NCBI GenBank assembly: GCA_001630475.1
Contig: KV419441.1
Location: forward strand, 143,064 to 207,063
Source: Sistotremastrum niveocremeum HHB9708
Lineage: Eukaryota > Basidiomycota > Agaricomycetes > Sistotremastrales > Sistotremastraceae
DNA: 64,000 nucleotides
Direction of reading: 5' to 3'
In this document: in pieces, positions 1 to 64,000 of the stretch
How positions within the stretch are numbered: the first letter of the stretch is position 1
How the letters are laid out: every line of letters begins with the position of its first letter
Position numbers and translations under genes: made by a program
Notes under the pieces: model-generated
The model's database searches: none
The model's input: only the letters and a program-made list of their open reading frames with translations
What the model was told of the DNA's origin: nothing

Positions 1-1064
1 CGGTACGCTCTCTCTTGTCAACATATCCTTACATGTAACTCTATGGATGACAGTCGTACAAAGCTTTGCCTCGAGACCATCTTGAGTATTCGTCACAAGG
101 CTCCTCGTTCGACTCGCTTGCTTCAAGATTTTTGAGCATTCCGCCGGATCGCTACGCTCGTTTACTTGTATGTCCACAAGGTCATTAATATTGACTTGAT
201 ATTGTCGGACATAACTGCTTGGATCTACTTTGTCTCTTGGTCTGTGGCCTCTGGTGAGTCACCATTGGGCCAATTTATGGCCATTTTTTTATCTGACGTT
301 GTCTGCTATCCCAATCAGTGCCACCGATTGCGATGCTCTCGGAGCCAGAATAGCTCTCATCAAATAGGATTCTCCGGCCATGAGATCCAACAACTCATGT
401 CACGCGTAGTCGACGAATCATTGCATCCACCAAGATCACGCTGCAAATTACATGAAATAGCCTATTTCCCTGGATCGCTGAAGACTGCCCCGCTCTGTTC
501 TTTTCGCCTCGACGTCAAATTGAGGACACGGCCGTGTCTCTCCATTTACCGGCTACTGTCATTATATGGCCTATTGGCACGTGCACGGATTATTCCATGG
601 ATTTATTTTCGCGCCGATCTGCATTCGCCAGGACGCGTCTCGAACGCAGACTCGCAATTATGCCCGAAATCCATTGACACCATGCGACCGGCTGTTGCAA
701 GCCGTGACGAGCTCACGGCACCTTACTCTTCGCCGCCGATTCAGAAGCTCTCGATATTTTGAGAGGGTCCTCCATCCATTTCAATGCTTGGATCCAGGAA
801 ATTGGAGTCGCTCTTCGATTGTCTCTTTCACATCTAATGATATTTTGGATGACCGCTGTGATGGCCGCATGCCTGCTCCACACCACCCGGTCTGGTGATC
901 CGCATAGCTGGCATCTGCAATGGGTCATTATGCGGATTGTGAGAAAGCTTTCTGGCATGCCTACCTGCTCTGCGTCTTCAACGTCCAACTCGTCAAAGAA
1001 TTGAATATTGAACTGTGCCGCTCGCTTTCAATCGTCGGGTTGTGCGTGAGACCCACATCTTTTT
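1..1064. other. No recognisable gene
   Basis: Only short overlapping frames are open here, the longest about 198 codons on the plus strand (166-762). It has no domain I recognise, no convincing splice pattern and an arginine/serine-rich composition typical of chance frames. A decayed gene cannot be excluded. Confidence 0.4.
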
Positions 1065-1082
1065 AGGTTAGCAATCATCCTG

Positions 1083-1415
1083 CTATTTCGTCGCGGGTGT
1101 TGACTCAGAGTTCTCATAGCCTTTCCTCATCGGAATAATCTCCTTCTGCATGATCATCTGCTCACGTCCGAAACCTCCATTTTCGACGGGTTGCTCTTCG
1201 GTGATCACTCCGCTCCGACTTCTCCTTCGATCGCTCACCGTGCATAATGGCTCACGTCCGTTATCGAGAGATGCCACGTCCTCCTCCGAGTGACTCCAAC
1301 ACTTTCTTGCTTCACCGAATCCTCTCAGAGAGTCACTCTTAGAGGAAACTGACACCTCATGGGCCACATATTTGCCCAGATTTCGGAGGGAATGCTTGAC
1401 ATTTTGTAATGCCAA
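1083..1415 (-). pseudogene. Residual reading frame of family C
   Basis: A 110-codon frame on the minus strand begins MALQNVKHSLRNLGKYVAHE. The corresponding part of copy C2 (about 31060-31310) preserves LGK.VAHEVSVS and further on GREP, RS.SGV.TE, but in more than one frame. Protein-level resemblance between two copies suggests the repeat once carried a short coding region. Function is unknown and either copy may be dead. Confidence 0.3.
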
Positions 1416-1447
1416 GGGGTGTTCGCTAAGCTCGAGTCCCCAGACAG

Positions 1448-1770
1448 CGGTCAGTCACTCGCCTCTCGTGAGACACGAGAGGTAAGGAGTAGACTGTTAA
1501 GGCGCACTGACGCGCGGACCGAGCTGGGCCTGATCTAAAGAACAAGAGCAAGCGGTCAGTCACTCGCCTCTAGTGCACAAGGCACTAGAGGTAAGGAGTA
1601 GACTATTGAGGCGCACTGCTGCGCGGACCGAGCTCTTGAGCTGGAGAACAGGGAGTTTCCACCAGACTGACGGTCAGTCACTCGCCTTCCGTGCGCAAGG
1701 CACGAGAGGTAAGGAGTAGACTGTTACAGCGCACTGGCGCGCGGACCGAGCTGGGAGCCCACAGGATGGC
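1448..1770 (+). repeat. Three tandem hairpin units of family C (array in C1)
   Basis: Three units start near 1448, 1553 and 1671 (spacing about 105 and 118). Each reads GGTCAGTCACTCGCC, a hairpin, GGTAAGGAGTAGACTRTT, a short GCGC...GCGC hairpin and CGGACCGAGCT. The hairpin arms are CCTCTCGTG/CACGAGAGG (1462-1482) in unit 1 and CCTCTAGTGC/GCACTAGAGG (1567-1591) in unit 2, so the C/G pair of unit 1 is replaced by an A/T pair in unit 2. Unit 3 is less perfectly paired. The spacers between units differ but are the same in the other two arrays. Confidence 0.75.
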
Positions 1771-2497
1771 CTTGCGACCATGACTGCAGGAACGAAGCAC
1801 CAGAGAACAATCCGACCCAAAGCTGGTGGAATATGTGTTAGAAATTCAGTATTGAAACCCCGCTGCAGGGGAAAAGGTTCAGCGAACCGGAGAATGCTTC
1901 CAATCCTGGAGAGGATAGCTCTGCTGTGGGGGAGGCAAAGAGAGTGGTGCGGCCGCCTGGAAATTCGACTGCCTCGGTAGCAACAAACGGAGCGGACTTC
2001 GGCTATTCCGCGACCTGGGCGTCGAGCTCAAGCCGCTTCAACTAGGCCAAAGCTGTCATTGTGCAGTCGCGATTCCCTCTCCTTTTGGCCCTTTCAACAA
2101 ATCTAGTCATCCGCTTCATCAAGTCGTTGCTATCCCTCTCTCATGTTTGGCCGCTCTCGGAGTTCCAAAATTCGAATTTTGGCTATGTAATCCCGCTGCA
2201 CCGGCTCCTCTTGCTTGTCCCGCCCTCTCATCTCGTCCACCCAGTGATGACCGTAAGGTCATCCCGCAGGCTCTCGTTCCTCGGAACAGAGCTATCAACT
2301 CATCCGCAGCTAGCAAACGCGTGTAAACATGCTTCATAACAGCCTTATCTCGTCCCTTCGGGGAGAGTATTGTTAGCTGTTCGCTGGTTGCTGCGATGAG
2401 TTGTTGTCAGCAAGATGCGTGTAAATACGCCTCATAACGGCCTTATCTCGTCCCTTCGGGGAGAGTATTGTTAGCCGTTTGCTGACTGGTGAACTGG

Positions 2498-3882
2498 GAT
2501 TAGCTGGACGATGACCGAACCATGCCTCGCCCTTTAGACGAGTTGTCTATGGTCAACCGTACCATCAGGTCTCGCGCCGTTTCCTAATCCGATGGGCGAC
2601 CGGTGCCCTTTTTTCATCTGGTTCCTACCTCCTCCGTGTCTATCCGAAGCGAACTTTCTAAGTGTCAATTCATTAGGTGCGCTTAATCTGAAGTTCATTG
2701 CTATGACTGATCCACTCGTAGACGGTTGCATTCAAGCCATTCAATCAAGAATTTCTAGACGACGACAGTGAAACCATACCTACCGTCATTATTGCACCCA
2801 CATCGTCCTACAGCGGACCTCTTCTGAACGCAATCAATCATTTGGCATCATACCATCGATCTTAGACGCGATGAATGGATGTGGTCGAGTTAAGCGTAAC
2901 CCTCTCCGGGCCTTTCGAACAAGACTCAAGTCCATATTCTGGGTCATCTTCGCTTGGAACTTCGATGGTTACAAGATGCCTCTCTTTCGATTTTCAGTCA
3001 TCAGCAGTTTCGCTCTCATTTGAGACATATAAGAACCGAAGAACTTTTCCTTGACTTTGTTCACATACGTGAGCTTAGCTCAACGGCGGCCACTACCTCC
3101 ACGTCTTCGCCGTATGGGCAAGAGAAGCGTTGACAGAATTGCTGACAGGGAATAGTGGTAAGTTTTGTTCACCGTGAGCACAGATTCCGCAGAAGCTCCG
3201 ATTAACCATGTCGGTCTAGCTTTCATCCACGTAAACACTTGAGCCGGATTCGCAATCTTCACGCTATACACAACGTCTCGAAGAAGAACCTCACAACGAC
3301 TTTTCGGGTCGCATCGCATCAAGAAGCATACGGCATACCTGGTCGTCGATTTCTTCGGCTCGATGAAAAAACGCAATCGCGCAATTCGTCCTCACTTGTA
3401 CGGCCTACACCAAATCAGACCAATTGAGATGCAATGCTATACATCCACGAGCCTAGGAACCATGCCGAACTGCTTCGATATCGATCGACAATCACGCGAG
3501 CCTCATATATGAGCCAATATAACATGTGCACGCGATATGGAACTTATCGGGGGATCACGGGCTCGCGCTCTTCGGACAAATCACGGACTTTCGCTCTAAT
3601 AATGTTCCAAAGTCTGGGCCAATTGCAATCAGCGCGACTGAAACGAGAGATCAGTGCTGCTATGCCTTATCGAACGCTCAGAACATATGAGACACCCAAA
3701 GATTGTAGACTGAAAGACGACAAGCATGGAGATAAAAGTTCTTTGTCATAAGAGTTAGAACTAATGTACTGTACAATCTTTGAGATTTGACTAGGATAGA
3801 CTAAACAATTCGATTTTTTCCGTTCACTACTTCATCACCGTACAACAAACTGAGAAATGGATTACACGCGCTGTCAGTGAGA
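2498..3882. other. No recognisable gene
   Basis: Open frames on both strands are under about 105 codons and match nothing I know. The right end is the 3' flank of the acetyl-CoA synthetase gene, which reads leftward and stops at 3883. Confidence 0.4.
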
Positions 3883-6682
3883 TCAATGCTTGTGTGCAGC
3901 CGCAACCTTGCTCTTGATCTGGTCCACAACACTGGGATCAGCGAGAGTTGAGAGATCACCGAGCTGATCGCCTTCGCCAGCAACGATCTTCCTCATCACA
4001 CGACGCATAATCTAAATTCCGAAACAAGATAATCAGCAATTCTGTAACACAACGAACGAAGAAAGCAAAGCGCAAAGGCGAAGAAAGAAGAAAAAGGGAG
4101 AATAATAAGACTCGGCGGAAATCGGGAGAAAGAGAAGGATAGGGGTTCGATGCAATATACGAGGATATCACGAGGTTGATCGAGCGAGGTACGCGAGGTA
4201 CCAACGGGAATGACGGGAAGCGGGGAAGCGAAGCGGCGCGGGGAAGACGAGGGTAGCTGGGGTCATGGATGGGAACGAGAAAGGAAAGAGGTTGAGGAAG
4301 GTACGAAGAGATAAACACGAGAAAGGTTGTGACGACGGAGCGGAATGACAAGGGACGACAAGGAATGGATAGAAAGAGGGGTTTGGGGAATGAACGTACC
4401 TTTCCAGAACGGGTCTTGGGGAGATCGTCGACGATGTAGATTTTCTTGGGTGCTGCGAATGGACCGATGACTTTGCGGACTTGGAGAGTGAGCTCCTTGT
4501 TGAGACCAGCCTCGTTGTTGGGATCGTAAGAGAATTCACTAAGATAGGATGAGGTCACGCGTAGATAGTCTATAATTGAGACGCACGGTTTAAGCGTAAC
4601 GAAGGAATAGACTGCTTGACCAGTCAACTCATCAGCTGTACCGATGACAGCAGTTTCAGCGACACCAGGGTGCATAATGAGCGCAGATTCAATTTCGGCC
4701 GTCGAGAGACGATGGCCAGACACGTTAATGACATCTAGCGCCAAAAGTCAGCACACGATAGAGCCAAGCTAGTAGGGCAACGAAAAGAAGACATACCATC
4801 GACACGTCCCTTAATCCAGATATATCCATCCTGGTCACGAGCGGCACCATCTCCAGTGAAATAATATCCGGGATAAGGCTGCCAATCAATCAGGCCTCGT
4901 CGGTTGAGGCGAACGAGACAAAACATACCCGCATATAGGTATCCAGATACCTATTGTGATCCTTATACACAGTCCTAGCAACCGAAGGCCAAGGAGCAGC
5001 AAGAGCAAGAACACCCTCGACGTCGTTTCCTTCAACCAATTTTCCAGTCGTAGGATCCAAAAGAACGGGTTCGTGTCCGAAGAAGGGGACAGTTGCGGAT
5101 CCAGGCTTCGTGGAGATGGCTCCAGGGAAAGGTGTGAGAACGATGGACCCAGTTTCGGTTTGCCTGTGACGTGTCTTAGCGCCAGTCCAAGCTACGTCGC
5201 TCCAACGGCGACAAAGATAGGGAGAACTCACCAGTACGTATCAACGATAGCGCATTGTTTCTTCCCCACAACTTCGTTGTACCAGTTCCAAGCTTCAGGA
5301 TTAATCGGCTCGCCGACACTGCCCAGAATTCTCAAACTGGTCAAATCATGGCCTTCGACGTGGGAGGCGCCCAAACGTCTCAGGAGACGGATGGCAGTGG
5401 GTGCAGAGTAGAATTGAGTGATCTTGTGCTTCTGCACGGTTTCCCAATATCTTGAGGGCGTGGGGTAGACAGGCGTGGATTCGAAGACGGTGGTAGTGAC
5501 ACCGTTGATGAGGGGTCCGTAGACGATGTAAGTGTGTCCGGTGATCCAACCGACATCGGCCATACAAGCGAATTTATCGTCGGGGTGGACATCGAAGACG
5601 TACTTGACGGAAAGCGCTGCACCGAGACAGTACCCAGCGGTGGTGTGGACGACACCCTTGGGTTTGCCAGTTGAACCCGAAGTCTACGCATATACATGTC
5701 TCAGATCAGAGGATACGACGATGGGTATGAGAAGACATACATAGAGAATGAAGAGAGGATCTTCAGCATTCATGACCTCAGGCGGGCAATACGCCTGAAC
5801 TTTGGCTGATTCCTCGTGCCACCACTTATCTCTTCCAAGGGTCCAGGGAACCTGTTTCCCCGTTCGCTTGAGCACGAGAACATGCTCAACTTTCGGGCAC
5901 TGCGAAAGTGCCGAATCGACGATCGCCTTAGTCGCGATCGTCTTTCCACCTCTCCTGCCTTCATCTGTCGTAATGACCACTCGAGAGTCACAATCTTGAA
6001 CACGATCTCTGAGAGATTCGGCCGAGAATCCTGCGAAGACGACAGAGTGGACCGCGCCGATACGTGCGCAAGCAAGGAAAGCGGCGACAGCTTGCCATGT
6101 CATGGGAAGATAGATGGATACAGTATCTCCCTTCTTGACACCGAATGATTTGAGGATATTGGCGACTTTGCAGACTTCGCGAAGGAGTTCGCCGTAGGTG
6201 ACCAGACAGCCTTCGCCAGGTTCGTCGGCTTCGTAAATGATCGCTGTCTGATAAGAAATGAAACGTCGTCAGAATCCGATCTTAGATGGCAGGAGTGATA
6301 AGGGCTAAATACCTTGTTCGGGTTCTTGAATGCCCATCGATCCACGGCATTGTACGAGGCGTTCAATCCACCTTCGGGGAACCACACAATGTCACCATTC
6401 TGGAAACTGCCAGCTCGGACAGTGTGAAACGGTCTGTCCCAGTGCAACATATCCTGCGCAGCCTACACCATCCCGCCCCCCATCGTCAGTATCGTCTCAC
6501 CGAGTCGAACGCAAGAGCTTTACCTGTCTCCAGAAAGCATCAGAATGAGCTCCTGTAGTCGCTGCATAGGCTTTATCGTAATCCGCCCTCGTAGGTCCAA
6601 TATGTGGCTTCGGTCTTCCATCTGTACCCTGCAGACGAGGAGCGACAGGGTGCAAAGGTACATGTTCGAAAGCGTCCGCCAT
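3883..6682 (-). CDS. ACS1: Acetyl-CoA synthetase (acetate-CoA ligase, AMP-forming)
   Basis: This enzyme activates acetate to acetyl-AMP and then acetyl-CoA, in cytosol and nucleus, feeding the glyoxylate cycle, lipid synthesis and histone acetylation. I read nine exons: 6682-6524, 6462-6313, 6247-5741, 5683-5232, 5163-4929, 4878-4797, 4734-4587, about 4539-4400 and 4011-3883, giving about 666 residues, normal for fungal ACS. The ATP/phosphate loop [12 protein letters not shown] lies near residues 271-282, the adenylate core [20 protein letters not shown] near 540-570, and the catalytic lysine in TRSGKIMRR near 624. The start [12 protein letters not shown] is the first in-frame ATG. The gene looks intact. 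The next gene upstream, 485 bases away on the same strand, is an ERT1-type regulator. The boundary of the eighth exon may be off by one base in my count. Confidence 0.97.
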
Positions 6683-7167
6683 CGTCGTGAATGAGTAGTA
6701 GAGACTGAGTAGGGGTGCGTAGAGAGCGAGGGGGTGGGGGTCTCAGATGCGATCAGGAGGGCCTGGTCACGCTATATATGTGCTGGAATGCGGGGAGTCG
6801 GACGGGGCTTCGGGGTCCTGGTCCTGGCTCTGGTCGAATAGATCAGGATCGAGATTACAGGAACGGCGTATTTACGCATTATCTCCGCTTCGTTGCCTTC
6901 TCGCCACGCTACCGTAGATTATGATAATCATACGCCGTACAAAGACGCAGGCAAGGAAGAGCCTGATAAAGTCAACCAGTACATTTTATCATACGCCGTA
7001 CAACATCGGTCCTAGCTATTAGTGTCAGCTATCAAGATTAAACGAAAGCGGAACGTCCCAGTACATGATCAAAGGTGATCAACGAAAATTACGAAAGCGA
7101 AGAGAAACTCGTTAAACGAACCAGGGTCGGTAAACCAGGATCGGGTGCAGAAAGAGCCAGGGAGCGC
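6683..7167. promoter_or_regulatory. Upstream region of acetyl-CoA synthetase gene
   Basis: These 485 bases lie between the ATG of the synthetase gene and the stop of the regulator gene. A TATA-like CATATATAGC (minus-strand reading of 6771-6780) is about 90 bases upstream of the ATG and is the most likely core promoter element. No gene is seen here. I did not find a site I could firmly assign to a known regulator. Confidence 0.4.
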
Positions 7168-9825
7168 TCATAGCCTAATGAAGTTCCCAACAATCATACT
7201 TGGAATTCCCCACGAATCCCTGCGAATCGTAAAAGAGAAACAACACTGTACAAGTCCACTTTCTGTCCGATTCTGATCGTCAGGTTTGTACCGCAATGTA
7301 CACGTGGTGAGCACGGCTTTCTGGCCTGTGTCGAAAGCAACGTTTCCATATTTCTGTTTCGCGATTAGTTATTTGTGACGACGACCAGGGGACGAACGAG
7401 GCAGTTTTCAAATGAGGAAAGGGAAGGAGGGATGCGAATGGATTAAGCGAGGAGTGTAGAGCGGATCTAAGGCACGGCAAAAGTAGAGTGACTCACTTCC
7501 CAGTAATTCACAGCCGCGTCTTCAGCCATCAATTCATATATACACAGTCGTCCCTGGAAAGAATTCACATCAGCATCCGCATCAGTTGCATCCCTCAACT
7601 AAATTGAATATATCGGCGATCCCACGGATCTGGAGGGCATCGTGGCCCGCAGGACGCCAGACGAATAAACGAGCGCAAGCATCAGGGCTGGCGCCAAAGA
7701 AAAAAGGGCCGCAACGAAATCGAAACAAAAGAGCGGAAAACTGGAATCAAAACCCACCTCCCTCAACATCCCATCATCAATCCCAACAAGCTCCGCAAAC
7801 TCCTTATTACCCTTATATATCTCTCCCGTTCTCCGCCAAAGACATGCAGGGATGCCCATCGCGCTGAAGACACGGTCATAGTCTAGGAGCATACGTTCAA
7901 ATGCTTCTTCGATGAATACAAGGTCCTGGATAGATTCGCGTTAGTATCATTTTCCGTTTGGATTGAAAGAATGTGGAAGAATGTCAAGAAAGGCGCGGTC
8001 TAGATTGTGCAAGCCAATGACGCCAGTGAAGCGAATGTGATACAAAAGAGGCAAGCGAAAGCAAGTACGCACCATGTCCGTTAACCCCTTTGCGATGGCA
8101 CTGAATTTCGGCCTTAGAATTTGTAGAGGCTGTAATATCAACTGTTTCGAATCCGGCCTCAAACTATCCAATCGCCAACATAAATTCGACCAAATTGATG
8201 CCAAAAATCAAGGGAGAACTAAGGACTTACTTGCGGTCCATCCATCGGGATAATCGGGCATACCCGTGTACGTAGTTGTATGGTTTTAACAGGCCTGCTT
8301 CTGTAGATCGAGAAATGATGAGTATTCGCATTCGTCGGTTTAATGCAGGGCTGGAGATGAATGAAGAATGGGCGAAGCGATGCCAAGAAAGGTACGCGCA
8401 TCGATACACGGCGTACCGAGCGATCATTGCGACAACGAGACCGAGGCGCGCGCAGACGTCAGCGCTAGTGCCAAATATGCGCAACGCCGTAACTCTGCGA
8501 GCCCGCAACCACAAAGAAGACACGCCAAAGGCAAAGTTTCACAGAACAAAGCGCGACGGAAGGAAGGGAGGGAAACAAGACATACCATATTTACTCCTAA
8601 TAACCCTGGCCAACCTCTCATCTCTCGTTCCACCCGGCTGATCAGCAGCAGTCAACAAGAACGCCTCCTGTTTGCTCATCGGTACGATTGGCTGAATCTC
8701 GCCTCCTCCTGATCCCCCAACTCCACCTTGTTGTGACGGTCCTTGTTGGTGCGGAATGTGTCCATTCGTAAGATCTATACCGAGCTGGTTTTGATCGAGA
8801 GGGAGAGAGGATTGATGTGCGTGTGTTTGCATTTGGGGTTGATGCATCTGTTGCTGGTGGTGCATGGGTTGGTGCATAGGGAGGTGCTGAGGATCTCGTT
8901 GAGTTGCATCCATGAATGATCGTGAATCGCTCAACGATTCCAGAAAATCTCTAGCATCATCATCAGCACTTGTCGAACATACGAATGAGGAGAACGCTCA
9001 CGTGAGAGCGTTCATTTCGTGTGCTGTTCCATTTGATGTCCCCGGTGTATCGGCGAAAGAGAAAAGATTTTGGGAGGAGAGGTTCGGCCATGAGGAAGAG
9101 GTCGTGGGTGGGTTCGGTGCTCCGCCGAAGGGAAGATTGTCCGCTGTAATTCGCAACAATCAGAAACACAGGACAAGAACGTAAAACACGAGCATATATG
9201 CGAGACGTACGGGGTTGGGCTGGGAAGCTGTTTAGGACTTCGAGGATTGGGGGCACACTGCCCGGTAGTTGAGGTGGGTTTGTTAGTCGACCTATGTTCG
9301 ACGTTGATGAAGATGCGCTTGGTGGAGGTGTTGCGAGTGAATTCGTCAGGTTCGAGGTGGGACCTGATGAGCCTTGTTTGGGTTCGTCGTGGCAGAGATG
9401 GCCTATCTCTCTTTTGATACTACACAAAGTCAGTGAACGTCCAACTGGCAAGGAAATGAAATACCATCGTTGGCAAGGCCGCCCTTCGTCGCATGTCACT
9501 GCGCCCAGTCAGCCTCAGCGAAGTCGAAGAAATGAAAAGACATACTATGACTTCGTCGACAGTATAAACAGGCATGATTGACCTTTCTTCTCTTATTCCC
9601 TTTCTTCTTCTTGCCACCCGCATTATCATCGTCGTCCCCTCCGCCGCCGCCACTCGATACTTGTCCGCCATCATTCGAGAATGTACGCTGGACTTGACTA
9701 CTGGCACTCTGGTTCGAATTATTCTGAGACGGACCAAATGCTTGAGATTGGGCGTGCGAGTGGTCTTGGGCGTGATGAGAAGAGGATGTAGCCCAGCTCC
9801 CTCCTGCGGGAGATGCGTCCATCAT
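7168..9825 (-). CDS. ERT1: Zn2Cys6-PAS transcription activator of gluconeogenesis, ERT1/AcuK type
   Basis: Family members bind promoters of gluconeogenic and two-carbon-use genes in the nucleus. Exon 1 encodes a Q/S/H-rich leader, an acidic stretch, a basic patch KKKKGNKRRK and the start of the zinc cluster. Splicing gives cysteines in the pattern C-x2-C-x6-C-x5-C-x2-C-x8-C at about residues 86-114, beginning NHACLYCRRSHMTC. Further exons encode a Q/H/M-rich middle (8534-8950), the family signature GLLKPYNYVHGYARLSRW (near 8235-8290), the PAS-like segment FSAMGIPACLWRRTGEIYKG (near 7810-7870) and a C-terminus ending in SWGIPSMIVGNFIRL just before the stop at 7168-7170. All hallmark blocks occur in order with plausible short introns, though one intron near 8300-8530 is unusually long. 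Start could be either of two adjacent methionines. Confidence 0.93.
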
Positions 9826-10217
9826 CTTCAGCTGATTAGCTCAGGGTCGCCGAGCGAGAGCGATTACGCCAGATTATTCGAGTTAGAACGGATTTGAGAG
9901 TAGACTGTTCGCCGAGTTGGGTCGCACCGAGAAAGGTCGCAAGTTGATGTTGAACGAACGAAAGCTGAGAAGAGAACCGGCGGACAGGGGCAAGCGCATG
10001 CCACCTCCGAATATACTCCATCAACTTCATTTCGTCGGTTCTATCGGAAATTATGCCACCATCCTTGAGGTTGACTATCGTGACTACTTATGCTGAATGA
10101 AGAACAGTCCAATGAATCTTCCCCAATCGAACATAATACTCGACGGCGAATAATGATCATCAAAGACGCGAAAGCTGTTACAAGCACAGAAAAAAGGCAA
10201 TTTATTGAGGACCGATA
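9826..10217. other. Intergenic region between ERT1-type gene and NUP57
   Basis: 392 bases containing the promoter of the regulator and the 3' flank of the nucleoporin gene, both on the minus strand. No gene or recognised element seen. Confidence 0.4.
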
Positions 10218-12267
10218 TCATCCCAAGAACGACATCCCACTCGTACTCCTATTCGCCCTCGCCCCATGCAGCCCCGATTCGTTCGTAGGGATTCCCAATT
10301 TTCCAGATTTAATCCCCTCCTTGATCAGCTCGATATCTCTCGCTCGGTCCTTCAGCAACGACGTCAAATACGCAAGTCCTTGCTGCTGTTCCATCAGCAC
10401 CTGTAAGATTCAATCAGTTTCATCCAACTCAAAAGCAGAGAACGAAAGGAAGACGTACATGCACGATTTGCTGGAAACCGCCCTCATCAACGACACTCCA
10501 TTCTGTACCACTCCCTCCGCCCAGAGTCGAACTCTTCCCATCCCTTCTCCTCTCCCTCTCCCTCACACTCTGCAGGTTTCCCACAACACCCCAAAGTTCA
10601 TTTAACTTGCCTCTCATACGTCCACCTCCTACACCACCACCAGCTTGTCCTCCTTTCAACACCAGCTCCTCTTCGATACTTTCCAATATCGATCGTAGAG
10701 CTTCTTCTTCTGGTCGAATAGACGAAGAACGGATTGAGGGAATGAGTAAGTGAAGATGTTGAGTTAACCGGAGTAGGCGGTGTGTTAGTGTTGTTTGGTG
10801 CGACTGGATCCGTTGGAGGAGAAGGGTATTTTGTAAGACATGCTTTTGAGAAAGTGATGTCAAGGATTTGGTCAGTTCCTGTATTCCGATTAGCCACATG
10901 ATAGGGTCGTGAGTTTCAAAGGTTCGGACCTTGAGCTTTTCTTGATGTGCGAGAGCGAGTTTCTCCTGCCCCTCAACTCGCTTCTGCAGGTCATCAAATC
11001 CAATCGCAAGCACCGGCACTAAACTACAGAGACCCGACGTATATCAAGCCTAGTTCACACATCTGCATGAAAATCGACTCACCAACTTGGATCCGGATTC
11101 TCCCTGCAAGCCCTCTCCCATCTCGCCCCATCAAGCGCGTTCGAGGGTCGTCCATATCTCGCTACATCACCCTTCTCAACGAGATTATAGAAATAATACT
11201 GCACCCACAGCATTAATATCATATTCATAGCATCAGAAGAGGAAGCCGTACCTGAAATTTACAGTCGGCAGAAGTAGGATTCCACGCTGTAACGATCTCT
11301 TCGATTTTTGATGCGAGAATTTGGTCCGGGGATTTAGGAGGTTGAGAGAGATTATTCAGTTGAGATTGGGATTGAGCGAAGAGAGATGGACGGGGACCAA
11401 AAGCTGATGTTCCAAGGAACGACGAAGATGGGCCTGGTTGTTGATTCTGGGTCTGTGGTTGTGCGGAAGCAGTAGAGCCAAAGAGATTTCCGAATGCGCC
11501 CGTACTGGTGCTTTGTTGAGGTTGCGTCGAAGGTTGAGAGCCGAAAATCGAGCCTTGCTGTTGACCAGCTTGCTGCGTCTGTTGTCCCTGCTGTTGATTT
11601 TGTCCTCCGAATAAACCCCCTCCAAATAAGCCCCCTCCCGTCCCAGCAGTGCCCGTTTGCTGAGTGGGTTGAGTCTGACCACCGGCACTGGCGGGCTGTC
11701 CGAATATATTTGTCCCCGCAGGCGCGTTCGTCCCAGTGCCAGTGTTGGTCGCGGTGGAGGAGACGTTCGTGTTCAGAGGAGTGAGTGTGGAGCCGAACAG
11801 CCCTCCGCCTGTTCCAGTCCCAGTCGTCGTCGTATTATTGGTCGTATTAGTGGAAGCAGTATTGGAACCAAACGAGCCAAAATTTCCACCCTGCTGAGCT
11901 GGTTGCGGTTGTTGTTGTTGCGTCTGCGAACCGAAGATGGAGTTGAAAGCATTCGAAGGTGGTTTTTGTTGACCATTCGTATTCGTAGGCTGTCCGAATA
12001 TGTTCGTCCCTCCCCCGCTCGTCGTCGTGGTTGAAGTTGCTGGCGCAGGGTTGGGTTGTCCGAATATATTCGTTGAAGTCTGAGGTTGGGTGGTGGTATT
12101 GGTGGATCCGAAAGAGCCAAAGGCGTTCGTAGCTATATCATTCAGCCTATGAGCTTCTATCTTTGATGAAATGGATCAGATAGGACGTACTGCTGTTTGC
12201 GGGTTGACCTGCAAATCGTGAATGGTTACATCAAGTCAGATACAGCAGACTTACCAAAGAGCGACAT
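10218..12267 (-). CDS. NUP57: FG nucleoporin of the central channel, Nup57/Nup54 family
   Basis: The product would be the Nup57 (Nup54 in animals) subunit of the Nsp1/Nup62 channel complex of the nuclear pore. A five-codon first exon (MSLFG) and a tiny second exon are followed by a long third exon (about 12131 to 11253) rich in Q, T, S, N and G with repeated FGQ, FGS, LFGG and FGNLFG motifs, the disordered transport barrier. The folded C-terminal half begins YYFYNLVEKGDVARYGRP, continues through VLAIGFDDLQKRVEGQE, and ends in heptad-like helices such as LLLQRIQSHQTTLTHRLLRL, expected for the trimeric coiled coil. The stop is TGA at 10218-10220. Length is about 550 residues, typical for the family. 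It looks intact. Confidence 0.9.
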
Positions 12268-12822
12268 CTCTGAATCTAAGAGGACAGTTTTACGACGACC
12301 AGACTTCAATTATGTCGACGCTCCGTTCAAGAGTTCGCTCGAAATGAACTTGCGGTCTTGCGGTCGGGTCGCGCGTTGTTGTGCTGTGTTTGGTAAGACG
12401 GCGTCAACTTCAACTGCTCTTTCTTCGACTATTTGCAACATAACTCATGAAATTCATAGATTCCAGAAGAGTAACATGTGAGAGGCTTAGAGACGAGTGA
12501 TCCAACGCAAAATGTGCGAATGAAAAAATTGCAACGAATATTGCATCCGAAGATCCGATTTCGGTATCGCCTAATATGAGAGCGCATCGAGTACAGAAAT
12601 CGAGAATCGCGAAGCTGGAATGAAAGAAAAAAAGGACAGAAATTCAAGTCTCTTTAGTTTCAAGTTCTCAACGGGTAGATATGTGAGAGTGTTGTAGGGA
12701 ATCCAGGGTTGCACGATATGCCTCAAGAAAAACGATGACGCAGCGCGACGCGACGCGTCCAAGCCTTTCTCCCAAGCTTTCTTCGCGAATTCGTGTCCTT
12801 CAGTCAACTTCAACCCGATACA
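12268..12822. other. Divergent intergenic region
   Basis: This 555-base stretch separates the NUP57 start (minus) from the F-box-like gene start (plus) and must hold both promoters. I see no repeat or gene in it and no definite TATA box. Confidence 0.4.
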
Positions 12823-14351
12823 ATGTCGTTCAGCACAATCCCTCCCGAGATAATGCATATGATCATTGATCACTATTGGATCGATACAGTGGAAACCGCG
12901 GAAACTGGCCTTGAGCGATTTTGGGCAACACTGCTACTCCTGCAAATGTGAGTTGAACTTTGGTCCTGAAACAAGATTCAACATTGATGAAATACTGTTC
13001 TAGTATTAAGCCCTTTCGTTTGGCCGCGTTATCCCACCAAGACCTGTGGAGGAAGATACACTTGGACTGGCCGAAGGGATTCGTCGAGCTATATCAGCAA
13101 CACTGGCAGTCGCGACTTGATTTGAGATCTGGCATCTCCGTCTCACTCGATACCGAACAGGGAGGAGAGGAGAATATGCAGGAGAGACGCGCCTTCTGGG
13201 AGGCAGTTCTGGTGCAGGAAATGGACCGTATCACCGATCTCGAGATTCGTATTCGTACGGGACACAACAGCATTGCAGTCGCCAATGCCGTCAGCAATAC
13301 GCCTGCCCCACAGCTACAACGCTTTCGCTTGGAAATTGACGAGAACATGAATAACAATGCGGACATACGACAGCTCTTTAATGGGGACGCCCCTCAACTT
13401 CATCAGCTTCATATCCACACCCCACTTCCCTACATCCTCACACCCCTACAAGGTCTACGCACCCTCGAAATCCGTTTGAGCCACCATAATATCAAGTACA
13501 TTTTCGTGATGTTGAGCGGACTGCCGCATTTGGAGACGGTAGCATTGGTGGGAGCAGAGTTGTGGAAAAATCAGGTGCTAGAGGCACCTCCCCCGCCGAT
13601 TACCCTCGAATACTGCACCTCCTTCGCCATCACCAATGTCACCGCATCGGTTCCATGCTATCTCTTCGCCGGTCTTCTCCTCCCTCGACTCGAGAAGCTC
13701 GTAGTAAAAGAGACCATACAATACCTCACCGCCAGCAACGAAATCCACGCTTCTATCCTCAACTTGCTCCCTAAACTTCCACATCTAGCGGTGGCACAAC
13801 GAGAATGGCTACACCTAGGGCTCCATTCTCACCGATTTGTCCTTGAGGTGCAGGGATTGCGGTACGAGACAGACTGGAAGGGAAATGAAGAGCTCAGCGA
13901 CCGGCCTCGCTTCATCCAGTTCCTCAAACGTATTATCAAACAGTGCGCCTCGTCCATCAATCTCCACCTCCATGCCTTCATATTTGAGACATCGCTCGTG
14001 GACAAGAAAAAAAACACTCAATTCCTGGCGTACCTAATTGCAGGTGACGAATATGGCTTCCTGGTTCACACATTCAACTTGAACCTCTGGACAAATGCCA
14101 CCTCGGTCTTTGTCATAGGAGACGCGACAACCCTTGTTTGTCTCCTCTGCAAGCCTACAAAGACATTCCTCCCAAACTTGCAGTTCATTCACCTGCTGCA
14201 GACTGGAAGTGCCTCCACGACAACCTGTGACGGTCCTTCTCGCACAAAGCTAGAAGGACGAAGACAGATCACATTTGAGAATACACGACTTCGAGGAGAT
14301 CTGACGATGGGTCTCATGCAACGTTTATATCTTACATTCCCTCGCCCATGA
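12823..14351 (+). CDS. F-box/LRR-like protein, paralog 1
   Basis: Exon 1 (12823-12947) encodes MSFSTIPPEIMHMIIDHY, an F-box-like opening. A phase-2 intron (GTGAGT...TTCTAG) leads to exon 2 (13004-14351), giving about 490 residues. Exon 2 opens with FRLAALSHQDLWRKIHLDWP, the usual second half of basidiomycete F-box domains, followed by irregular leucine-rich repeats such as LHQLHIHTPLPYILTPLQGL and the family block SNTPAPQLQRF. F-box proteins act as substrate receptors of SCF ubiquitin ligases, and the repeats would bind a target. Three relatives in this window (43221, 48961, 60454) share the intron position and block order. The reading frame is intact. The substrate is unknown. The F-box is weak, so the ubiquitin role is inferred. 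Confidence 0.75.
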
Positions 14352-14899
14352 CATTACGACCGCATTATTATTCTTGATGACATCAAGTTACTCAGTCTTA
14401 TACTTTCACGGTTATTCTTTCCCAACGAACTTTTCGATCATTATGCGTAGCAAGTCCACGGCATGCGGCTCATTCTACAGCGCCGGGTGATAGTAAAGAT
14501 ACAGCAATCGGATCGCTTTTTGTTGCATGCTTCTCCTCGTAAATCCGGTGTCCAGAATGACCTTTTCCGCGCAACTTGAGAGAGCCGTTTCTGACGAATC
14601 GCAAAATCAGATGTTTGGTCAATCCGGGAGCCGAACCAAAACTTACTAGCCAGGCACGCATGTGATGAACCTGTTGCTCTCGTACGGAGTTGGGGCTTTG
14701 CGGACGACTACCGATTCTTCAGAAGCTTATTCTGCAGAATAGGGGTAATCAGGGAAAATGAATAGCATGACTGCCATTTGGCCTACTCTCCAATCATCGA
14801 TCCGGGGTATTGAAACTGACCGAGGCCGGCCTCAAAGCTTCGAGCAACCGCCTATTCTGACAAGGGACTCCGACCCATTGCAAGTGACAAAGGCCCAGA
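14352..14899. other. No recognisable gene
   Basis: Short frames only. This lies between the end of F-box paralog 1 and the outer, diverged end of the left palindrome arm. Confidence 0.35.
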
Positions 14900-15919
14900 A
14901 GAATCAACAAAGCCCCTCGGAGTTGGCACGTCGTCGATCATAGTTGCTGTAAGAATGTTCATTGTAAAGTTCATCGCCGGACGCTGGATGCGGTCGAGTA
15001 TCTTGCCCTCAGGAAGCTATCTTCGTGTGAATGAATTTTTGGTGTGTATCTCGATGTCATGATTCTTACCTGATGATTCTTTTCCCCTTCCCTTGTAAAA
15101 CTCTGCTCGCACCGATCCTTATGAAGTCGTAATCCATCAGCGCCGGCAACCGACAGAGCGACTGAAGTCGTGGGTGCTCAATCAATCTCCATCCCTTATG
15201 ATCCTCAAAACGATAAGTAAAACGTCAATGATGGTTTTTAAAGCCAACTCGTGAATCGGCCGTACTAGTAAGAGCTCAAGGGTCAGCGTCTTTTCAGCTA
15301 GAGGTAGGAGCGTGGACACGAAATCACCGCACTTTGGAGCCTACAATGAGTTTCAATAGATCAGAACCTGCGCGACACGTACAAGCCCAGCTGCAGCAAT
15401 GATTGACGACGACGATATGGGATTTCCAGGAGAGTCTGCGGCAAATACTCCGAATGCTATCCGCGAGAGAGCTGCGGTGTAGTCTCTCAAAACCAAGCTC
15501 CGATCTAGACTCTCATTCTCGCATCTGGTTGCGAATGGCCCAGTCTACGATGCTCTGAAGTGCGAGGCGCCCAGAATGCCGGTTGGAATCAACGCCGCCG
15601 GTGACCAGAACAGCATGCAGAGAACTGCGAGAAAGACGGTCAGTATTGTATAGACCAGGGCGATAGACCTGTACATACAGTCATAGGCCGGCGTCGAACG
15701 TCTCCAATAGAAGAACATCTTGTTGGACACCCTCTCGAGACTGAAACAAAGACGCAGGACGATCAGTAGAGATCGAGGCGATAGACTCGAATGCGTACCT
15801 TCTGTAGAAATGAAGAGGCCAGCCTCGAAGCTTTGGGATATGGGATGGATGGTGTCTACCCAGCAACCACACTCAAGACTGTATATGAGAGAGGAAGATG
15901 GGAAGAAAGGTCTCAATCC

Positions 15920-15968
15920 GATGGGGTGTGTCGCGCTGCCCGGCCGAGTCAGCGCGGCACACTCCATC
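15920..15968 (-). other. Leader hairpin of family A
   Basis: Nineteen-base arms (15920-15938 and 15950-15968) pair fully if G-U pairs are allowed. The same hairpin occurs in the right arm, at 29928-29977 and at 46302-46353. In the 29.9-kb copy the stem has CTCG facing CGAG where the others have CGCG facing CGCG, a paired change. Confidence 0.7.
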
Positions 15969-16098
15969 CGACCGCACCAAAGGTTGAGGGAAGTCCCCGA
16001 AGGTGCCCAGCCTCACGAACGTCCCATAGAACGACCCTTTGGTGTATTGCCTCGCTGTCGTGAGCTAGCATGCCAGTCGTGGTCCGTCCAACAGGGCC

Positions 16099-16137
16099 CC
16101 AGCTACTACTGAAGCAAGTAGCTTCAGGAGTAGCTGG
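16099..16137 (-). other. Second leader hairpin of family A
   Basis: Arms CCAGCTACTACTGAAGC and GCTTCAGGAGTAGCTGG pair with a single mismatch around a five-base loop. The equivalent place in the other copies has a shorter stem closed by CGAA, with CTGC/GCAG at 30.1 kb and CTAC/GTAG at 46.5 kb. Confidence 0.6.
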
Positions 16138-16510
16138 ACCAAGATGTTAGAGGCGCGACCCGCTGGGAGTTCCGTAGAACAGCGGCCATGTCGACGACCT
16201 AAGCCGTCGACTTGATGAGCGGAGGGAGACAAAGGAAAGGGAGTAGCCGAGATGGGGGCGAGTTTATATAGATGATTTGGACAGTCGAATTTCATGCGCC
16301 AGAGGACTGAGCAGTAGGGGGTTGCGATGGTACAGCCTTGCACTTCAGTGTTCCAAAGGAATAGATTGAGCTGCTTGAAGAGGCGGCAAACGACAGCTAG
16401 AGTGCAGCAGACAGTCCAATTCGTCGAGGGAGCGGAAGCAGGTGAAGTTCGGAGTTTCGGATGTTATGCATCCGTTGCGTCTTCTGGATTCCGTTGCTAC
16501 AGAATATTCT

Positions 16511-16746
16511 GAGTACGCCCTTGTCGTCTTTCTCGTTGTGTATTACGCTGTCATCATTAGTGCATATATATGAAACATATCAAGTTTGTCTAGAGATCGT
16601 TTTCGAACTGTAATGTCCGATATTCTCGTCAAATTGACTCATTTAAGCTGCAGTTTCAACAGACTCATGCGTGGCTCAATTATCGCCTCGATAGCGTAAG
16701 TGTAATGTACCAGTACTATACACCAGAAAGTCCTCTTCTGTGGCAT
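16511..16746. other. Palindrome spacer
   Basis: 236 bases of unique sequence between the two inverted family A copies. It is AT-rich with CATATATATG near 16563. Since both copies read outward, any shared promoter would lie here or in the inner arm ends. Confidence 0.5.
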
Positions 16747-18430
16747 AGAATATTCTGTAGCAACGGAATCCAGAAGACGCAACGGATGCATAACATCCGA
16801 AACTCCGAACTTCACCCGCTTCCGCTCCCTCGACGAATTGGACTGTCTGCTGCACTCTAGCTGTCGTTTGCCGCCTCTTCAAGCAGCTCAATCTATTCCT
16901 TTGGAACACTGAAGTGCAAGGCTGTACCATCGCAACCCCCTACTGCTCAGTCCTCTGGCGCATGAAATTCGACTGTCCAAATCATCTATATAAACTCGCC
17001 CCCATCTCGGCTACTCCCTTTCCTTTGTCTCCCTCCGCTCATCAAGTCGACGGCTTAGGTCGTCGACATGGCCGCTGTTCTACGGAACTCCCAGCGGGTC
17101 GCGCCTCTAACATCTTGGTCCAGCTACTCCTGAAGCTACTTGCTTCAGTAGTAGCTGGGGCCCTGTTGGACGGACCACGACTGGCATGCTAGCTCACGAC
17201 AGCGAGGCAATACACCAAAGGGTCGTTCTATGGGACGTTCGTGAGGCTGGGCACCTTCGGGGACTTCCCTCAACCTTTGGTGCGGTCGGATGGAGTGTGC
17301 CGCGCTGACTCGGCCGGGCAGCGCGACACACCCCATCGGATTGAGACCTTTCTTCCCATCTTCCTCTCTCATATACAGTCTTGAGTGTGGTTGCTGGGTA
17401 GACACCATCCATCCCATATCCCAAAGCTTCGAGGCTGGCCTCTTCATTTCTACAGAAGGTACGCATTCGAGTCTATCGCCTCGATCTCTACTGATCGTCC
17501 TGCGTCTTTGTTTCAGTCTCGAGAGGGTGTCCAACAAGATGTTCTTCTATTGGAGACGTTCGACGCCGGCCTATGACTGTATGTACAGGTCTATCGCCCT
17601 GGTCTATACAATACTGACCGTCTTTCTCGCAGTTCTCTGCATGCTCTGTTTATCGCCGGCGGCGCAGAATCCGACCGGTATTCCAAGCGCGTCTCCGTCG
17701 GTGCACTTCAGAGCATCGTAGTCTGGTCCGTTCGCGGCCAGATGTGAGAACATGATCCTAGATCTGTGCTTGTTCCTCAGAGGGTACGACGCCGCCCTTC
17801 CAAAAATTCGCATTTCCAACGCGTCCTGTGGGAGCTCCTCCAAGTTGGGTAGCGTTCCTGATCGGGGCTGAAGCTAGCCTCGTATGTGTCACGCAGCTTT
17901 TTTGATGGATGGTGTCAATCAGTTGAACTCGTTGCAGGCGTCAAGGTATGGCGTTTGCGTGTCCACGCTCCTACGTTTTGCTGCAGAGATACAGGCCCGT
18001 TAGCTCCTCTTAGTAAGCCCGATTCACAATTTGACTGCAAGGCCGCTTATTGATTTGTGGATACTGACAAACGACGATAGTAGACCGGAAAGAAGATCGA
18101 GCCATCGCCAAAGTATCATCAGTAGTAGGCACTGTTGAAGTCGACCTCGTAACGATCCAGGCGAGCAGAGCTCTGAAGGGAAGCAAAAAGGGGTCATCAG
18201 GAAGGAATCATGACATCGAGATACACATCATGAACTGATTCTCACGAATACAGCATGCTGATAGCAAGGTGACCGTCCACACCCGGCATCCCGCGATGAA
18301 GACTCTTGTCGTAAACGACAATGTGCTGAATGCGACCCGCCTGAGCAGCGACTTGTAGAAGTTAGCGGGGTCATGCGAAGGAAATATCTCTGATAAACTC
18401 CAGTAGGTGACCAAATTTTCTTCGAATTCA
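16747..18430 (+). repeat. Family A copy, right arm of palindrome (reads rightward)
   Basis: Mirror copy of the left arm. The TATA box is at 16987-16994 and the leader hairpins follow. From about 17645 it diverges from the left arm but keeps homology to it and to the 45-kb gene, for example the block encoding YGVCVST near 17950 (LKCGVCVSES in the 45-kb copy) and NDNVLNAT near 18325 (IQLNVLNAT in the 45-kb copy). The reading frame is degenerate in this distal part. Confidence 0.7.
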
Positions 18431-18953
18431 CTTCAGCTGCATACTGAAGGAGGCGGCTTCATTGCAGTGACCCAATATATTGCAGTGATCGATGTTATAT
18501 TTGGGGAAGACGAAGTCCAGCTGTCCACACGCCCTGCGTCAAACAAGAGACGGTTCGACGCAAGTAACTAAGCTTTGTCCCCGCAGCAAGCTTGGTCACC
18601 CTACAGCCTCCGTGATGAACAAAGTCGTTTAGATTCTAGTCTTGAATAGAGAGTGCGAAAGGATGTTGCCTAGACGGATATTTTGATTCCAATACTAGAG
18701 AGCGCGAAAGAAGTCCATGTCTACGCTATCCGTTGACGACTTTTCAAGAGATGGATGCCAGGACCGAAGATGTAGACTGCTTGGATATGCAATCTGAGCA
18801 ACTGAGAAAAGAAACTCTTGGCTGTCGGACGGAAGGAGTGAGAAGAGCTAATCCATGAATGTTCATGTTTGGCGGCGCACGAGCAACCTCCATGCAGACT
18901 CTCCTTCCCTCCCCCGACAGCACGCAGAACATGAACGTTGTGAGATCTAAACG
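18431..18953. other. No recognisable gene
   Basis: Short frames only, between the outer end of the palindrome and the Myb-like gene. It may contain the promoter of that gene. Confidence 0.35.
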
Positions 18954-20526
18954 ATGACGAGTCACATCCGCAGACTGGCCCAACCTCGGTGTGAACAGGC
19001 TGACCCCTATCCTGCATGGGTCGCAAACTGGAATTTCGGCGACACTGGCAACTCTCAGCTTATGGACTCTCAGTCTCAAGGCAACACACTGGATACGCTG
19101 ACCTTGTTTGACCGCTGCGAACTCTCTAGTGCTATAGACTTAAGGCGACGGACATACGGATCGATCCGCAAGCAAAAAGACTGTTATCGACAGGATATCT
19201 CGGCTCTTTTGCTTTACGTCTTTCGTCGTGGCCTCATGCGCCCCTCACAATCTAGTGCTCGATATCGCTCGATATCATCATCGGAGAGCGACTATAACGA
19301 TCAGGATACCCGTACAAGTCGTCGTCGTCGTCATACTTCACCTCTGAAAGAAAAACTGAGCTGGGGGACCCTACGATGGAGCGATCATCCTGAGCTCACC
19401 GACCGATTGATCAAACTGATTCGAGATGACCCGAGTGCTCGACGATGGACTTACTTCGTTTGTGACAGCGGATCCCGATCTCACAACACGAAGTACATCT
19501 TCACTTGGGCTGCGAAATTATTCAAGGATCATCCAAATTTTCGTATGCCTTATGCACGAAATCGTAATGCTTTTGAGTTGACCCTAAGGAAGCATCTGAT
19601 AAGGTATATCTCGAGCCTGTGACCTAAGCTACAATGACTCATAGGGACATACAATAGGTTGAAGAACAAATATCGAAAGCTATCCGACCAATTAGGCCTT
19701 GATGGTGGCTCGGAGGCTGTTTCAGCCCGCGAATTGAGTTTGTGCACTATGCCACTATAAGGAATGATATTCTGACAACAGTTCACTCAGCCAACGTCAG
19801 GGACCGATGGCCTTTGTGGGATAAAATGTATCAGTTGTGGGGAGAGCTGCGTATGATTGCTTGCCTCGTTCTTGCAACATCGAACATTGACAAAATATTC
19901 AGGGAAGCCCGGCTACACTAAAAGAGAAATGAGTGAAGGCGCCACACCAGTTGCTGATTGGTCCGATGAAAGTGATGGTGACTATGAACCGTCAGATCAA
20001 GAGTCAGAGGAGGGGTCGGAGACGGCTTCGACGGCTCCATCGCAGCCGACAAGTCAATGCTGCCGATCCCCTTCTTTCGCCGTGCCCCTACCTCGTAGAG
20101 CAACTCAGCGCTCGGCTCAGGCAGCCAGAGTTCCCTCAATCCAACCTCAAAAGGAGGTAACACCAGACACCCAATGTTCTAGTGCAACGGCTGTGAACTC
20201 TTCCCCGGTGGCAGTAAGAAACTTTTCACCACTTTCGGGAAATTTACTCATAGATTTTTTGGCCTTTTCAGAGCGACCAGTTAATCCCAGCATCCTTGTC
20301 TCAGGGGATGACAAGACCTCAGTATGTCGCACAGGCAGAAGTTTTGAAGCTGCAGATCGAGCAAGAGAAGGCCAAACGCAAGCGCTATGCGGCTCAGCAA
20401 AAACTCTACGAAGTCAAGTTCAAATATTTGGAACGGAAAGAGCAGATTCGTCTCCGCCGCGAAAAGGCCAAGTATCACGTCGCATTCCGAAGAAAGCTGT
20501 GCGACGAAACATTGGCTTCGTCGTAA
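18954..20526 (+). CDS. Basidiomycete Myb/SANT-like domain protein, hypothetical
   Basis: Exon 1 (to about 19603) encodes a basic RSRRRRH-type linker and a domain starting LSWGTLRWSDHPELTDRLIK, continuing across the intron into LKNKYRKLSDQLGLDGG and then RDRWPLWDKMYQLWGEL. This W...HPE.T..L plus LF.DHP...R block pattern is common in uncharacterised basidiomycete proteins resembling Myb/SANT DNA-binding domains. Later exons encode an acidic low-complexity stretch and, after an intron starting GTAAGA near 20215, a charged helix QAEVLKLQIEQEKAKRKRYA likely to form a coiled coil, ending LCDETLASS. I infer four introns; the one near 19735 has a weak donor. The start is uncertain, with another candidate methionine near 19062. 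A transcriptional role is guessed from the domain only. Confidence 0.55.
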
Positions 20527-20875
20527 TAGGGAATGACTGAAGAGCGCATTTCCGAAACGGTCTTGACTCTTGACCGGTGTATATTATTATTGTATCATAA
20601 AAACGCCGCGGCCTACAAAATGTACGAACTGTAACATGGTATTTATCGGTTTTGGGCGGTCTGTCGACATTTTATCATCACCCACGGATAGACTAGCGAT
20701 TAATTACAAGTTTCTGGAACTTCAGTGGAAGACAGAATGCGCTTTGCTTATGTCAGCTAAAGATGCTGCGGAGTTCGAAATTCAGACACTTCACGGTCGT
20801 GGCGACGTTGGATAGAGCGACAACAGCGACAACAAGACCTGCAAGGGCATCGATCAAGCATACAACAGTGCCATA
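20527..20875. other. Intergenic region upstream of the Yip1-domain gene
   Basis: 349 bases with a short open frame (20570-20815) of no recognisable content. Likely 3' flank of the Myb-like gene and promoter of the next gene. Confidence 0.35.
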
Positions 20876-22112
20876 ATGGCATATCAATCTGTTGAAGCCG
20901 ATGAGGTAACTCTCCTACCACTTCATCCTCGAGGTCTTCTGACTTCTCGCCTTAGCGATTGGAACATGAGGGCGAAACGCTCGAGTTTAAATGTACGCGT
21001 TCTCTGGCCCATCTCCTATTTGAGATTGCTCGGGATGGGATTTTGATATCTTTGGAATTTCAGCATTTTTACCTGGGCCTGGTGGAGGACAGAACGGAGG
21101 GGGTGGTGGCACAGGACCGCGAGGCGCAGCTGGTACGTACCATGGTCTTGAACAAGCTCAAATGCTGACGAAATATATACCATTTCTCTCTTATGAAACT
21201 TTCAATGTTGTGTCCTAACAGGCTACTACCAACCACCTACGCCTGGCGCGAATGCCAGCTTTTGGAATTTAGAATACTATCAAAAGTATTTTGATGTCGA
21301 TACCATCACCGTGCGTCGTCAATCTTTGCCCTCGTATTCATGAAGCTCATAGTCCTGGTCAGGTTGCCACCCGCTGTTACACCACTCTCCTCCCTCTCTC
21401 ACCATCATACCTCAGTGCTCATCTTACTCCCTCACCCGATCTCTACGGTCCTTTCTGGACCCTCACAACTCTCATTTTCTGCTTATACGTCTTCTCCTCC
21501 CTCGCTTCATCATTAACAGCCTATCTTTCCGGTGCAGAAGTCGATTATAATTTCTCGCTTTTATCAATCGCCGTTACTCTCGTATATTCGTATGGATTAG
21601 GGTTTCCCGTTCTTCTTTGGGTGGTGTTGAGATATTTCGGAGTGAGTGAATGGAGTGTCGTTGAGGCTGTCGCTGTCTGGGGATACGGGCAATTTGTCTG
21701 GATTCCTGTTTCGGTACGTGCTATACCCTTCTTCTGAGACAGATGTCTGATTTTCAGCGATAGATTCTGTGTGTGATACCCGTTCCCATCGTGAGATGGG
21801 TCCTAGTCGGTGCTGGCTTTGGTGTCTCAGGTTATTTCCTGGTCGCCAATGTGTATCCTGTAATCGCAACGGTGAGACTCAATTTGTTCTGTGCTCGACC
21901 GTACTGAGGCGTTTGACCAGGCCGAAGCAAAGGCCGTCAGAGGCCTGGTTGTGCTCGTCGCCGTTCTGCATGCTGCTCTGGCCCTTACATTCAAGGTCCT
22001 GTTCTTCAGCTACTACATCAAAGAAATCGGTGGTAAAGACCCATTGGGTGGGGAAGTAGGATCAGATCCGGAAACAACGCCCGCGATTCGTCTACTAAAA
22101 ATGTTCTTGTAA
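20876..22112 (+). CDS. Yip1-domain Golgi membrane protein (YIPF1/YIPF2-like)
   Basis: Seven exons join in frame: 20876-20905, 20956-20992, 21064-21132, 21222-21310, 21363-21713, 21764-21871 and 21921-22112, giving 291 residues. The N-terminus is Gly/Pro-rich. The conserved cytosolic motif EYYQKYFDVDT is followed by DLYGPFWTLTTLIFCLYV and about five hydrophobic segments ending near LHAALALTFKVLFFSYY, the Yip1 fold. Members sit in Golgi and vesicle membranes and interact with Rab/Ypt GTPases. The EYYQ..FDVDT and DLYGPFW motifs point to the YIPF1/YIPF2 branch rather than YIP1 proper. The intron after DVDT was placed where both frame and motif continue. The gene appears intact and lies 270 bases upstream of BRO1. 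Confidence 0.88.
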
Positions 22113-22382
22113 ATATATTCCAACGCTTTCACGGAGCCTAGAGAGTGCGAGGGTTGTATTATCTGATAGCTGAGATGCCTGAATTTGGGTGGGCCAGGCT
22201 CTGATCGGCTCTCACGAACGAAGCGTTACTTCATCAGTTGCCCTAGCCGCGCACGCACTGCGGCCACAGGTTCATCGTCTCACACTCATCCGCAGCCAAG
22301 ACAGAACTCGAATCATCTAAGCAACCCAGGCCGATCGTCTATCTCCTCCAGATAAAAGCCTCTGAATTGAGAGCTAGACAGC

Positions 22383-25300
22383 ATGGCGCCCCAATCGCCT
22401 ACAATCTCCATTCCTAAGAAGACAACCGAAGAGGTCGACTGGACGACGCCCATCCAGTCCTTGATCGCTCAGTCGTATGGCGAACGACCGGATAACTATG
22501 CCCAGGAATGTGTGAACTTGCAAAAGTGTCGTCAGGACGCTGTTAGAGGTGCTGGAAGCGACATGACCGGTATGCCATATATCTCTCAAACCACTATTGA
22601 TTCAGACTGACAATATTGGTGACATGATGTAGGTAGGGATCTGCTCTACAAGTACTTCGGTCAGCTCGAACTATTGGAACTGCGATTCTCTGAAATACGC
22701 GTTCCGTTTCCGTGGCATGACGCCTTCACGAACAAGTTGACGACCCAGACGTCATTAGCATTCGAGAAGGCCTCAATTATATTCCAAATAGCATCAACGC
22801 ACTCATCCATCGCCTCTGCTCAGAATCGATCGGACCCCGAGGGCCTAAAGAGAGCGTTCCATTACTTCAGGACGTGCGCAGGGATGTTGACCTACATCAA
22901 CGATAATTTCCTTCATGCCCCTTCGACGGACTTGAGTAGAGAAGTCGTCAAGTTTCTTGTCGGCATTATGCTGGCTCAGGCTACGGAGGTCTTCTTCGAC
23001 AAATGTGTAGATGAGAAGAAAGGGAATGCCCTGGTCGCGAAAGTCGCCGCGCAGGCTGCGTTCCTTTACGGCGGTTTGAATGAAGAAGTCAAAGAGTTTA
23101 TGGGGAAGGGCATCTTTGATAGGAATTGGGTTACGCTGATCCAGGTTTGGTTTCTTCTCTCTAGCGAAACTCAAAGTATTGACCTATCTGTAGGTCAAAG
23201 CGAAATATTTTACATCCCTCATGCATCACTATCGCGCTCTCGCAGATGATACAGCGGGCCGACACGGCGATGCACTCGTGCGATTCCAAATCGCTGAAAC
23301 CAATGCAAAAGAAGCCAATCGATCGGCCAACACTCTCACTTCCTACTTCGTTACTGGTCTCTCGCCCACACTCCCCAGCGATGCGGCATCATCCATGCTC
23401 GAGCTCACGAAAACTCATCTCGCCTTATGCACTGAACGAAAGACTACGGCACAAAAAGACAACGATCTGATCTATAACGCCGTCTTACCTTCCGAGAGCA
23501 CGCTACCCGCGGTTGACAAGCTCTCTGTCGCTACCGCGATCCCCATCCAAGAAGTCTACGGCACGCCCGACGTTCAGAAAACAATCGGCCCCGACCTCTT
23601 CGCCCGTCTCATCCCTCTGAGCGTCCACGAAGGCGCATCGGTTTATTCTGAAGAGAAAGCCAAGCTAGTCCGCGGCGAAGTCGAAAAGGCCGATATAGCC
23701 GACGAGGAGGTTAAAGCTTCGCTCGTCTCGATCGGCGTGAAAGAGGGACTGGGGAGGTTCAGGGAGATGGTCGAGAACATGGATGACATCGACCCCGTAC
23801 CGCCGATTGTGAGGAAATGGAAAGAAGAGATCGATATCGGGGAGATTGAGAGGCAGTTAAGAGAACTGGAAAGGCTAAGAGAAGGTGTTCGGGGGGAGCT
23901 CGAAGGTGTCAAAGGAGAGCTAGAAGTGGAGAGCAGAGAATGTGAGATGATGAGGGTCAAATATGAACACCTTTGGACGCAGGAGCCTTCCGCACCCCTT
24001 ACAAAATCATTACGACAGGATCTCAAGTCTCATCTCTCGGCTTTGGAACAGGCTTATTCTTCGGACCGACAAGTCGTTGCACTCTGGGAGAGCGTGCGGG
24101 GCGATATTGGGATCTTGTGTTCGGATAGCATTGATGGACTCTTCGTTATGAAGGGGAGTGGGGAGAGTGCGGGTGTTGTTAAGGATCTCCTGGACGCGGA
24201 CGTTGGTGGAGATGAAGAAGAAAGGAAGAGGATTGCCGACGTCGTCAAAGAGATCGACGAGCGCCTTGGAAGGATCAACAAACTTGGGAGAGAGAGGAAT
24301 GAGACTTTGAAGGATCTTAAAGAAAAAGTACGTTCCGCCCTTTCATTGATAGACGTTCATTAACGAGTGGTCCAGGTTCAATCAGATGACGTCTCGCATA
24401 TTCTTCTACTGAATCGTCGCGGTCAATCTGTCGACTCAAGTCTCTTTGCGGCAGAACTAGAGAAGTTCCGACCGTACCAACAAAGAATAGCGCTGTCCGT
24501 TGCGTCACAGCAATCTACCATACAAGAAGTCGCTACGTTGTGGAAAGGACTCAAGGATGTCGCATCGAGAGGTGCAGGAGCTAAAAAATGGGAAGAGAGA
24601 GAAAGGAAGAAGATGGAGGTCGTCAAGAGATTTGCGAGAGCTCGAGACGGGTGGATGGAAGTTAAAGAAGGATTGGCGTAAGTTTTCGTACCACCTTTGC
24701 GTCCCTTTTCTGACCGCGTTCTATAGGAAAGGCCTACAATTCTATCGCGACCTGAGTGATCTCTCTAACTCGCTGAGAAGATCAATCACGAGCTTCATTA
24801 CCGGCCGCAAGGTCGAGCGAGATGGGCTCATCGCCAATGCCGATACTCAACAACGACTTGCTGCCATATCGCCTTCGCGCTCGCCTAACTTAAGTTCTAG
24901 AGGTCAAGATCTGGACGGAGTGATGAGCAAGCTTTCATTAGGTACATCAACTCCGACAGGTTCTAGATGGTCAGACCCCTCGCGACCTCCGTTACCGCCA
25001 CCGCCTCCTCCCCAACTCTCTTACTCAAACCCTTTGCCCCCGAGTTCGCAAAATTCATCACCTTATCCCCCACCTCCGCCGCCGCCGAGACAATCTTCCT
25101 ATTCCTCCCCTGTCCAACCTACGTCCACAGGATACTCTTCGCCTTCATTGCCGCCACCTCCGCCCCCAGCACCCCCAAGGGATCCGTACGCAAGTCTATT
25201 TTCAACCCCGGGCCTGTCGAATCAATTTTCCCTCGATTCGCCTCAGCCTTCCGTACCACAGTCGCAACCGTCGCAATATGGACACTCACAGCCTCAGCAG

Positions 25301-25639
25301 AGTCAATATTCGTATCAGTCTTATCCTCCACCACCGCCCCAGCCTCCTAGGCAGCAGACACTGAACACAGGCGCGAGTTCATGGATGCAGCAGCAGCAGT
25401 CGCCACTCTATCGACAAGATCAAGTGTCATCGCCTTCAGGGCAGCAGAGCCCATATCCGCCGCCTCCACCATCTGGAGGACCCGGGTATGGGTCATACGG
25501 GCAGCAACCACCACAATTTCAACAACCTGGCCAGAACCAGATGTATCAGCCGTACCCTCCGCCTCCACCGCAACCGCAGAACACTCAAAGCAGCCAGAAC
25601 CAACAGGCCTGGGGTCAGTACGGTGGATACGGCCGATGA
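22383..25639 (+). CDS. BRO1: BRO1-domain ESCRT-associated protein (Bro1/ALIX family)
   Basis: Bro1 binds the ESCRT-III subunit Snf7 on endosomes and recruits the deubiquitinase Doa4 during multivesicular-body sorting. Exons 22383-22569, 22633-23144, 23194-24327, 24376-24677 and 24727-25639 join in frame to 1015 residues. The boomerang-shaped BRO1 domain occupies about residues 1-390, with [24 protein letters not shown] and later [22 protein letters not shown]-shaped coiled-coil region follows (about 390-720, for example [20 protein letters not shown]). The last 250 residues are Pro/Gln/Ser/Tyr-rich with repeated PYPPPPP and YPPPPPQP runs. The related pH-signalling protein Rim20/PalA also has a BRO1 domain; the long proline-rich tail favours Bro1, but I cannot fully exclude Rim20. 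Confidence 0.9.
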
Positions 25640-25988
25640 TGAAACTTGGATTTCGCCATCCAAGATATTGTAGAACTGACGAAAGGTTTAATTATTAGAT
25701 CGAAATTGTAGCAGCAACGAATACAGCCTGTATTTTCTCACTCTATGAGCATCAGAATGTATTTGTACTAAGTGCATCTACTAAGCGACCCGATTAGATC
25801 TGATGCAATTATATGCGGCTACGATGAGAGCATCAGGGGAGAGCAAACATGACCAAATACTGCTCCTCCCAAATCGCTCAAATACGCTTTCCCGCGACAC
25901 TGACAAACTCGTGCCGTCCATAGCACCGCGGTTAGTCTGCTCGCCTTGGGGAAACGAGCACTCCAGAACTAACAAGAAACAGGCAATA
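25640..25988. other. Intergenic region BRO1-LDB17
   Basis: 349 bases with no gene seen. An open frame from 25803 runs through the start of the next gene but is out of its frame. Confidence 0.4.
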
Positions 25989-28415
25989 ATGGATATCGGA
26001 ATCGTGTATCATATTGAGAATGCTCACCAATTCTGGTCTGGTGCGTGTCAGCTCGGTCGTGTCTTATTGTCGACTTCTCATATGGTTGTATCGAGTATAG
26101 AGTTAGACGATATGTTACGCATTCCCCATCCAGCCACGTTGTCGCTTTTGGACGGCACACTTTTACGTTTCGTCGAGTTCTGTGCTGCTCATCATGGTAT
26201 CTCAGCTTGGCACTTTCAATCATATTCTTAAGACTAATGAAGTGACATAGAGAAGTATCTGCAAGCTCAGATTCAGCTTGAGCATGCTTGCAACCTCCTT
26301 CTCGACTCCGAACTCTTTGCATTTCATTCGGACAGGATGACAGAAATCCTGATGGAGGAGGCGTCCACAAATACAGATCCGCACGCCCAGCTCATTCTTC
26401 ACAAAATCCTCCTTTCTTATGGCCATCGACATCCCTCCTTTTTACGATCGAACAGAGCCTGGAATAGGCTGATCCCATTGCTTATCGACCACCTACTCGT
26501 CGACTTCGATCCGAATGACGAGGACCATCATATTGCTAGGGTTACGGCGACCATGAGTTCAGGCAGCGCAACCAGTAGCTCCCATGGTCATTCACATTCT
26601 GGGTCCCGGAGTATGATAGGGGTGCCGATCGAGGCGAAGTTGAGGCTGTTGAGCGTTGGAATGCTTTATGAAGTGTGTCGTGTGAGAAAGTTCGACGTGA
26701 ATGATTTACGTGAGTGCTTGCTATACTCATTGCGAACCAACCGCTCACCATAGACTTTAGGGATATTTGACGATCGTTTTGTGGAGCATTTGTTCGATCT
26801 TGTTGAGAGAACGCGCGATATGAGGGATGAGACCTTCAATTATGCTGCCATCAAGCTTCTGGTACGAACTTCTCTTACTCAGAGAGGGTTAGTGACCAAT
26901 CTCTGCATCTCTCAGATTGCCCTCAACGAACAATTCATGTTGGCAGTGGCCTCCGCTGCCACGAAGACCAAATCTCCACAGAAGCACGCTTCTCATGTTC
27001 ACTCCCACCATTCCGATCAAGCAGCCAAGTCTCGTAATCTCGTTCTCATTGTACTTGTGCAACGATTGCATACATGCCCTACATTCGGAGAAAACATCAT
27101 TTTCATGCTGAACCGTACCTCATCCTCCACTCCCGAAGGCGTTTCCCTTCAACTGCTCATATTGAAGCTCCTGTATCTTCTTTTTACGACCCCCGCCACC
27201 TCTCATTACTTCTACACCAACGATCTCCGCGTTCTCGTCGACGTATTCATACGGGAAATATCGGATCTAGGCGATGAGCACGACTCCCTGAGACATACGT
27301 ACCTGCGTGTCCTACATCCACTTCTGACGAATACTCAGCTCAAAGAAGCGCCTTATAAAAGCGCTCAGGTATTGAGGCTTTTAGAAGGTTTAGTGGGTGG
27401 CGGGAACTACAGGGAGGTCAGCCAGACAACGAAGCGGCTAGTCGAACGATGTTTAGGCGGCGAGTGGTGCATACAACTGAAGAGACAGAGAGAAGGTGAC
27501 GTCAGTCCTACGAGTAGTGTTACGACCAGTGGAAGTTCGCAAGGCGATAATGAGGGCGAGAGTGCACCTTCGCTCAGCAGGAGCGATTTTTTGGTCCGCC
27601 AGCCCTCTTCAGCGTCAGGAAAAGATCGTACCTTACGTTCTACGAGAAGCGTCGGCGAACTCAAGAAAACACCATCATCCTCATACGCTCATCCTCCGCT
27701 TCCCTCTACATCTGCGAAATCGAACACCATTCCTCCCATTCCCAGGAATGTGGCGGTGGAGACGTTACAGCGAAATATCAACAATAATGAGAGCTCGACG
27801 AGTCTGGCGGCGTTGTCAACTACACGAGGACCTATACCGGTCTCGCCGCCCCTTCCTCCCCTCAAGACCTCAGTTTCAGACAAGCATACTATCCGTCAAC
27901 GACAGTCGCAAGATCTGCTATCGGAATCACCTACCTCACCTCGAAGTCCACGGAGTCCCTTGGAATATGCCATGAAAGGAGATAGAACCATATCTACCGG
28001 TATGGCTGGTGAGGTTATCGTCGCCTCTGATGCCAGTCCGCCAGAGTTGTACGTAACGACACCGACCACGCCCGAAATCGAAAGCTCTGTCCCTATACTC
28101 AGATCTCAGACTGCAGATGGCCGATCTCAGTCCACGCCCAATCTCATGCATCCCATGACCTCCTCTCTTCCATCATCGTCACCACTGGGCTCGAACTCCA
28201 CAAATAACAGCTCGAGTCACATTAACGCGAATGGGGTATCGACGAAGTCGAAGAAACTTGCGCCGCCAGCACCCCCGCGACGACGAAAGCCGCCTGCAGT
28301 GCCTGTTCGAAATCGACCGAATCTTAACGGAGACGGGAGTGCCAGTGCCAGTGCACGATCTTCGACAAGTTCGTTAGGCATTGGAGGTCCAGGAGCACAA
28401 CGGGCTGTCACTTGA
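25989..28415 (+). CDS. LDB17: SPIN90/Ldb17-family actin regulator
   Basis: Family members (budding yeast Ldb17, fission yeast Dip1, animal SPIN90) act at endocytic actin patches and, for Dip1 and SPIN90, activate the Arp2/3 complex without a pre-existing filament. Exons 25989-26040, 26101-26196, 26251-26709, 26761-26861 and 26916-28415 join in frame to 735 residues. The helical leucine-rich domain covers about residues 60-440: QLILHKILLSYGHRHPSFLR, then FNYAAIKLL joined by splicing to IALNEQFMLA, then LILKLLYLLFTTPATSHYFY and DLRVLVDVFIREI. The C-terminal 290 residues are Ser/Pro-rich and disordered, ending in proline motifs LAPPAPPRRRKPPAVPVR that could bind SH3 domains. A His/Ser-rich loop (SSSHGHSHSGSRS) interrupts the first half. 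The gene looks intact. Confidence 0.88.
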
Positions 28416-29124
28416 GTTTCAGTAGAGCCTCAGAATATGGGTCTGTTTGGTTTAGATTTTGTTGCATCAGCGCAAGGAGAGCACTCCTAGGTGCATGTAC
28501 TGCGATGAACAGAGGTTGAGATTACTTCCGGCGCTATAGGTGGTACTGCCACGGACGCTCAGTAATTAGTCGCATATGCTTTTACGCTCTCGTTTTGCCT
28601 TCTGTAGCTTATAGTTTTCGTTTCGAGCATGATTTTCGATCAATTTGCGGTTTCTGAATTGCAAAGTGCCCATGTTCTCAGTCGCAGCTCTCATGGATAG
28701 TTGCAGATATCGATACTAAGATGTACACAACAATTCCGTTGAGTCGAGCGCAACGTTTGCAACTCTCGCGAGCTCGATCAGGATATTTGACTGCAGCGTC
28801 CTGCGCCGAACTTCCGCACAAGATGTTCCAAATACAGGACGATATCGTATTCTGCCTATCTTGATCAGGAGGCGATTTCAGCGTCTGCCATGAGAAATCG
28901 CTGTCCAAATGCAACCACGATCACGAGTGACGGGCAAATGTGTACATAGCTATCCCGAAATTCCCCTCGAGATCGAAGGTAAGAGATGTGAAGAGGTAGC
29001 AGTATCCCTCGAGTCTGAGACACCGAATCTCTTTCCTCTGGAGACTGGTATAGGTGCATTCTGACCGAAGGGAATAGTTGCCCCAAAGCAGGAGGTCACC
29101 GCCCGACTCACCAGTTCACCAGCC
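28416..29124. other. No recognisable gene
   Basis: 3' flank of LDB17 followed by unassigned sequence up to the edge of family C copy C2. Confidence 0.4.
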
Positions 29125-29785
29125 AGCAAACGACAAACATACTCTCCCCGAAGGGACAAGATAAGGTCGTTATGAAGCGCGTCCGGCACCCCTGCTGACA
29201 ACAACTCATCGCAACAACCAGCGAACGGTAAACATACTCTCTCCGAAGAGACAAGATAAGGCCGTCATGAAGCGCATCGGGCACCTCTGCTGATTGTGGA
29301 TGAGCTGATAGCTCTGTTTCGAAGAACGAGCGCCTATTACGGGATGACCTTGCGGCCATCACGGGGTGAACATGATGAGAGAACGGGACAAGGAAGAGGA
29401 GCAAGAGCAGCGGGATTATATGGCCAAAAATTCGGTTTTCAATCTCCGGGAGCGTCTGAATCGAGGACATTGTTGAACGCAGTAGCAACGACTCGTTGAA
29501 GCGGAAGAATATATTTGTTGGAGAGGCTAGAAAAGACGAGAATGAGCAAGCCCACGATGACGGGTTTGGGCAGCCTACATGTAGAGCGGCTCGAGGTCGA
29601 CGCCTCTCCGAACTCGCGAATGTAGCCGAAGTCCGGACCCCTTGTTGGTACCGAGTCAACCGAATTTCCAGAGCTATTTCCAGGCAGCCACAACTCGCGA
29701 CCGGTCTCTTTCCCTCCTCCACAGTGAACTTCTCTCTTCAGAATTGGAAGCCTTCTGTTATTCGATGAAGCCGGGCTTGATAGCG

Positions 29786-30613
29786 GAGGCCGTCGCGACT
29801 GACAGATGGAAAGCCCGCCGGACTCAGAGTGCAGCTTCATAGAGGGAAGACGAGTATGGCTCTACCCAAGCACCGCACCCAAGACAGTATATGGGAGGGG
29901 CGAATGGGAAGATAGGTCTCTGCACCCGATGGGGTGTGTCTCGCTGACCGGGCCCAGTCAACGAGACACATCCCATCGGTGCACATCACGGCTGGGGACG
30001 CCCACAGAGGAGGGTACCCATGAACGCTTGCGGCGCACCGTTGATGCTTCCTCGCTGTCATGAGCTCGCGTGCCATTCGTAGTCTGTCTTGCACAGAGTC
30101 CCAGTCCCTGCCGAAGCAGAGACTGCGCTTGCATACTCGACGAGATACGATGGTTGTTCCGAGGAACAGCTGCTGTTTCGACGACCTAAGCCGTCGACTT
30201 GATGAGTGGAGGGAGACGAAGAGAGGAAATAGCCGAGGAGGAGGCAGGATTATATAGACAATTTTGACGCTCGGATTTCGCGGAATAGAGACCTGAGGAC
30301 AAGGGCTCGAAATAGCACAGTATTGCAGTTGAATTGGTACGAGAGTGTCTCGACAGTAGCACCGTAGCAACGTAGAAGTGGTCGCAAGAGTAAAGCAGCG
30401 GAAGCAGAGTCGGACGTTCGGATGTCATTCTGGCTTTGTTCCAATTCTTCCAAGAATTATTCATTTAGCAGCTCGACCGACTCTCTTCAGGCGCTGTTCC
30501 CTTCCATCTGGGGAACTCAAATGAAGTGGTTTCTTCCAGGCTGCTCTTTTCAAGAATTTAACATTCGACTCATTGCGCTGCGAATCTGCCGTTGGGTCAT
30601 AACCACTGCTGCT
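29786..30613 (-). mobile_element. Family A leader segment inserted into family C copy C2
   Basis: The uninterrupted order in C3 is GATAGCGGAGCTTCAATCC. In C2 the same sequence is broken after GATAGCGGAG and resumes with GCGGAGCTGCAATCC, so GCGGAG flanks the insert on both sides like a six-base target duplication. The insert contains the family A hairpins (29928-29977 and 30177-30198), a TATA-like TATATAGA at 30252-30259 read on the opposite strand, and upstream motifs such as CGGAAGCAG. The distal gene part of family A is missing. Whether the ends are true element ends is not shown, because other A copies do not share them. Confidence 0.55.
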
Positions 30614-30723
30614 GCGGAGCTGCAATCCTGAATATCTGTCACATATACCACCAGCGTCGGGTCGGATTGTTCTCCGGTGCTTCGTTCCTGCAGTCATGGT
30701 CGCAAGACCATCCTGTAGGCTCC

Positions 30724-31045
30724 CAGCTCGGTCGGCGTGTCAGGCGCTTTAACAGTTCTCCCGTCTCCTCTCATGTCTTCGCAAGGAGATGTGCGAGGCC
30801 GGGAAACTGACCGTCAGTCTGGTGGAGGCTCCCTGATCTCCAGCTCAAGAGCTCGGTCCGCGTGTCAGGCGCTACAATAGTCTTTCCATACCCACTCGTG
30901 CTTCGGTGCGAGTGGCGGGGGGCTGACCGCTGTCTCTTTTGCTACAGATCAGGCCCAGCTCGGTCCGCGCGTCAGTGCGCCATAACAGTCTACTCATCCC
31001 TCTCGTGTCTTGGGCACGGGAGACGAGTGACTGACCGCTGGCTGG
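30724..31045 (-). repeat. Three tandem hairpin units of family C (array in C2)
   Basis: Units start near 30724, 30850 and 30957 on the plus strand with AGCTCGGTC. The middle unit has a perfect ten-pair stem, CCACTCGTGC and GTGCGAGTGG, closed by a TTCG loop (30892-30915). The spacers match those of C1 in reverse order, so the three-unit array was already formed before the repeat spread. Confidence 0.75.
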
Positions 31046-31365
31046 TGAGTTGAGCTAAGCGAACGCCCCTTGACATTGCAAGATGTCGAGTATTGCCTCA
31101 AAAACTGGGCAAATGCGTGGCCCATGAGGTGTCGGTTTCCGCCGAAGGGTCTATCCGACAGAATTCGGCGAGTGAAGAGAGCGTTGGGGAGACTCGAAGG
31201 AGAGCGTGGCATCTTTCAATAACGGACGCGAGCCATCATGGACGGCGAGCGGTCGTGAGAGAAGTGGGAGCGGAGTGGTCACCGAAGGAGTGACTTTGAT
31301 GAGACAATGCTGTGAGTAATCTGAGTCGATATCTGCCACGAAATAGCAGAATGACCGCTAACCTC

Positions 31366-34300
31366 TGAACGTGTAGAGGGCACGTACGTCGCGACAAACG
31401 AAAGCGAACGACAGCACTCGATGTTCTATCGGTTGATGAGTCGGACGATGGATGTGCAGAGCAGGGTGACATACCAAATAGTTATCCCGACAACCTGCAG
31501 GGTATTCATCAGCGGCCTCAGTTACGTAGTTCACTAGGCCTGCCGTTGCGCAGTAGGCTGCCGGTGACTGCCAACTGATGCCCAAAAGCGTCCGATCTGA
31601 GTCATCTGACCCACACCATACAAACGCGACCCTTGAGTCGGATGCTCGATGTCGCTCAAGTCCGTTGTATGTGCGGACCGCTTGATCAGAGGACGGAAGG
31701 ACCATCATCGGGGAGGAGAACGGGCTCTTGAGCTCATGATAAGTTGCGCAAACCAGTATACTGAATATAATGATCTCGGGCATGATTGCGAGTTCGAAGA
31801 GATTTGAATCACGTTCTGGCGAATGCGGAGCGGTGTGAGGATGAGTCCAGGAAGCAAAGCTTGCGCTTATCTGCCGTAGGAGGGTCGGTCAATCCAGTGA
31901 CAAGTCACTGTCCTTGCTCTGAGTCCGTTCGAGGCGAATGGGACCGTTTTGAAGACACTCTCGTGATTCAGGGGGGTGGATCATTCATGTAGGTTGCGGT
32001 GCGATCCTGTTCGATGCAACGAGGTCGTGGACTTCACATCAATTAGATAGATTTGGAGCATATACATAGAATGGACTCACCCAGTCCGTCGGACGTTCCC
32101 TCCCTTTCTATGCAATCTCCACTGGAGTGTGCACTGATACCATCATTGGAGTACCATGATCCATTGGAGAGAATCTGGCTTCGACAACGTTATGATAGGT
32201 GGCACTGAATGGCTGGTCAGATTGTGCAAATCGGCGGAAAATGGTTTATAGACGACTTACTGGACGATACAGACCAAGAGCCGATGTAGATCCAAGCAGT
32301 GCTTTCCAGTAATATCATGTTGCTATCGATGTGGACATAGGAGTTAACTGATGCAGCGATTCGTCGGTATCGTTCAGATTTTCAGAGCGAGTCCAAATAG
32401 GATTTGGTCACGAACACCAAGAATGGCATTAATATTGAGGTAAAGCTGCGGAAGACTGTCATCCATAAAGTAGAGGATGAAAGAACGAGAAAGAGCATAC
32501 CGATTTGACGCATCCACCCATCGATCATATTCATCTAGATAGCCTCCCTAAGAGTTGAGTTGAGGCGAGCGGTTGAAGTTCGAGACCAATCCATATGGAT
32601 CGCTTGGACAGTGATGAAAGAGACTTCATCCATATGGGGTCAGAATGAACGGCGGTTCTGATAAAGATGACTGCAGAATGGCGTCGGCGCCGCCAACCAG
32701 CCTGTCGGAAACGCGACTCGGACAATCTGGTCACGACCTCCATGACCATGTCGAGTCTTCGAATTCGCCACCAGCTCAAGGGTGGTATTACGGATCCGCT
32801 AAGTGTGTCTTCATTAAGATCAGCAAATCTCTGCATAGAAACTGATGTCTAGATCAGGCAAGGGAACATCTCGAACACTCGCGTACGTTCATTAGGACGA
32901 CTTGGACAGATCAGACACTCTACACGCAATACGACGAATCCATGACTGAGAGTGAGCTCTCGTTCTTTGCGCATCTCTGCATGCACTGATGGAACGACTC
33001 TGTGGCTGTAGGCTGCACTCAAAGTTGGCGCTGCTGGATTTCTCGACGAGTCAAGTCTCATCTTCACTGGCAACCACCTTTGCGTGACTCTCGTGCGTGG
33101 CACTCTGATTTTTCATCCATGCACCTAATCAAGATGTTATCTCAGCAGACAGAATTATGTCTTGAAAGCGGTTATCGACCTCTCAAGCGACTGAACCATC
33201 GTTGAAGGAATGATCCGTCGAGTTACTGTAACGAAAATCGTACTACAATGTGAGCACCTTCTTATCATACCAACTTCGCCCTTTTGATCAACTACGGTAC
33301 AGAGCCACCAATAGTCAGCTACACAAATTTCTTCACGATCTCTCACAGGTACGCCCTCTTTCGTTCCGAATGTCCTTTGTTTTCATCCATGCAGGACATC
33401 AGTCGAATGTGCCTCCTTTGCATTGACGTTCTCTGAGGATGTTTCCCTCCATGATAGGTACGTCTTCCTCTTTGTGATTAGGTCCATTTGGCTTATGTAT
33501 GCGACGCAGTTGAAGGACGCAATATGCCAATATTTCATGCGCGATTATCACAAGACACCGTGCATTGCTCCTGATCAGACGTGTGATCACGCTTGAAGGT
33601 ATGATTATCACATATTACCTCATTATTCACGCTATTCATGTTCCCACCTAAGACAAATGCGTTCTGTACACTTGGATGTTGTATCTCAAATGGCATCGGC
33701 CATCGCGTCCAACTGTGTGAAGGAAGAGAAAGGGTCAATCGAGCCTCACTTCCAAGAACTCGCCCAGTCGTTGTATTGACGATTGGTAGTTTTCATAGAT
33801 GATCCTGCCTTCTACTCGGCTGACATGCGGGTCATTCTCCAGCGCATTCACATCGTTGTAATGCTACTTTGTCCCGTGCATCTTTATGGGATCCGTCTTG
33901 GAGAATGCGATGCCGAACTCAGTGTCATCACGGCCCTTCATTACGAGACTATGATACTATGATTCATCCAATTGTCTACAAGGGGCATGCTAAGTACGCG
34001 GAAGAGACTCGCTAGCATATAACTCCTCTTGAGAATTGCACGAAATGGAGATTTGGCCGTCTTCATTTGATGAGGTTGAGCGCTGACCTGACGGAGTTAT
34101 ATTGCGTATATTCATCGATCCCCACCGTTCGTGGAGTCGTGACAAAATCAGATGGAGGAGACCGGTCATAGACAGGATCAAGATACACCTTTCGCTCTGA
34201 GCATACGCAAGATTCTCAATGCTGCCTCGGCGCGCTAAGAGACCCAGTAGAGAGACGTGAAGACCGTGAACTACGTCGAAATGGGGTTGCAACCAAGAGA

Positions 34301-34980
34301 GCAGCGACGGAGGTTCTCAGAAAGACAAGGATGGCCAAGCATAGAAAGAATCAAAGGAAAGCCTGGGTCCACAGCGAGATCCATACTAGTAGTTCGCGCT
34401 CGAGCAGATTTGACAGATATTCGGGAAACACGAAGAGAGATCCAAAGGAGCAATTATGTAGCTTTAAATCATAGAAGTAGTTAGAATGGTTTACTTCTGC
34501 GCGCAGAAGACGACTTACAGTATTGACCACATTCAGGTACAGTGCACGGTGCACTTTCAAATTTTTGTTTTCAAATTTGTTCTTCGAGGCGGGGGGCCAG
34601 ACTAAGATCTCGGAGACACGGTACGCGGACGAAGTGGCTGCCGCAGCACTGTGGTGAGTCTTAGATTACATGGCTAAGGATGAGACGTGGAGAAGAGCTC
34701 GTTGAAGGCGCAGAGCAACAAGCGCAAATAGTTGAAATAATACCGGCAGAGACGGCAGATCACGTGGACGAAGTGTTTAGGTGAATTACGTGATGAATTC
34801 CCAGGAGGGTAGTTCCGGCAAATCCGGGCTGACCCGGCTGAGCGCTTTGCTTTACCACGTGGAACTTGGTCTCTCCACCCGGGATCTCACGTGATGCTTA
34901 CAAATGACTACAAAATCACTACAAATTGGAGTTGTAATTGTCATGCACTTTTTTTGCTTCCGATTGTAATGAGAAGCCCC
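31366..34980. other. Gene-poor, unassigned region
   Basis: About 3.6 kb without a recognisable gene. A 141-codon minus frame at 31358-31783 starts with a hydrophobic stretch (MPEIIIFSILVCATY) but overlaps the edge of C2 and has no known domain. Other frames are under about 100 codons with scattered intron-like signals. Decayed genes are possible. Confidence 0.35.
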
Positions 34981-36000
34981 TGCCGACCAATCCAATCCCT
35001 GGCCCTCCGTCCTTTATATTCCTCTCAAGCTCATATCTATCTTCGCGTCAAATTTCCGTCTCCTATCTTTGTCTCAACCGTAAACCCTCAACAACAACCG
35101 AATCGCACCCCCACGTGGTCTATCCGCACCCTGCGGCCCTCTAGTTTTGTGAACTTGAACACTCGTCCGAACATTTCGACAGCACGGCTCTCTTGGTGAA
35201 CATTCGAAACAAGGTCATTCCAGGAGCATGACGGTTTTGATGATCATAATGACCGAGGTATGTATTGGTGAGATAGCACTTCGATTGTGCCGTTAACAGT
35301 TTACCGGTAACAAATATCATTAGTGCTAGATCTGTTGCGAATTGATGTCGACGAGTCCCTTCGCTGTTCTGCCAGTTCTCAACAACGTTCAGCACAAATA
35401 CGACACCGATATCTGGACCTTCTTGTGTGGGCTTCAGCAACCTTTGCCATGCAGTCTTCATCTCTGCCTAGAAGACGTGTCTTTTTGTGTAAGCATCCCT
35501 TCGCATCCTACGAATATACAGAGGATGACGAATGATTGGGAAGAAATAGAGCATATCCCGCATCCTAGTACGATTTTTCTTGCTTTAGAAGACACAAGAT
35601 TACACGCAGACACACATGATCTCTCGACCAGACGAGTGACACTCAGGCTACTCTCGAGCTACATTTCAACCTTCTGAAGCTGAAGAAATCCTTGACCTTT
35701 TCGACTGACGAACTCGGCGCATGATATCATCGAATAAGGTCATGGCACCTCGATCGATCCCCCCATCTCGCTGTCAATCGACTCAAAGACGCCTATTTTT
35801 GGATCCGACGAGCTCCTTGAGAATTGCAAGGTTGTGTCTTCCGTCCGATGGGGAGCCCAACGTCCGTCAGGATCGGTAGATTGGAGGCTCCGGATCGTCA
35901 TCCGAAGCACTTCTCGAGGGGGGACGCATGTGGGAGCTCGCCAGATCGCGATCTTCGTAGCTGCAAAAGGCAATGCCTCTACTCAGTTTGAGCAATGATC
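34981..36000 (+). pseudogene. Possible spliced gene or gene relic with promoter-like upstream region
   Basis: A promoter-like stretch has CCAAT near 34985, TTTATATT at 35013-35020 and a C/T-rich leader. About 210 bases on, a short exon at 35231 (MTVLMIIMTE) could splice (GTATGT...CATTAG) to a frame reading LDLLRIDVDESLRC. Beyond that, several frames contain leucine-rich words (LHLCLEDVSFC, LALEDTRLH) reminiscent of F-box/LRR proteins but no consistent long model emerges. I regard it as an uncertain gene or a relic. Confidence 0.2.
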
Positions 36001-36533
36001 GGCATATCTGAGCCGAGGATCTAGTTTACGCCGGATCCTTTTTCCGGAAACTTCCCCAGCGTCTGCTCCTTCGTCTCCAACTTCCACGAGCTCAACTGCA
36101 CCGTCGATGGCATCCGTACCTTTTCTAAGCGCGACATGCATGTCTATTGGCCCTGGATATCGTGCATATCATAGAGGTATTGTGAAGTTCGTGCTAGCAC
36201 TTATATCGCTCTCACTCGCGCCGTGATCTAGCGGGTTTTTTTCCTGGGGTAAAAACGACAAAAAATATTCTTCAAGTCAGTTCGGGATGGAGAATTCGAA
36301 TCCTCCCGGTTCCTGTTCCAATTTCTTCCGAAATCTTGGCGCCACCTTCCAGAGATTGCATCTCCGATCTCACCTCAAGTATAAGTAGAGGCGTTCATGC
36401 TTTTTCTGCCAACTTTCCTCTTTCTCTCCCCCCATATTCGTGCAACTTGCCCCTCCTGTCGCCTCTTCGTCGTGATTGCCTGTCGGGTCCCATACCTTAA
36501 CGCGTCAACACTCACAATTCTTCTCGTACAAGA
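36001..36533. other. Upstream region of the 36.5-kb gene
   Basis: Unassigned sequence. The last 150 bases are C/T-rich (for example CCTCTTTCTCTCCCCCC near 36416), typical of fungal promoters and leaders. ATAAG near 36380 is a weak TATA candidate. Confidence 0.35.
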
Positions 36534-39039
36534 ATGAAACCCACAGAATTGGTAAAAAAAAATCCTCCCTTGCTACTCGTCGTACTTGACTCATATATGC
36601 GCTTGTAGGTCCCCGTCCGCCCCTCCACCCTCGATACGCTCCATAACCTCTTGGCGACACCGTTATTATACAGAGACTTCTTTCGAAACAGCGATATCTC
36701 AGCTACAGAGAGTTTCCTAAAAACGTCTGCCCAGCTCGCCGACACCTCATTTCGGCAGGACTGGATCCACATCCGCCATGAATATTTCGAATTTTGTGAA
36801 GAACTTATCAAGTCTAATTCCATCTCCGGGAAGACGGCCACCATTCGACCATACCTCCAATATGCCCTCCCCGCCTTGTCGGAAGAAGTCAACGACTCGG
36901 CGATCGTCTCGCGTCTGCGCCACCTATTGGCACTTCTTCCGATGGTCAAGATTAAAGAGGCTTCCCAGATCTGCCAAACAATGTGAGCCCGTTCATGTTG
37001 GCGTCTTTTGTATCTGACCATCGCCCATCCAAGTCTGATTCCCGCTCTCCGATCCCTCCATCCCACGGTTTTGGAGACCACTCTCTCCGCAGCCATCACC
37101 TCTCTCATCAAACACTGGGCTGCGAAGGCTGCAAAAGAAGACGAGCTCGCCGAAGAGACCCTCCGCAGTACCATCGGACAATCTCTCGTCCTACTAGTTG
37201 GGCTCGCTGCAGACCTTTCCCCAGCTCTCTCCACCTCCACATCTTCTCTCCCTCCCCCCTCTTTTTCGACCACCCTCGAGAAGACTCGACAACTGCTCGA
37301 GGTTGCAATCACCGCCTGCGTCGAACAAGACACCGCCCTCGACTCCGACACTTTGTATCGCCAACGCACCATCCGAGATGGGATCCTCAACGGTATTACG
37401 ATGCTCGCATCGTCACATCGGGTGCTTCGAGATGCGATGGCGACTATCACAAGATTAGTCGTACCCCTGTTGAACAAGATGGAGGCTGTTGGGTGGTCGC
37501 CGTACACCACGTCCTTTCACCTTCAGGCCGTGATATGGTGGTACTCCGTCCATTGGCCACCAAAAGAGGACATCAAAGCATGCATGAGCGAGGGGGCACT
37601 CAGCAGCGCATATATGGGTGATTGCTGTGATCGGTGCGAGGTGGTATTGCTTCGTCTTCTTTTTGGCGACGAGGTAAGTCTAATATTCTATCCACGTTCA
37701 TTGCTTCCTCTCTGACAATATCATTCAGCAGGCGGAGGGAGTGGAAGGAAGAAGCGTAAGTTTGATATCGACTCAATTGGTGCAAGATACTAATATACAT
37801 AATTTAGAGGAGAAAGTTTGTTGATTGGTTGGGCGGTCGGAAGGCCTGGTACCAACTCTTCGATCGACTACCCAAAGAGAACCAAGCGGCGTTCTACGCT
37901 CTCTTCCCCGATTCATCGAGGCTCGACCGGGTTCCTCAGAGCCCCGCCATCCACTTCCACGGTTGGGACGAAGCTCGAATCGCTGCCCATCGCTTGCATC
38001 TCAAGAAGAATGCGAAGACTTCCGTTTCCGGATCCTCGAACCAGACACAGCCTCGCCAGAGCGAGCATACTCCAGTGCCCGCATCTTCTGCACCCTCCGC
38101 ACCCCCCGCATCCTCCGCACCATCCGCACCTTCCGCACATCCCGCACCCTCCGCGCCTTCTGCGCCTTCTGCGTCCTCGGCACCCTCCACATCCTCAACG
38201 TCCTCCGCTCGCCTGAAGCACAACAAGAACCCTATACGTCCGTCCGATCCCAACGCGGCCAATGCCATCGCCTCCGGCTCTTCTGCCCCTGCCCCTGCCC
38301 TTGATCGTCGAATTCTACCCATCCCTCAACGACCCCAAAGTCCCGTTCCAACTTCATCTAGAAAGTACAACGACGGACTCGATCGTTCGCCAAGACCCCT
38401 GGTGGACCCACCGCCAAATATTCTCTCGGTCCTTTCCTCCCAACCAGAACCGGCAAATCGCGCAGTACAGTCTCCGCCTCCACCTGAGAAAAGCCAAGCA
38501 ACCTATCTGAAGGCCCCTTTCGCTACCTCCGAGTCGTTGGAGAACACCAAAAAACGGCCGCGAGATCCTTCCTCCACCCAAGACAGCACCGATGATCGTG
38601 ATGACTCTGTCCGATCCGGCGAAAGCAAGAAGCAGAAGAAGCAGTCTTCCTCTCAGGGCAACATCGCAAATACTGCAGTCGCTAACCATCCTCGGGCTGC
38701 CATACATCAAGCGAGTGCAGAAGTTCAGAATCAAAAGGAGACGCAGAACGATGCCGGTGGCAGCGGGCCGACGTCGAAAAAGTCGTAAGTAATAACCCCT
38801 GTTCTCTGTTCACGTCATTGAATGCCTTTTCTAGAATTGCCAATAAGTTCCTAGGCACCGTGTTGTCGAAAACGAACAAATTTTCGGCGGGTTCCTCGAA
38901 AACAGGCCCTCCGAAAGAGTCGATCTTGGACGAAAGGGAAGATACGGACTTGGACACCTCGAACGCACAGAAGGCAACGGAGAACGTCAAGAATTCTGAT
39001 GGGCAAGACAAAGGCAAGGCCCGAGATAAGACGAAGTAG
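36534..39039 (+). CDS. Hypothetical basidiomycete protein with helical N-terminus and disordered tail
   Basis: Six exons join in frame: 36534-36551, 36609-36982, 37034-37673, 37732-37755, 37808-38784 and 38835-39039, giving about 745 residues. A six-codon first exon (MKPTEL) precedes a mostly helical region of about 350 residues with ILIPALRSLHPTVLETTLSA and the block WLGGRKAWYQLFDRLPKENQ. The second half is low complexity: an Ala/Ser/Pro repeat (APSAPSA type, 38090-38210), proline runs, then a Lys/Ser/Gln-rich part with KKRPRDP and SKKQKKQ that could be nuclear localisation signals. I recognise no family. The 24-base exon could begin three bases earlier. An apparent TGA in the first long frame (36984) lies inside a 51-base intron with a good CTGAC branch site. 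Confidence 0.75.
38090..38210 (+). repeat. Low-complexity Ala-Ser-Pro codon repeat
   Basis: Imperfect tandem copies of about 9-12 bases (CCCTCCGCAC, CATCCGCAC, CTTCTGCGC) encode A-P-S-A-P runs inside the exon. All length changes seen between copies keep the frame. Confidence 0.8.
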
Positions 39040-40189
39040 CCAATGAGAATGGGGAAGCACTGATACTTATAAGGGATCTGTGAGTTGGGCTTTGTCTCGT
39101 CGAGTCAACGCGGAGTACATTCTTCAATGTGATTTGATAGCTCGTACATATAGATTAGACAAATTAGATTGCTATAGAACGTACTGAAAATTGCTGAAAA
39201 TATGCACATAGGACGTCAGCAAGGGGGCTTTAATTTTTATTTTTTGTATATCAGGTCTTTTTTTTTATTAAGACCTCAGTTCGGTACACACCAAGCGCTT
39301 TTGCCTATATTGGGCCCTTATGTCCGGTAACCCCGATATTTCCGAACGTTGCCGAGATGCCGGCGGAGATTGAAATTCAACCGAACACCCGCGAGCCTGT
39401 CGGCCGGCTCTCCGATGCCGAGTTGGTCGTTTGGGGTCTCTATATGGATGAATACAGTGTAGTATTGAAGTTTTGCGCAGTGAGAGATGATGTTATATGA
39501 CGTTGATACATATATAACCCAATACATTGAATAAAAAAACGGATACTTTTTTTTATTTAAGACCTCGTCCGGCTACACACCACACCTACCTGATATACCG
39601 GGATTTGCCGGTGAAGCACCCTTGGACATCAGCGCAATAGACCGATTAAAGTCAACGCTGTAGACATTCACAAATCTTATGTCATGAGCAAGGGGTATGG
39701 AATACATGTACTGAACTTTAACTCCTTGTTGCCGACAATTGTCATCGTTTAGGCTATATTGAGCTTGCACGCCTGTCATGCGTCTTTCCAATGCTATGTA
39801 TCTTCCATTCGTAAAACTACTACTACTGATCACTTCGATTTCTTTGAGATGTATGTGTCGGAGACAAGAGAGGGAGCAAAACTTTCAGCAAAGACATGAC
39901 GCGCTGCATGTTGAACGTTGAACGTTTAACGTAGAGTGGACGCCAACGCCGCCCCGACGTAAATGAGGTCGGTAAAGAGAGACTACATAGGAGATCAAAG
40001 TTAGTATCAGCCATCAGTAGAGGATAACCGCCAACCTTTACGCCTTGCTAAGTTGACTCAGCCATGGCAACGTAACTTGAAGGGGACATTGGTCATCAAT
40101 TGTTTGACGGATGGCTATGCTGTATATATGTGACTAAGTTCGTCCTATATGAATTGCTGCGCTCCAATACAGTCCATTTGGATAGACCT
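39040..40189. repeat. Intergenic region with a direct repeat
   Basis: No gene seen. A short motif occurs twice in the same direction, near 39256 and 39547: a T run, then TTAAGACCTC or ATTAAGACCTC, then GG.TACACACCA. The copies are about 290 bases apart and may be ends of a small unclassified element. Confidence 0.35.
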
Positions 40190-40955
40190 AGGACTGGCTG
40201 AAGCGGATGAATATTTGTTGAAGGAGCAACAAAGAGAGCCGGCATGTGCTAATGCAAGACGACAATTTTGGCTGGCGAGGAGCAGCTTGAGCTTGATGCC
40301 CTATCCGAAATCCCGAATATAGCCGAAGCCCGAGCCCCTTGTTGCTAACGAGGCAGTCGAATTTCCAGGCAGACAGAACTCGCGACCAGTCTCTCTCCCT
40401 CCCCAATAGCAAGCCTGTCATCTCCAGAATTAGGAAGCCTTCTGCTATTCGCTGAAGCTGGGCTTGATAGCGGAGCTTCAATCCTGAATATCTGTCACAT
40501 ATACCACCAGCGTCGGGTCGGATTGTTCTCCGGTGCTTCGTTCCTGCAGTCATGGTCGCAAGACCATCCTGTGGGCTCCCAGCTCGGTCCGCGCGCTAGT
40601 GCGCTCTAACAGTCTCTCATCCCTCTCGTGTCTCGGGCACGGGAGACGAGTGGCTGACCGTCAGTTTGGTGGAGGCTCCCTGTTCTCCAGCTCAAGAGCT
40701 CGGTCCGCGCGCTAGTGCGCTCTAACAGTCTCTCATCCCTCTCGTGTCTTGGGCACGGGAGACGAGTGACTGACCGCTGTCTCTTGTTCTTTAGATCAGG
40801 CCCAGCTCGGTCCGCGCGTTAGTGCGCTCCAACAGTCTCTCATCCCTCTCGTGTCTTGGGCACGGGAGACGAGTGACTGACCGCTGGCTGGAGAGTCGAG
40901 CTAATCGAACGCCCCTTGACATCGCAAGATGCCAAGTCTCGCCTTCAAACTGGGC
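40190..40955 (-). repeat. Family C dispersed repeat, copy C3 (shortened)
   Basis: It matches the middle section and the hairpin array of C1 and C2 but lacks both outer parts. Homology stops near 40190 on the left and soon after AACTGGGCA (about 40955) on the right. The middle section is uninterrupted and so shows the state of the repeat before the insertion seen in C2. Confidence 0.7.
40581..40890 (-). repeat. Three tandem hairpin units of family C (array in C3)
   Basis: Units begin near 40581, 40697 and 40804 with AGCTCGGTCCGCGCG. They are more alike than the units of C1 or C2, for example CTCTCATCCCTCTCGTGTC recurs in all three. Confidence 0.75.
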
Positions 40956-43220
40956 AGCCGACACGTGCGGCGTTTGCCCACCGAGGCTTCTTCCCTCCCT
41001 TAATCACCATCTGCATCCATTGAGGCAGGAAGGATTATTCCGGGTGTTAATCTCATGTTTGTCGCACCCATCGAGAACCCAGCAATTGTGTGCAGACGTT
41101 GTCATTTATAAGCGTCTGAGTCGATGAAGAAGACACGTCCTAACTCCTGAGACCGTACCAGCGATCAGACAGTGGTCAAAGCAAGCGGGAGAAAGGAGCA
41201 AGCGATGGAGCAAGAGTGATCAGCTTGAAAGCGGAGTAGGAGGGCAACCCGCTGTGCGGTTCAGGATAGAATAGATGGCGATAACGAAATCGTCGATGAT
41301 GCGCATTTGAGCTAAAGAGAACCCTGCGAAGGAATTTACAGTTGATATCGCTCTTTCGGTAGTCTGTATGAACGCCAACCTTTGTTACTCAGAGTATAGG
41401 TGGGCTCAACTCGAGTCCAGATATCGGTTGCTCTGAAATGCCTGCGGTTTCTTCCACGGGTTCTGCGTTGGCAAGGTTTAGAGAGTCGTGGAGGCTGATA
41501 GATATGTTCCATGCACGATTGCCATGACACCGAGGTCCGGCAGGGTTTGCAGCGTGTTTCGACGACTGCTTGATTAAATAATCTCGAGGAGTCTGGCGAC
41601 TGAAAGGCTGGAATTCTAAGGGGTTCTCATGAAGTCGGACTAAAGGTCAGTTTATAGACGCACGTACCATAGGAGTGGCACAGTGGCACAGTTTGGTGAA
41701 GTGATATTAGGGGACATTCGTACGATGCACAGCTCATCCAACGAATGAGTGCATATGTATGACCGAGTCTGTCATACACGAGCAGCTGGACATTGTTATA
41801 AGCACGCCGCAGAATAGATTTTTGAGTTCCAGCGAAAAGAGGAGCAAGCCGTGGCGGGCGTGAAGACAGCAATTGAGCAACGCCCGCGTCATTCAGACAT
41901 GACTCAGTCGGACGTTTTAGGAGGCCCAATTCGCGAGGTGCAACACCCCAATCCGCCCGACCAAAGTCCTTAGCATGCTTATCTAAGAATCACTAACCTA
42001 CGACCAAGAGAAAGACTACGGGCTCAACCGACCTTCGGCGAAGCTCAAGGTGTGATCCAAACCGGTCCTTTTATACAAGCTGAGGCGCCAGATTGTGTGG
42101 AAGGCTACCCCGAGCCATCGGCCCCGAGAGATCTGCGGAAGAGCGATGGTTTTCGGCATGAGGGCGGAAAAGATCGTTCCAGACATGTTGTGTGGCGGCT
42201 TGCGAGCCCAAGAGCGCCGCATTTAGAGAGGAGGAACGGCGAAGAGTCAGAACACTGGTGACTATTTGGGAAACGTCGAGAGCCAGACCAGATAGATACA
42301 ACGGTGCCGATGTCGTGACGGTTGTACCATCAAATTGGGGGACGAATGTGATATGCTCTGGAGCATCTGACGCTGAGAAGGAGAGAGCGAAGGGCTCTTT
42401 CAATATCCAGGTCTTTGACACTCCGATCGACTTTGGGAGATACGAGCACACCGGATGGGATGAAGATCTCTCTCTATATACATTTCATCTCGATCAGCCA
42501 GATTGTGGAAAGATTAGACCAGATGGACTCACGCAATCCGCGGTCCCCTCCGACAGTGATTCAGCTCAACATCAAGAAGCTTTGAGATGCCAAAATTGTT
42601 GGGTCCTGAGTGATGAAAGAGAAGCGAACTCTAATAACGTTATATCTGGCGGCATCAAAGGAACACTACAAAGCGTCAGCTCTGTGGACTCGCCGCAAAA
42701 TGAGTTGGAGGCCGACGCACAGGTACTTTTGGCGTGATACATTTAGCTCCATGACACGTTTGAGTGGATTGCGTGGCTTTCCCTCCCATCGTCACCGCAG
42801 TGCTTGTGGAGATGAGATGCAGGTTCTAGGTGTATCACTTGGACTCCGAGGCCACTTATAAAGCGTAACTTCCAGAGCAATACGAGGGGATACATCCAGA
42901 TGCTTCTGACATCAGATATTCTAGACCTGGGACATAAGTCAGCGCAAATCACATTGGACACGAATGAGAAAGAGAATACCGATCTATCGTCAGCCATTGG
43001 TGGAATCACTGGCATGCACGTAGTACCCAACGATGGGAGCGAGACGGACGCGCAATATCGACCTAGATACTGTGTAGGTGTTCGAGAATAGAAGTATCTA
43101 AAGATACGAGAAATACAACTGCTGGAACTTCGTTGTCGTCGTCGTCGTAGAACATAAGTGCTGAGCGCTGGGCAGAAGCTCCGACTCCGAGGCTCTGCTT
43201 AGAATCTCGCGGTCACGACC
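40956..43220. other. Unassigned region with two overlapping candidate frames
   Basis: The longest frames are 181 codons on the plus strand (42192-42737) and 126 codons on the minus strand (42071-42451), which overlap. The minus one reads VTTSAPLYLSGLALDVSQIV and has coding-like composition; the plus one is also Asp/Glu/Ser-balanced. Neither resembles a family I know. At most one is real, and I cannot choose. Confidence 0.25.
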
Positions 43221-44654
43221 ATGTCTTTCAATGACCTCCCTGCAGAAATTTATGGCCATATCATCAAAGATTACGAGACCGAAAACCTCGACCAAAACGT
43301 GTCTGCAAAAAATCGTCTGAAGAGAACGCTCACGCTTTGCCACATGTAAGTCAGGCCGTTCAGGCGACTGGGAGGAGGTTGACCGACGCTGATGTCTTGC
43401 ATCTTCATTAGAACTACGCGGTTCCGACAAGCTGCTCTTGCTCATGATAGTCTTTGGTCAACAATCCATCTTCACTGGCCAAGTGACGCCGTGGACCTAT
43501 ACCTCGCTCATTCTGAACGCCACCGCTTGCGCAACCTTTCTATCTTTCTAGATACTCGAAGTGCAGGAACTCGCAATATGAAGGCTAAACAAGAACGTTG
43601 GGCGTCATTTTTATCGAAAGAGCTGAAGAACACCGCTTCCTTATCTATCAAAATCCAACACAAGCAGGGCAGTCCAGCTCTGGTCGATGCTCTCAATCGA
43701 ACCTCTGCTCCCCGTCTCATTGACCTGGCCGTCGATCTTGACCAGCGAGCACATGACGACTTCGGAATCCGTAGTCTTCTGGCATGCGATGCTCCTCTCT
43801 TAAAAAACGCTCATATCCACGCCAACCTCAACCACAACCTACACGCATTCACCTCCATGAGAAAACTCGTTTTCAGAATCGGGCATCACAATTTCAAGGG
43901 GTTGATGGAGATGCTAGCGAATCTACCGCCTTCTCTGAGAATGCTGCGGCTCAAAGGAGTAGACATTTGGGATGGCCAGCTTTTGCCCAGACCTCCGACG
44001 GTACCCATTTTATTGGATGAATGCACCCACCTTTCTATCGAAGCTGTCGAGGCCCATCGCGTTGATTTCATTCTGTCAAATATTTCCTTCCCTCGTCTCT
44101 CGCGTCTTCAGATCTTCGAAGAAATGGTCGAGATGCAGGATAACACTCTATCACTGTCCATCTTCGGCACTCTTCCCAGACTTGTACCTTCAACAGAACC
44201 GCGGGACTGGTTATATCTAGGATTATTTCCCAAGAGGTTGATCGTGGAGATACAGGGATATCGTTTCCAAAGCGACTGGAAAAAGTTCGAGGTTCTAGAC
44301 CCTCCTTCATTCCAACAAACGATCATTCGTGCCTTCCGTGCTCCGGCAACAACCATTTTCTTTCAACCCCCTTGTTTGACTGTCGAAAATGCCGCTCCCG
44401 CGCACGAACACCCGCATATAACCGCTCTACTGGAAGAAGTTCTACGTACCTATCCATCGACCCAAAGTCTCGAAATGAAGGGAAATGCGACCCCGATTGT
44501 ACAGCTTCTCTGCGATGCCCAGCCCGTGGTTCTGCCCAATTTAGTCGATATCAGGACGACGCCAATGTCTGGGAGCAAACGTGCTACGGAATGCGACCCG
44601 AATTATATTGCAAAGCTCAAGCAAACCAGACAGCTGGAGTTGGTCCGTGATTAG
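43221..44654 (+). CDS. F-box/LRR-like protein, paralog 2
   Basis: Exon 1 (43221-43345) encodes MSFNDLPAEIYGHIIKDYE and is 125 bases, the same length as in paralog 1. The phase-2 intron (GTAAGT...CATTAG) is in the same place. Exon 2 (43412-44654) starts ITTRFRQAALAHDSLWSTIH. The product has about 455 residues. Shared blocks include RTSAPRLIDLAVDLDQ and, near the end, TQSLEMKGNATPIVQLLC, followed by a short tail. It would be an SCF substrate receptor if the F-box is functional. Intact frame. Confidence 0.75.
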
Positions 44655-45133
44655 CCCTTTGTAAGTTCGTCCCTCCTTGTCAGAGCGCATTAATAGGTCA
44701 CCTCCAGAATATTGTTCATATCATCTGTCAAGCAGTCCTCTTCCCATTCGATTACGCCATACTCTTTCGTTTTGCTCCCACTCTTTCAGGTATTGGAGGA
44801 TGATGTGGTGGTGTTATAGTGCGGCTCTTCTAGCAATAAACAGCCATTGTGATAGCCTGAAGCCGGGACTTTTCATTCGTGTCTAAAATTTATCTTGTCC
44901 TAGAAAATTCTGGAAAAGTGATGTTCCAAGCAAAGCTGGTGACTTGTTCGTAGCTACTATGTGTATTTCTTCTCAAAATGATGCAACCGAATATTTCTCG
45001 AGTAGTATCAGCGCCACGTTGAGCCAGTGCGTATTAATATTCTGGGGCCGGCCTTCTGATTTCCGCAGAGCGCTCTTCTTGCTTCGATTTCCGATAATTT
45101 CGATGGAGCTGAATCGAATGCAAACTCAATTCC
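44655..45133. other. Intergenic region
   Basis: 479 bases between the ends of two converging genes, F-box paralog 2 (plus) and the family A gene (minus). Nothing else recognised. Confidence 0.4.
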
Positions 45134-46670
45134 TCATTTTCTCCATCTTCTCCTCCTCAGCATTAACAACCGCTTCAAAGCGTCATTGTATCGCTGCCAC
45201 GACCGAATTGAGTAAATGCCAAAGGCTCCGAGCAGATTCACAAAGCCGGTTGCATTCAGCACATTCAGTTGTATGAATGACCTAAGTGTGCTCATCCTCA
45301 AGTTCATCGTCGAGCGCTGGAAGTGGACAACCATCTTGCTATCGTTTGCTATCGGAAAGCTGTCTGCGTGAATGAATTCATGGTACATATTACGATCGTA
45401 GGGTCATGTTACTTACGAGATGATAATCTTTTGCTATGTCCGTGTGAAAGCACTGCGGGTCGTGAAACCGTTGACATCGGTAGGAGCCTACTCTTGGTGA
45501 GCCGAAAGAAGTGAACCAAGTGGTTGGCGATGGCTCGATCTGTTTTCCGATGCATCCTCGCCTGTATCCCCCGAAGGAAGAATGATGACGCTCGTGGAGG
45601 CAAGTCGTAAATCGCGCCTGAGACCTCAAGGGTCTTCGTCTCTCCAGCACGACATAGAAAGCCGGACTCGGAAACGCAAACGCCACATTTAAGAGCCTGC
45701 AACGAGGTCAGCTCATCGGGACCAACTTTCACAAACGGCGCTTGACATATGAGCATTGATCAATAGCGATCCGGCATTTGTAGGAGCTTGTAGGACACGT
45801 ATGAAAAATGCTGAATCTCGGAGGAGGATCAGTGTAGTCTCTCGAACCAGGCGTTGAGCTGCGCTTCAACGATGATCTAGAGTCTTTGTTATCACTCAGG
45901 TTCTCAGGTTTGATTGCGGACTCACCAGTCTGAGGTGCTAAGAGTTGCATCGACGAGAGAAACGCTTGAAATACTGCTTGTCATCTGTACCGTGGTACTA
46001 CCGCCGGCAACATAGAGCTGCAGGAAATGGGGAGGGGTATTCATTAGTTGCCGATAACGGGAGAATGATGACCTCTTTCGCCTGCCGCTCTCAGAACTAA
46101 AGGTAAGAATAGATAGATCAGTAAGGATTGAGACGATGAACTCGTACACATACATTCACAGATGTACGATGGTGAGGCCGAGGGGAGGCCAGCCTCCAAT
46201 TTCTTGGTAATAGAAGAGGAGACGATGGACTCTACCCAGCAACCGCTCCCAAGACTGGAAATGAGAGGGGAAGACTGGGAAGATAGTAGGTCTCTGTATC
46301 CGATGGGGTGTGTCGCGTCGACCGGGCGCCCAGTCAACGCGACACATCCCATCCGACCACACCAGAGCTGTGACAAGCCTCGCGAGCCTTGCGACCCGAG
46401 AGCGTTCTTCTCACACTAACGCAAGCGACACCCTGGCACTTCCTCGCCGTCATGAGCTCGCGTACCACCCGTCGTCCGTCTCGCTCAGGGTCACAGCCCC
46501 TACCGAAGTAGAAACTGCACCGATAAACTCGACAACACACGAGTGGCTGTTCCGAAGAACAGCTGCTATTTCGACGACCTAAGCCGTCGAAGTGATGGGC
46601 GGAGGGAGACAAAGGAAAGGGAATATCCGAGGCGGGGGCTGGTTGATATAGACGGTGCTGAGGGCTGAGT
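45134..46670 (-). CDS. Family A gene, spliced, function unknown (best-preserved copy)
   Basis: I recognise no known family. The last exon (45363-45134) encodes SKMVVHFQRSTMNLRM and LNATGFVNLLGAFGIYSIRS, ending in RRRRWRK. It joins in frame through a 53-base intron (GTAAGT...CACGCAG) to the exon 45696-45417, which starts LKCGVCVSESGFLCRAGETK. Upstream of that a further exon reading RLVRETTLILLRDSAFFIRV joins in phase 0. The 5' half is less certain: after the TATA box (TATATCA, minus strand, 46644-46650) come leader hairpins (46570-46591, 46302-46353) and frames of unclear start. Related but degenerate sequence forms both palindrome arms at 14.9-18.4 kb. It is divergent from the family B gene. 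A host gene family is my best guess, but a mobile origin is possible. Confidence 0.4.
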
Positions 46671-46979
46671 TTCACAAGCCAGAGACGGGGGCAGAAGAGG
46701 TTGCTAGTGTACAGCCTTGCATTTCAGTGTTCCAAAGGAAGAGCTTGAATTGTTTGAGAATAGCTTGAGTGCTGCAGAAAGCCAAATTCGTCGAAGAGGG
46801 AGCGGAAGCAGGTGTGTGTCGGAGTTTCGGATGTACTCTGTTGCCATGTACTGTAGTGCTTTCGCTCAAATCCTTTCGACAGTCTTTCGACTCGACCGAC
46901 CAGGATCGATACCAGAGTCTTGACAACTCGTCCCCTTCGCCAGTTCGACCGGCCCTCAAGCAATCCATCCCTTATAAGC
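46671..46979. promoter_or_regulatory. Bidirectional promoter region between family A and family B genes
   Basis: About 320 bases separate a leftward TATA (46644-46650) from a rightward TTATAAG (46972-46978). The left part shares GGAGTTTCGGATGT and GGGAGCGGAAGCAGGT with the palindrome arms, and the right part shares CTTTCGACTCGACC and CCAGTTCGACC with the family B copy at 53.4 kb. So each half belongs to its own family. Confidence 0.5.
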
Positions 46980-48455
46980 TTTCCAGCTTCGAACTTTCTC
47001 TTTCTTATCCTGCTTCATCCCCCCATCTCAGAGGGGATGAATATTGGCGAGGAGCAACTGGGGGTGGGAGTTTTCACACCACGGAATCTGGGCAGGCGCC
47101 ATAGAGGTGGGTTATGTGACGGCTCAGACTTCTCAGGCCGCCTCGCTCAGGATCACCCATACTTCTCATTGCGAGTTGGCGACCATTATCGGTGGAAACG
47201 CTGCCTACCTGAGGTCGATGCCTACGGCGTGGAGCCCCCATATCCATGGTTATTTAGACTTGATACCTCCTGGAGTGATCACGAGAGTCAGACTTCGGTT
47301 GTGTCAGATCTAAGTCTCAGGATTGCTTCACATGATACGTGTTGCGCCGCAGAGCGGCGGCGAGTACTTTCTTTCTGTCCTTTCGACTCGCGAAAGGAGA
47401 CTGGATGCGTCGGGTAAGTCCTAGCTTTGACTTTACTAGCTTCGCGATTCTGATGTCACATCTAGTAAATAATACAGCATCGTATGTCCATCTTCACAAA
47501 CGCGTCATGCTCTGTTCGTGACATATACCGTAGGATGGCAGGATGTTTGGAGATGGAAAAGGACGGTGTCCGGCAGACGCCTGTTGCAAGGTAAGATTGT
47601 CGCCGCCCTTACTCGCCTCCATGATTTCAATCCTCCTGTCAGCCACATCGGCACTTTTGTCTTGACCAACATATTATTTTCGCTCTTCAAGATGACTGCA
47701 CTGGAGCCAGGCACCGACGTTCGACCATGAATGTACGTTCAGGATAATATTGACTCACGCCAGAGACTTATAAAGCGTCAGGTCTCGTTTGCAGTGCATA
47801 ATTTCCCAGCTTTAGAACATGCAGTATCCAATTCACAGCAACCACTACTAATAATCGATTTGGAGACTATCGTAGATGAGCTAGAGGAGCGAATGAAGCG
47901 CCACGGTGAGCTCTCAACCTCCCCCCATTCTGTATACAAACGTCCGTCTGAGACTTGCTAGGCTACGCCAAATCACTAATCATCCTCTATGTTAACGAGC
48001 TACAACGGCGCCTCGATGCCGAACTGCCGTGGCCGGAATATGTCTATCATGGCTCACGTCGCTTTTCTCCTTCTTCGCCAGGATCATTTCGTACGATCTT
48101 TCTGTCGATCATATTCTCCGATCATTAATGTTATCCACTCTAGCCTGTCGTACACATGGTAATGAAAAGATTCTCATCCGCACATCCCACTATACCCGAG
48201 CCTTGCTGCAAGATCGCACTGCTCAAAGGTACGTCTGGAGCTTTGACATACAGCTCAGCTACCCATGCCGCCCTCATTTGATAAGGGATATTGTGCGCCA
48301 ATCATGATAGGCGACGAGACTCCCTCTGTCTGTCCGTCGAATTCAATGCCCAAAAAACTATCTCTGACCTGTGGCCTTGCAGGACGACCGTGACCAGTAT
48401 CCTTGCCCATTTCTCAGATACGAGAAAAACCCAGAGATGTATCCTGGCCTACTGA
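46980..48455 (+). CDS. Family B gene, spliced, function unknown
   Basis: Not a family I know. Four 3' exons join with agreeing phases: 47764-47905 (reading LLIIDLETIVDELEERMKRH), 47962-48090 (AKSLIILYVNELQRRLDAEL), 48144-48228 (NEKILIRTSHYTRALLQDRT) and 48311-48455 (TTVTSILAHFSDTRKTQRC, stop TGA). The last could contain one more intron ending in TTGCAG at about 48382. The 5' part is unsettled: after the TATAAG box comes a leader shared with copies at 52.6, 53.4 and 62.5 kb, with a GTAAGTCC donor near 47414 that has a counterpart at 53849. The start codon is not identified. The product would be small, helical and without signal peptide or membrane segment that I can see. Confidence 0.35.
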
Positions 48456-48960
48456 TGAAGGGAAATTTTGCTCGACCAGCGAAATGCAAAGGAGAGGCGA
48501 GGATAAACATATCGCGTCAGTGCTCTGTCACCATCGGAACCTCATGGCGTACATAATATTGACTGTGTTCTCGTTTCTAGTAGTCCCGTTCTCTACTCCT
48601 TCGGCACGTCTTCATGACTATCCGCCGCCCCGTTCCTGCCAGCATCGTCTACAGATACCCGACGACGATGCTGCCATTGATTATAACACTCGACGAACAG
48701 TCGTCTGTCCCTTGTCTCTTACCGAACTGATCGTTCCATCCCTTAGGTTCTTCCACCGATCCCATAGCTGAAAAGAGATGCAGTATGCAGCAGCGATGTT
48801 GATTACGTGTAGATGTTGGAGATACATACAATAGATGTTTGCGTGAGGGTCAAGCATGAACTGAGAACTCACCTGAATGTTCGGTCACGTGATGGCTGTG
48901 ACGCGACGCGTAACAGGGGTCTGTTGTTTGTATGTGTGTACGTGTTTCCTCAAGTCGAAC
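48456..48960. other. Intergenic region upstream of F-box paralog 3
   Basis: No separate gene recognised. Upstream in-frame methionines at 48877 and 48892 would extend paralog 3, but they precede the repeat and look less likely. Confidence 0.35.
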
Positions 48961-49053
48961 ATGGACCTCGACACGGACGACCTCGACACGGACGACCTCG
49001 ACACCGACCTCGACACCGACCTCGACACGGACCTCGACATGGACCTCGACATG
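48961..49053 (+). repeat. 15-base and 12-base tandem codon repeat
   Basis: Repeated GACCTCGACACGGAC and GACCTCGACACC units. The pattern keeps frame and encodes DLDTD/DLDMD. The high GC and regular unit length suggest replication slippage. Confidence 0.85.
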
Positions 49054-50675
49054 GACACAGCGCAACCAGCGACTGTGGCCATCTATCGAGGGTTCTCTGA
49101 TCTGCCGGCCGAGATGATAGATATGATCATCGATTATTCAGACACGCCAGAGCTGCAGAACGACGAACTAGGAAAGAAAAGATTAGCATGGGCCTTCACC
49201 TGGACTCGGATGTGCGTGCTCACTCCTGACAAGTCCTTTTGAATCTTGCTCACGAGTTTTGCAGTAATTCCCATACTAGAGATGTCGCCATCGCGCACCG
49301 AAGTATGTGGTCGACAGTCTACCTGCACCATTCACTCCCCCTCATCGACATGTTCCTCACCCGCTCGCAATACAAAACATTCCACAATCTCGTCGCTTTC
49401 CTTCACACATCAATTTGCAGTAAGAACAACAAGAAACACAAATTGAAGCGATGGACCCAGTTCTTTAAAGAGGATTTGGACAAAATCGTTTCGCTCAAAA
49501 TCCAGATTGACAGCCCCTGGGAGCATCATCCAATGGCTATTGCTTTGCGGCGCACCCCAGCCCCACTCCTGCATACCTTTGGACTCACCCTTGATCACGC
49601 CAGCACAATGCAATTCGACTTCACCTCTCTCTTCAATTCCCAGGCTCCCCTCCTTCAGAGCGCCCTCATTCATACAAATCAGGCCTATGACACGTCCATT
49701 TTACCCTCCCTGGATGATTTTTCTTTACGACTTGGACCCTCAAATTTCAACGTTCTCTTCGATAACCTTGCTGCGAATCCCTTCCTTCAATCGATCTCGC
49801 TCTCAGGGAAGAACTCATGGCCCCAATCCGTGCTCCCTCCTTCTCCAGATCATAGTCTCTCTCTCCCCGAGCTCAAAGTTCTCTCCGTCAAACAAATAAC
49901 CTCCGAAAGAGTACAACATATCATTTCCAATCTCGAACTGCCATCTCTCGATACTCTCATTGTCCAAGAGATAATGGCGCCAGACCCTGAAGACCCTGAA
50001 ACCCCCATGCTCACAGTGTCGGATGCGCTTCCGTCTATCAGCCATCTCGCTGGAGATTGGTTGAGTCTAAGCTTTTCTTCACGCGCATTCTCACTTGAGA
50101 TGGGAGGATATAGCTATGTTACCCGGTGGACAACAGACGATATCCCCATGACCTCGATCGTGGACAGCATTTGCCATGTGTTTCAACTACTGGACCAACA
50201 ACACACTCTAGTTCCCAAGGCTACTCGCCTCACTATTGTCAACAGCATCACTCGACACAACGAAGATGCGAACCCAAGCCCGAGCGATGATTGTCAGGCC
50301 GAGCCTCTCCCTGCCAAAAAGCCGAGGAGACCGGTGCTAGGACCACACATGGATGTCAAGGATCTCGAATACCTCGTTGCTTCTGCATTCAATGCCTTCA
50401 GCTCAGTCGAGACTCTTGAAGTTTGCGGGTTTACAATCCCCGTCATCGATGTTCTTCGTGGGGCTCACTCAGAAGACACTTCCGAAGACTCGGACAACCC
50501 ATCGGACGAGCTTTTCCTTCCCCACTTACAGCACTTAGAGCTTAAATGTACAGTTGGGTGGGATGAGGAACCAAAGTATGATTACGACTCTTTGATCGAT
50601 CTGCTTAACTCGGAGAATCGAGAAGGACTACAGATTTCCGTGCCGCAGACTACCTCCGACCAGCCGTCTTGTTGA
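48961..50675 (+). CDS. F-box/LRR-like protein, paralog 3, with acidic repeat leader
   Basis: Exon 1 (48961-49211) begins with about 31 codons of an Asp-Leu-Asp-Thr repeat, then GFSDLPAEMIDMIIDYSD, the F-box-like opening. The phase-2 intron (GTGCGT...TTGCAG) is at the family position. Exon 2 (49265-50675) starts NSHTRDVAIAHRSMWSTVYL, then has block RRTPAPLLHTFGLTLDH and leucine-rich words such as LELPSLDTLIVQEIM. The C-terminal block SVETLEVCGFTIPVIDVL matches VYSLKVEGYATPVVDVL of paralog 4, so these two are closest. The product has about 553 residues. The acidic leader is absent from the other three and could be a recent slippage product or an upstream region translated only if this start is used. 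Confidence 0.75.
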
Positions 50676-52500
50676 TCCGTTTTTCATGTTTCTTTCTTTC
50701 TACTGGTTTTAGTCCTGTACCTGTTTCGCTGCAATCCGATTTGTGACACCAATTTCACTGTGACTTTCGCGCTTGTTGATTCTGTTACAGTAATTGCATA
50801 GATACTCGAGCATACTCTGACTGCCAAGCGAAGTATGCCGATAAACGTGTACGCGGGTTTTGGGCCGTTTTGAGCTGGCGTTCGAAGGCGCGGCAGCCAT
50901 CAGTGCTCCTTTCCCTGACTAGACGAATACGTCGTATCAATACATGACACACAAGAGGGGAGCGAGCGAACGAACGAACCTTAGAGAACGTGGAGAGGAG
51001 GTTCTTCGTGATCCCCGCGAGTCACGATACATCATGTAGGGTTCGTCGAATTGGACGAAGGACCATCGTCCTCTGTTGAATTGTCGCGCGTTCCATCTTT
51101 CTCGATAGAGTGTTGAACGTGTGTGTGGACCACAAACCCTTCGACTGCTTCGTGCTCCCACTTTCCTACTCGGGAGAAGTCATCCGTATATTGACGGACG
51201 TCGGATATGGTTCCTAGAGCCAATGACGGCATGGGGTTGAATCCCCTTTCTTTTGCGAAACCTTCTAGAGTCGTTATGGATTCTTTTGAGTGAGTCGCCG
51301 TCGCAAGCAACAGAATCACACACGTCGTGGAGCGCTCGAATGCTGACGTGATGGGAAAGAGCAAGCGCAAGAGCGTGGATGGTTTCGGAATAGTTTAACA
51401 GCGAACTTCATGTATTCAAGGCTTGAGAATGACAACGTGGGAGGAGAGGTAGGAGATGACGCGCAGACGTTTGGGGAGTTGTCGAGTTTGGGGCGATAGG
51501 TCTGTGGAAGGTGCTTGGCCTCTGCCGGCGTGATGGTATGCGACTCGAAGTCGTCATGGGCGACTTGCACCGGCCGACCACACCGAAGGGTTACTTCTCT
51601 CTTTCTGCTCGCCGCCGTCTTCCAACGCGTAGCAAGACTGGAAACCGAATAAGGGTGGGCGATCAGCCTTGGTGGATTCGGTCAAATAAAGTAGGACAAA
51701 TAATCGACGATACTCACCGGTTAGTTGTGAATCGCACGTCATCGCCGCCTCACCGCAGTCCAATCCAGCCGACCAAAGCAGGCATGCTTAGCATTGAGGA
51801 GGCGTTGCACCGCCCTTCCTCCTGAATACTTTGACACGCTGATTGAGCGCTCGTTCTGTGATTCCTGTTCAAAACAAGGTCCTCCAGCCATGCGATAAAA
51901 AGGGCATACCTGCGCCGGGTGTGAGTGGCTCCCTGAGATATCTTTGCCGCTGTCTTGCTGTTCGAGGCGATCCCGAAATCACGGACAGCTAGTATGCAAA
52001 GCTATGGATGATGATGGATCGTGAGGATGGGTGAAGAGTCGTCTTCTGAACAGGATGTGAGCGAAGGTTTGGGAGAAACAAGGAGGTTCTCACTACAGCT
52101 CTGCTGTCAATCAAGCACCCGATGATTTAATTTCAGACTTTGATTTGGTAACACCAAGAGCTGGTCTACCTCGGTGTCGAGGCAGGACGGTTTCGGACTT
52201 GAATCGAAGGAGTGATGGCCGTTCTGCTGTGGTTGCAGGGATTGAGATCGACATCGGCGACGTTGATAAGAAAGACGATTGTGCATTGCTTCAGGTCTGG
52301 GTGATCCCGAGTGCTTTGAGATCATTATATTGACAACCTGAGGGCTGAAAGAGGGTTTATACTCCGGCACGGAAACGCCGTCAGCGCTGGTCCTTCAGAG
52401 CTCATGCATATCAGCTTTCACTGTTTCATGCGGCTCGTGAGGTAGATACGGGCTCACCAAGTCCTGCAAACAGGGCAAAAGCTCAAATGGATTGATTTAC
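50676..52500. other. No recognisable gene
   Basis: Frames on both strands are short (at most 112 codons at 51032-51370, minus) with no known domain. Intron-like signals are present but I could not build a consistent model. Confidence 0.35.
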
Positions 52501-52589
52501 GGATATGGGCAGGGAGGATATGATTTCATCCAAGCAACTACCTGTAGTGGCATTAGGTATCGACTGTTCGACTCAGAGGTTGATTGATG

Positions 52590-52824
52590 ATTCACTTGTT
52601 GTGATCTCGAGATTGGCGACATTGCCACAGAAAACGGTCGCTCATCAGCAGGCATGAATATGGGTATCCTGAGCGAGGAGATCTTGGTCTTGGGTGCAGA
52701 AGCCATCCTATTTGTCCACCTCGGCACAATGAAGGCGGATTCCGTGGTAGGGGAACTCCCTACCCCCAATGCTCCTCGCCAGTGTCCACCACCCTCTGAC
52801 ATGGGGGGATGAAGCAGGATGAGA
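52590..52824 (-). repeat. Family B leader, reading leftward, truncated by the gap
   Basis: Inverted match to 53539-53760 with p corresponding to 106363 minus p. It includes the hairpin GGTAGGG/CCCTACC and the block CCAAGACCAAGATCTCCTCG. Identity is high next to the gap and falls off beyond about 52655, where only partial similarity remains. Confidence 0.7.
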
Positions 52825-53409
52825 NNNNNNNNNNNNNNNNNNNNNNNNNNNNNNNNNNNNNNNNNNNNNNNNNNNNNNNNNNNNNNNNNNNNNNNNNNNN
52901 NNNNNNNNNNNNNNNNNNNNNNNNNNNNNNNNNNNNNNNNNNNNNNNNNNNNNNNNNNNNNNNNNNNNNNNNNNNNNNNNNNNNNNNNNNNNNNNNNNNN
53001 NNNNNNNNNNNNNNNNNNNNNNNNNNNNNNNNNNNNNNNNNNNNNNNNNNNNNNNNNNNNNNNNNNNNNNNNNNNNNNNNNNNNNNNNNNNNNNNNNNNN
53101 NNNNNNNNNNNNNNNNNNNNNNNNNNNNNNNNNNNNNNNNNNNNNNNNNNNNNNNNNNNNNNNNNNNNNNNNNNNNNNNNNNNNNNNNNNNNNNNNNNNN
53201 NNNNNNNNNNNNNNNNNNNNNNNNNNNNNNNNNNNNNNNNNNNNNNNNNNNNNNNNNNNNNNNNNNNNNNNNNNNNNNNNNNNNNNNNNNNNNNNNNNNN
53301 NNNNNNNNNNNNNNNNNNNNNNNNNNNNNNNNNNNNNNNNNNNNNNNNNNNNNNNNNNNNNNNNNNNNNNNNNNNNNNNNNNNNNNNNNNNNNNNNNNNN
53401 NNNNNNNNN
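52825..53409. other. Assembly gap (585 N)
   Basis: A run of 585 undetermined bases. It sits between inverted family B leaders; the part of the right copy from 53410 to 53538 has no visible partner on the left and should lie inside the gap. Confidence 0.99.
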
Positions 53410-53860
53410 CTTAGTTCCTTTCGACTCGACCAACCACCTTCAATACCACAGCCATGATAACAAGTCCCTTTCACCAGTTCGACCAGCCCTCAAGCAATCG
53501 ATGTTCTATAAGCTTTCCAGCTCCGCCATGTCTCTCTCTCTCATCCTGCTTCATCCCCCCATGTCAGAGGGTGGTGGACACTGGCGAGGAGCATTGGGGG
53601 TAGGGAGTTCCCCTACCACGGAATCCGCCTTCATTGTGCCGAGGTGGACAAATAGGATGGCTTCTGCACCCAAGACCAAGATCTCCTCGCTCAGGATACC
53701 CATATTCATGCCTGCGTCGAGCGACGCCAATTCAAGATCACCACAGGTAAATCTCTGACCTCTATTCTACTAATCCAGTCTCCGGGCTTGACACTTGACC
53801 TGATCTGTTCACGCTGAGTCTAAGCCAATACGTGTCGTGCGGCGGTAAGTTCCTTTCTCC
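53410..53860 (+). repeat. Family B leader, reading rightward
   Basis: It shares with the 47-kb gene CTTTCGACTCGACC, TATAAGCTTTCCAGC (TATAAG at 53507-53512) and the block around CATCCTGCTTCATCCCCCCA. A GTAAGTTCC donor at about 53849 corresponds to the one near 47414. Downstream coding exons comparable to the 47-kb gene are not evident, so this copy is probably incomplete. Confidence 0.65.
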
Positions 53861-54799
53861 TATACTGGCTTCACTTACTAAATGTCATGTTGATCCTTGT
53901 CCCGAAAAGCAGTCTTCCCTTCTGGTATTGCTAACGTTGCTCTCTGCAATTGCTCCATCATAGTCTCAGTGGCATCAGAGCAGCTGGCCGTATCGAAGGC
54001 GGCGAAAACGCCGACCGTCGTCTCGCCGCACCCAGAGAGCTATCTGTTCGCTCTCCTGTAATGGGGCTGTAGCTGCACGAGGCCCGTTGCTCTCGCAATC
54101 CGCTTTGTCTTTCCTAGTTACTTATTGTCTGTTACTAGTAATTTTAGCCGTTGCTGTCGTATAGAGAGCACTATCTGACAAGAATGAAATAATGTACCGT
54201 ATATATAATTCTAGTGCTCAAATGGATCGTAGCTGATTTCTTCGAAACCATGAGCTCACAGTCCGTCTGATGCAAATGCAGCGGGTGTGTGAAATTGATA
54301 TGCAGAAGAGGTGCATCCATCCGACCTCATGGCATCGTTTCCGCAGGACCGCTTTGAGATTAGAAGAGTATCAAGACATCGCCTGCTCAGTCCAATCAGA
54401 GACGGTCGAGGGACGAAGTACCAAAGGAGGTAGTTGCAGCGCAGACAGTTCTTGAGCAAAGAGCTTAGAGTTGCCGCAGATGTCGATTCGCAGGTTGTGT
54501 AGAGGATGGAGCGAAAGACACGCGATTGAGCAGGGGACCTATCTGAATGTTCGAGATCAAGGACACGGCGACTTGTGACACCGAATAGAAAACCTAACAG
54601 GATTCGACCTAGGTCGATCTGGTCCGCGGCCTAAGCACCCACGGCAATAGCAATTCAGGTGGGAACATCGGATATTGCACATAGACGGGGGAGACGACTA
54701 ATAGAGAGATTTGAAACGCGAGTCGCAAACACGAGCCGCCGAGCGTAGCAGACAGTGGTCCAGAACCAGTCAGAAAGGCGTCGAGAACAGATTAGCTCG
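53861..54799. other. No recognisable gene
   Basis: Sequence downstream of a family B leader. Only short frames; no similarity to the exons of the 47-48.5 kb gene that I could see. Confidence 0.35.
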
Positions 54800-56100
54800 C
54801 TAGTTGAGAGCCTGAGCGGTGGCCGAAGATTGTTTCTCCCAGGCCTCCATACACGAAGCTAGTAGATGGAGGAGACAAATGATGAGCCGGCCTTCATTTT
54901 GAGCAGCTCGTTGAGGAAGACCAGTTGACAGATAAGAATGCAGGGCCGTCGGAGGCCGTCTGTTCTTGATCGATCCGAATCTGAGACGAAGACCCAAGAG
55001 ATGTACACTCTTCAGGTCTCAGCTACCAGAGAGAAGTTCGTATGACATCCTAATGGATGGTTCCATGCTAGTGACAGATGAGTTCAGTTAGGCTCGTGAA
55101 AAGGAGATCTCACGTACAGACGGTGGATATTCGACCTGAGAAAGCCGGCGAGCCTCGGTATACGTGGTACAGTCGATTTAGTGGCAGTATCGCACACCAG
55201 CGAGCACTTGGAGAGTCTGAAGACAAAAGCCTTAGATGAAGGCCGTGGGAGAAAGCGTGTGATTGACAGCATCGACGCTGTCAACGAGGATTGGGCAGAT
55301 CGCCGAGAGCATTGAACCGACTCTTGGCTCATTGAGCGCCTGCTCGATGGAGGGATTGCGGAGAGGATCGCTCAAGTACTGCACCACATCCATGATTATC
55401 GGCCGGAGAGGAGAAGCCTTCGAGTTCGATGACTTGCTTGACGACCTGCTTTTCATGCAGGTGTCACGACGAAATCAGCCCGAAATTTAAGGTCTTGAGT
55501 TTTCCACTCAGTCAGTATCTCTCGAGGAGTGAAGGGTGGCGGGTCAGTCAAGGAGAATCTACTAAAATGCAGACATTCAGTGATGGCCTTCCTCAGATAA
55601 ATGTGGCATAGACGCACTCGAAAAAGCAGTTTGCTGCAAGCAATACCGCGATCTCCATGCAAATCCAGGTTCAGGTCTCGGTCAATATCCATATCCGGAT
55701 TCCCCTGCTCGCCGTAGAAAATGACATCCGAACTTTCGTGCACGCTCTTCTCCTTGGCCGTCTCCACGTCCCGCTGCAACATATCCATTTCAACCACGAA
55801 GAGGCCTCGGGAGCACCGGTAGTCTCGAGCATCGCGGCTTGCTCAATAGAGAGAGGGATTATGCTGATTTCCACCGTCGAGATCTAAGTCGGACTCGGAG
55901 TAGAAGTCTTGGAAGCCAGCGTCGTTCAAAGGGCCCATGTCAATTCGATACCCGGAGATGGCGAGATCAAATTTCATGTGGAAGTTGGTTTTGAGCGTGA
56001 TGCCTGCCATGCGAGCGATGTGTTGGTCAAACGAATAAGGCACCGTGTTTTTGAAATTATAATCCTGGCCGGTGCAGGAGAGTCAGTCCAACAATATGTT
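54800..56100 (-). CDS. Possible spliced gene, unknown
   Basis: On the minus strand several stretches have protein-like composition: FDQHIARMAGITLKTNFHMK and SGYRIDMGPLNDAGFQDFYS (near 55880-56040), KLLFRVRLCHIYLRKAITEC (near 55570-55640) and IMDVVQYLSDPLRNPSIEQA (near 55330-55395). They lie in different frames separated by intron-like segments. I could not settle donor and acceptor pairs, and no family is recognised, so it may be a relic. Confidence 0.2.
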
Positions 56101-57099
56101 TTCTACGCCCCGACTCACCAATTAACATCTGTCATGAATATAACCAGGCTCGAGTGCCGTGACTTACCTGACTCTCGGGGGAGACTAGAAACGCTGATTA
56201 GATGGGCGACTTATGATAAGACGACGTCAATGCATACCATTCTCAACTAACAGACCCATATCTCACTACCAATGGTTCGCTGATTTATGACCGAGGCATC
56301 GACGCCTTCAGCACTCTTGCTCGGGATGGGGCCGAGCTACCATAGTGCTACCATCAACGAGATCGACTGGCCTGATTAGCCTTGAAAAGTAGGTGTAGTA
56401 GACCTGTAGGGCATTCCGAACACATTAATATCATTATTGCCTGGAAGAAATCAGAGATGAAGACTTGCCATTTCTATTGCACTACCAAGAGGTATACGAG
56501 ATGGACGTTGGCTCATTGGGTCCCGTAAGTGAACAGAATATCGCGGTCGGTTGTAAGAGCAAACTGTGCTTGAAATCCCGCGCTCTCCAGCGCCACGACA
56601 CGACTGCAAATCATCCGCCTCCCCACGAAATTACTATCAAACCATGGCGAGGACGTTAATAGAACATATGATCAGGCCATCCGGGTGGACCGTCTCCTCT
56701 TATTCGCCGCTGCCTGACTTCTGATGCAACCTTTCGAAGTTGGTTGGTCCAGCTTTATCTCAGGATACAACCTACTGGCGCAAGCTTACTGCGTTATATA
56801 TGTGCTCTAGGAGCTGCTCCAGATCATCCGACTGATGACATTCCCCTGAAATTACCTCAATTTTTTAAGTGGCACTGAAATTCTGAAAGGGATTTCAATT
56901 TTCTATGTGAGTGCGCGACGACCTTGCTATCGAACGCTGGCGCGACGCTAAGACTCGGCTGATAGGTCTGAAACCCCTTACGACAGGCCAGCGACCGTCA
57001 ACGGCTCTGACAACGGCTCTCCCATTCCATTCAGGCACGTTGTCATCGCCATTCTGCACATGATTCCCATATCTGACTGTTCGACAGACTCATAGCATA
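56101..57099. other. No recognisable gene
   Basis: Short frames only, the best about 64 codons (56465-56659, plus). Confidence 0.35.
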
Positions 57100-58395
57100 T
57101 CTTGAGCACGGCGAGGAAGGATCAAGGCTCGTGTGTGAAGATGATTTTGGTGCCACACGTCGTCGATTTCGGTCTGGGAGTCTCTGCTATGCCATCGTCG
57201 TCTGAAAAGCTAAGGTCTCGATGGGTCAAGGATATTCAACCCTGTCGTGAGTGTTCTTGATTACTCTTTCGGTTCTATGGGACTTACCGGACCTATTAGG
57301 CTGATGGTCGCTGCTTGAATTCCAATGCCGAACCACCAACGCATCTTCGCGTGATGACTATAAGACACGACCAAAGGAAGGGGATACAGTAGTCATTAGC
57401 GTTGGCGAGTCGGCGCATTTCAAGACCACGAATTTGAAGTCACCTAAATCTCGTATAGCAGGCCATTGTATCCTCCGCATCTTGTACACTGAACTCTGCT
57501 CACAGACCTCCTCTCGCGGTTCGAAGAAACTCTGGTTGATCTCGATTAATCGTACGACGCTATGCTCACATGGCTATCCGCGATACAATGACCCGCCCTC
57601 GATCGGGAGATCAATAAACAACTCACAAGAATAACTTCCGCCTAGTCAGCATATTGTAGTATCTAAAGAAAGTACGCGGGAAGGTGTGTTCTCGCGTTCT
57701 TGTCCTTCATTCCGCACGTGTCTCAAAGTTTGGAGTCTTCAGCACATTCTGAGCGCGAAGAGCATGGATCAAAGTTGTGTGTGAACATGATCTGATGCCA
57801 CACGTCCCCTATTTCAGGCCGGGAATCTCTGCCATGGTCGTCTGGAATGCCAAGCTCTTAACCAAAGATCGATATTCGTTTAACGGTATTTAGCCTTGTA
57901 GTGAGTGTTCTTGATCAATCCTCCTGTTATATGGGACTTACCGGACCTATTAGGCTGATAGTCGCCACTGAAACACCGATGTCGAATTACTGGATGCTTC
58001 TTCGCGTGACGACCATAAGACATGTCAAAGGGAGAAAATATAGCAGTCGTTAAATGTGGTGAGTCGGCGCATTTCAAGAGCACGTTTTCTCAGTCACCTC
58101 AAGCTCATATGTTAGGTCATCTCGACCGCCGCATCCCATAGACCAAATTGCCTGCACAAAGGTCTCGGTTCCCGACTCGAAGAAACTCTGGTCGATCAAG
58201 ATCAATTGCACGAGGCTATGCCCACATGGCTGTCCCCGGCACATGATCGTACCTCGACTGGCAGATCAACAAACAATTCACAAGAATTACTTCGTCATAC
58301 ACCTCTACGGGCACCAGTCTGACATCGAAGTTTCAAAAGAAGGTACACGGGAAGGTGTGTTCTCGGACTCTTCTCTTTCGTTCCGCACGTGTCTC
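57100..58395 (+). repeat. Tandem duplication of a segment of about 650 bases
   Basis: Copy 1 (about 57100-57745) and copy 2 (about 57746-58395) are offset by 654 bases. They share GTGAGTGTTCTTGAT (57247 and 57901), GGGACTTACCGGACCTATTA and GCACGTGTCTCAAAGTT. Translation shows matching words such as RFEETLVDLD and RLEETLVDQD, so a coding segment was duplicated, but neither copy has a continuous frame or a clear splice model. Divergence of roughly a fifth suggests an old event. Confidence 0.7.
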
Positions 58396-58920
58396 AAAGT
58401 TCGAGCTCTTCAGAATCCGCTTTGCCTGCAAGCGTCATATGCCTTCTGATCCATTGGACGACACTCTTCTTGTTTGCCGAGCTCTGAGGTGGAAGATGGC
58501 GCGCTCTTACTGCGCAAGACGGTCGTGTTTATATCGATGCGTCACTGTATCTTCTTTATCTTAGGAGGCCACAGCAAACCGTAATTGCATCCGTATGTTC
58601 ACGACTCTGCAATCCGGATTCCCACACTCACTTCACTGCTAGTAAAGGCTCGCATACACGACCCGCGTTTCCCAGATTTGAGATGGTCCTCGGAACCCGT
58701 CTGTTAGCCGCTTGTTCATCCCCTCTTGATTTCAATTCGGATGGCAGTCAGACCACGCGCAAAGCTTTACGAGCACAAGTAGTATAATCGAGTGAAGAGT
58801 TGCCCCAGCCAGCAATGCGATAGATTATGACAATAAAAAGTTGTGTTACAAAACGAACAGTATGCGAGGAAATGCGATGGCTAGTGAAAGAAAAGGAAGG
58901 AACAGATGGAGTGCAAAAAG
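58396..58920. other. 3' flank of F-box paralog 4
   Basis: No gene recognised. A short plus frame (to 58564) continues from the duplicated segment. Confidence 0.35.
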
Positions 58921-60454
58921 TTATGGTGTTCGTGTCATAGTCGGGAGCCTAAAGACCTCTTCCCGCTGCGTTTTGAGCGTCGACAGGGATTCCGCGCTGC
59001 AATACGGCTCGTCTGTTGTTCCAGGAGTTGGTCCTATCTGTATAAATGCCAGTTCAGGAAGATAATACTCTTCCCATTCGCTTTCGCTCTCCTCGTTTGT
59101 CTGGACAAGAACATCCACTACCGGCGTGGCGTATCCCTCGACCTTAAGGCTGTATACCGCATCGAACACATGGAAGGTGTAGGCCAAAAGACCCTCGAGG
59201 TCATCGAGATCCATGCTAGGTGCGAGCTTTTTCGGCGGCGCTTTTGTCGATCGGCGAGTTTTTGTCTTTTTGTCGTGAGGAGGAAGAATCTTGTTGACGA
59301 TCGTAAGATGCGTAACGGGAATGTTTTTCTCGTCGTTGGTGGTCCAAACGACATGTATCGCATTGAGTATGCTTTCGAAAATGGAGTCTCGAGTGATCCT
59401 GGAGAGAAGCTCGGCATCGGACCATCCGGTAAGATAATGAAAGCCTTGAACTTCGAGAGCGAAGCAAGTGGGGTAGAAAGTAAATTTGACATGCGAATCC
59501 TTCGGAAGCGATAGACGCGGGAATGTGCTGACGACGGAAAGGAAAGGGACCGTTGGTTGATCTGTGTTTGGCACCATGTTCTCGTGGACGGCGAGGTGGC
59601 GGAGATTTTGGTGTTGAATGTTAGAGACGATGTAATTGGATCGTAGAGAATTGATGTCTTGGATGGCAAGTGATGTACACGAGAGTTGAAAGGGTTTATG
59701 GTCAACGGGAGGAGCTGGGACGGGTGACGAGCGCCATCCTCTCGTTCCTTTGATGGTCAGAGTAACGATGGAAGTAGATTCCGAAAGCCTCTCGAGAGTA
59801 GTTCTAAAGTTATTCGGACCGACACGCATGACGACTTCTTGTAACGACGAGAAGTCTTTGAGCGCACAGGCGTCATCCGTGGCGAGCTCGATTCTTCCAA
59901 GCAGCGGTGCTTGATTGTTAAAGAGACGAGGTTTGTCGATAGGAGATGCTCGCCCGTGATCGTAGATGAGCTCGAGGTGCCGTAGCTTTGGTGCTGGCGT
60001 TCGTGCAAGAGCCTTCGCTAGTTTCCCATTCTCCCAGGCCTCGTCTATGTTGGCTTTAAGGAAGACTATATTCGCCATTTCGTCGGTGAAGAAATTGGTC
60101 CAAGCGATTTGTTTCAGAGCTTTATTTTTCGAGGAGACCGCCCTGGTTTCGAGGTATACTGATAGGTTACGTCGACGAGATCGGTCAAGGAATAGCTGCA
60201 CCATTTCTGGTGACCATTGCAGATGTATTGTTGACCATAATGGTCTGTGGTTGATAGCGATATTTCGGAGGCGGCGATCTCTGGAATGATTGTGAAGTAA
60301 TCTGCCCGATCTTTGCATCATCAAGCACGCACAGCTTAGTCCATAAGATAGCCTTCTCCTTCCTAACTTTTGCAGCTGCGGCCTGGTTCTTTTCAAATGC
60401 GCTCCAGTCCAAGATTATAGTTAAGACCTCGTCCGGGATGCGAGCGAGGGACAT
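58921..60454 (-). CDS. F-box/LRR-like protein, paralog 4
   Basis: Exon 1 (60454-60333) encodes MSLARIPDEVLTIILDWSAF. The phase-2 intron (GTGCGT...TTCCAG) is at the family position. Exon 2 (60280-58921) starts DRRLRNIAINHRPLWSTIHL, then has block ARTPAPKLRHLELIYDH, a basic linker (KKTKTRRSTK) and the C-terminal block VYSLKVEGYATPVVDVLVQT. The product has about 493 residues with an intact frame. An antisense frame of 202 codons (58906-59514) is only its shadow. It is the only one of the four paralogs on the minus strand. Confidence 0.75.
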
Positions 60455-62439
60455 GACTAGTTGTGTCGTTTGAGTAACAAGATGGTAGGATGGAAGACAG
60501 GAGTGCGAGGCAATTCGGGCACGACGCGTCGCGTAATGACCAACATATCACATGACCCATGCATGTGACCAGACGTAATGCAGCAACAAATATTAACATG
60601 CCCTTCGGCCGATGACCATGCTTGCAGGTTTGCTGTAAGTACTTTGGTACATGTACGAAGATTCCTACTGAGAGCTAGACAAAAGCGTCGAAAGGGAGAA
60701 GAAAAAAGAACGAAATGGGAGAGCAGCAAGTTCTGAGGAAGTACGCGCGCTCTAGGGAATGCCTTCAGAATGGGGAGAATTGATTGCAGATATTTCAGAA
60801 TCCAGACAAAGAGCTTCGAGCCTTGATATACGGGAGTGATAATTTGAACTGGAAAGGAAATCACTGTCGGCCTCAGGTCAGGAGTCAAGTCAAAAGAAGG
60901 AAGAATGAAGAATGAACATACAGAGCCGCAACCTTGTATATCCTGACATTCAAGTAGACGAGACAGGAATCCAGACCTTCGACATAACCTACATATCGGG
61001 TTGGACGAAGGGGTTTGGAGTCATGAGACACCGATAAAGTAACAAGATTTCATGTAGTCTCCGATAACTGGAAATTGGACCGACGCGCTTTGATATGTTG
61101 AAAAGTCGACAGGGGTAAGCCGATGTCTCGAGAAAGGGGGTATTCCTGACCAAAAACTGAGACCTGGACCTTTTATTCAGTCATTGCGATCTCAATGACG
61201 ATGACAGATACCAGAATCTGGGGTCGATCATGGCTATGCTGGGTCACATACGACGACAACCGTTAGAAATTAAAGGGCTCTTCTGCATGTACCAGTTAAC
61301 AACGGTCTAGCAAAAGCGTGGGGCGATTGCATGAAATGGGCTGCCCAAGGTTTCCAGGCTTCGTGACTTGCGATGATTCTGATGGCATGAACTGGATTAG
61401 CGAAGACGCGGCATTGTAGCTAGTGATGAATACGTGGATCTTTCAAGCAGTAATGAGCTAAACTGTCGTCTTGATCATTCATATTACGACGTACGTGTGG
61501 AGCTGGTCGAGAGCCGAGCCTGACTCAAGTCCTCGTTCGAGAATTGAGGTGGACGAAAGAATGGAACGGGAGGCAGAGATCGGCCATGCACGAGATGGAG
61601 TTGCATTACTTCTACCGAGGCGGTAGTGGAATGAAGGAGATTCTTGATTCATCCTCAGCGTTCCTTCAATTGACCGCAGACTGTCAGTCAGGTGATCGAC
61701 GACCATTTTAAGGGAAACCGTACGATGAAGCCCTGAGATCCAGGAATGGATTTCGGGTTGCATTGACAGAAAGAAGTGGTAATTAAGGCTGAGGAGAGGC
61801 CAACCGCTGAAACATTGCCGAGTTTCAAACGTGAAACTTTTCGCAACGAAGCGACTACTTTTAAGCCGTTAGCTGAACGACCTTAAGCAATAATATTCCA
61901 GTGTAATTTGACGAACCATCAAAAGGACGGACGTCCAAAACCTGCTGATAGCAGACGCCCCTCAGGACTCGGAGAAACTCGATCACCCCAACAGCCACTT
62001 CGTATCGCATGAACATGAATTATGGAAAGTGATAGGACCAGCCATTCAAGCACATACCACGGACCGTTTGGACCATTTGTCTGGTGCCGTCCTTCGTCTG
62101 ACTTGTCAAATGATAATAGTGATATCTCGAAGTCGAATGGCTGCCAGTGACAGAGAGGCTCGCGAAGCAGCCCCAAAAATTGCAAAAGAACTCTCTTGAT
62201 GAAATTGAGCGATATAATCCATCTATTTTTGTGTTCAGCTCACTATGTATGTTACCAAGGGGGAAAGAGACAGACCTCAAGGTTAGCAATCCAGATTGAA
62301 CGAGTCAGTGCGGAAACAGAAGTCGGAGTTATGGACCACCATCCCAGGTTCTTCCCCAACATCGATCATCCAGCATTGCATTCAGCAACGGTGCAACCGG
62401 TCGTATCGCTACAATACAATACCCACTTGACTACTCCCT
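60455..62439. other. No recognisable gene
   Basis: Upstream region of F-box paralog 4 and unassigned sequence. A 143-codon minus frame (60457-60888) and a 94-codon minus frame (61479-61763) have no known domains. Confidence 0.35.
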
Positions 62440-62900
62440 CGAATGAATTGCCTGTCAACGACTATCGTCAATCAATCCATGTCCCATAAGCTTTGCAGCT
62501 CCGCGAATCGTCCTTCTCATCCTGCTTCATCCCCCCATGTCAGAGGGAGGTGGACACTGGCGAGGAGCATTGGGGGTGGGAGTTCTCCTACCACAGAATC
62601 CGCCTTAATTGTGCCGAGGTGGTAAAATAGGACGGCTTCTGCACCCAAGACCAAGATCTCCTCGCTCAGGATAACCCGTACTTCTGACTGCAAGTTGGCG
62701 ACCATTATTGGCGGAACCGTTCCAGTTGTAAGGTCCATGCCTACAACGCTCAGCCATCACTTCAAGTTCCATGGCTGTCTAGACCTGACACTTCCTGGAG
62801 TGATCACGAGAGTCAGACTTTGGTCGTGTCAGGTCCCCGTCTCAGAATTGCTATGTCCGATATGTGTTGCCCGCCGAACGGCGGTGAGTGCTTTCTTTCT
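62440..62900 (+). repeat. Family B leader, third rightward copy
   Basis: It shares CATAAGCTTTGCAGCTCCG (at the TATA position, altered to CCATAAG), CATCCTGCTTCATCCCCCCA, GGCGAGGAGCATTGGGGG and the late block CCTGGAGTGATCACGAGAG with the 47- and 53-kb copies. A small hairpin CCGCC/GGCGG (about 62870-62885) equals CGCCGC/GCGGCG in the 47-kb copy. No following coding exons recognised. Confidence 0.65.
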
Positions 62901-63900
62901 CTCCGTTCGACCCAGTTGATAATATTTTCCTCAATTCGTCCCTCGAAACGGGCTCTCGTTCCAGGGGACTCCGCTGCTGAAAGTTTGACGTACTTCATCG
63001 TTCATCCTTGTCTTCTCGTTCTCGTAATATATTGTTGCTTTTAATCTCTCAAAAATTTGATGCTTCGGATTGTCTCGAGCTTGGGCGTCGGCAGGCGATT
63101 GAGAAAGAAAAGAAAACTTGCAGGCTGCGAACGCAGGAGATGATCAAGATGATATCGTGACCTATCGTAAAAGCGATGCAGAGTCAAAAAGAGAGGAGAT
63201 GGGAAGGCTCGACCGCTGAGTTGCTCGATAAGCATAATTGACGAGGATGCCGTAGCAAAATATAGTGTACCCTGTTGTGTACGCCGGACCATAGTCTCTA
63301 CTCTTCGCTGTCAGATGCTCCCCCACAAGCTGCTGACTCGGAAGGCGATATAATTTGACGCCAGATGGTCTCAGATTAGACGGAAGCAGAAATAGCGGAG
63401 CTATAAATAGAACCGGGCCGGCGAGAAGATCGAGACAAGCCTGGGAAAGTGAATGCTTGGCGTCACCAACACTTGCCAACATAGAACTGACATATCCACA
63501 TTTAGCGTCAGTCTGCAAACCAGCAAAGGGGCCCACCCGTATCCTTTCACAATTGAATTTTCTGCTCCAGTCATCGCCAGAAAGCGCTTGGTCGGCCGGG
63601 GAGCACGTACTCGGTTGAGTGGTGGCAGGGCTCTGTTTGCTATGCATTAAGTTGCCCCAAAAGTACCGGAGACTCTGTTCATCATTGTGGCCAACAGGCG
63701 TGCTCTCTTTTTTATTCACATCACATATAATATGCATGAGAAGATCAGCGTGTGATCCCAGTGGTCCTAGATGTAAGAACTAGCAACATTAATCTAGCCC
63801 GAGATTCGCAAACAATGGGGCCCATTGAGACACTCTATGCAAAAAGATCTCGAAAAGACAGCGCAGAGTTGTCCACAACAAGACATCCAGCAGAAACAGA
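62901..63900. other. Unassigned region with one longer minus frame
   Basis: A 191-codon minus-strand frame (63162-63737) includes a hydrophobic stretch (AGPVLFIAPLFLLP) but no recognised domain or start context. An overlapping plus frame of 87 codons exists, so it may be chance. Confidence 0.25.
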
Positions 63901-63955
63901 GCAGGGGACAGTCACGCGGTGGTCTGAGCAATGGCACGTCCCCAACCACCTCGCG

Positions 63956-63963
63956 TATAAATA
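63956..63963 (+). promoter_or_regulatory. TATA-like element near the right edge
   Basis: TATAAATA in a GC-rich setting, 37 bases from the window end. It could belong to a gene starting beyond the window. Confidence 0.3.
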
Positions 63964-64000
63964 CAGCGCGGAGACTGATGTGATGGAGTCCCCGCGAGGA

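What the first reader, a model, noticed from the sequence alone, without database searches (positions are those of the whole stretch)
44900..48500. Divergent pair of undescribed spliced genes (families A and B) with shared promoter region
Seen: two multi-exon reading frames point away from each other from one region of about 320 bases with a TATA element on each side. Exon phases agree over one to two introns in A and three in B, and each promoter half is shared with other copies of its own family in this window. Inference: A and B are members of multicopy gene families that travel or are maintained as head-to-head modules. No domain is recognised in either, so this is the best candidate here for an undescribed system. 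Whether the two products act together is open.
Basis: partly seen in the sequence, partly recalled or inferred. Interest (0 to 1): 0.7.

Follow-up and report, generated by a model that had tools for sequence, protein, structure and literature searches.

The report
Paired genes for folded fungal RNAs
What looked like two unknown protein genes reading away from each other are most likely two genes for folded, non-protein-coding RNAs, members of a large and apparently undescribed set of such RNA genes in this genome, whose role is not yet known.

Summary
The divergent pair is real, but not protein-coding. A (TATA-like element near window 46650, minus) and B (near 46973, plus) leave a 323-bp region. 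Differences between copies fall evenly over codon positions (A 35/33/40, B 31/34/33; protein control 76/54/140). Both keep RNA secondary structure through compensatory changes (A: 24 double-change cells versus 8.5 shuffled, 0/500; B: 6 changed pairs, 1/500, only three distinct rows).

They belong to a wider set. Families D, E, F and G share with A a 5' hairpin module and/or a 3' module, though not every locus shows both; B shares neither. I tabulated 40 loci on seven contigs. Family G is the strongest test: all 17 loci examined carry two tandem units, and 30 distinct units show 74 double-change cells versus 25.5 shuffled, 0/500. Rfam gives nothing above threshold in 123,683 bases. On C48, 16 of 23 RNA genes form divergent pairs under 0.8 kb apart, and many lie tail-to-tail with LRR-type protein genes. 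Function and expression are untested; only paralogs of one genome could be compared.

The parts
46213..46666 (-). RNA gene A (copy w46): TATA-like element about 46650, transcript (inferred) about 46625 to 46213; contains 5' hairpins, long hairpin and 3' module
   Evidence: alignment A1 and covariation; fold z -5.84; 3' module
46299..46356 (-). long hairpin of A with compensatory changes (9 of 25 pairs change on both sides)
46651..46972 (.). region between the two TATA-like elements (bidirectional promoter, inferred)
   Evidence: A half repeated on C48 and B half at 53418
46973..47407 (+). RNA gene B (copy w46): TATAAG about 46973, structured domain 47003-47160
   Evidence: alignment A7 and covariation; flat codon-position pattern
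62486..62927 (+). RNA gene B copy (element CATAAGC, not a full TATA)
53507..53727 (+). RNA gene B copy (5' part), head-to-head with the next across a run of N (52825-53409)
52577..52824 (-). RNA gene B copy (5' part)
15849..16286 (-). RNA gene A copy, head-to-head with next copy inside a 98% palindrome
16971..17408 (+). RNA gene A copy
29856..30272 (-). RNA gene A copy lying inside the D-E promoter region
1367..1837 (-). RNA gene D with three tandem three-way-junction units (1447-1525, 1552-1634, 1670-1752)
30637..31117 (+). RNA gene D with three units (30725-30814, 30850-30930, 30957-31038)
40492..40962 (+). RNA gene D with three units (40581-40661, 40697-40777, 40804-40884)
2177..2527 (+). 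RNA gene E with two tandem units, divergent from D at 1367-1837
29052..29420 (-). RNA gene E with two tandem units
43383..44654 (+). neighbouring protein gene of the P family (LRR type), tail-to-tail with A
48961..50675 (+). P-family protein gene downstream of B (exon 1 48961-about 49210, main exon 49230-50675; exon border inferred)
12957..14351 (+). P-family protein gene tail-to-tail with A at 15849-16286
58921..60414 (-). P-family protein gene, divergent from B at 62486

Best explanation
A and B are two genes for structured, non-coding RNAs, transcribed in opposite directions from one TATA-bearing promoter region. A belongs to a superfamily built to one general plan: a TATA-like element, a pyrimidine-rich leader, a 5' hairpin (often with a GNRA loop), one or more folded domains that in D, E, F and G are tandem repeats, and a hairpin-type 3' module; single loci lack one or another of these parts. 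B is a structured RNA of the same locus type without recognisable shared end modules. Shown by computation: non-coding pattern, conserved secondary structure, shared 5' and 3' modules, multicopy head-to-head arrangement. Inferred: the genes are transcribed from these elements, and the shared ends are handled by one common set of proteins. Proposed function (my bet, about 0.3): the RNAs are stable ribonucleoprotein scaffolds. The conserved ends load common factors, while the fast-changing interior domains bind variable partners, possibly the products of the neighbouring LRR-type P genes. Copies are gained, paired and swapped by local duplication. The confidence below refers to the RNA-gene statement, not to the proposed function.
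For: Covariation. A (10 of 11 full copies): 95.9% of cells paired versus 37-50% when slid; 12 pairs and 24 cells with double changes, shuffles 6.4 and 8.5, 0/500. B: 97.4% paired, 6 pairs, 1/500. D units (9 of 9): 97.3% paired, 4 pairs, 1/500. E units (8 of 8): 98.3% paired, 3 pairs, 16/500, 5 cells, 1/500. G units (32 aligned of 34 found, 30 distinct): 92.4% paired versus 33-49% slid, 17 pairs and 74 cells versus 10.7 and 25.5, 0/500. Alignment folding energy is lower on the strand that the promoter element predicts in 7 of 7 alignments, two of which are sub-regions of others; GU cells outnumber AC cells 105 to 16 in A, D and E (the fold allows GU, which biases this). Fold z-scores: A -5.2 to -5.8, D -3.6 to -6.0, E -3.4 to -3.9, four control stretches -0.1 to +1.2. 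Windows with z below -3.3 on C48 (60-256 kb): 24 of 56 overlap these loci, which 134 of 1957 windows do. Codon-position pattern flat in A and B, strongly third-position in a P-gene control pair. Tandem spacings such as 98, 107 and 116 nt are not multiples of three. Modules: an HMM of E's 5' end finds F (9.7e-8), one D locus (1.3e-5; the other two 6e-4 and 0.004) and two A copies (1.5e-5, 3.8e-5; others 0.003 or weaker); its best hit in five dinucleotide-shuffled contigs was 0.086. A 3'-module HMM trained on A only finds F (2.8e-7), one E locus (2e-5) and G on C48 (3.4e-5). A motif of the D/E hairpin searched over 34.7 Mb gave 8 matches (reversed control 0): 7 known loci plus C59, where the two mismatches are a compensatory pair and lead to a new tandem-domain locus, F.
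Against: No transcript data. All alignments are of paralogs from a single genome, so gene conversion and shared ancestry inflate counts. Some measures do not exceed shuffles: further pair types in A (147/500), E whole-length (453/500), E units (500/500) and G (60/500); pairs with double changes in E whole-length, 39/500. B's single-sequence folding is weak (z -2.4 to -0.1), B rests on three distinct rows, and B matches neither end module. The copy in the finding, A_w46, was not itself hit by the E-derived 5' HMM; it is tied in through the A family. Promoter elements are not uniform: of 22 loci on C48 checked, A_c110, A_c140, E_c131, E_c140 and B_w62 lack a clear TATA, and a simple TATA pattern preceded the units in only 4 of 17 G loci. 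The 3' module was not found in D nor in E_w2 or E_w29, was marginal in E_c131 (0.12), and was found in 9 of 17 G loci by an HMM that included one G locus. Antisense strands also fold better than shuffles, and in E_w2 the antisense folds better than the sense (-130.4 versus -124.6). 32 of 56 low-z windows lie outside the loci. The functional proposal has no direct support; the one P gene tested on another contig (C8) has no RNA module in the 2 kb fetched beyond it, and nine P matches on C28 lie far from its only RNA locus.
Confidence: 0.88

Rival explanations
1. A and B are spliced protein-coding genes of undescribed families.
For: Some open frames exist: 126 aa from ATG in B, 115 aa in A, a 186-aa stop-to-stop frame over B.
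Against: Flat codon-position substitutions in A and B against a protein control; ATG not conserved; helices kept by double changes; no Pfam match for the longest B frame.
Confidence: 0.03
2. The units are non-autonomous mobile elements or DNA palindromes whose inverted repeats act at DNA level.
For: The A unit at 29789-30608 sits inside the D-E promoter between GCGGAG repeats, with an uninterrupted site at 40470; large palindromes; G is dispersed on six contigs.
Against: A, B, D and E were found on one contig only, as far as the searches score candidates, which points to local duplication; multi-branched structures with GNRA and UUCG-type loops and GU excess are RNA features; the 6-bp repeat also fits a deletion at microhomology. 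Terminal repeats were not systematically sought.
Confidence: 0.07
3. The RNAs are precursors cut by Dicer into small RNAs that regulate the neighbouring gene families.
For: A has a hairpin of 25 pairs; tail-to-tail neighbours could give antisense; two sub-threshold miRNA-family matches in A copies (E 0.04-0.06).
Against: D, E, F and G are branched with short helices; conserved loops and linear motifs (GGCTC, AAACGACC) are not expected of plain Dicer substrates; the miRNA matches are far below gathering scores.
Confidence: 0.1
4. They are divergent members of a known eukaryotic RNA class (snoRNA, snRNA, SRP, RNase P/MRP, telomerase RNA).
For: Independent RNA genes with conserved ends; non-canonical fungal RNAs are known to be missed by searches (PMC4605306, start of abstract seen in the listing).
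Against: No Rfam match above threshold in 123,683 bases (the G loci outside C48 were not given to Rfam); 40 loci in six families and tandem domains do not fit any of these classes (from general knowledge).
Confidence: 0.07

Closest known systems
Bacterial/phage ornate RNAs ROOL, GOLLD and OLE (PMC12286853, passages read)
   Same: Large RNAs with elaborate conserved secondary structure, unknown or poorly understood function and, for GOLLD, one conserved end with a less conserved remainder.
   Different: Those are bacterial or phage RNAs with their own Rfam profiles; here the host is a eukaryote with tandem repeated domains, head-to-head genes and several paralogous families. Oligomer formation untested.
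Structured RNAs found in Ascomycota (PMC8216456, passages; PMC5640933, passages)
   Same: Computationally found stand-alone fungal RNAs supported by covariation, some with GNRA loops.
   Different: The first screen held only Ascomycota genomes, and its text states that no high-quality Basidiomycota annotation was available; the main text of the second holds neither 'basidiomyc' nor 'tandem'.
Type III toxin-antitoxin RNAs (ToxI of ToxIN; recalled, no call)
   Same: Tandem repeats of a structured RNA unit next to a protein gene.
   Different: Bacterial; the partner is an endoribonuclease. Here the neighbour is of LRR type, and often tail-to-tail rather than co-transcribed.
Box H/ACA and C/D snoRNAs (general knowledge)
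   Same: Hairpin RNAs, often clustered.
   Different: No Rfam match above threshold; units of 75-190 nt with branched helices and GNRA hairpins; box motifs were not sought beyond the Rfam models.

Membership tests
Spliced protein-coding gene family | conserved reading frame with third-position excess of changes | tested here: not met
   A 35/33/40 and B 31/34/33, control 76/54/140
Structured non-coding RNA | helices kept by changes on both sides | tested here: met
Structured non-coding RNA | discrete transcript | not testable with these tools
   no RNA data held
Any Rfam 15 family (4227 models) | score above gathering threshold | tested here: not met
   window: one match at E<=5, far below threshold; seven other loci: two matches at E<=1, both far below threshold
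The superfamily described here | shared 5' module (TATA-like element, leader, hairpin) | tested here: met
   D, E, F and the A family by HMM (A_w46 only through its family); G by the GCAA hairpin and GGCTC motif. B: not met. TATA itself is missing in several loci
The superfamily described here | shared 3' module | tested here: inconclusive
   A (11 of 11 and the fragment), E_c140, F and 9 of 17 G loci yes; B, D, E_w2 and E_w29 no; E_c131 E 0.12
ROOL/GOLLD/OLE | sequence/structure profile match | tested here: not met
   (that these families are in Rfam is from PMC12286853)
Type III toxin-antitoxin | neighbouring ToxN-like endoribonuclease | tested here: not met
   neighbour P family has an LRR-type model with weak matches to NLR, F-box/LRR and internalin structures
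F-box/LRR (for the P neighbours) | Pfam F-box match | tested here: inconclusive
   no F-box match in exon 1 of one P gene; none at the P loci in a genome search with PF12937 that scored 150 of 263 candidates; the model is LRR-like

The most novel reading that the evidence does not exclude
A new class of eukaryotic structured RNA: six families and about 40 genes, most with common ends and interchangeable tandem folded domains, working with the adjacent LRR-type P proteins as paired RNA-protein modules (for example RNA-controlled ubiquitin-ligase adaptors or toxin-antidote pairs) that duplicate and diversify in clusters.
Probability: 0.15. Interest if true: 0.95.

Novelty: categorically new. Interest (0 to 1): 0.78.

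Why it matters
Large multi-domain structured RNAs without known function have been described in bacteria and phages. A multigene set of them in a fungal nuclear genome, with modular ends and interiors, would be a new RNA class, and its many paralogs make structure and binding partners directly testable. It also shows that loci read as 'orphan spliced genes' can be RNA genes.

Tried and rejected
Protein-coding reading of A and B: rejected on codon-position pattern, lack of conserved ATG and structure. Homeodomain or other known divergent protein pairs: considered at the start, not pursued once no coding signal appeared; the longest B frame had no Pfam match. Known RNA families: Rfam on the window and seven further loci, nothing above threshold. 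tRNA/tmRNA genes in the window: none. Phage relatives of A: none. An exact motif of the E/F hairpin in IMG/VR: none. First attempt at counting A's helices used a structure shifted by one column; it is superseded. Local covariance models of D and E units, run on C48 without its first 10 kb, found only the known units at strong scores (9 of 9 and 8 of 8), plus three weak matches at E 1.7-3.2 taken as chance. A structure model of one P protein (mean pLDDT 72.8) gave LRR proteins with low TM-scores (about 0.1-0.4), so only the fold class is used. P and RNA always paired: rejected as universal, because the 2 kb fetched beyond the C8 P gene hold no module and the nine P matches on C28 lie nearly 200 kb or more from its RNA locus. 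The odds given did not need changing.
Full report
WHERE THE WINDOW LIES. The window is bases 143,064-207,063 of contig C48 (256,620 bp) of a 34.7-Mb, 111-contig genome for which no name is given. Content is fungal in style: BRO1/ALIX-type and SPIN90/Ldb17 genes and at least 58 F-box-like matches genome-wide. I take it to be a basidiomycete; that is inference. I fetched all of C48; its first 19,063 bases and window 52,825-53,409 are N.

THE OBSERVATION. Window 46,640-46,985 carries TATA-like elements facing outward at about 46,650 (minus) and 46,973 (plus), 323 bp apart. The A half recurs in 11 full copies and one fragment on C48, the B half in four. DNA searches of the whole genome with the pair and with B alone matched only C48 (such searches score only the best candidates).

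NOT PROTEIN. Comparing one pair of paralogs each, differences per codon position are 35/33/40 in A and 31/34/33 in B, while a P-family protein pair from the same contig gives 76/54/140. The ATG the frames would need is missing in several A copies. Tandem units in related loci repeat at 98, 107 and 116 nt, out of frame.

STRUCTURED RNA. A contains a hairpin at 46,299-46,356 that the ten aligned copies keep: 9 of its 25 pairs change on both sides. Over the seven helices counted, 95.9% of cells pair, against 37-50% when partners are slid, with 24 double-change cells against 8.5 in shuffles (0/500). B's first 160 nt form a closed domain: 97.4% paired, 6 pairs with double changes, 1/500, but from three distinct rows. 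An example: the stem UCACA/UGUGA in B at 47 kb is UCCUA/UAGGA at 62.5 kb. Fold z-scores support A strongly and B weakly. In seven of seven alignments, two of them sub-regions of others, the strand predicted by the promoter element folds better than its complement; as a single sequence E_w2 is an exception.

RELATED GENES. Repeats in the same contig proved to be similar genes. D (three loci) has three tandem three-way-junction units of 79-90 nt. E (four loci) has two tandem units closed by a long terminal helix; in one locus the apical loop has grown an extra hairpin in both units. An HMM built from columns 33-180 of the E alignment finds a locus on another contig, C59 (9.7e-8), a D locus (1.3e-5; the other two 6e-4 and 0.004) and two A copies (1.5e-5 and 3.8e-5; four more between 0.003 and 0.06, c63 and c64 at 2-3, w15, w16 and w46 not listed); the best hit in five shuffled contigs was 0.086. 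The C59 locus (F) was first reached by a 23-base motif whose two mismatches there form a compensatory pair. F runs for about 1 kb with three tandem copies of a hairpin-rich block and ends in a 3' module that A, one E locus and a further locus near 254.6 kb of C48 (G) also carry. F is single-copy by DNA search. G turned out to be dispersed: 31 matching pieces on C48, C84, C42, C73, C97 and C28. Seventeen G loci were examined (two further small pieces were not) and each has exactly two units. Thirty-two units were aligned; 30 are distinct; 48 pairs are 92.4% paired (33-49% when slid), with 74 double-change cells against 25.5 +- 3.9 shuffled, 0/500. One pair occurs as C-G 15, A-U 9, U-A 3 and G-U 2. 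This is the strongest single evidence for RNA structure in the set. A G motif searched genome-wide gave 22 matches with 0 in the reversed control, all at the examined G loci.

COMMON PLAN. TATA-like element; pyrimidine-rich leader; 5' hairpin, with a GCAA or GUAA loop in D, E and F, GCAA in nearly all G units, and a different loop in most A copies; in D, E, F and G, with variants, a linear motif GURGGCUC that opens the first interior helix; tandem domains; a 3' hairpin module of about 60 nt. Not every locus shows every part: five of 22 checked C48 loci lack a clear TATA; a simple TATA pattern precedes the units in 4 of 17 G loci; the 3' module was not found in D, E_w2 or E_w29, was marginal in E_c131 (E 0.12, at the expected place), and was found in 9 of 17 G loci. 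B shares neither end by sequence.

ARRANGEMENT. Forty RNA loci were tabulated by hand from the calls above (11 A, 4 B, 3 D, 4 E, 1 F, 17 G). On C48, 16 of 23 loci form eight divergent pairs less than 0.8 kb apart (three A-A, and one each A-E, D-E, A-D, A-B, B-B); one more such pair, G-G, lies on C97. Distances between promoter elements: A-B 323; D-E 349; A-E about 350 (one side without a TATA); A-A 702, 717 and 795. One A gene lies inside a D-E promoter between two GCGGAG hexamers, while the D locus at 40.5 kb shows the uninterrupted site; insertion with target duplication and deletion at microhomology both fit. P-family genes (LRR type; three window members 23-34% identical to the fourth; 48 matches genome-wide): of the 15 on C48, C59, C84, C73 and C42, 13 are within 2.3 kb of an RNA locus and 9 are tail-to-tail within 2 kb. 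On C48 alone 8 of 9 are within 2.3 kb, against 33.9% of random non-overlapping segments. Against this: nine P matches on C28 lie far from its one RNA locus, 24 matches lie on contigs without a known RNA locus, and one of these, on C8, was read and lacks any RNA module in the 2 kb fetched beyond it. The counts are not independent because of duplications.

HOW IT MOST LIKELY WORKS. Shown: conserved RNA folds, non-coding character, shared modules, paired genes. Inferred: transcription from the promoter elements. Proposed: stable RNA-protein scaffolds with common ends and variable interiors, perhaps partnered with P proteins. I give the RNA-gene statement 0.88 and the functional proposal about 0.3.

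NOVELTY. Rfam 15 gives no match above threshold in the window (64,000 bases) or in seven other loci (59,683 bases). Literature searches listed no paper whose title or abstract start describes such a set; only open-licence PMC text was searched and only the top of each list was shown. PMC8216456 (passages) screened Ascomycota only; PMC5640933 (passages) holds neither 'basidiomyc' nor 'tandem' in its main text; PMC12286853 (passages) covers the bacterial ornate RNAs, the nearest in kind. Limits: one genome, paralogs only, no expression data.

Noticed in passing
C48 and contigs C84, C73, C59, C42: A family of about 430-500 aa LRR-type proteins (48 matches genome-wide) often lies tail-to-tail next to the RNA genes (9 of 15 on these contigs within 2 kb); nine more on C28 do not.
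   Followed up: partly
window 29789-30608 versus 40470-40480: An A gene of about 820 bp sits inside a D-E promoter between GCGGAG repeats, with the uninterrupted site present elsewhere: insertion or microhomology deletion.
   Followed up: partly
window 15564-17693: A 98% identical palindrome (947-nt arms, 236-nt spacer) holds two A genes head-to-head; the arm identity suggests recent conversion.
   Followed up: no
window 52637-53725: Two B copies face each other across a run of N (52825-53409); the partner promoter is hidden in it.
   Followed up: no
window 48190-50832 and C48 209657-212285: A P gene with its upstream region is duplicated (94.9% identical over the first 411 bases).
   Followed up: partly
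window 57094-58413: Tandem duplication of about 660 bp at 72% identity, not identified.
   Followed up: no
G units in L028, L039-L054: Nearly invariant internal loop strands (AAACGACC / GTCGACG) inside the long helix of the aligned G units suggest a protein or tertiary contact site.
   Followed up: no
L023:649-851 (E_c140): Both tandem units carry the same kind of extra apical hairpin, suggesting the two units evolve in concert.
   Followed up: no
C97 (15 kb), C84 (43 kb), C73 (67 kb): Small contigs rich in G RNA genes (3, 5 and 3 loci); possibly chromosome ends or collapsed clusters.
   Followed up: no
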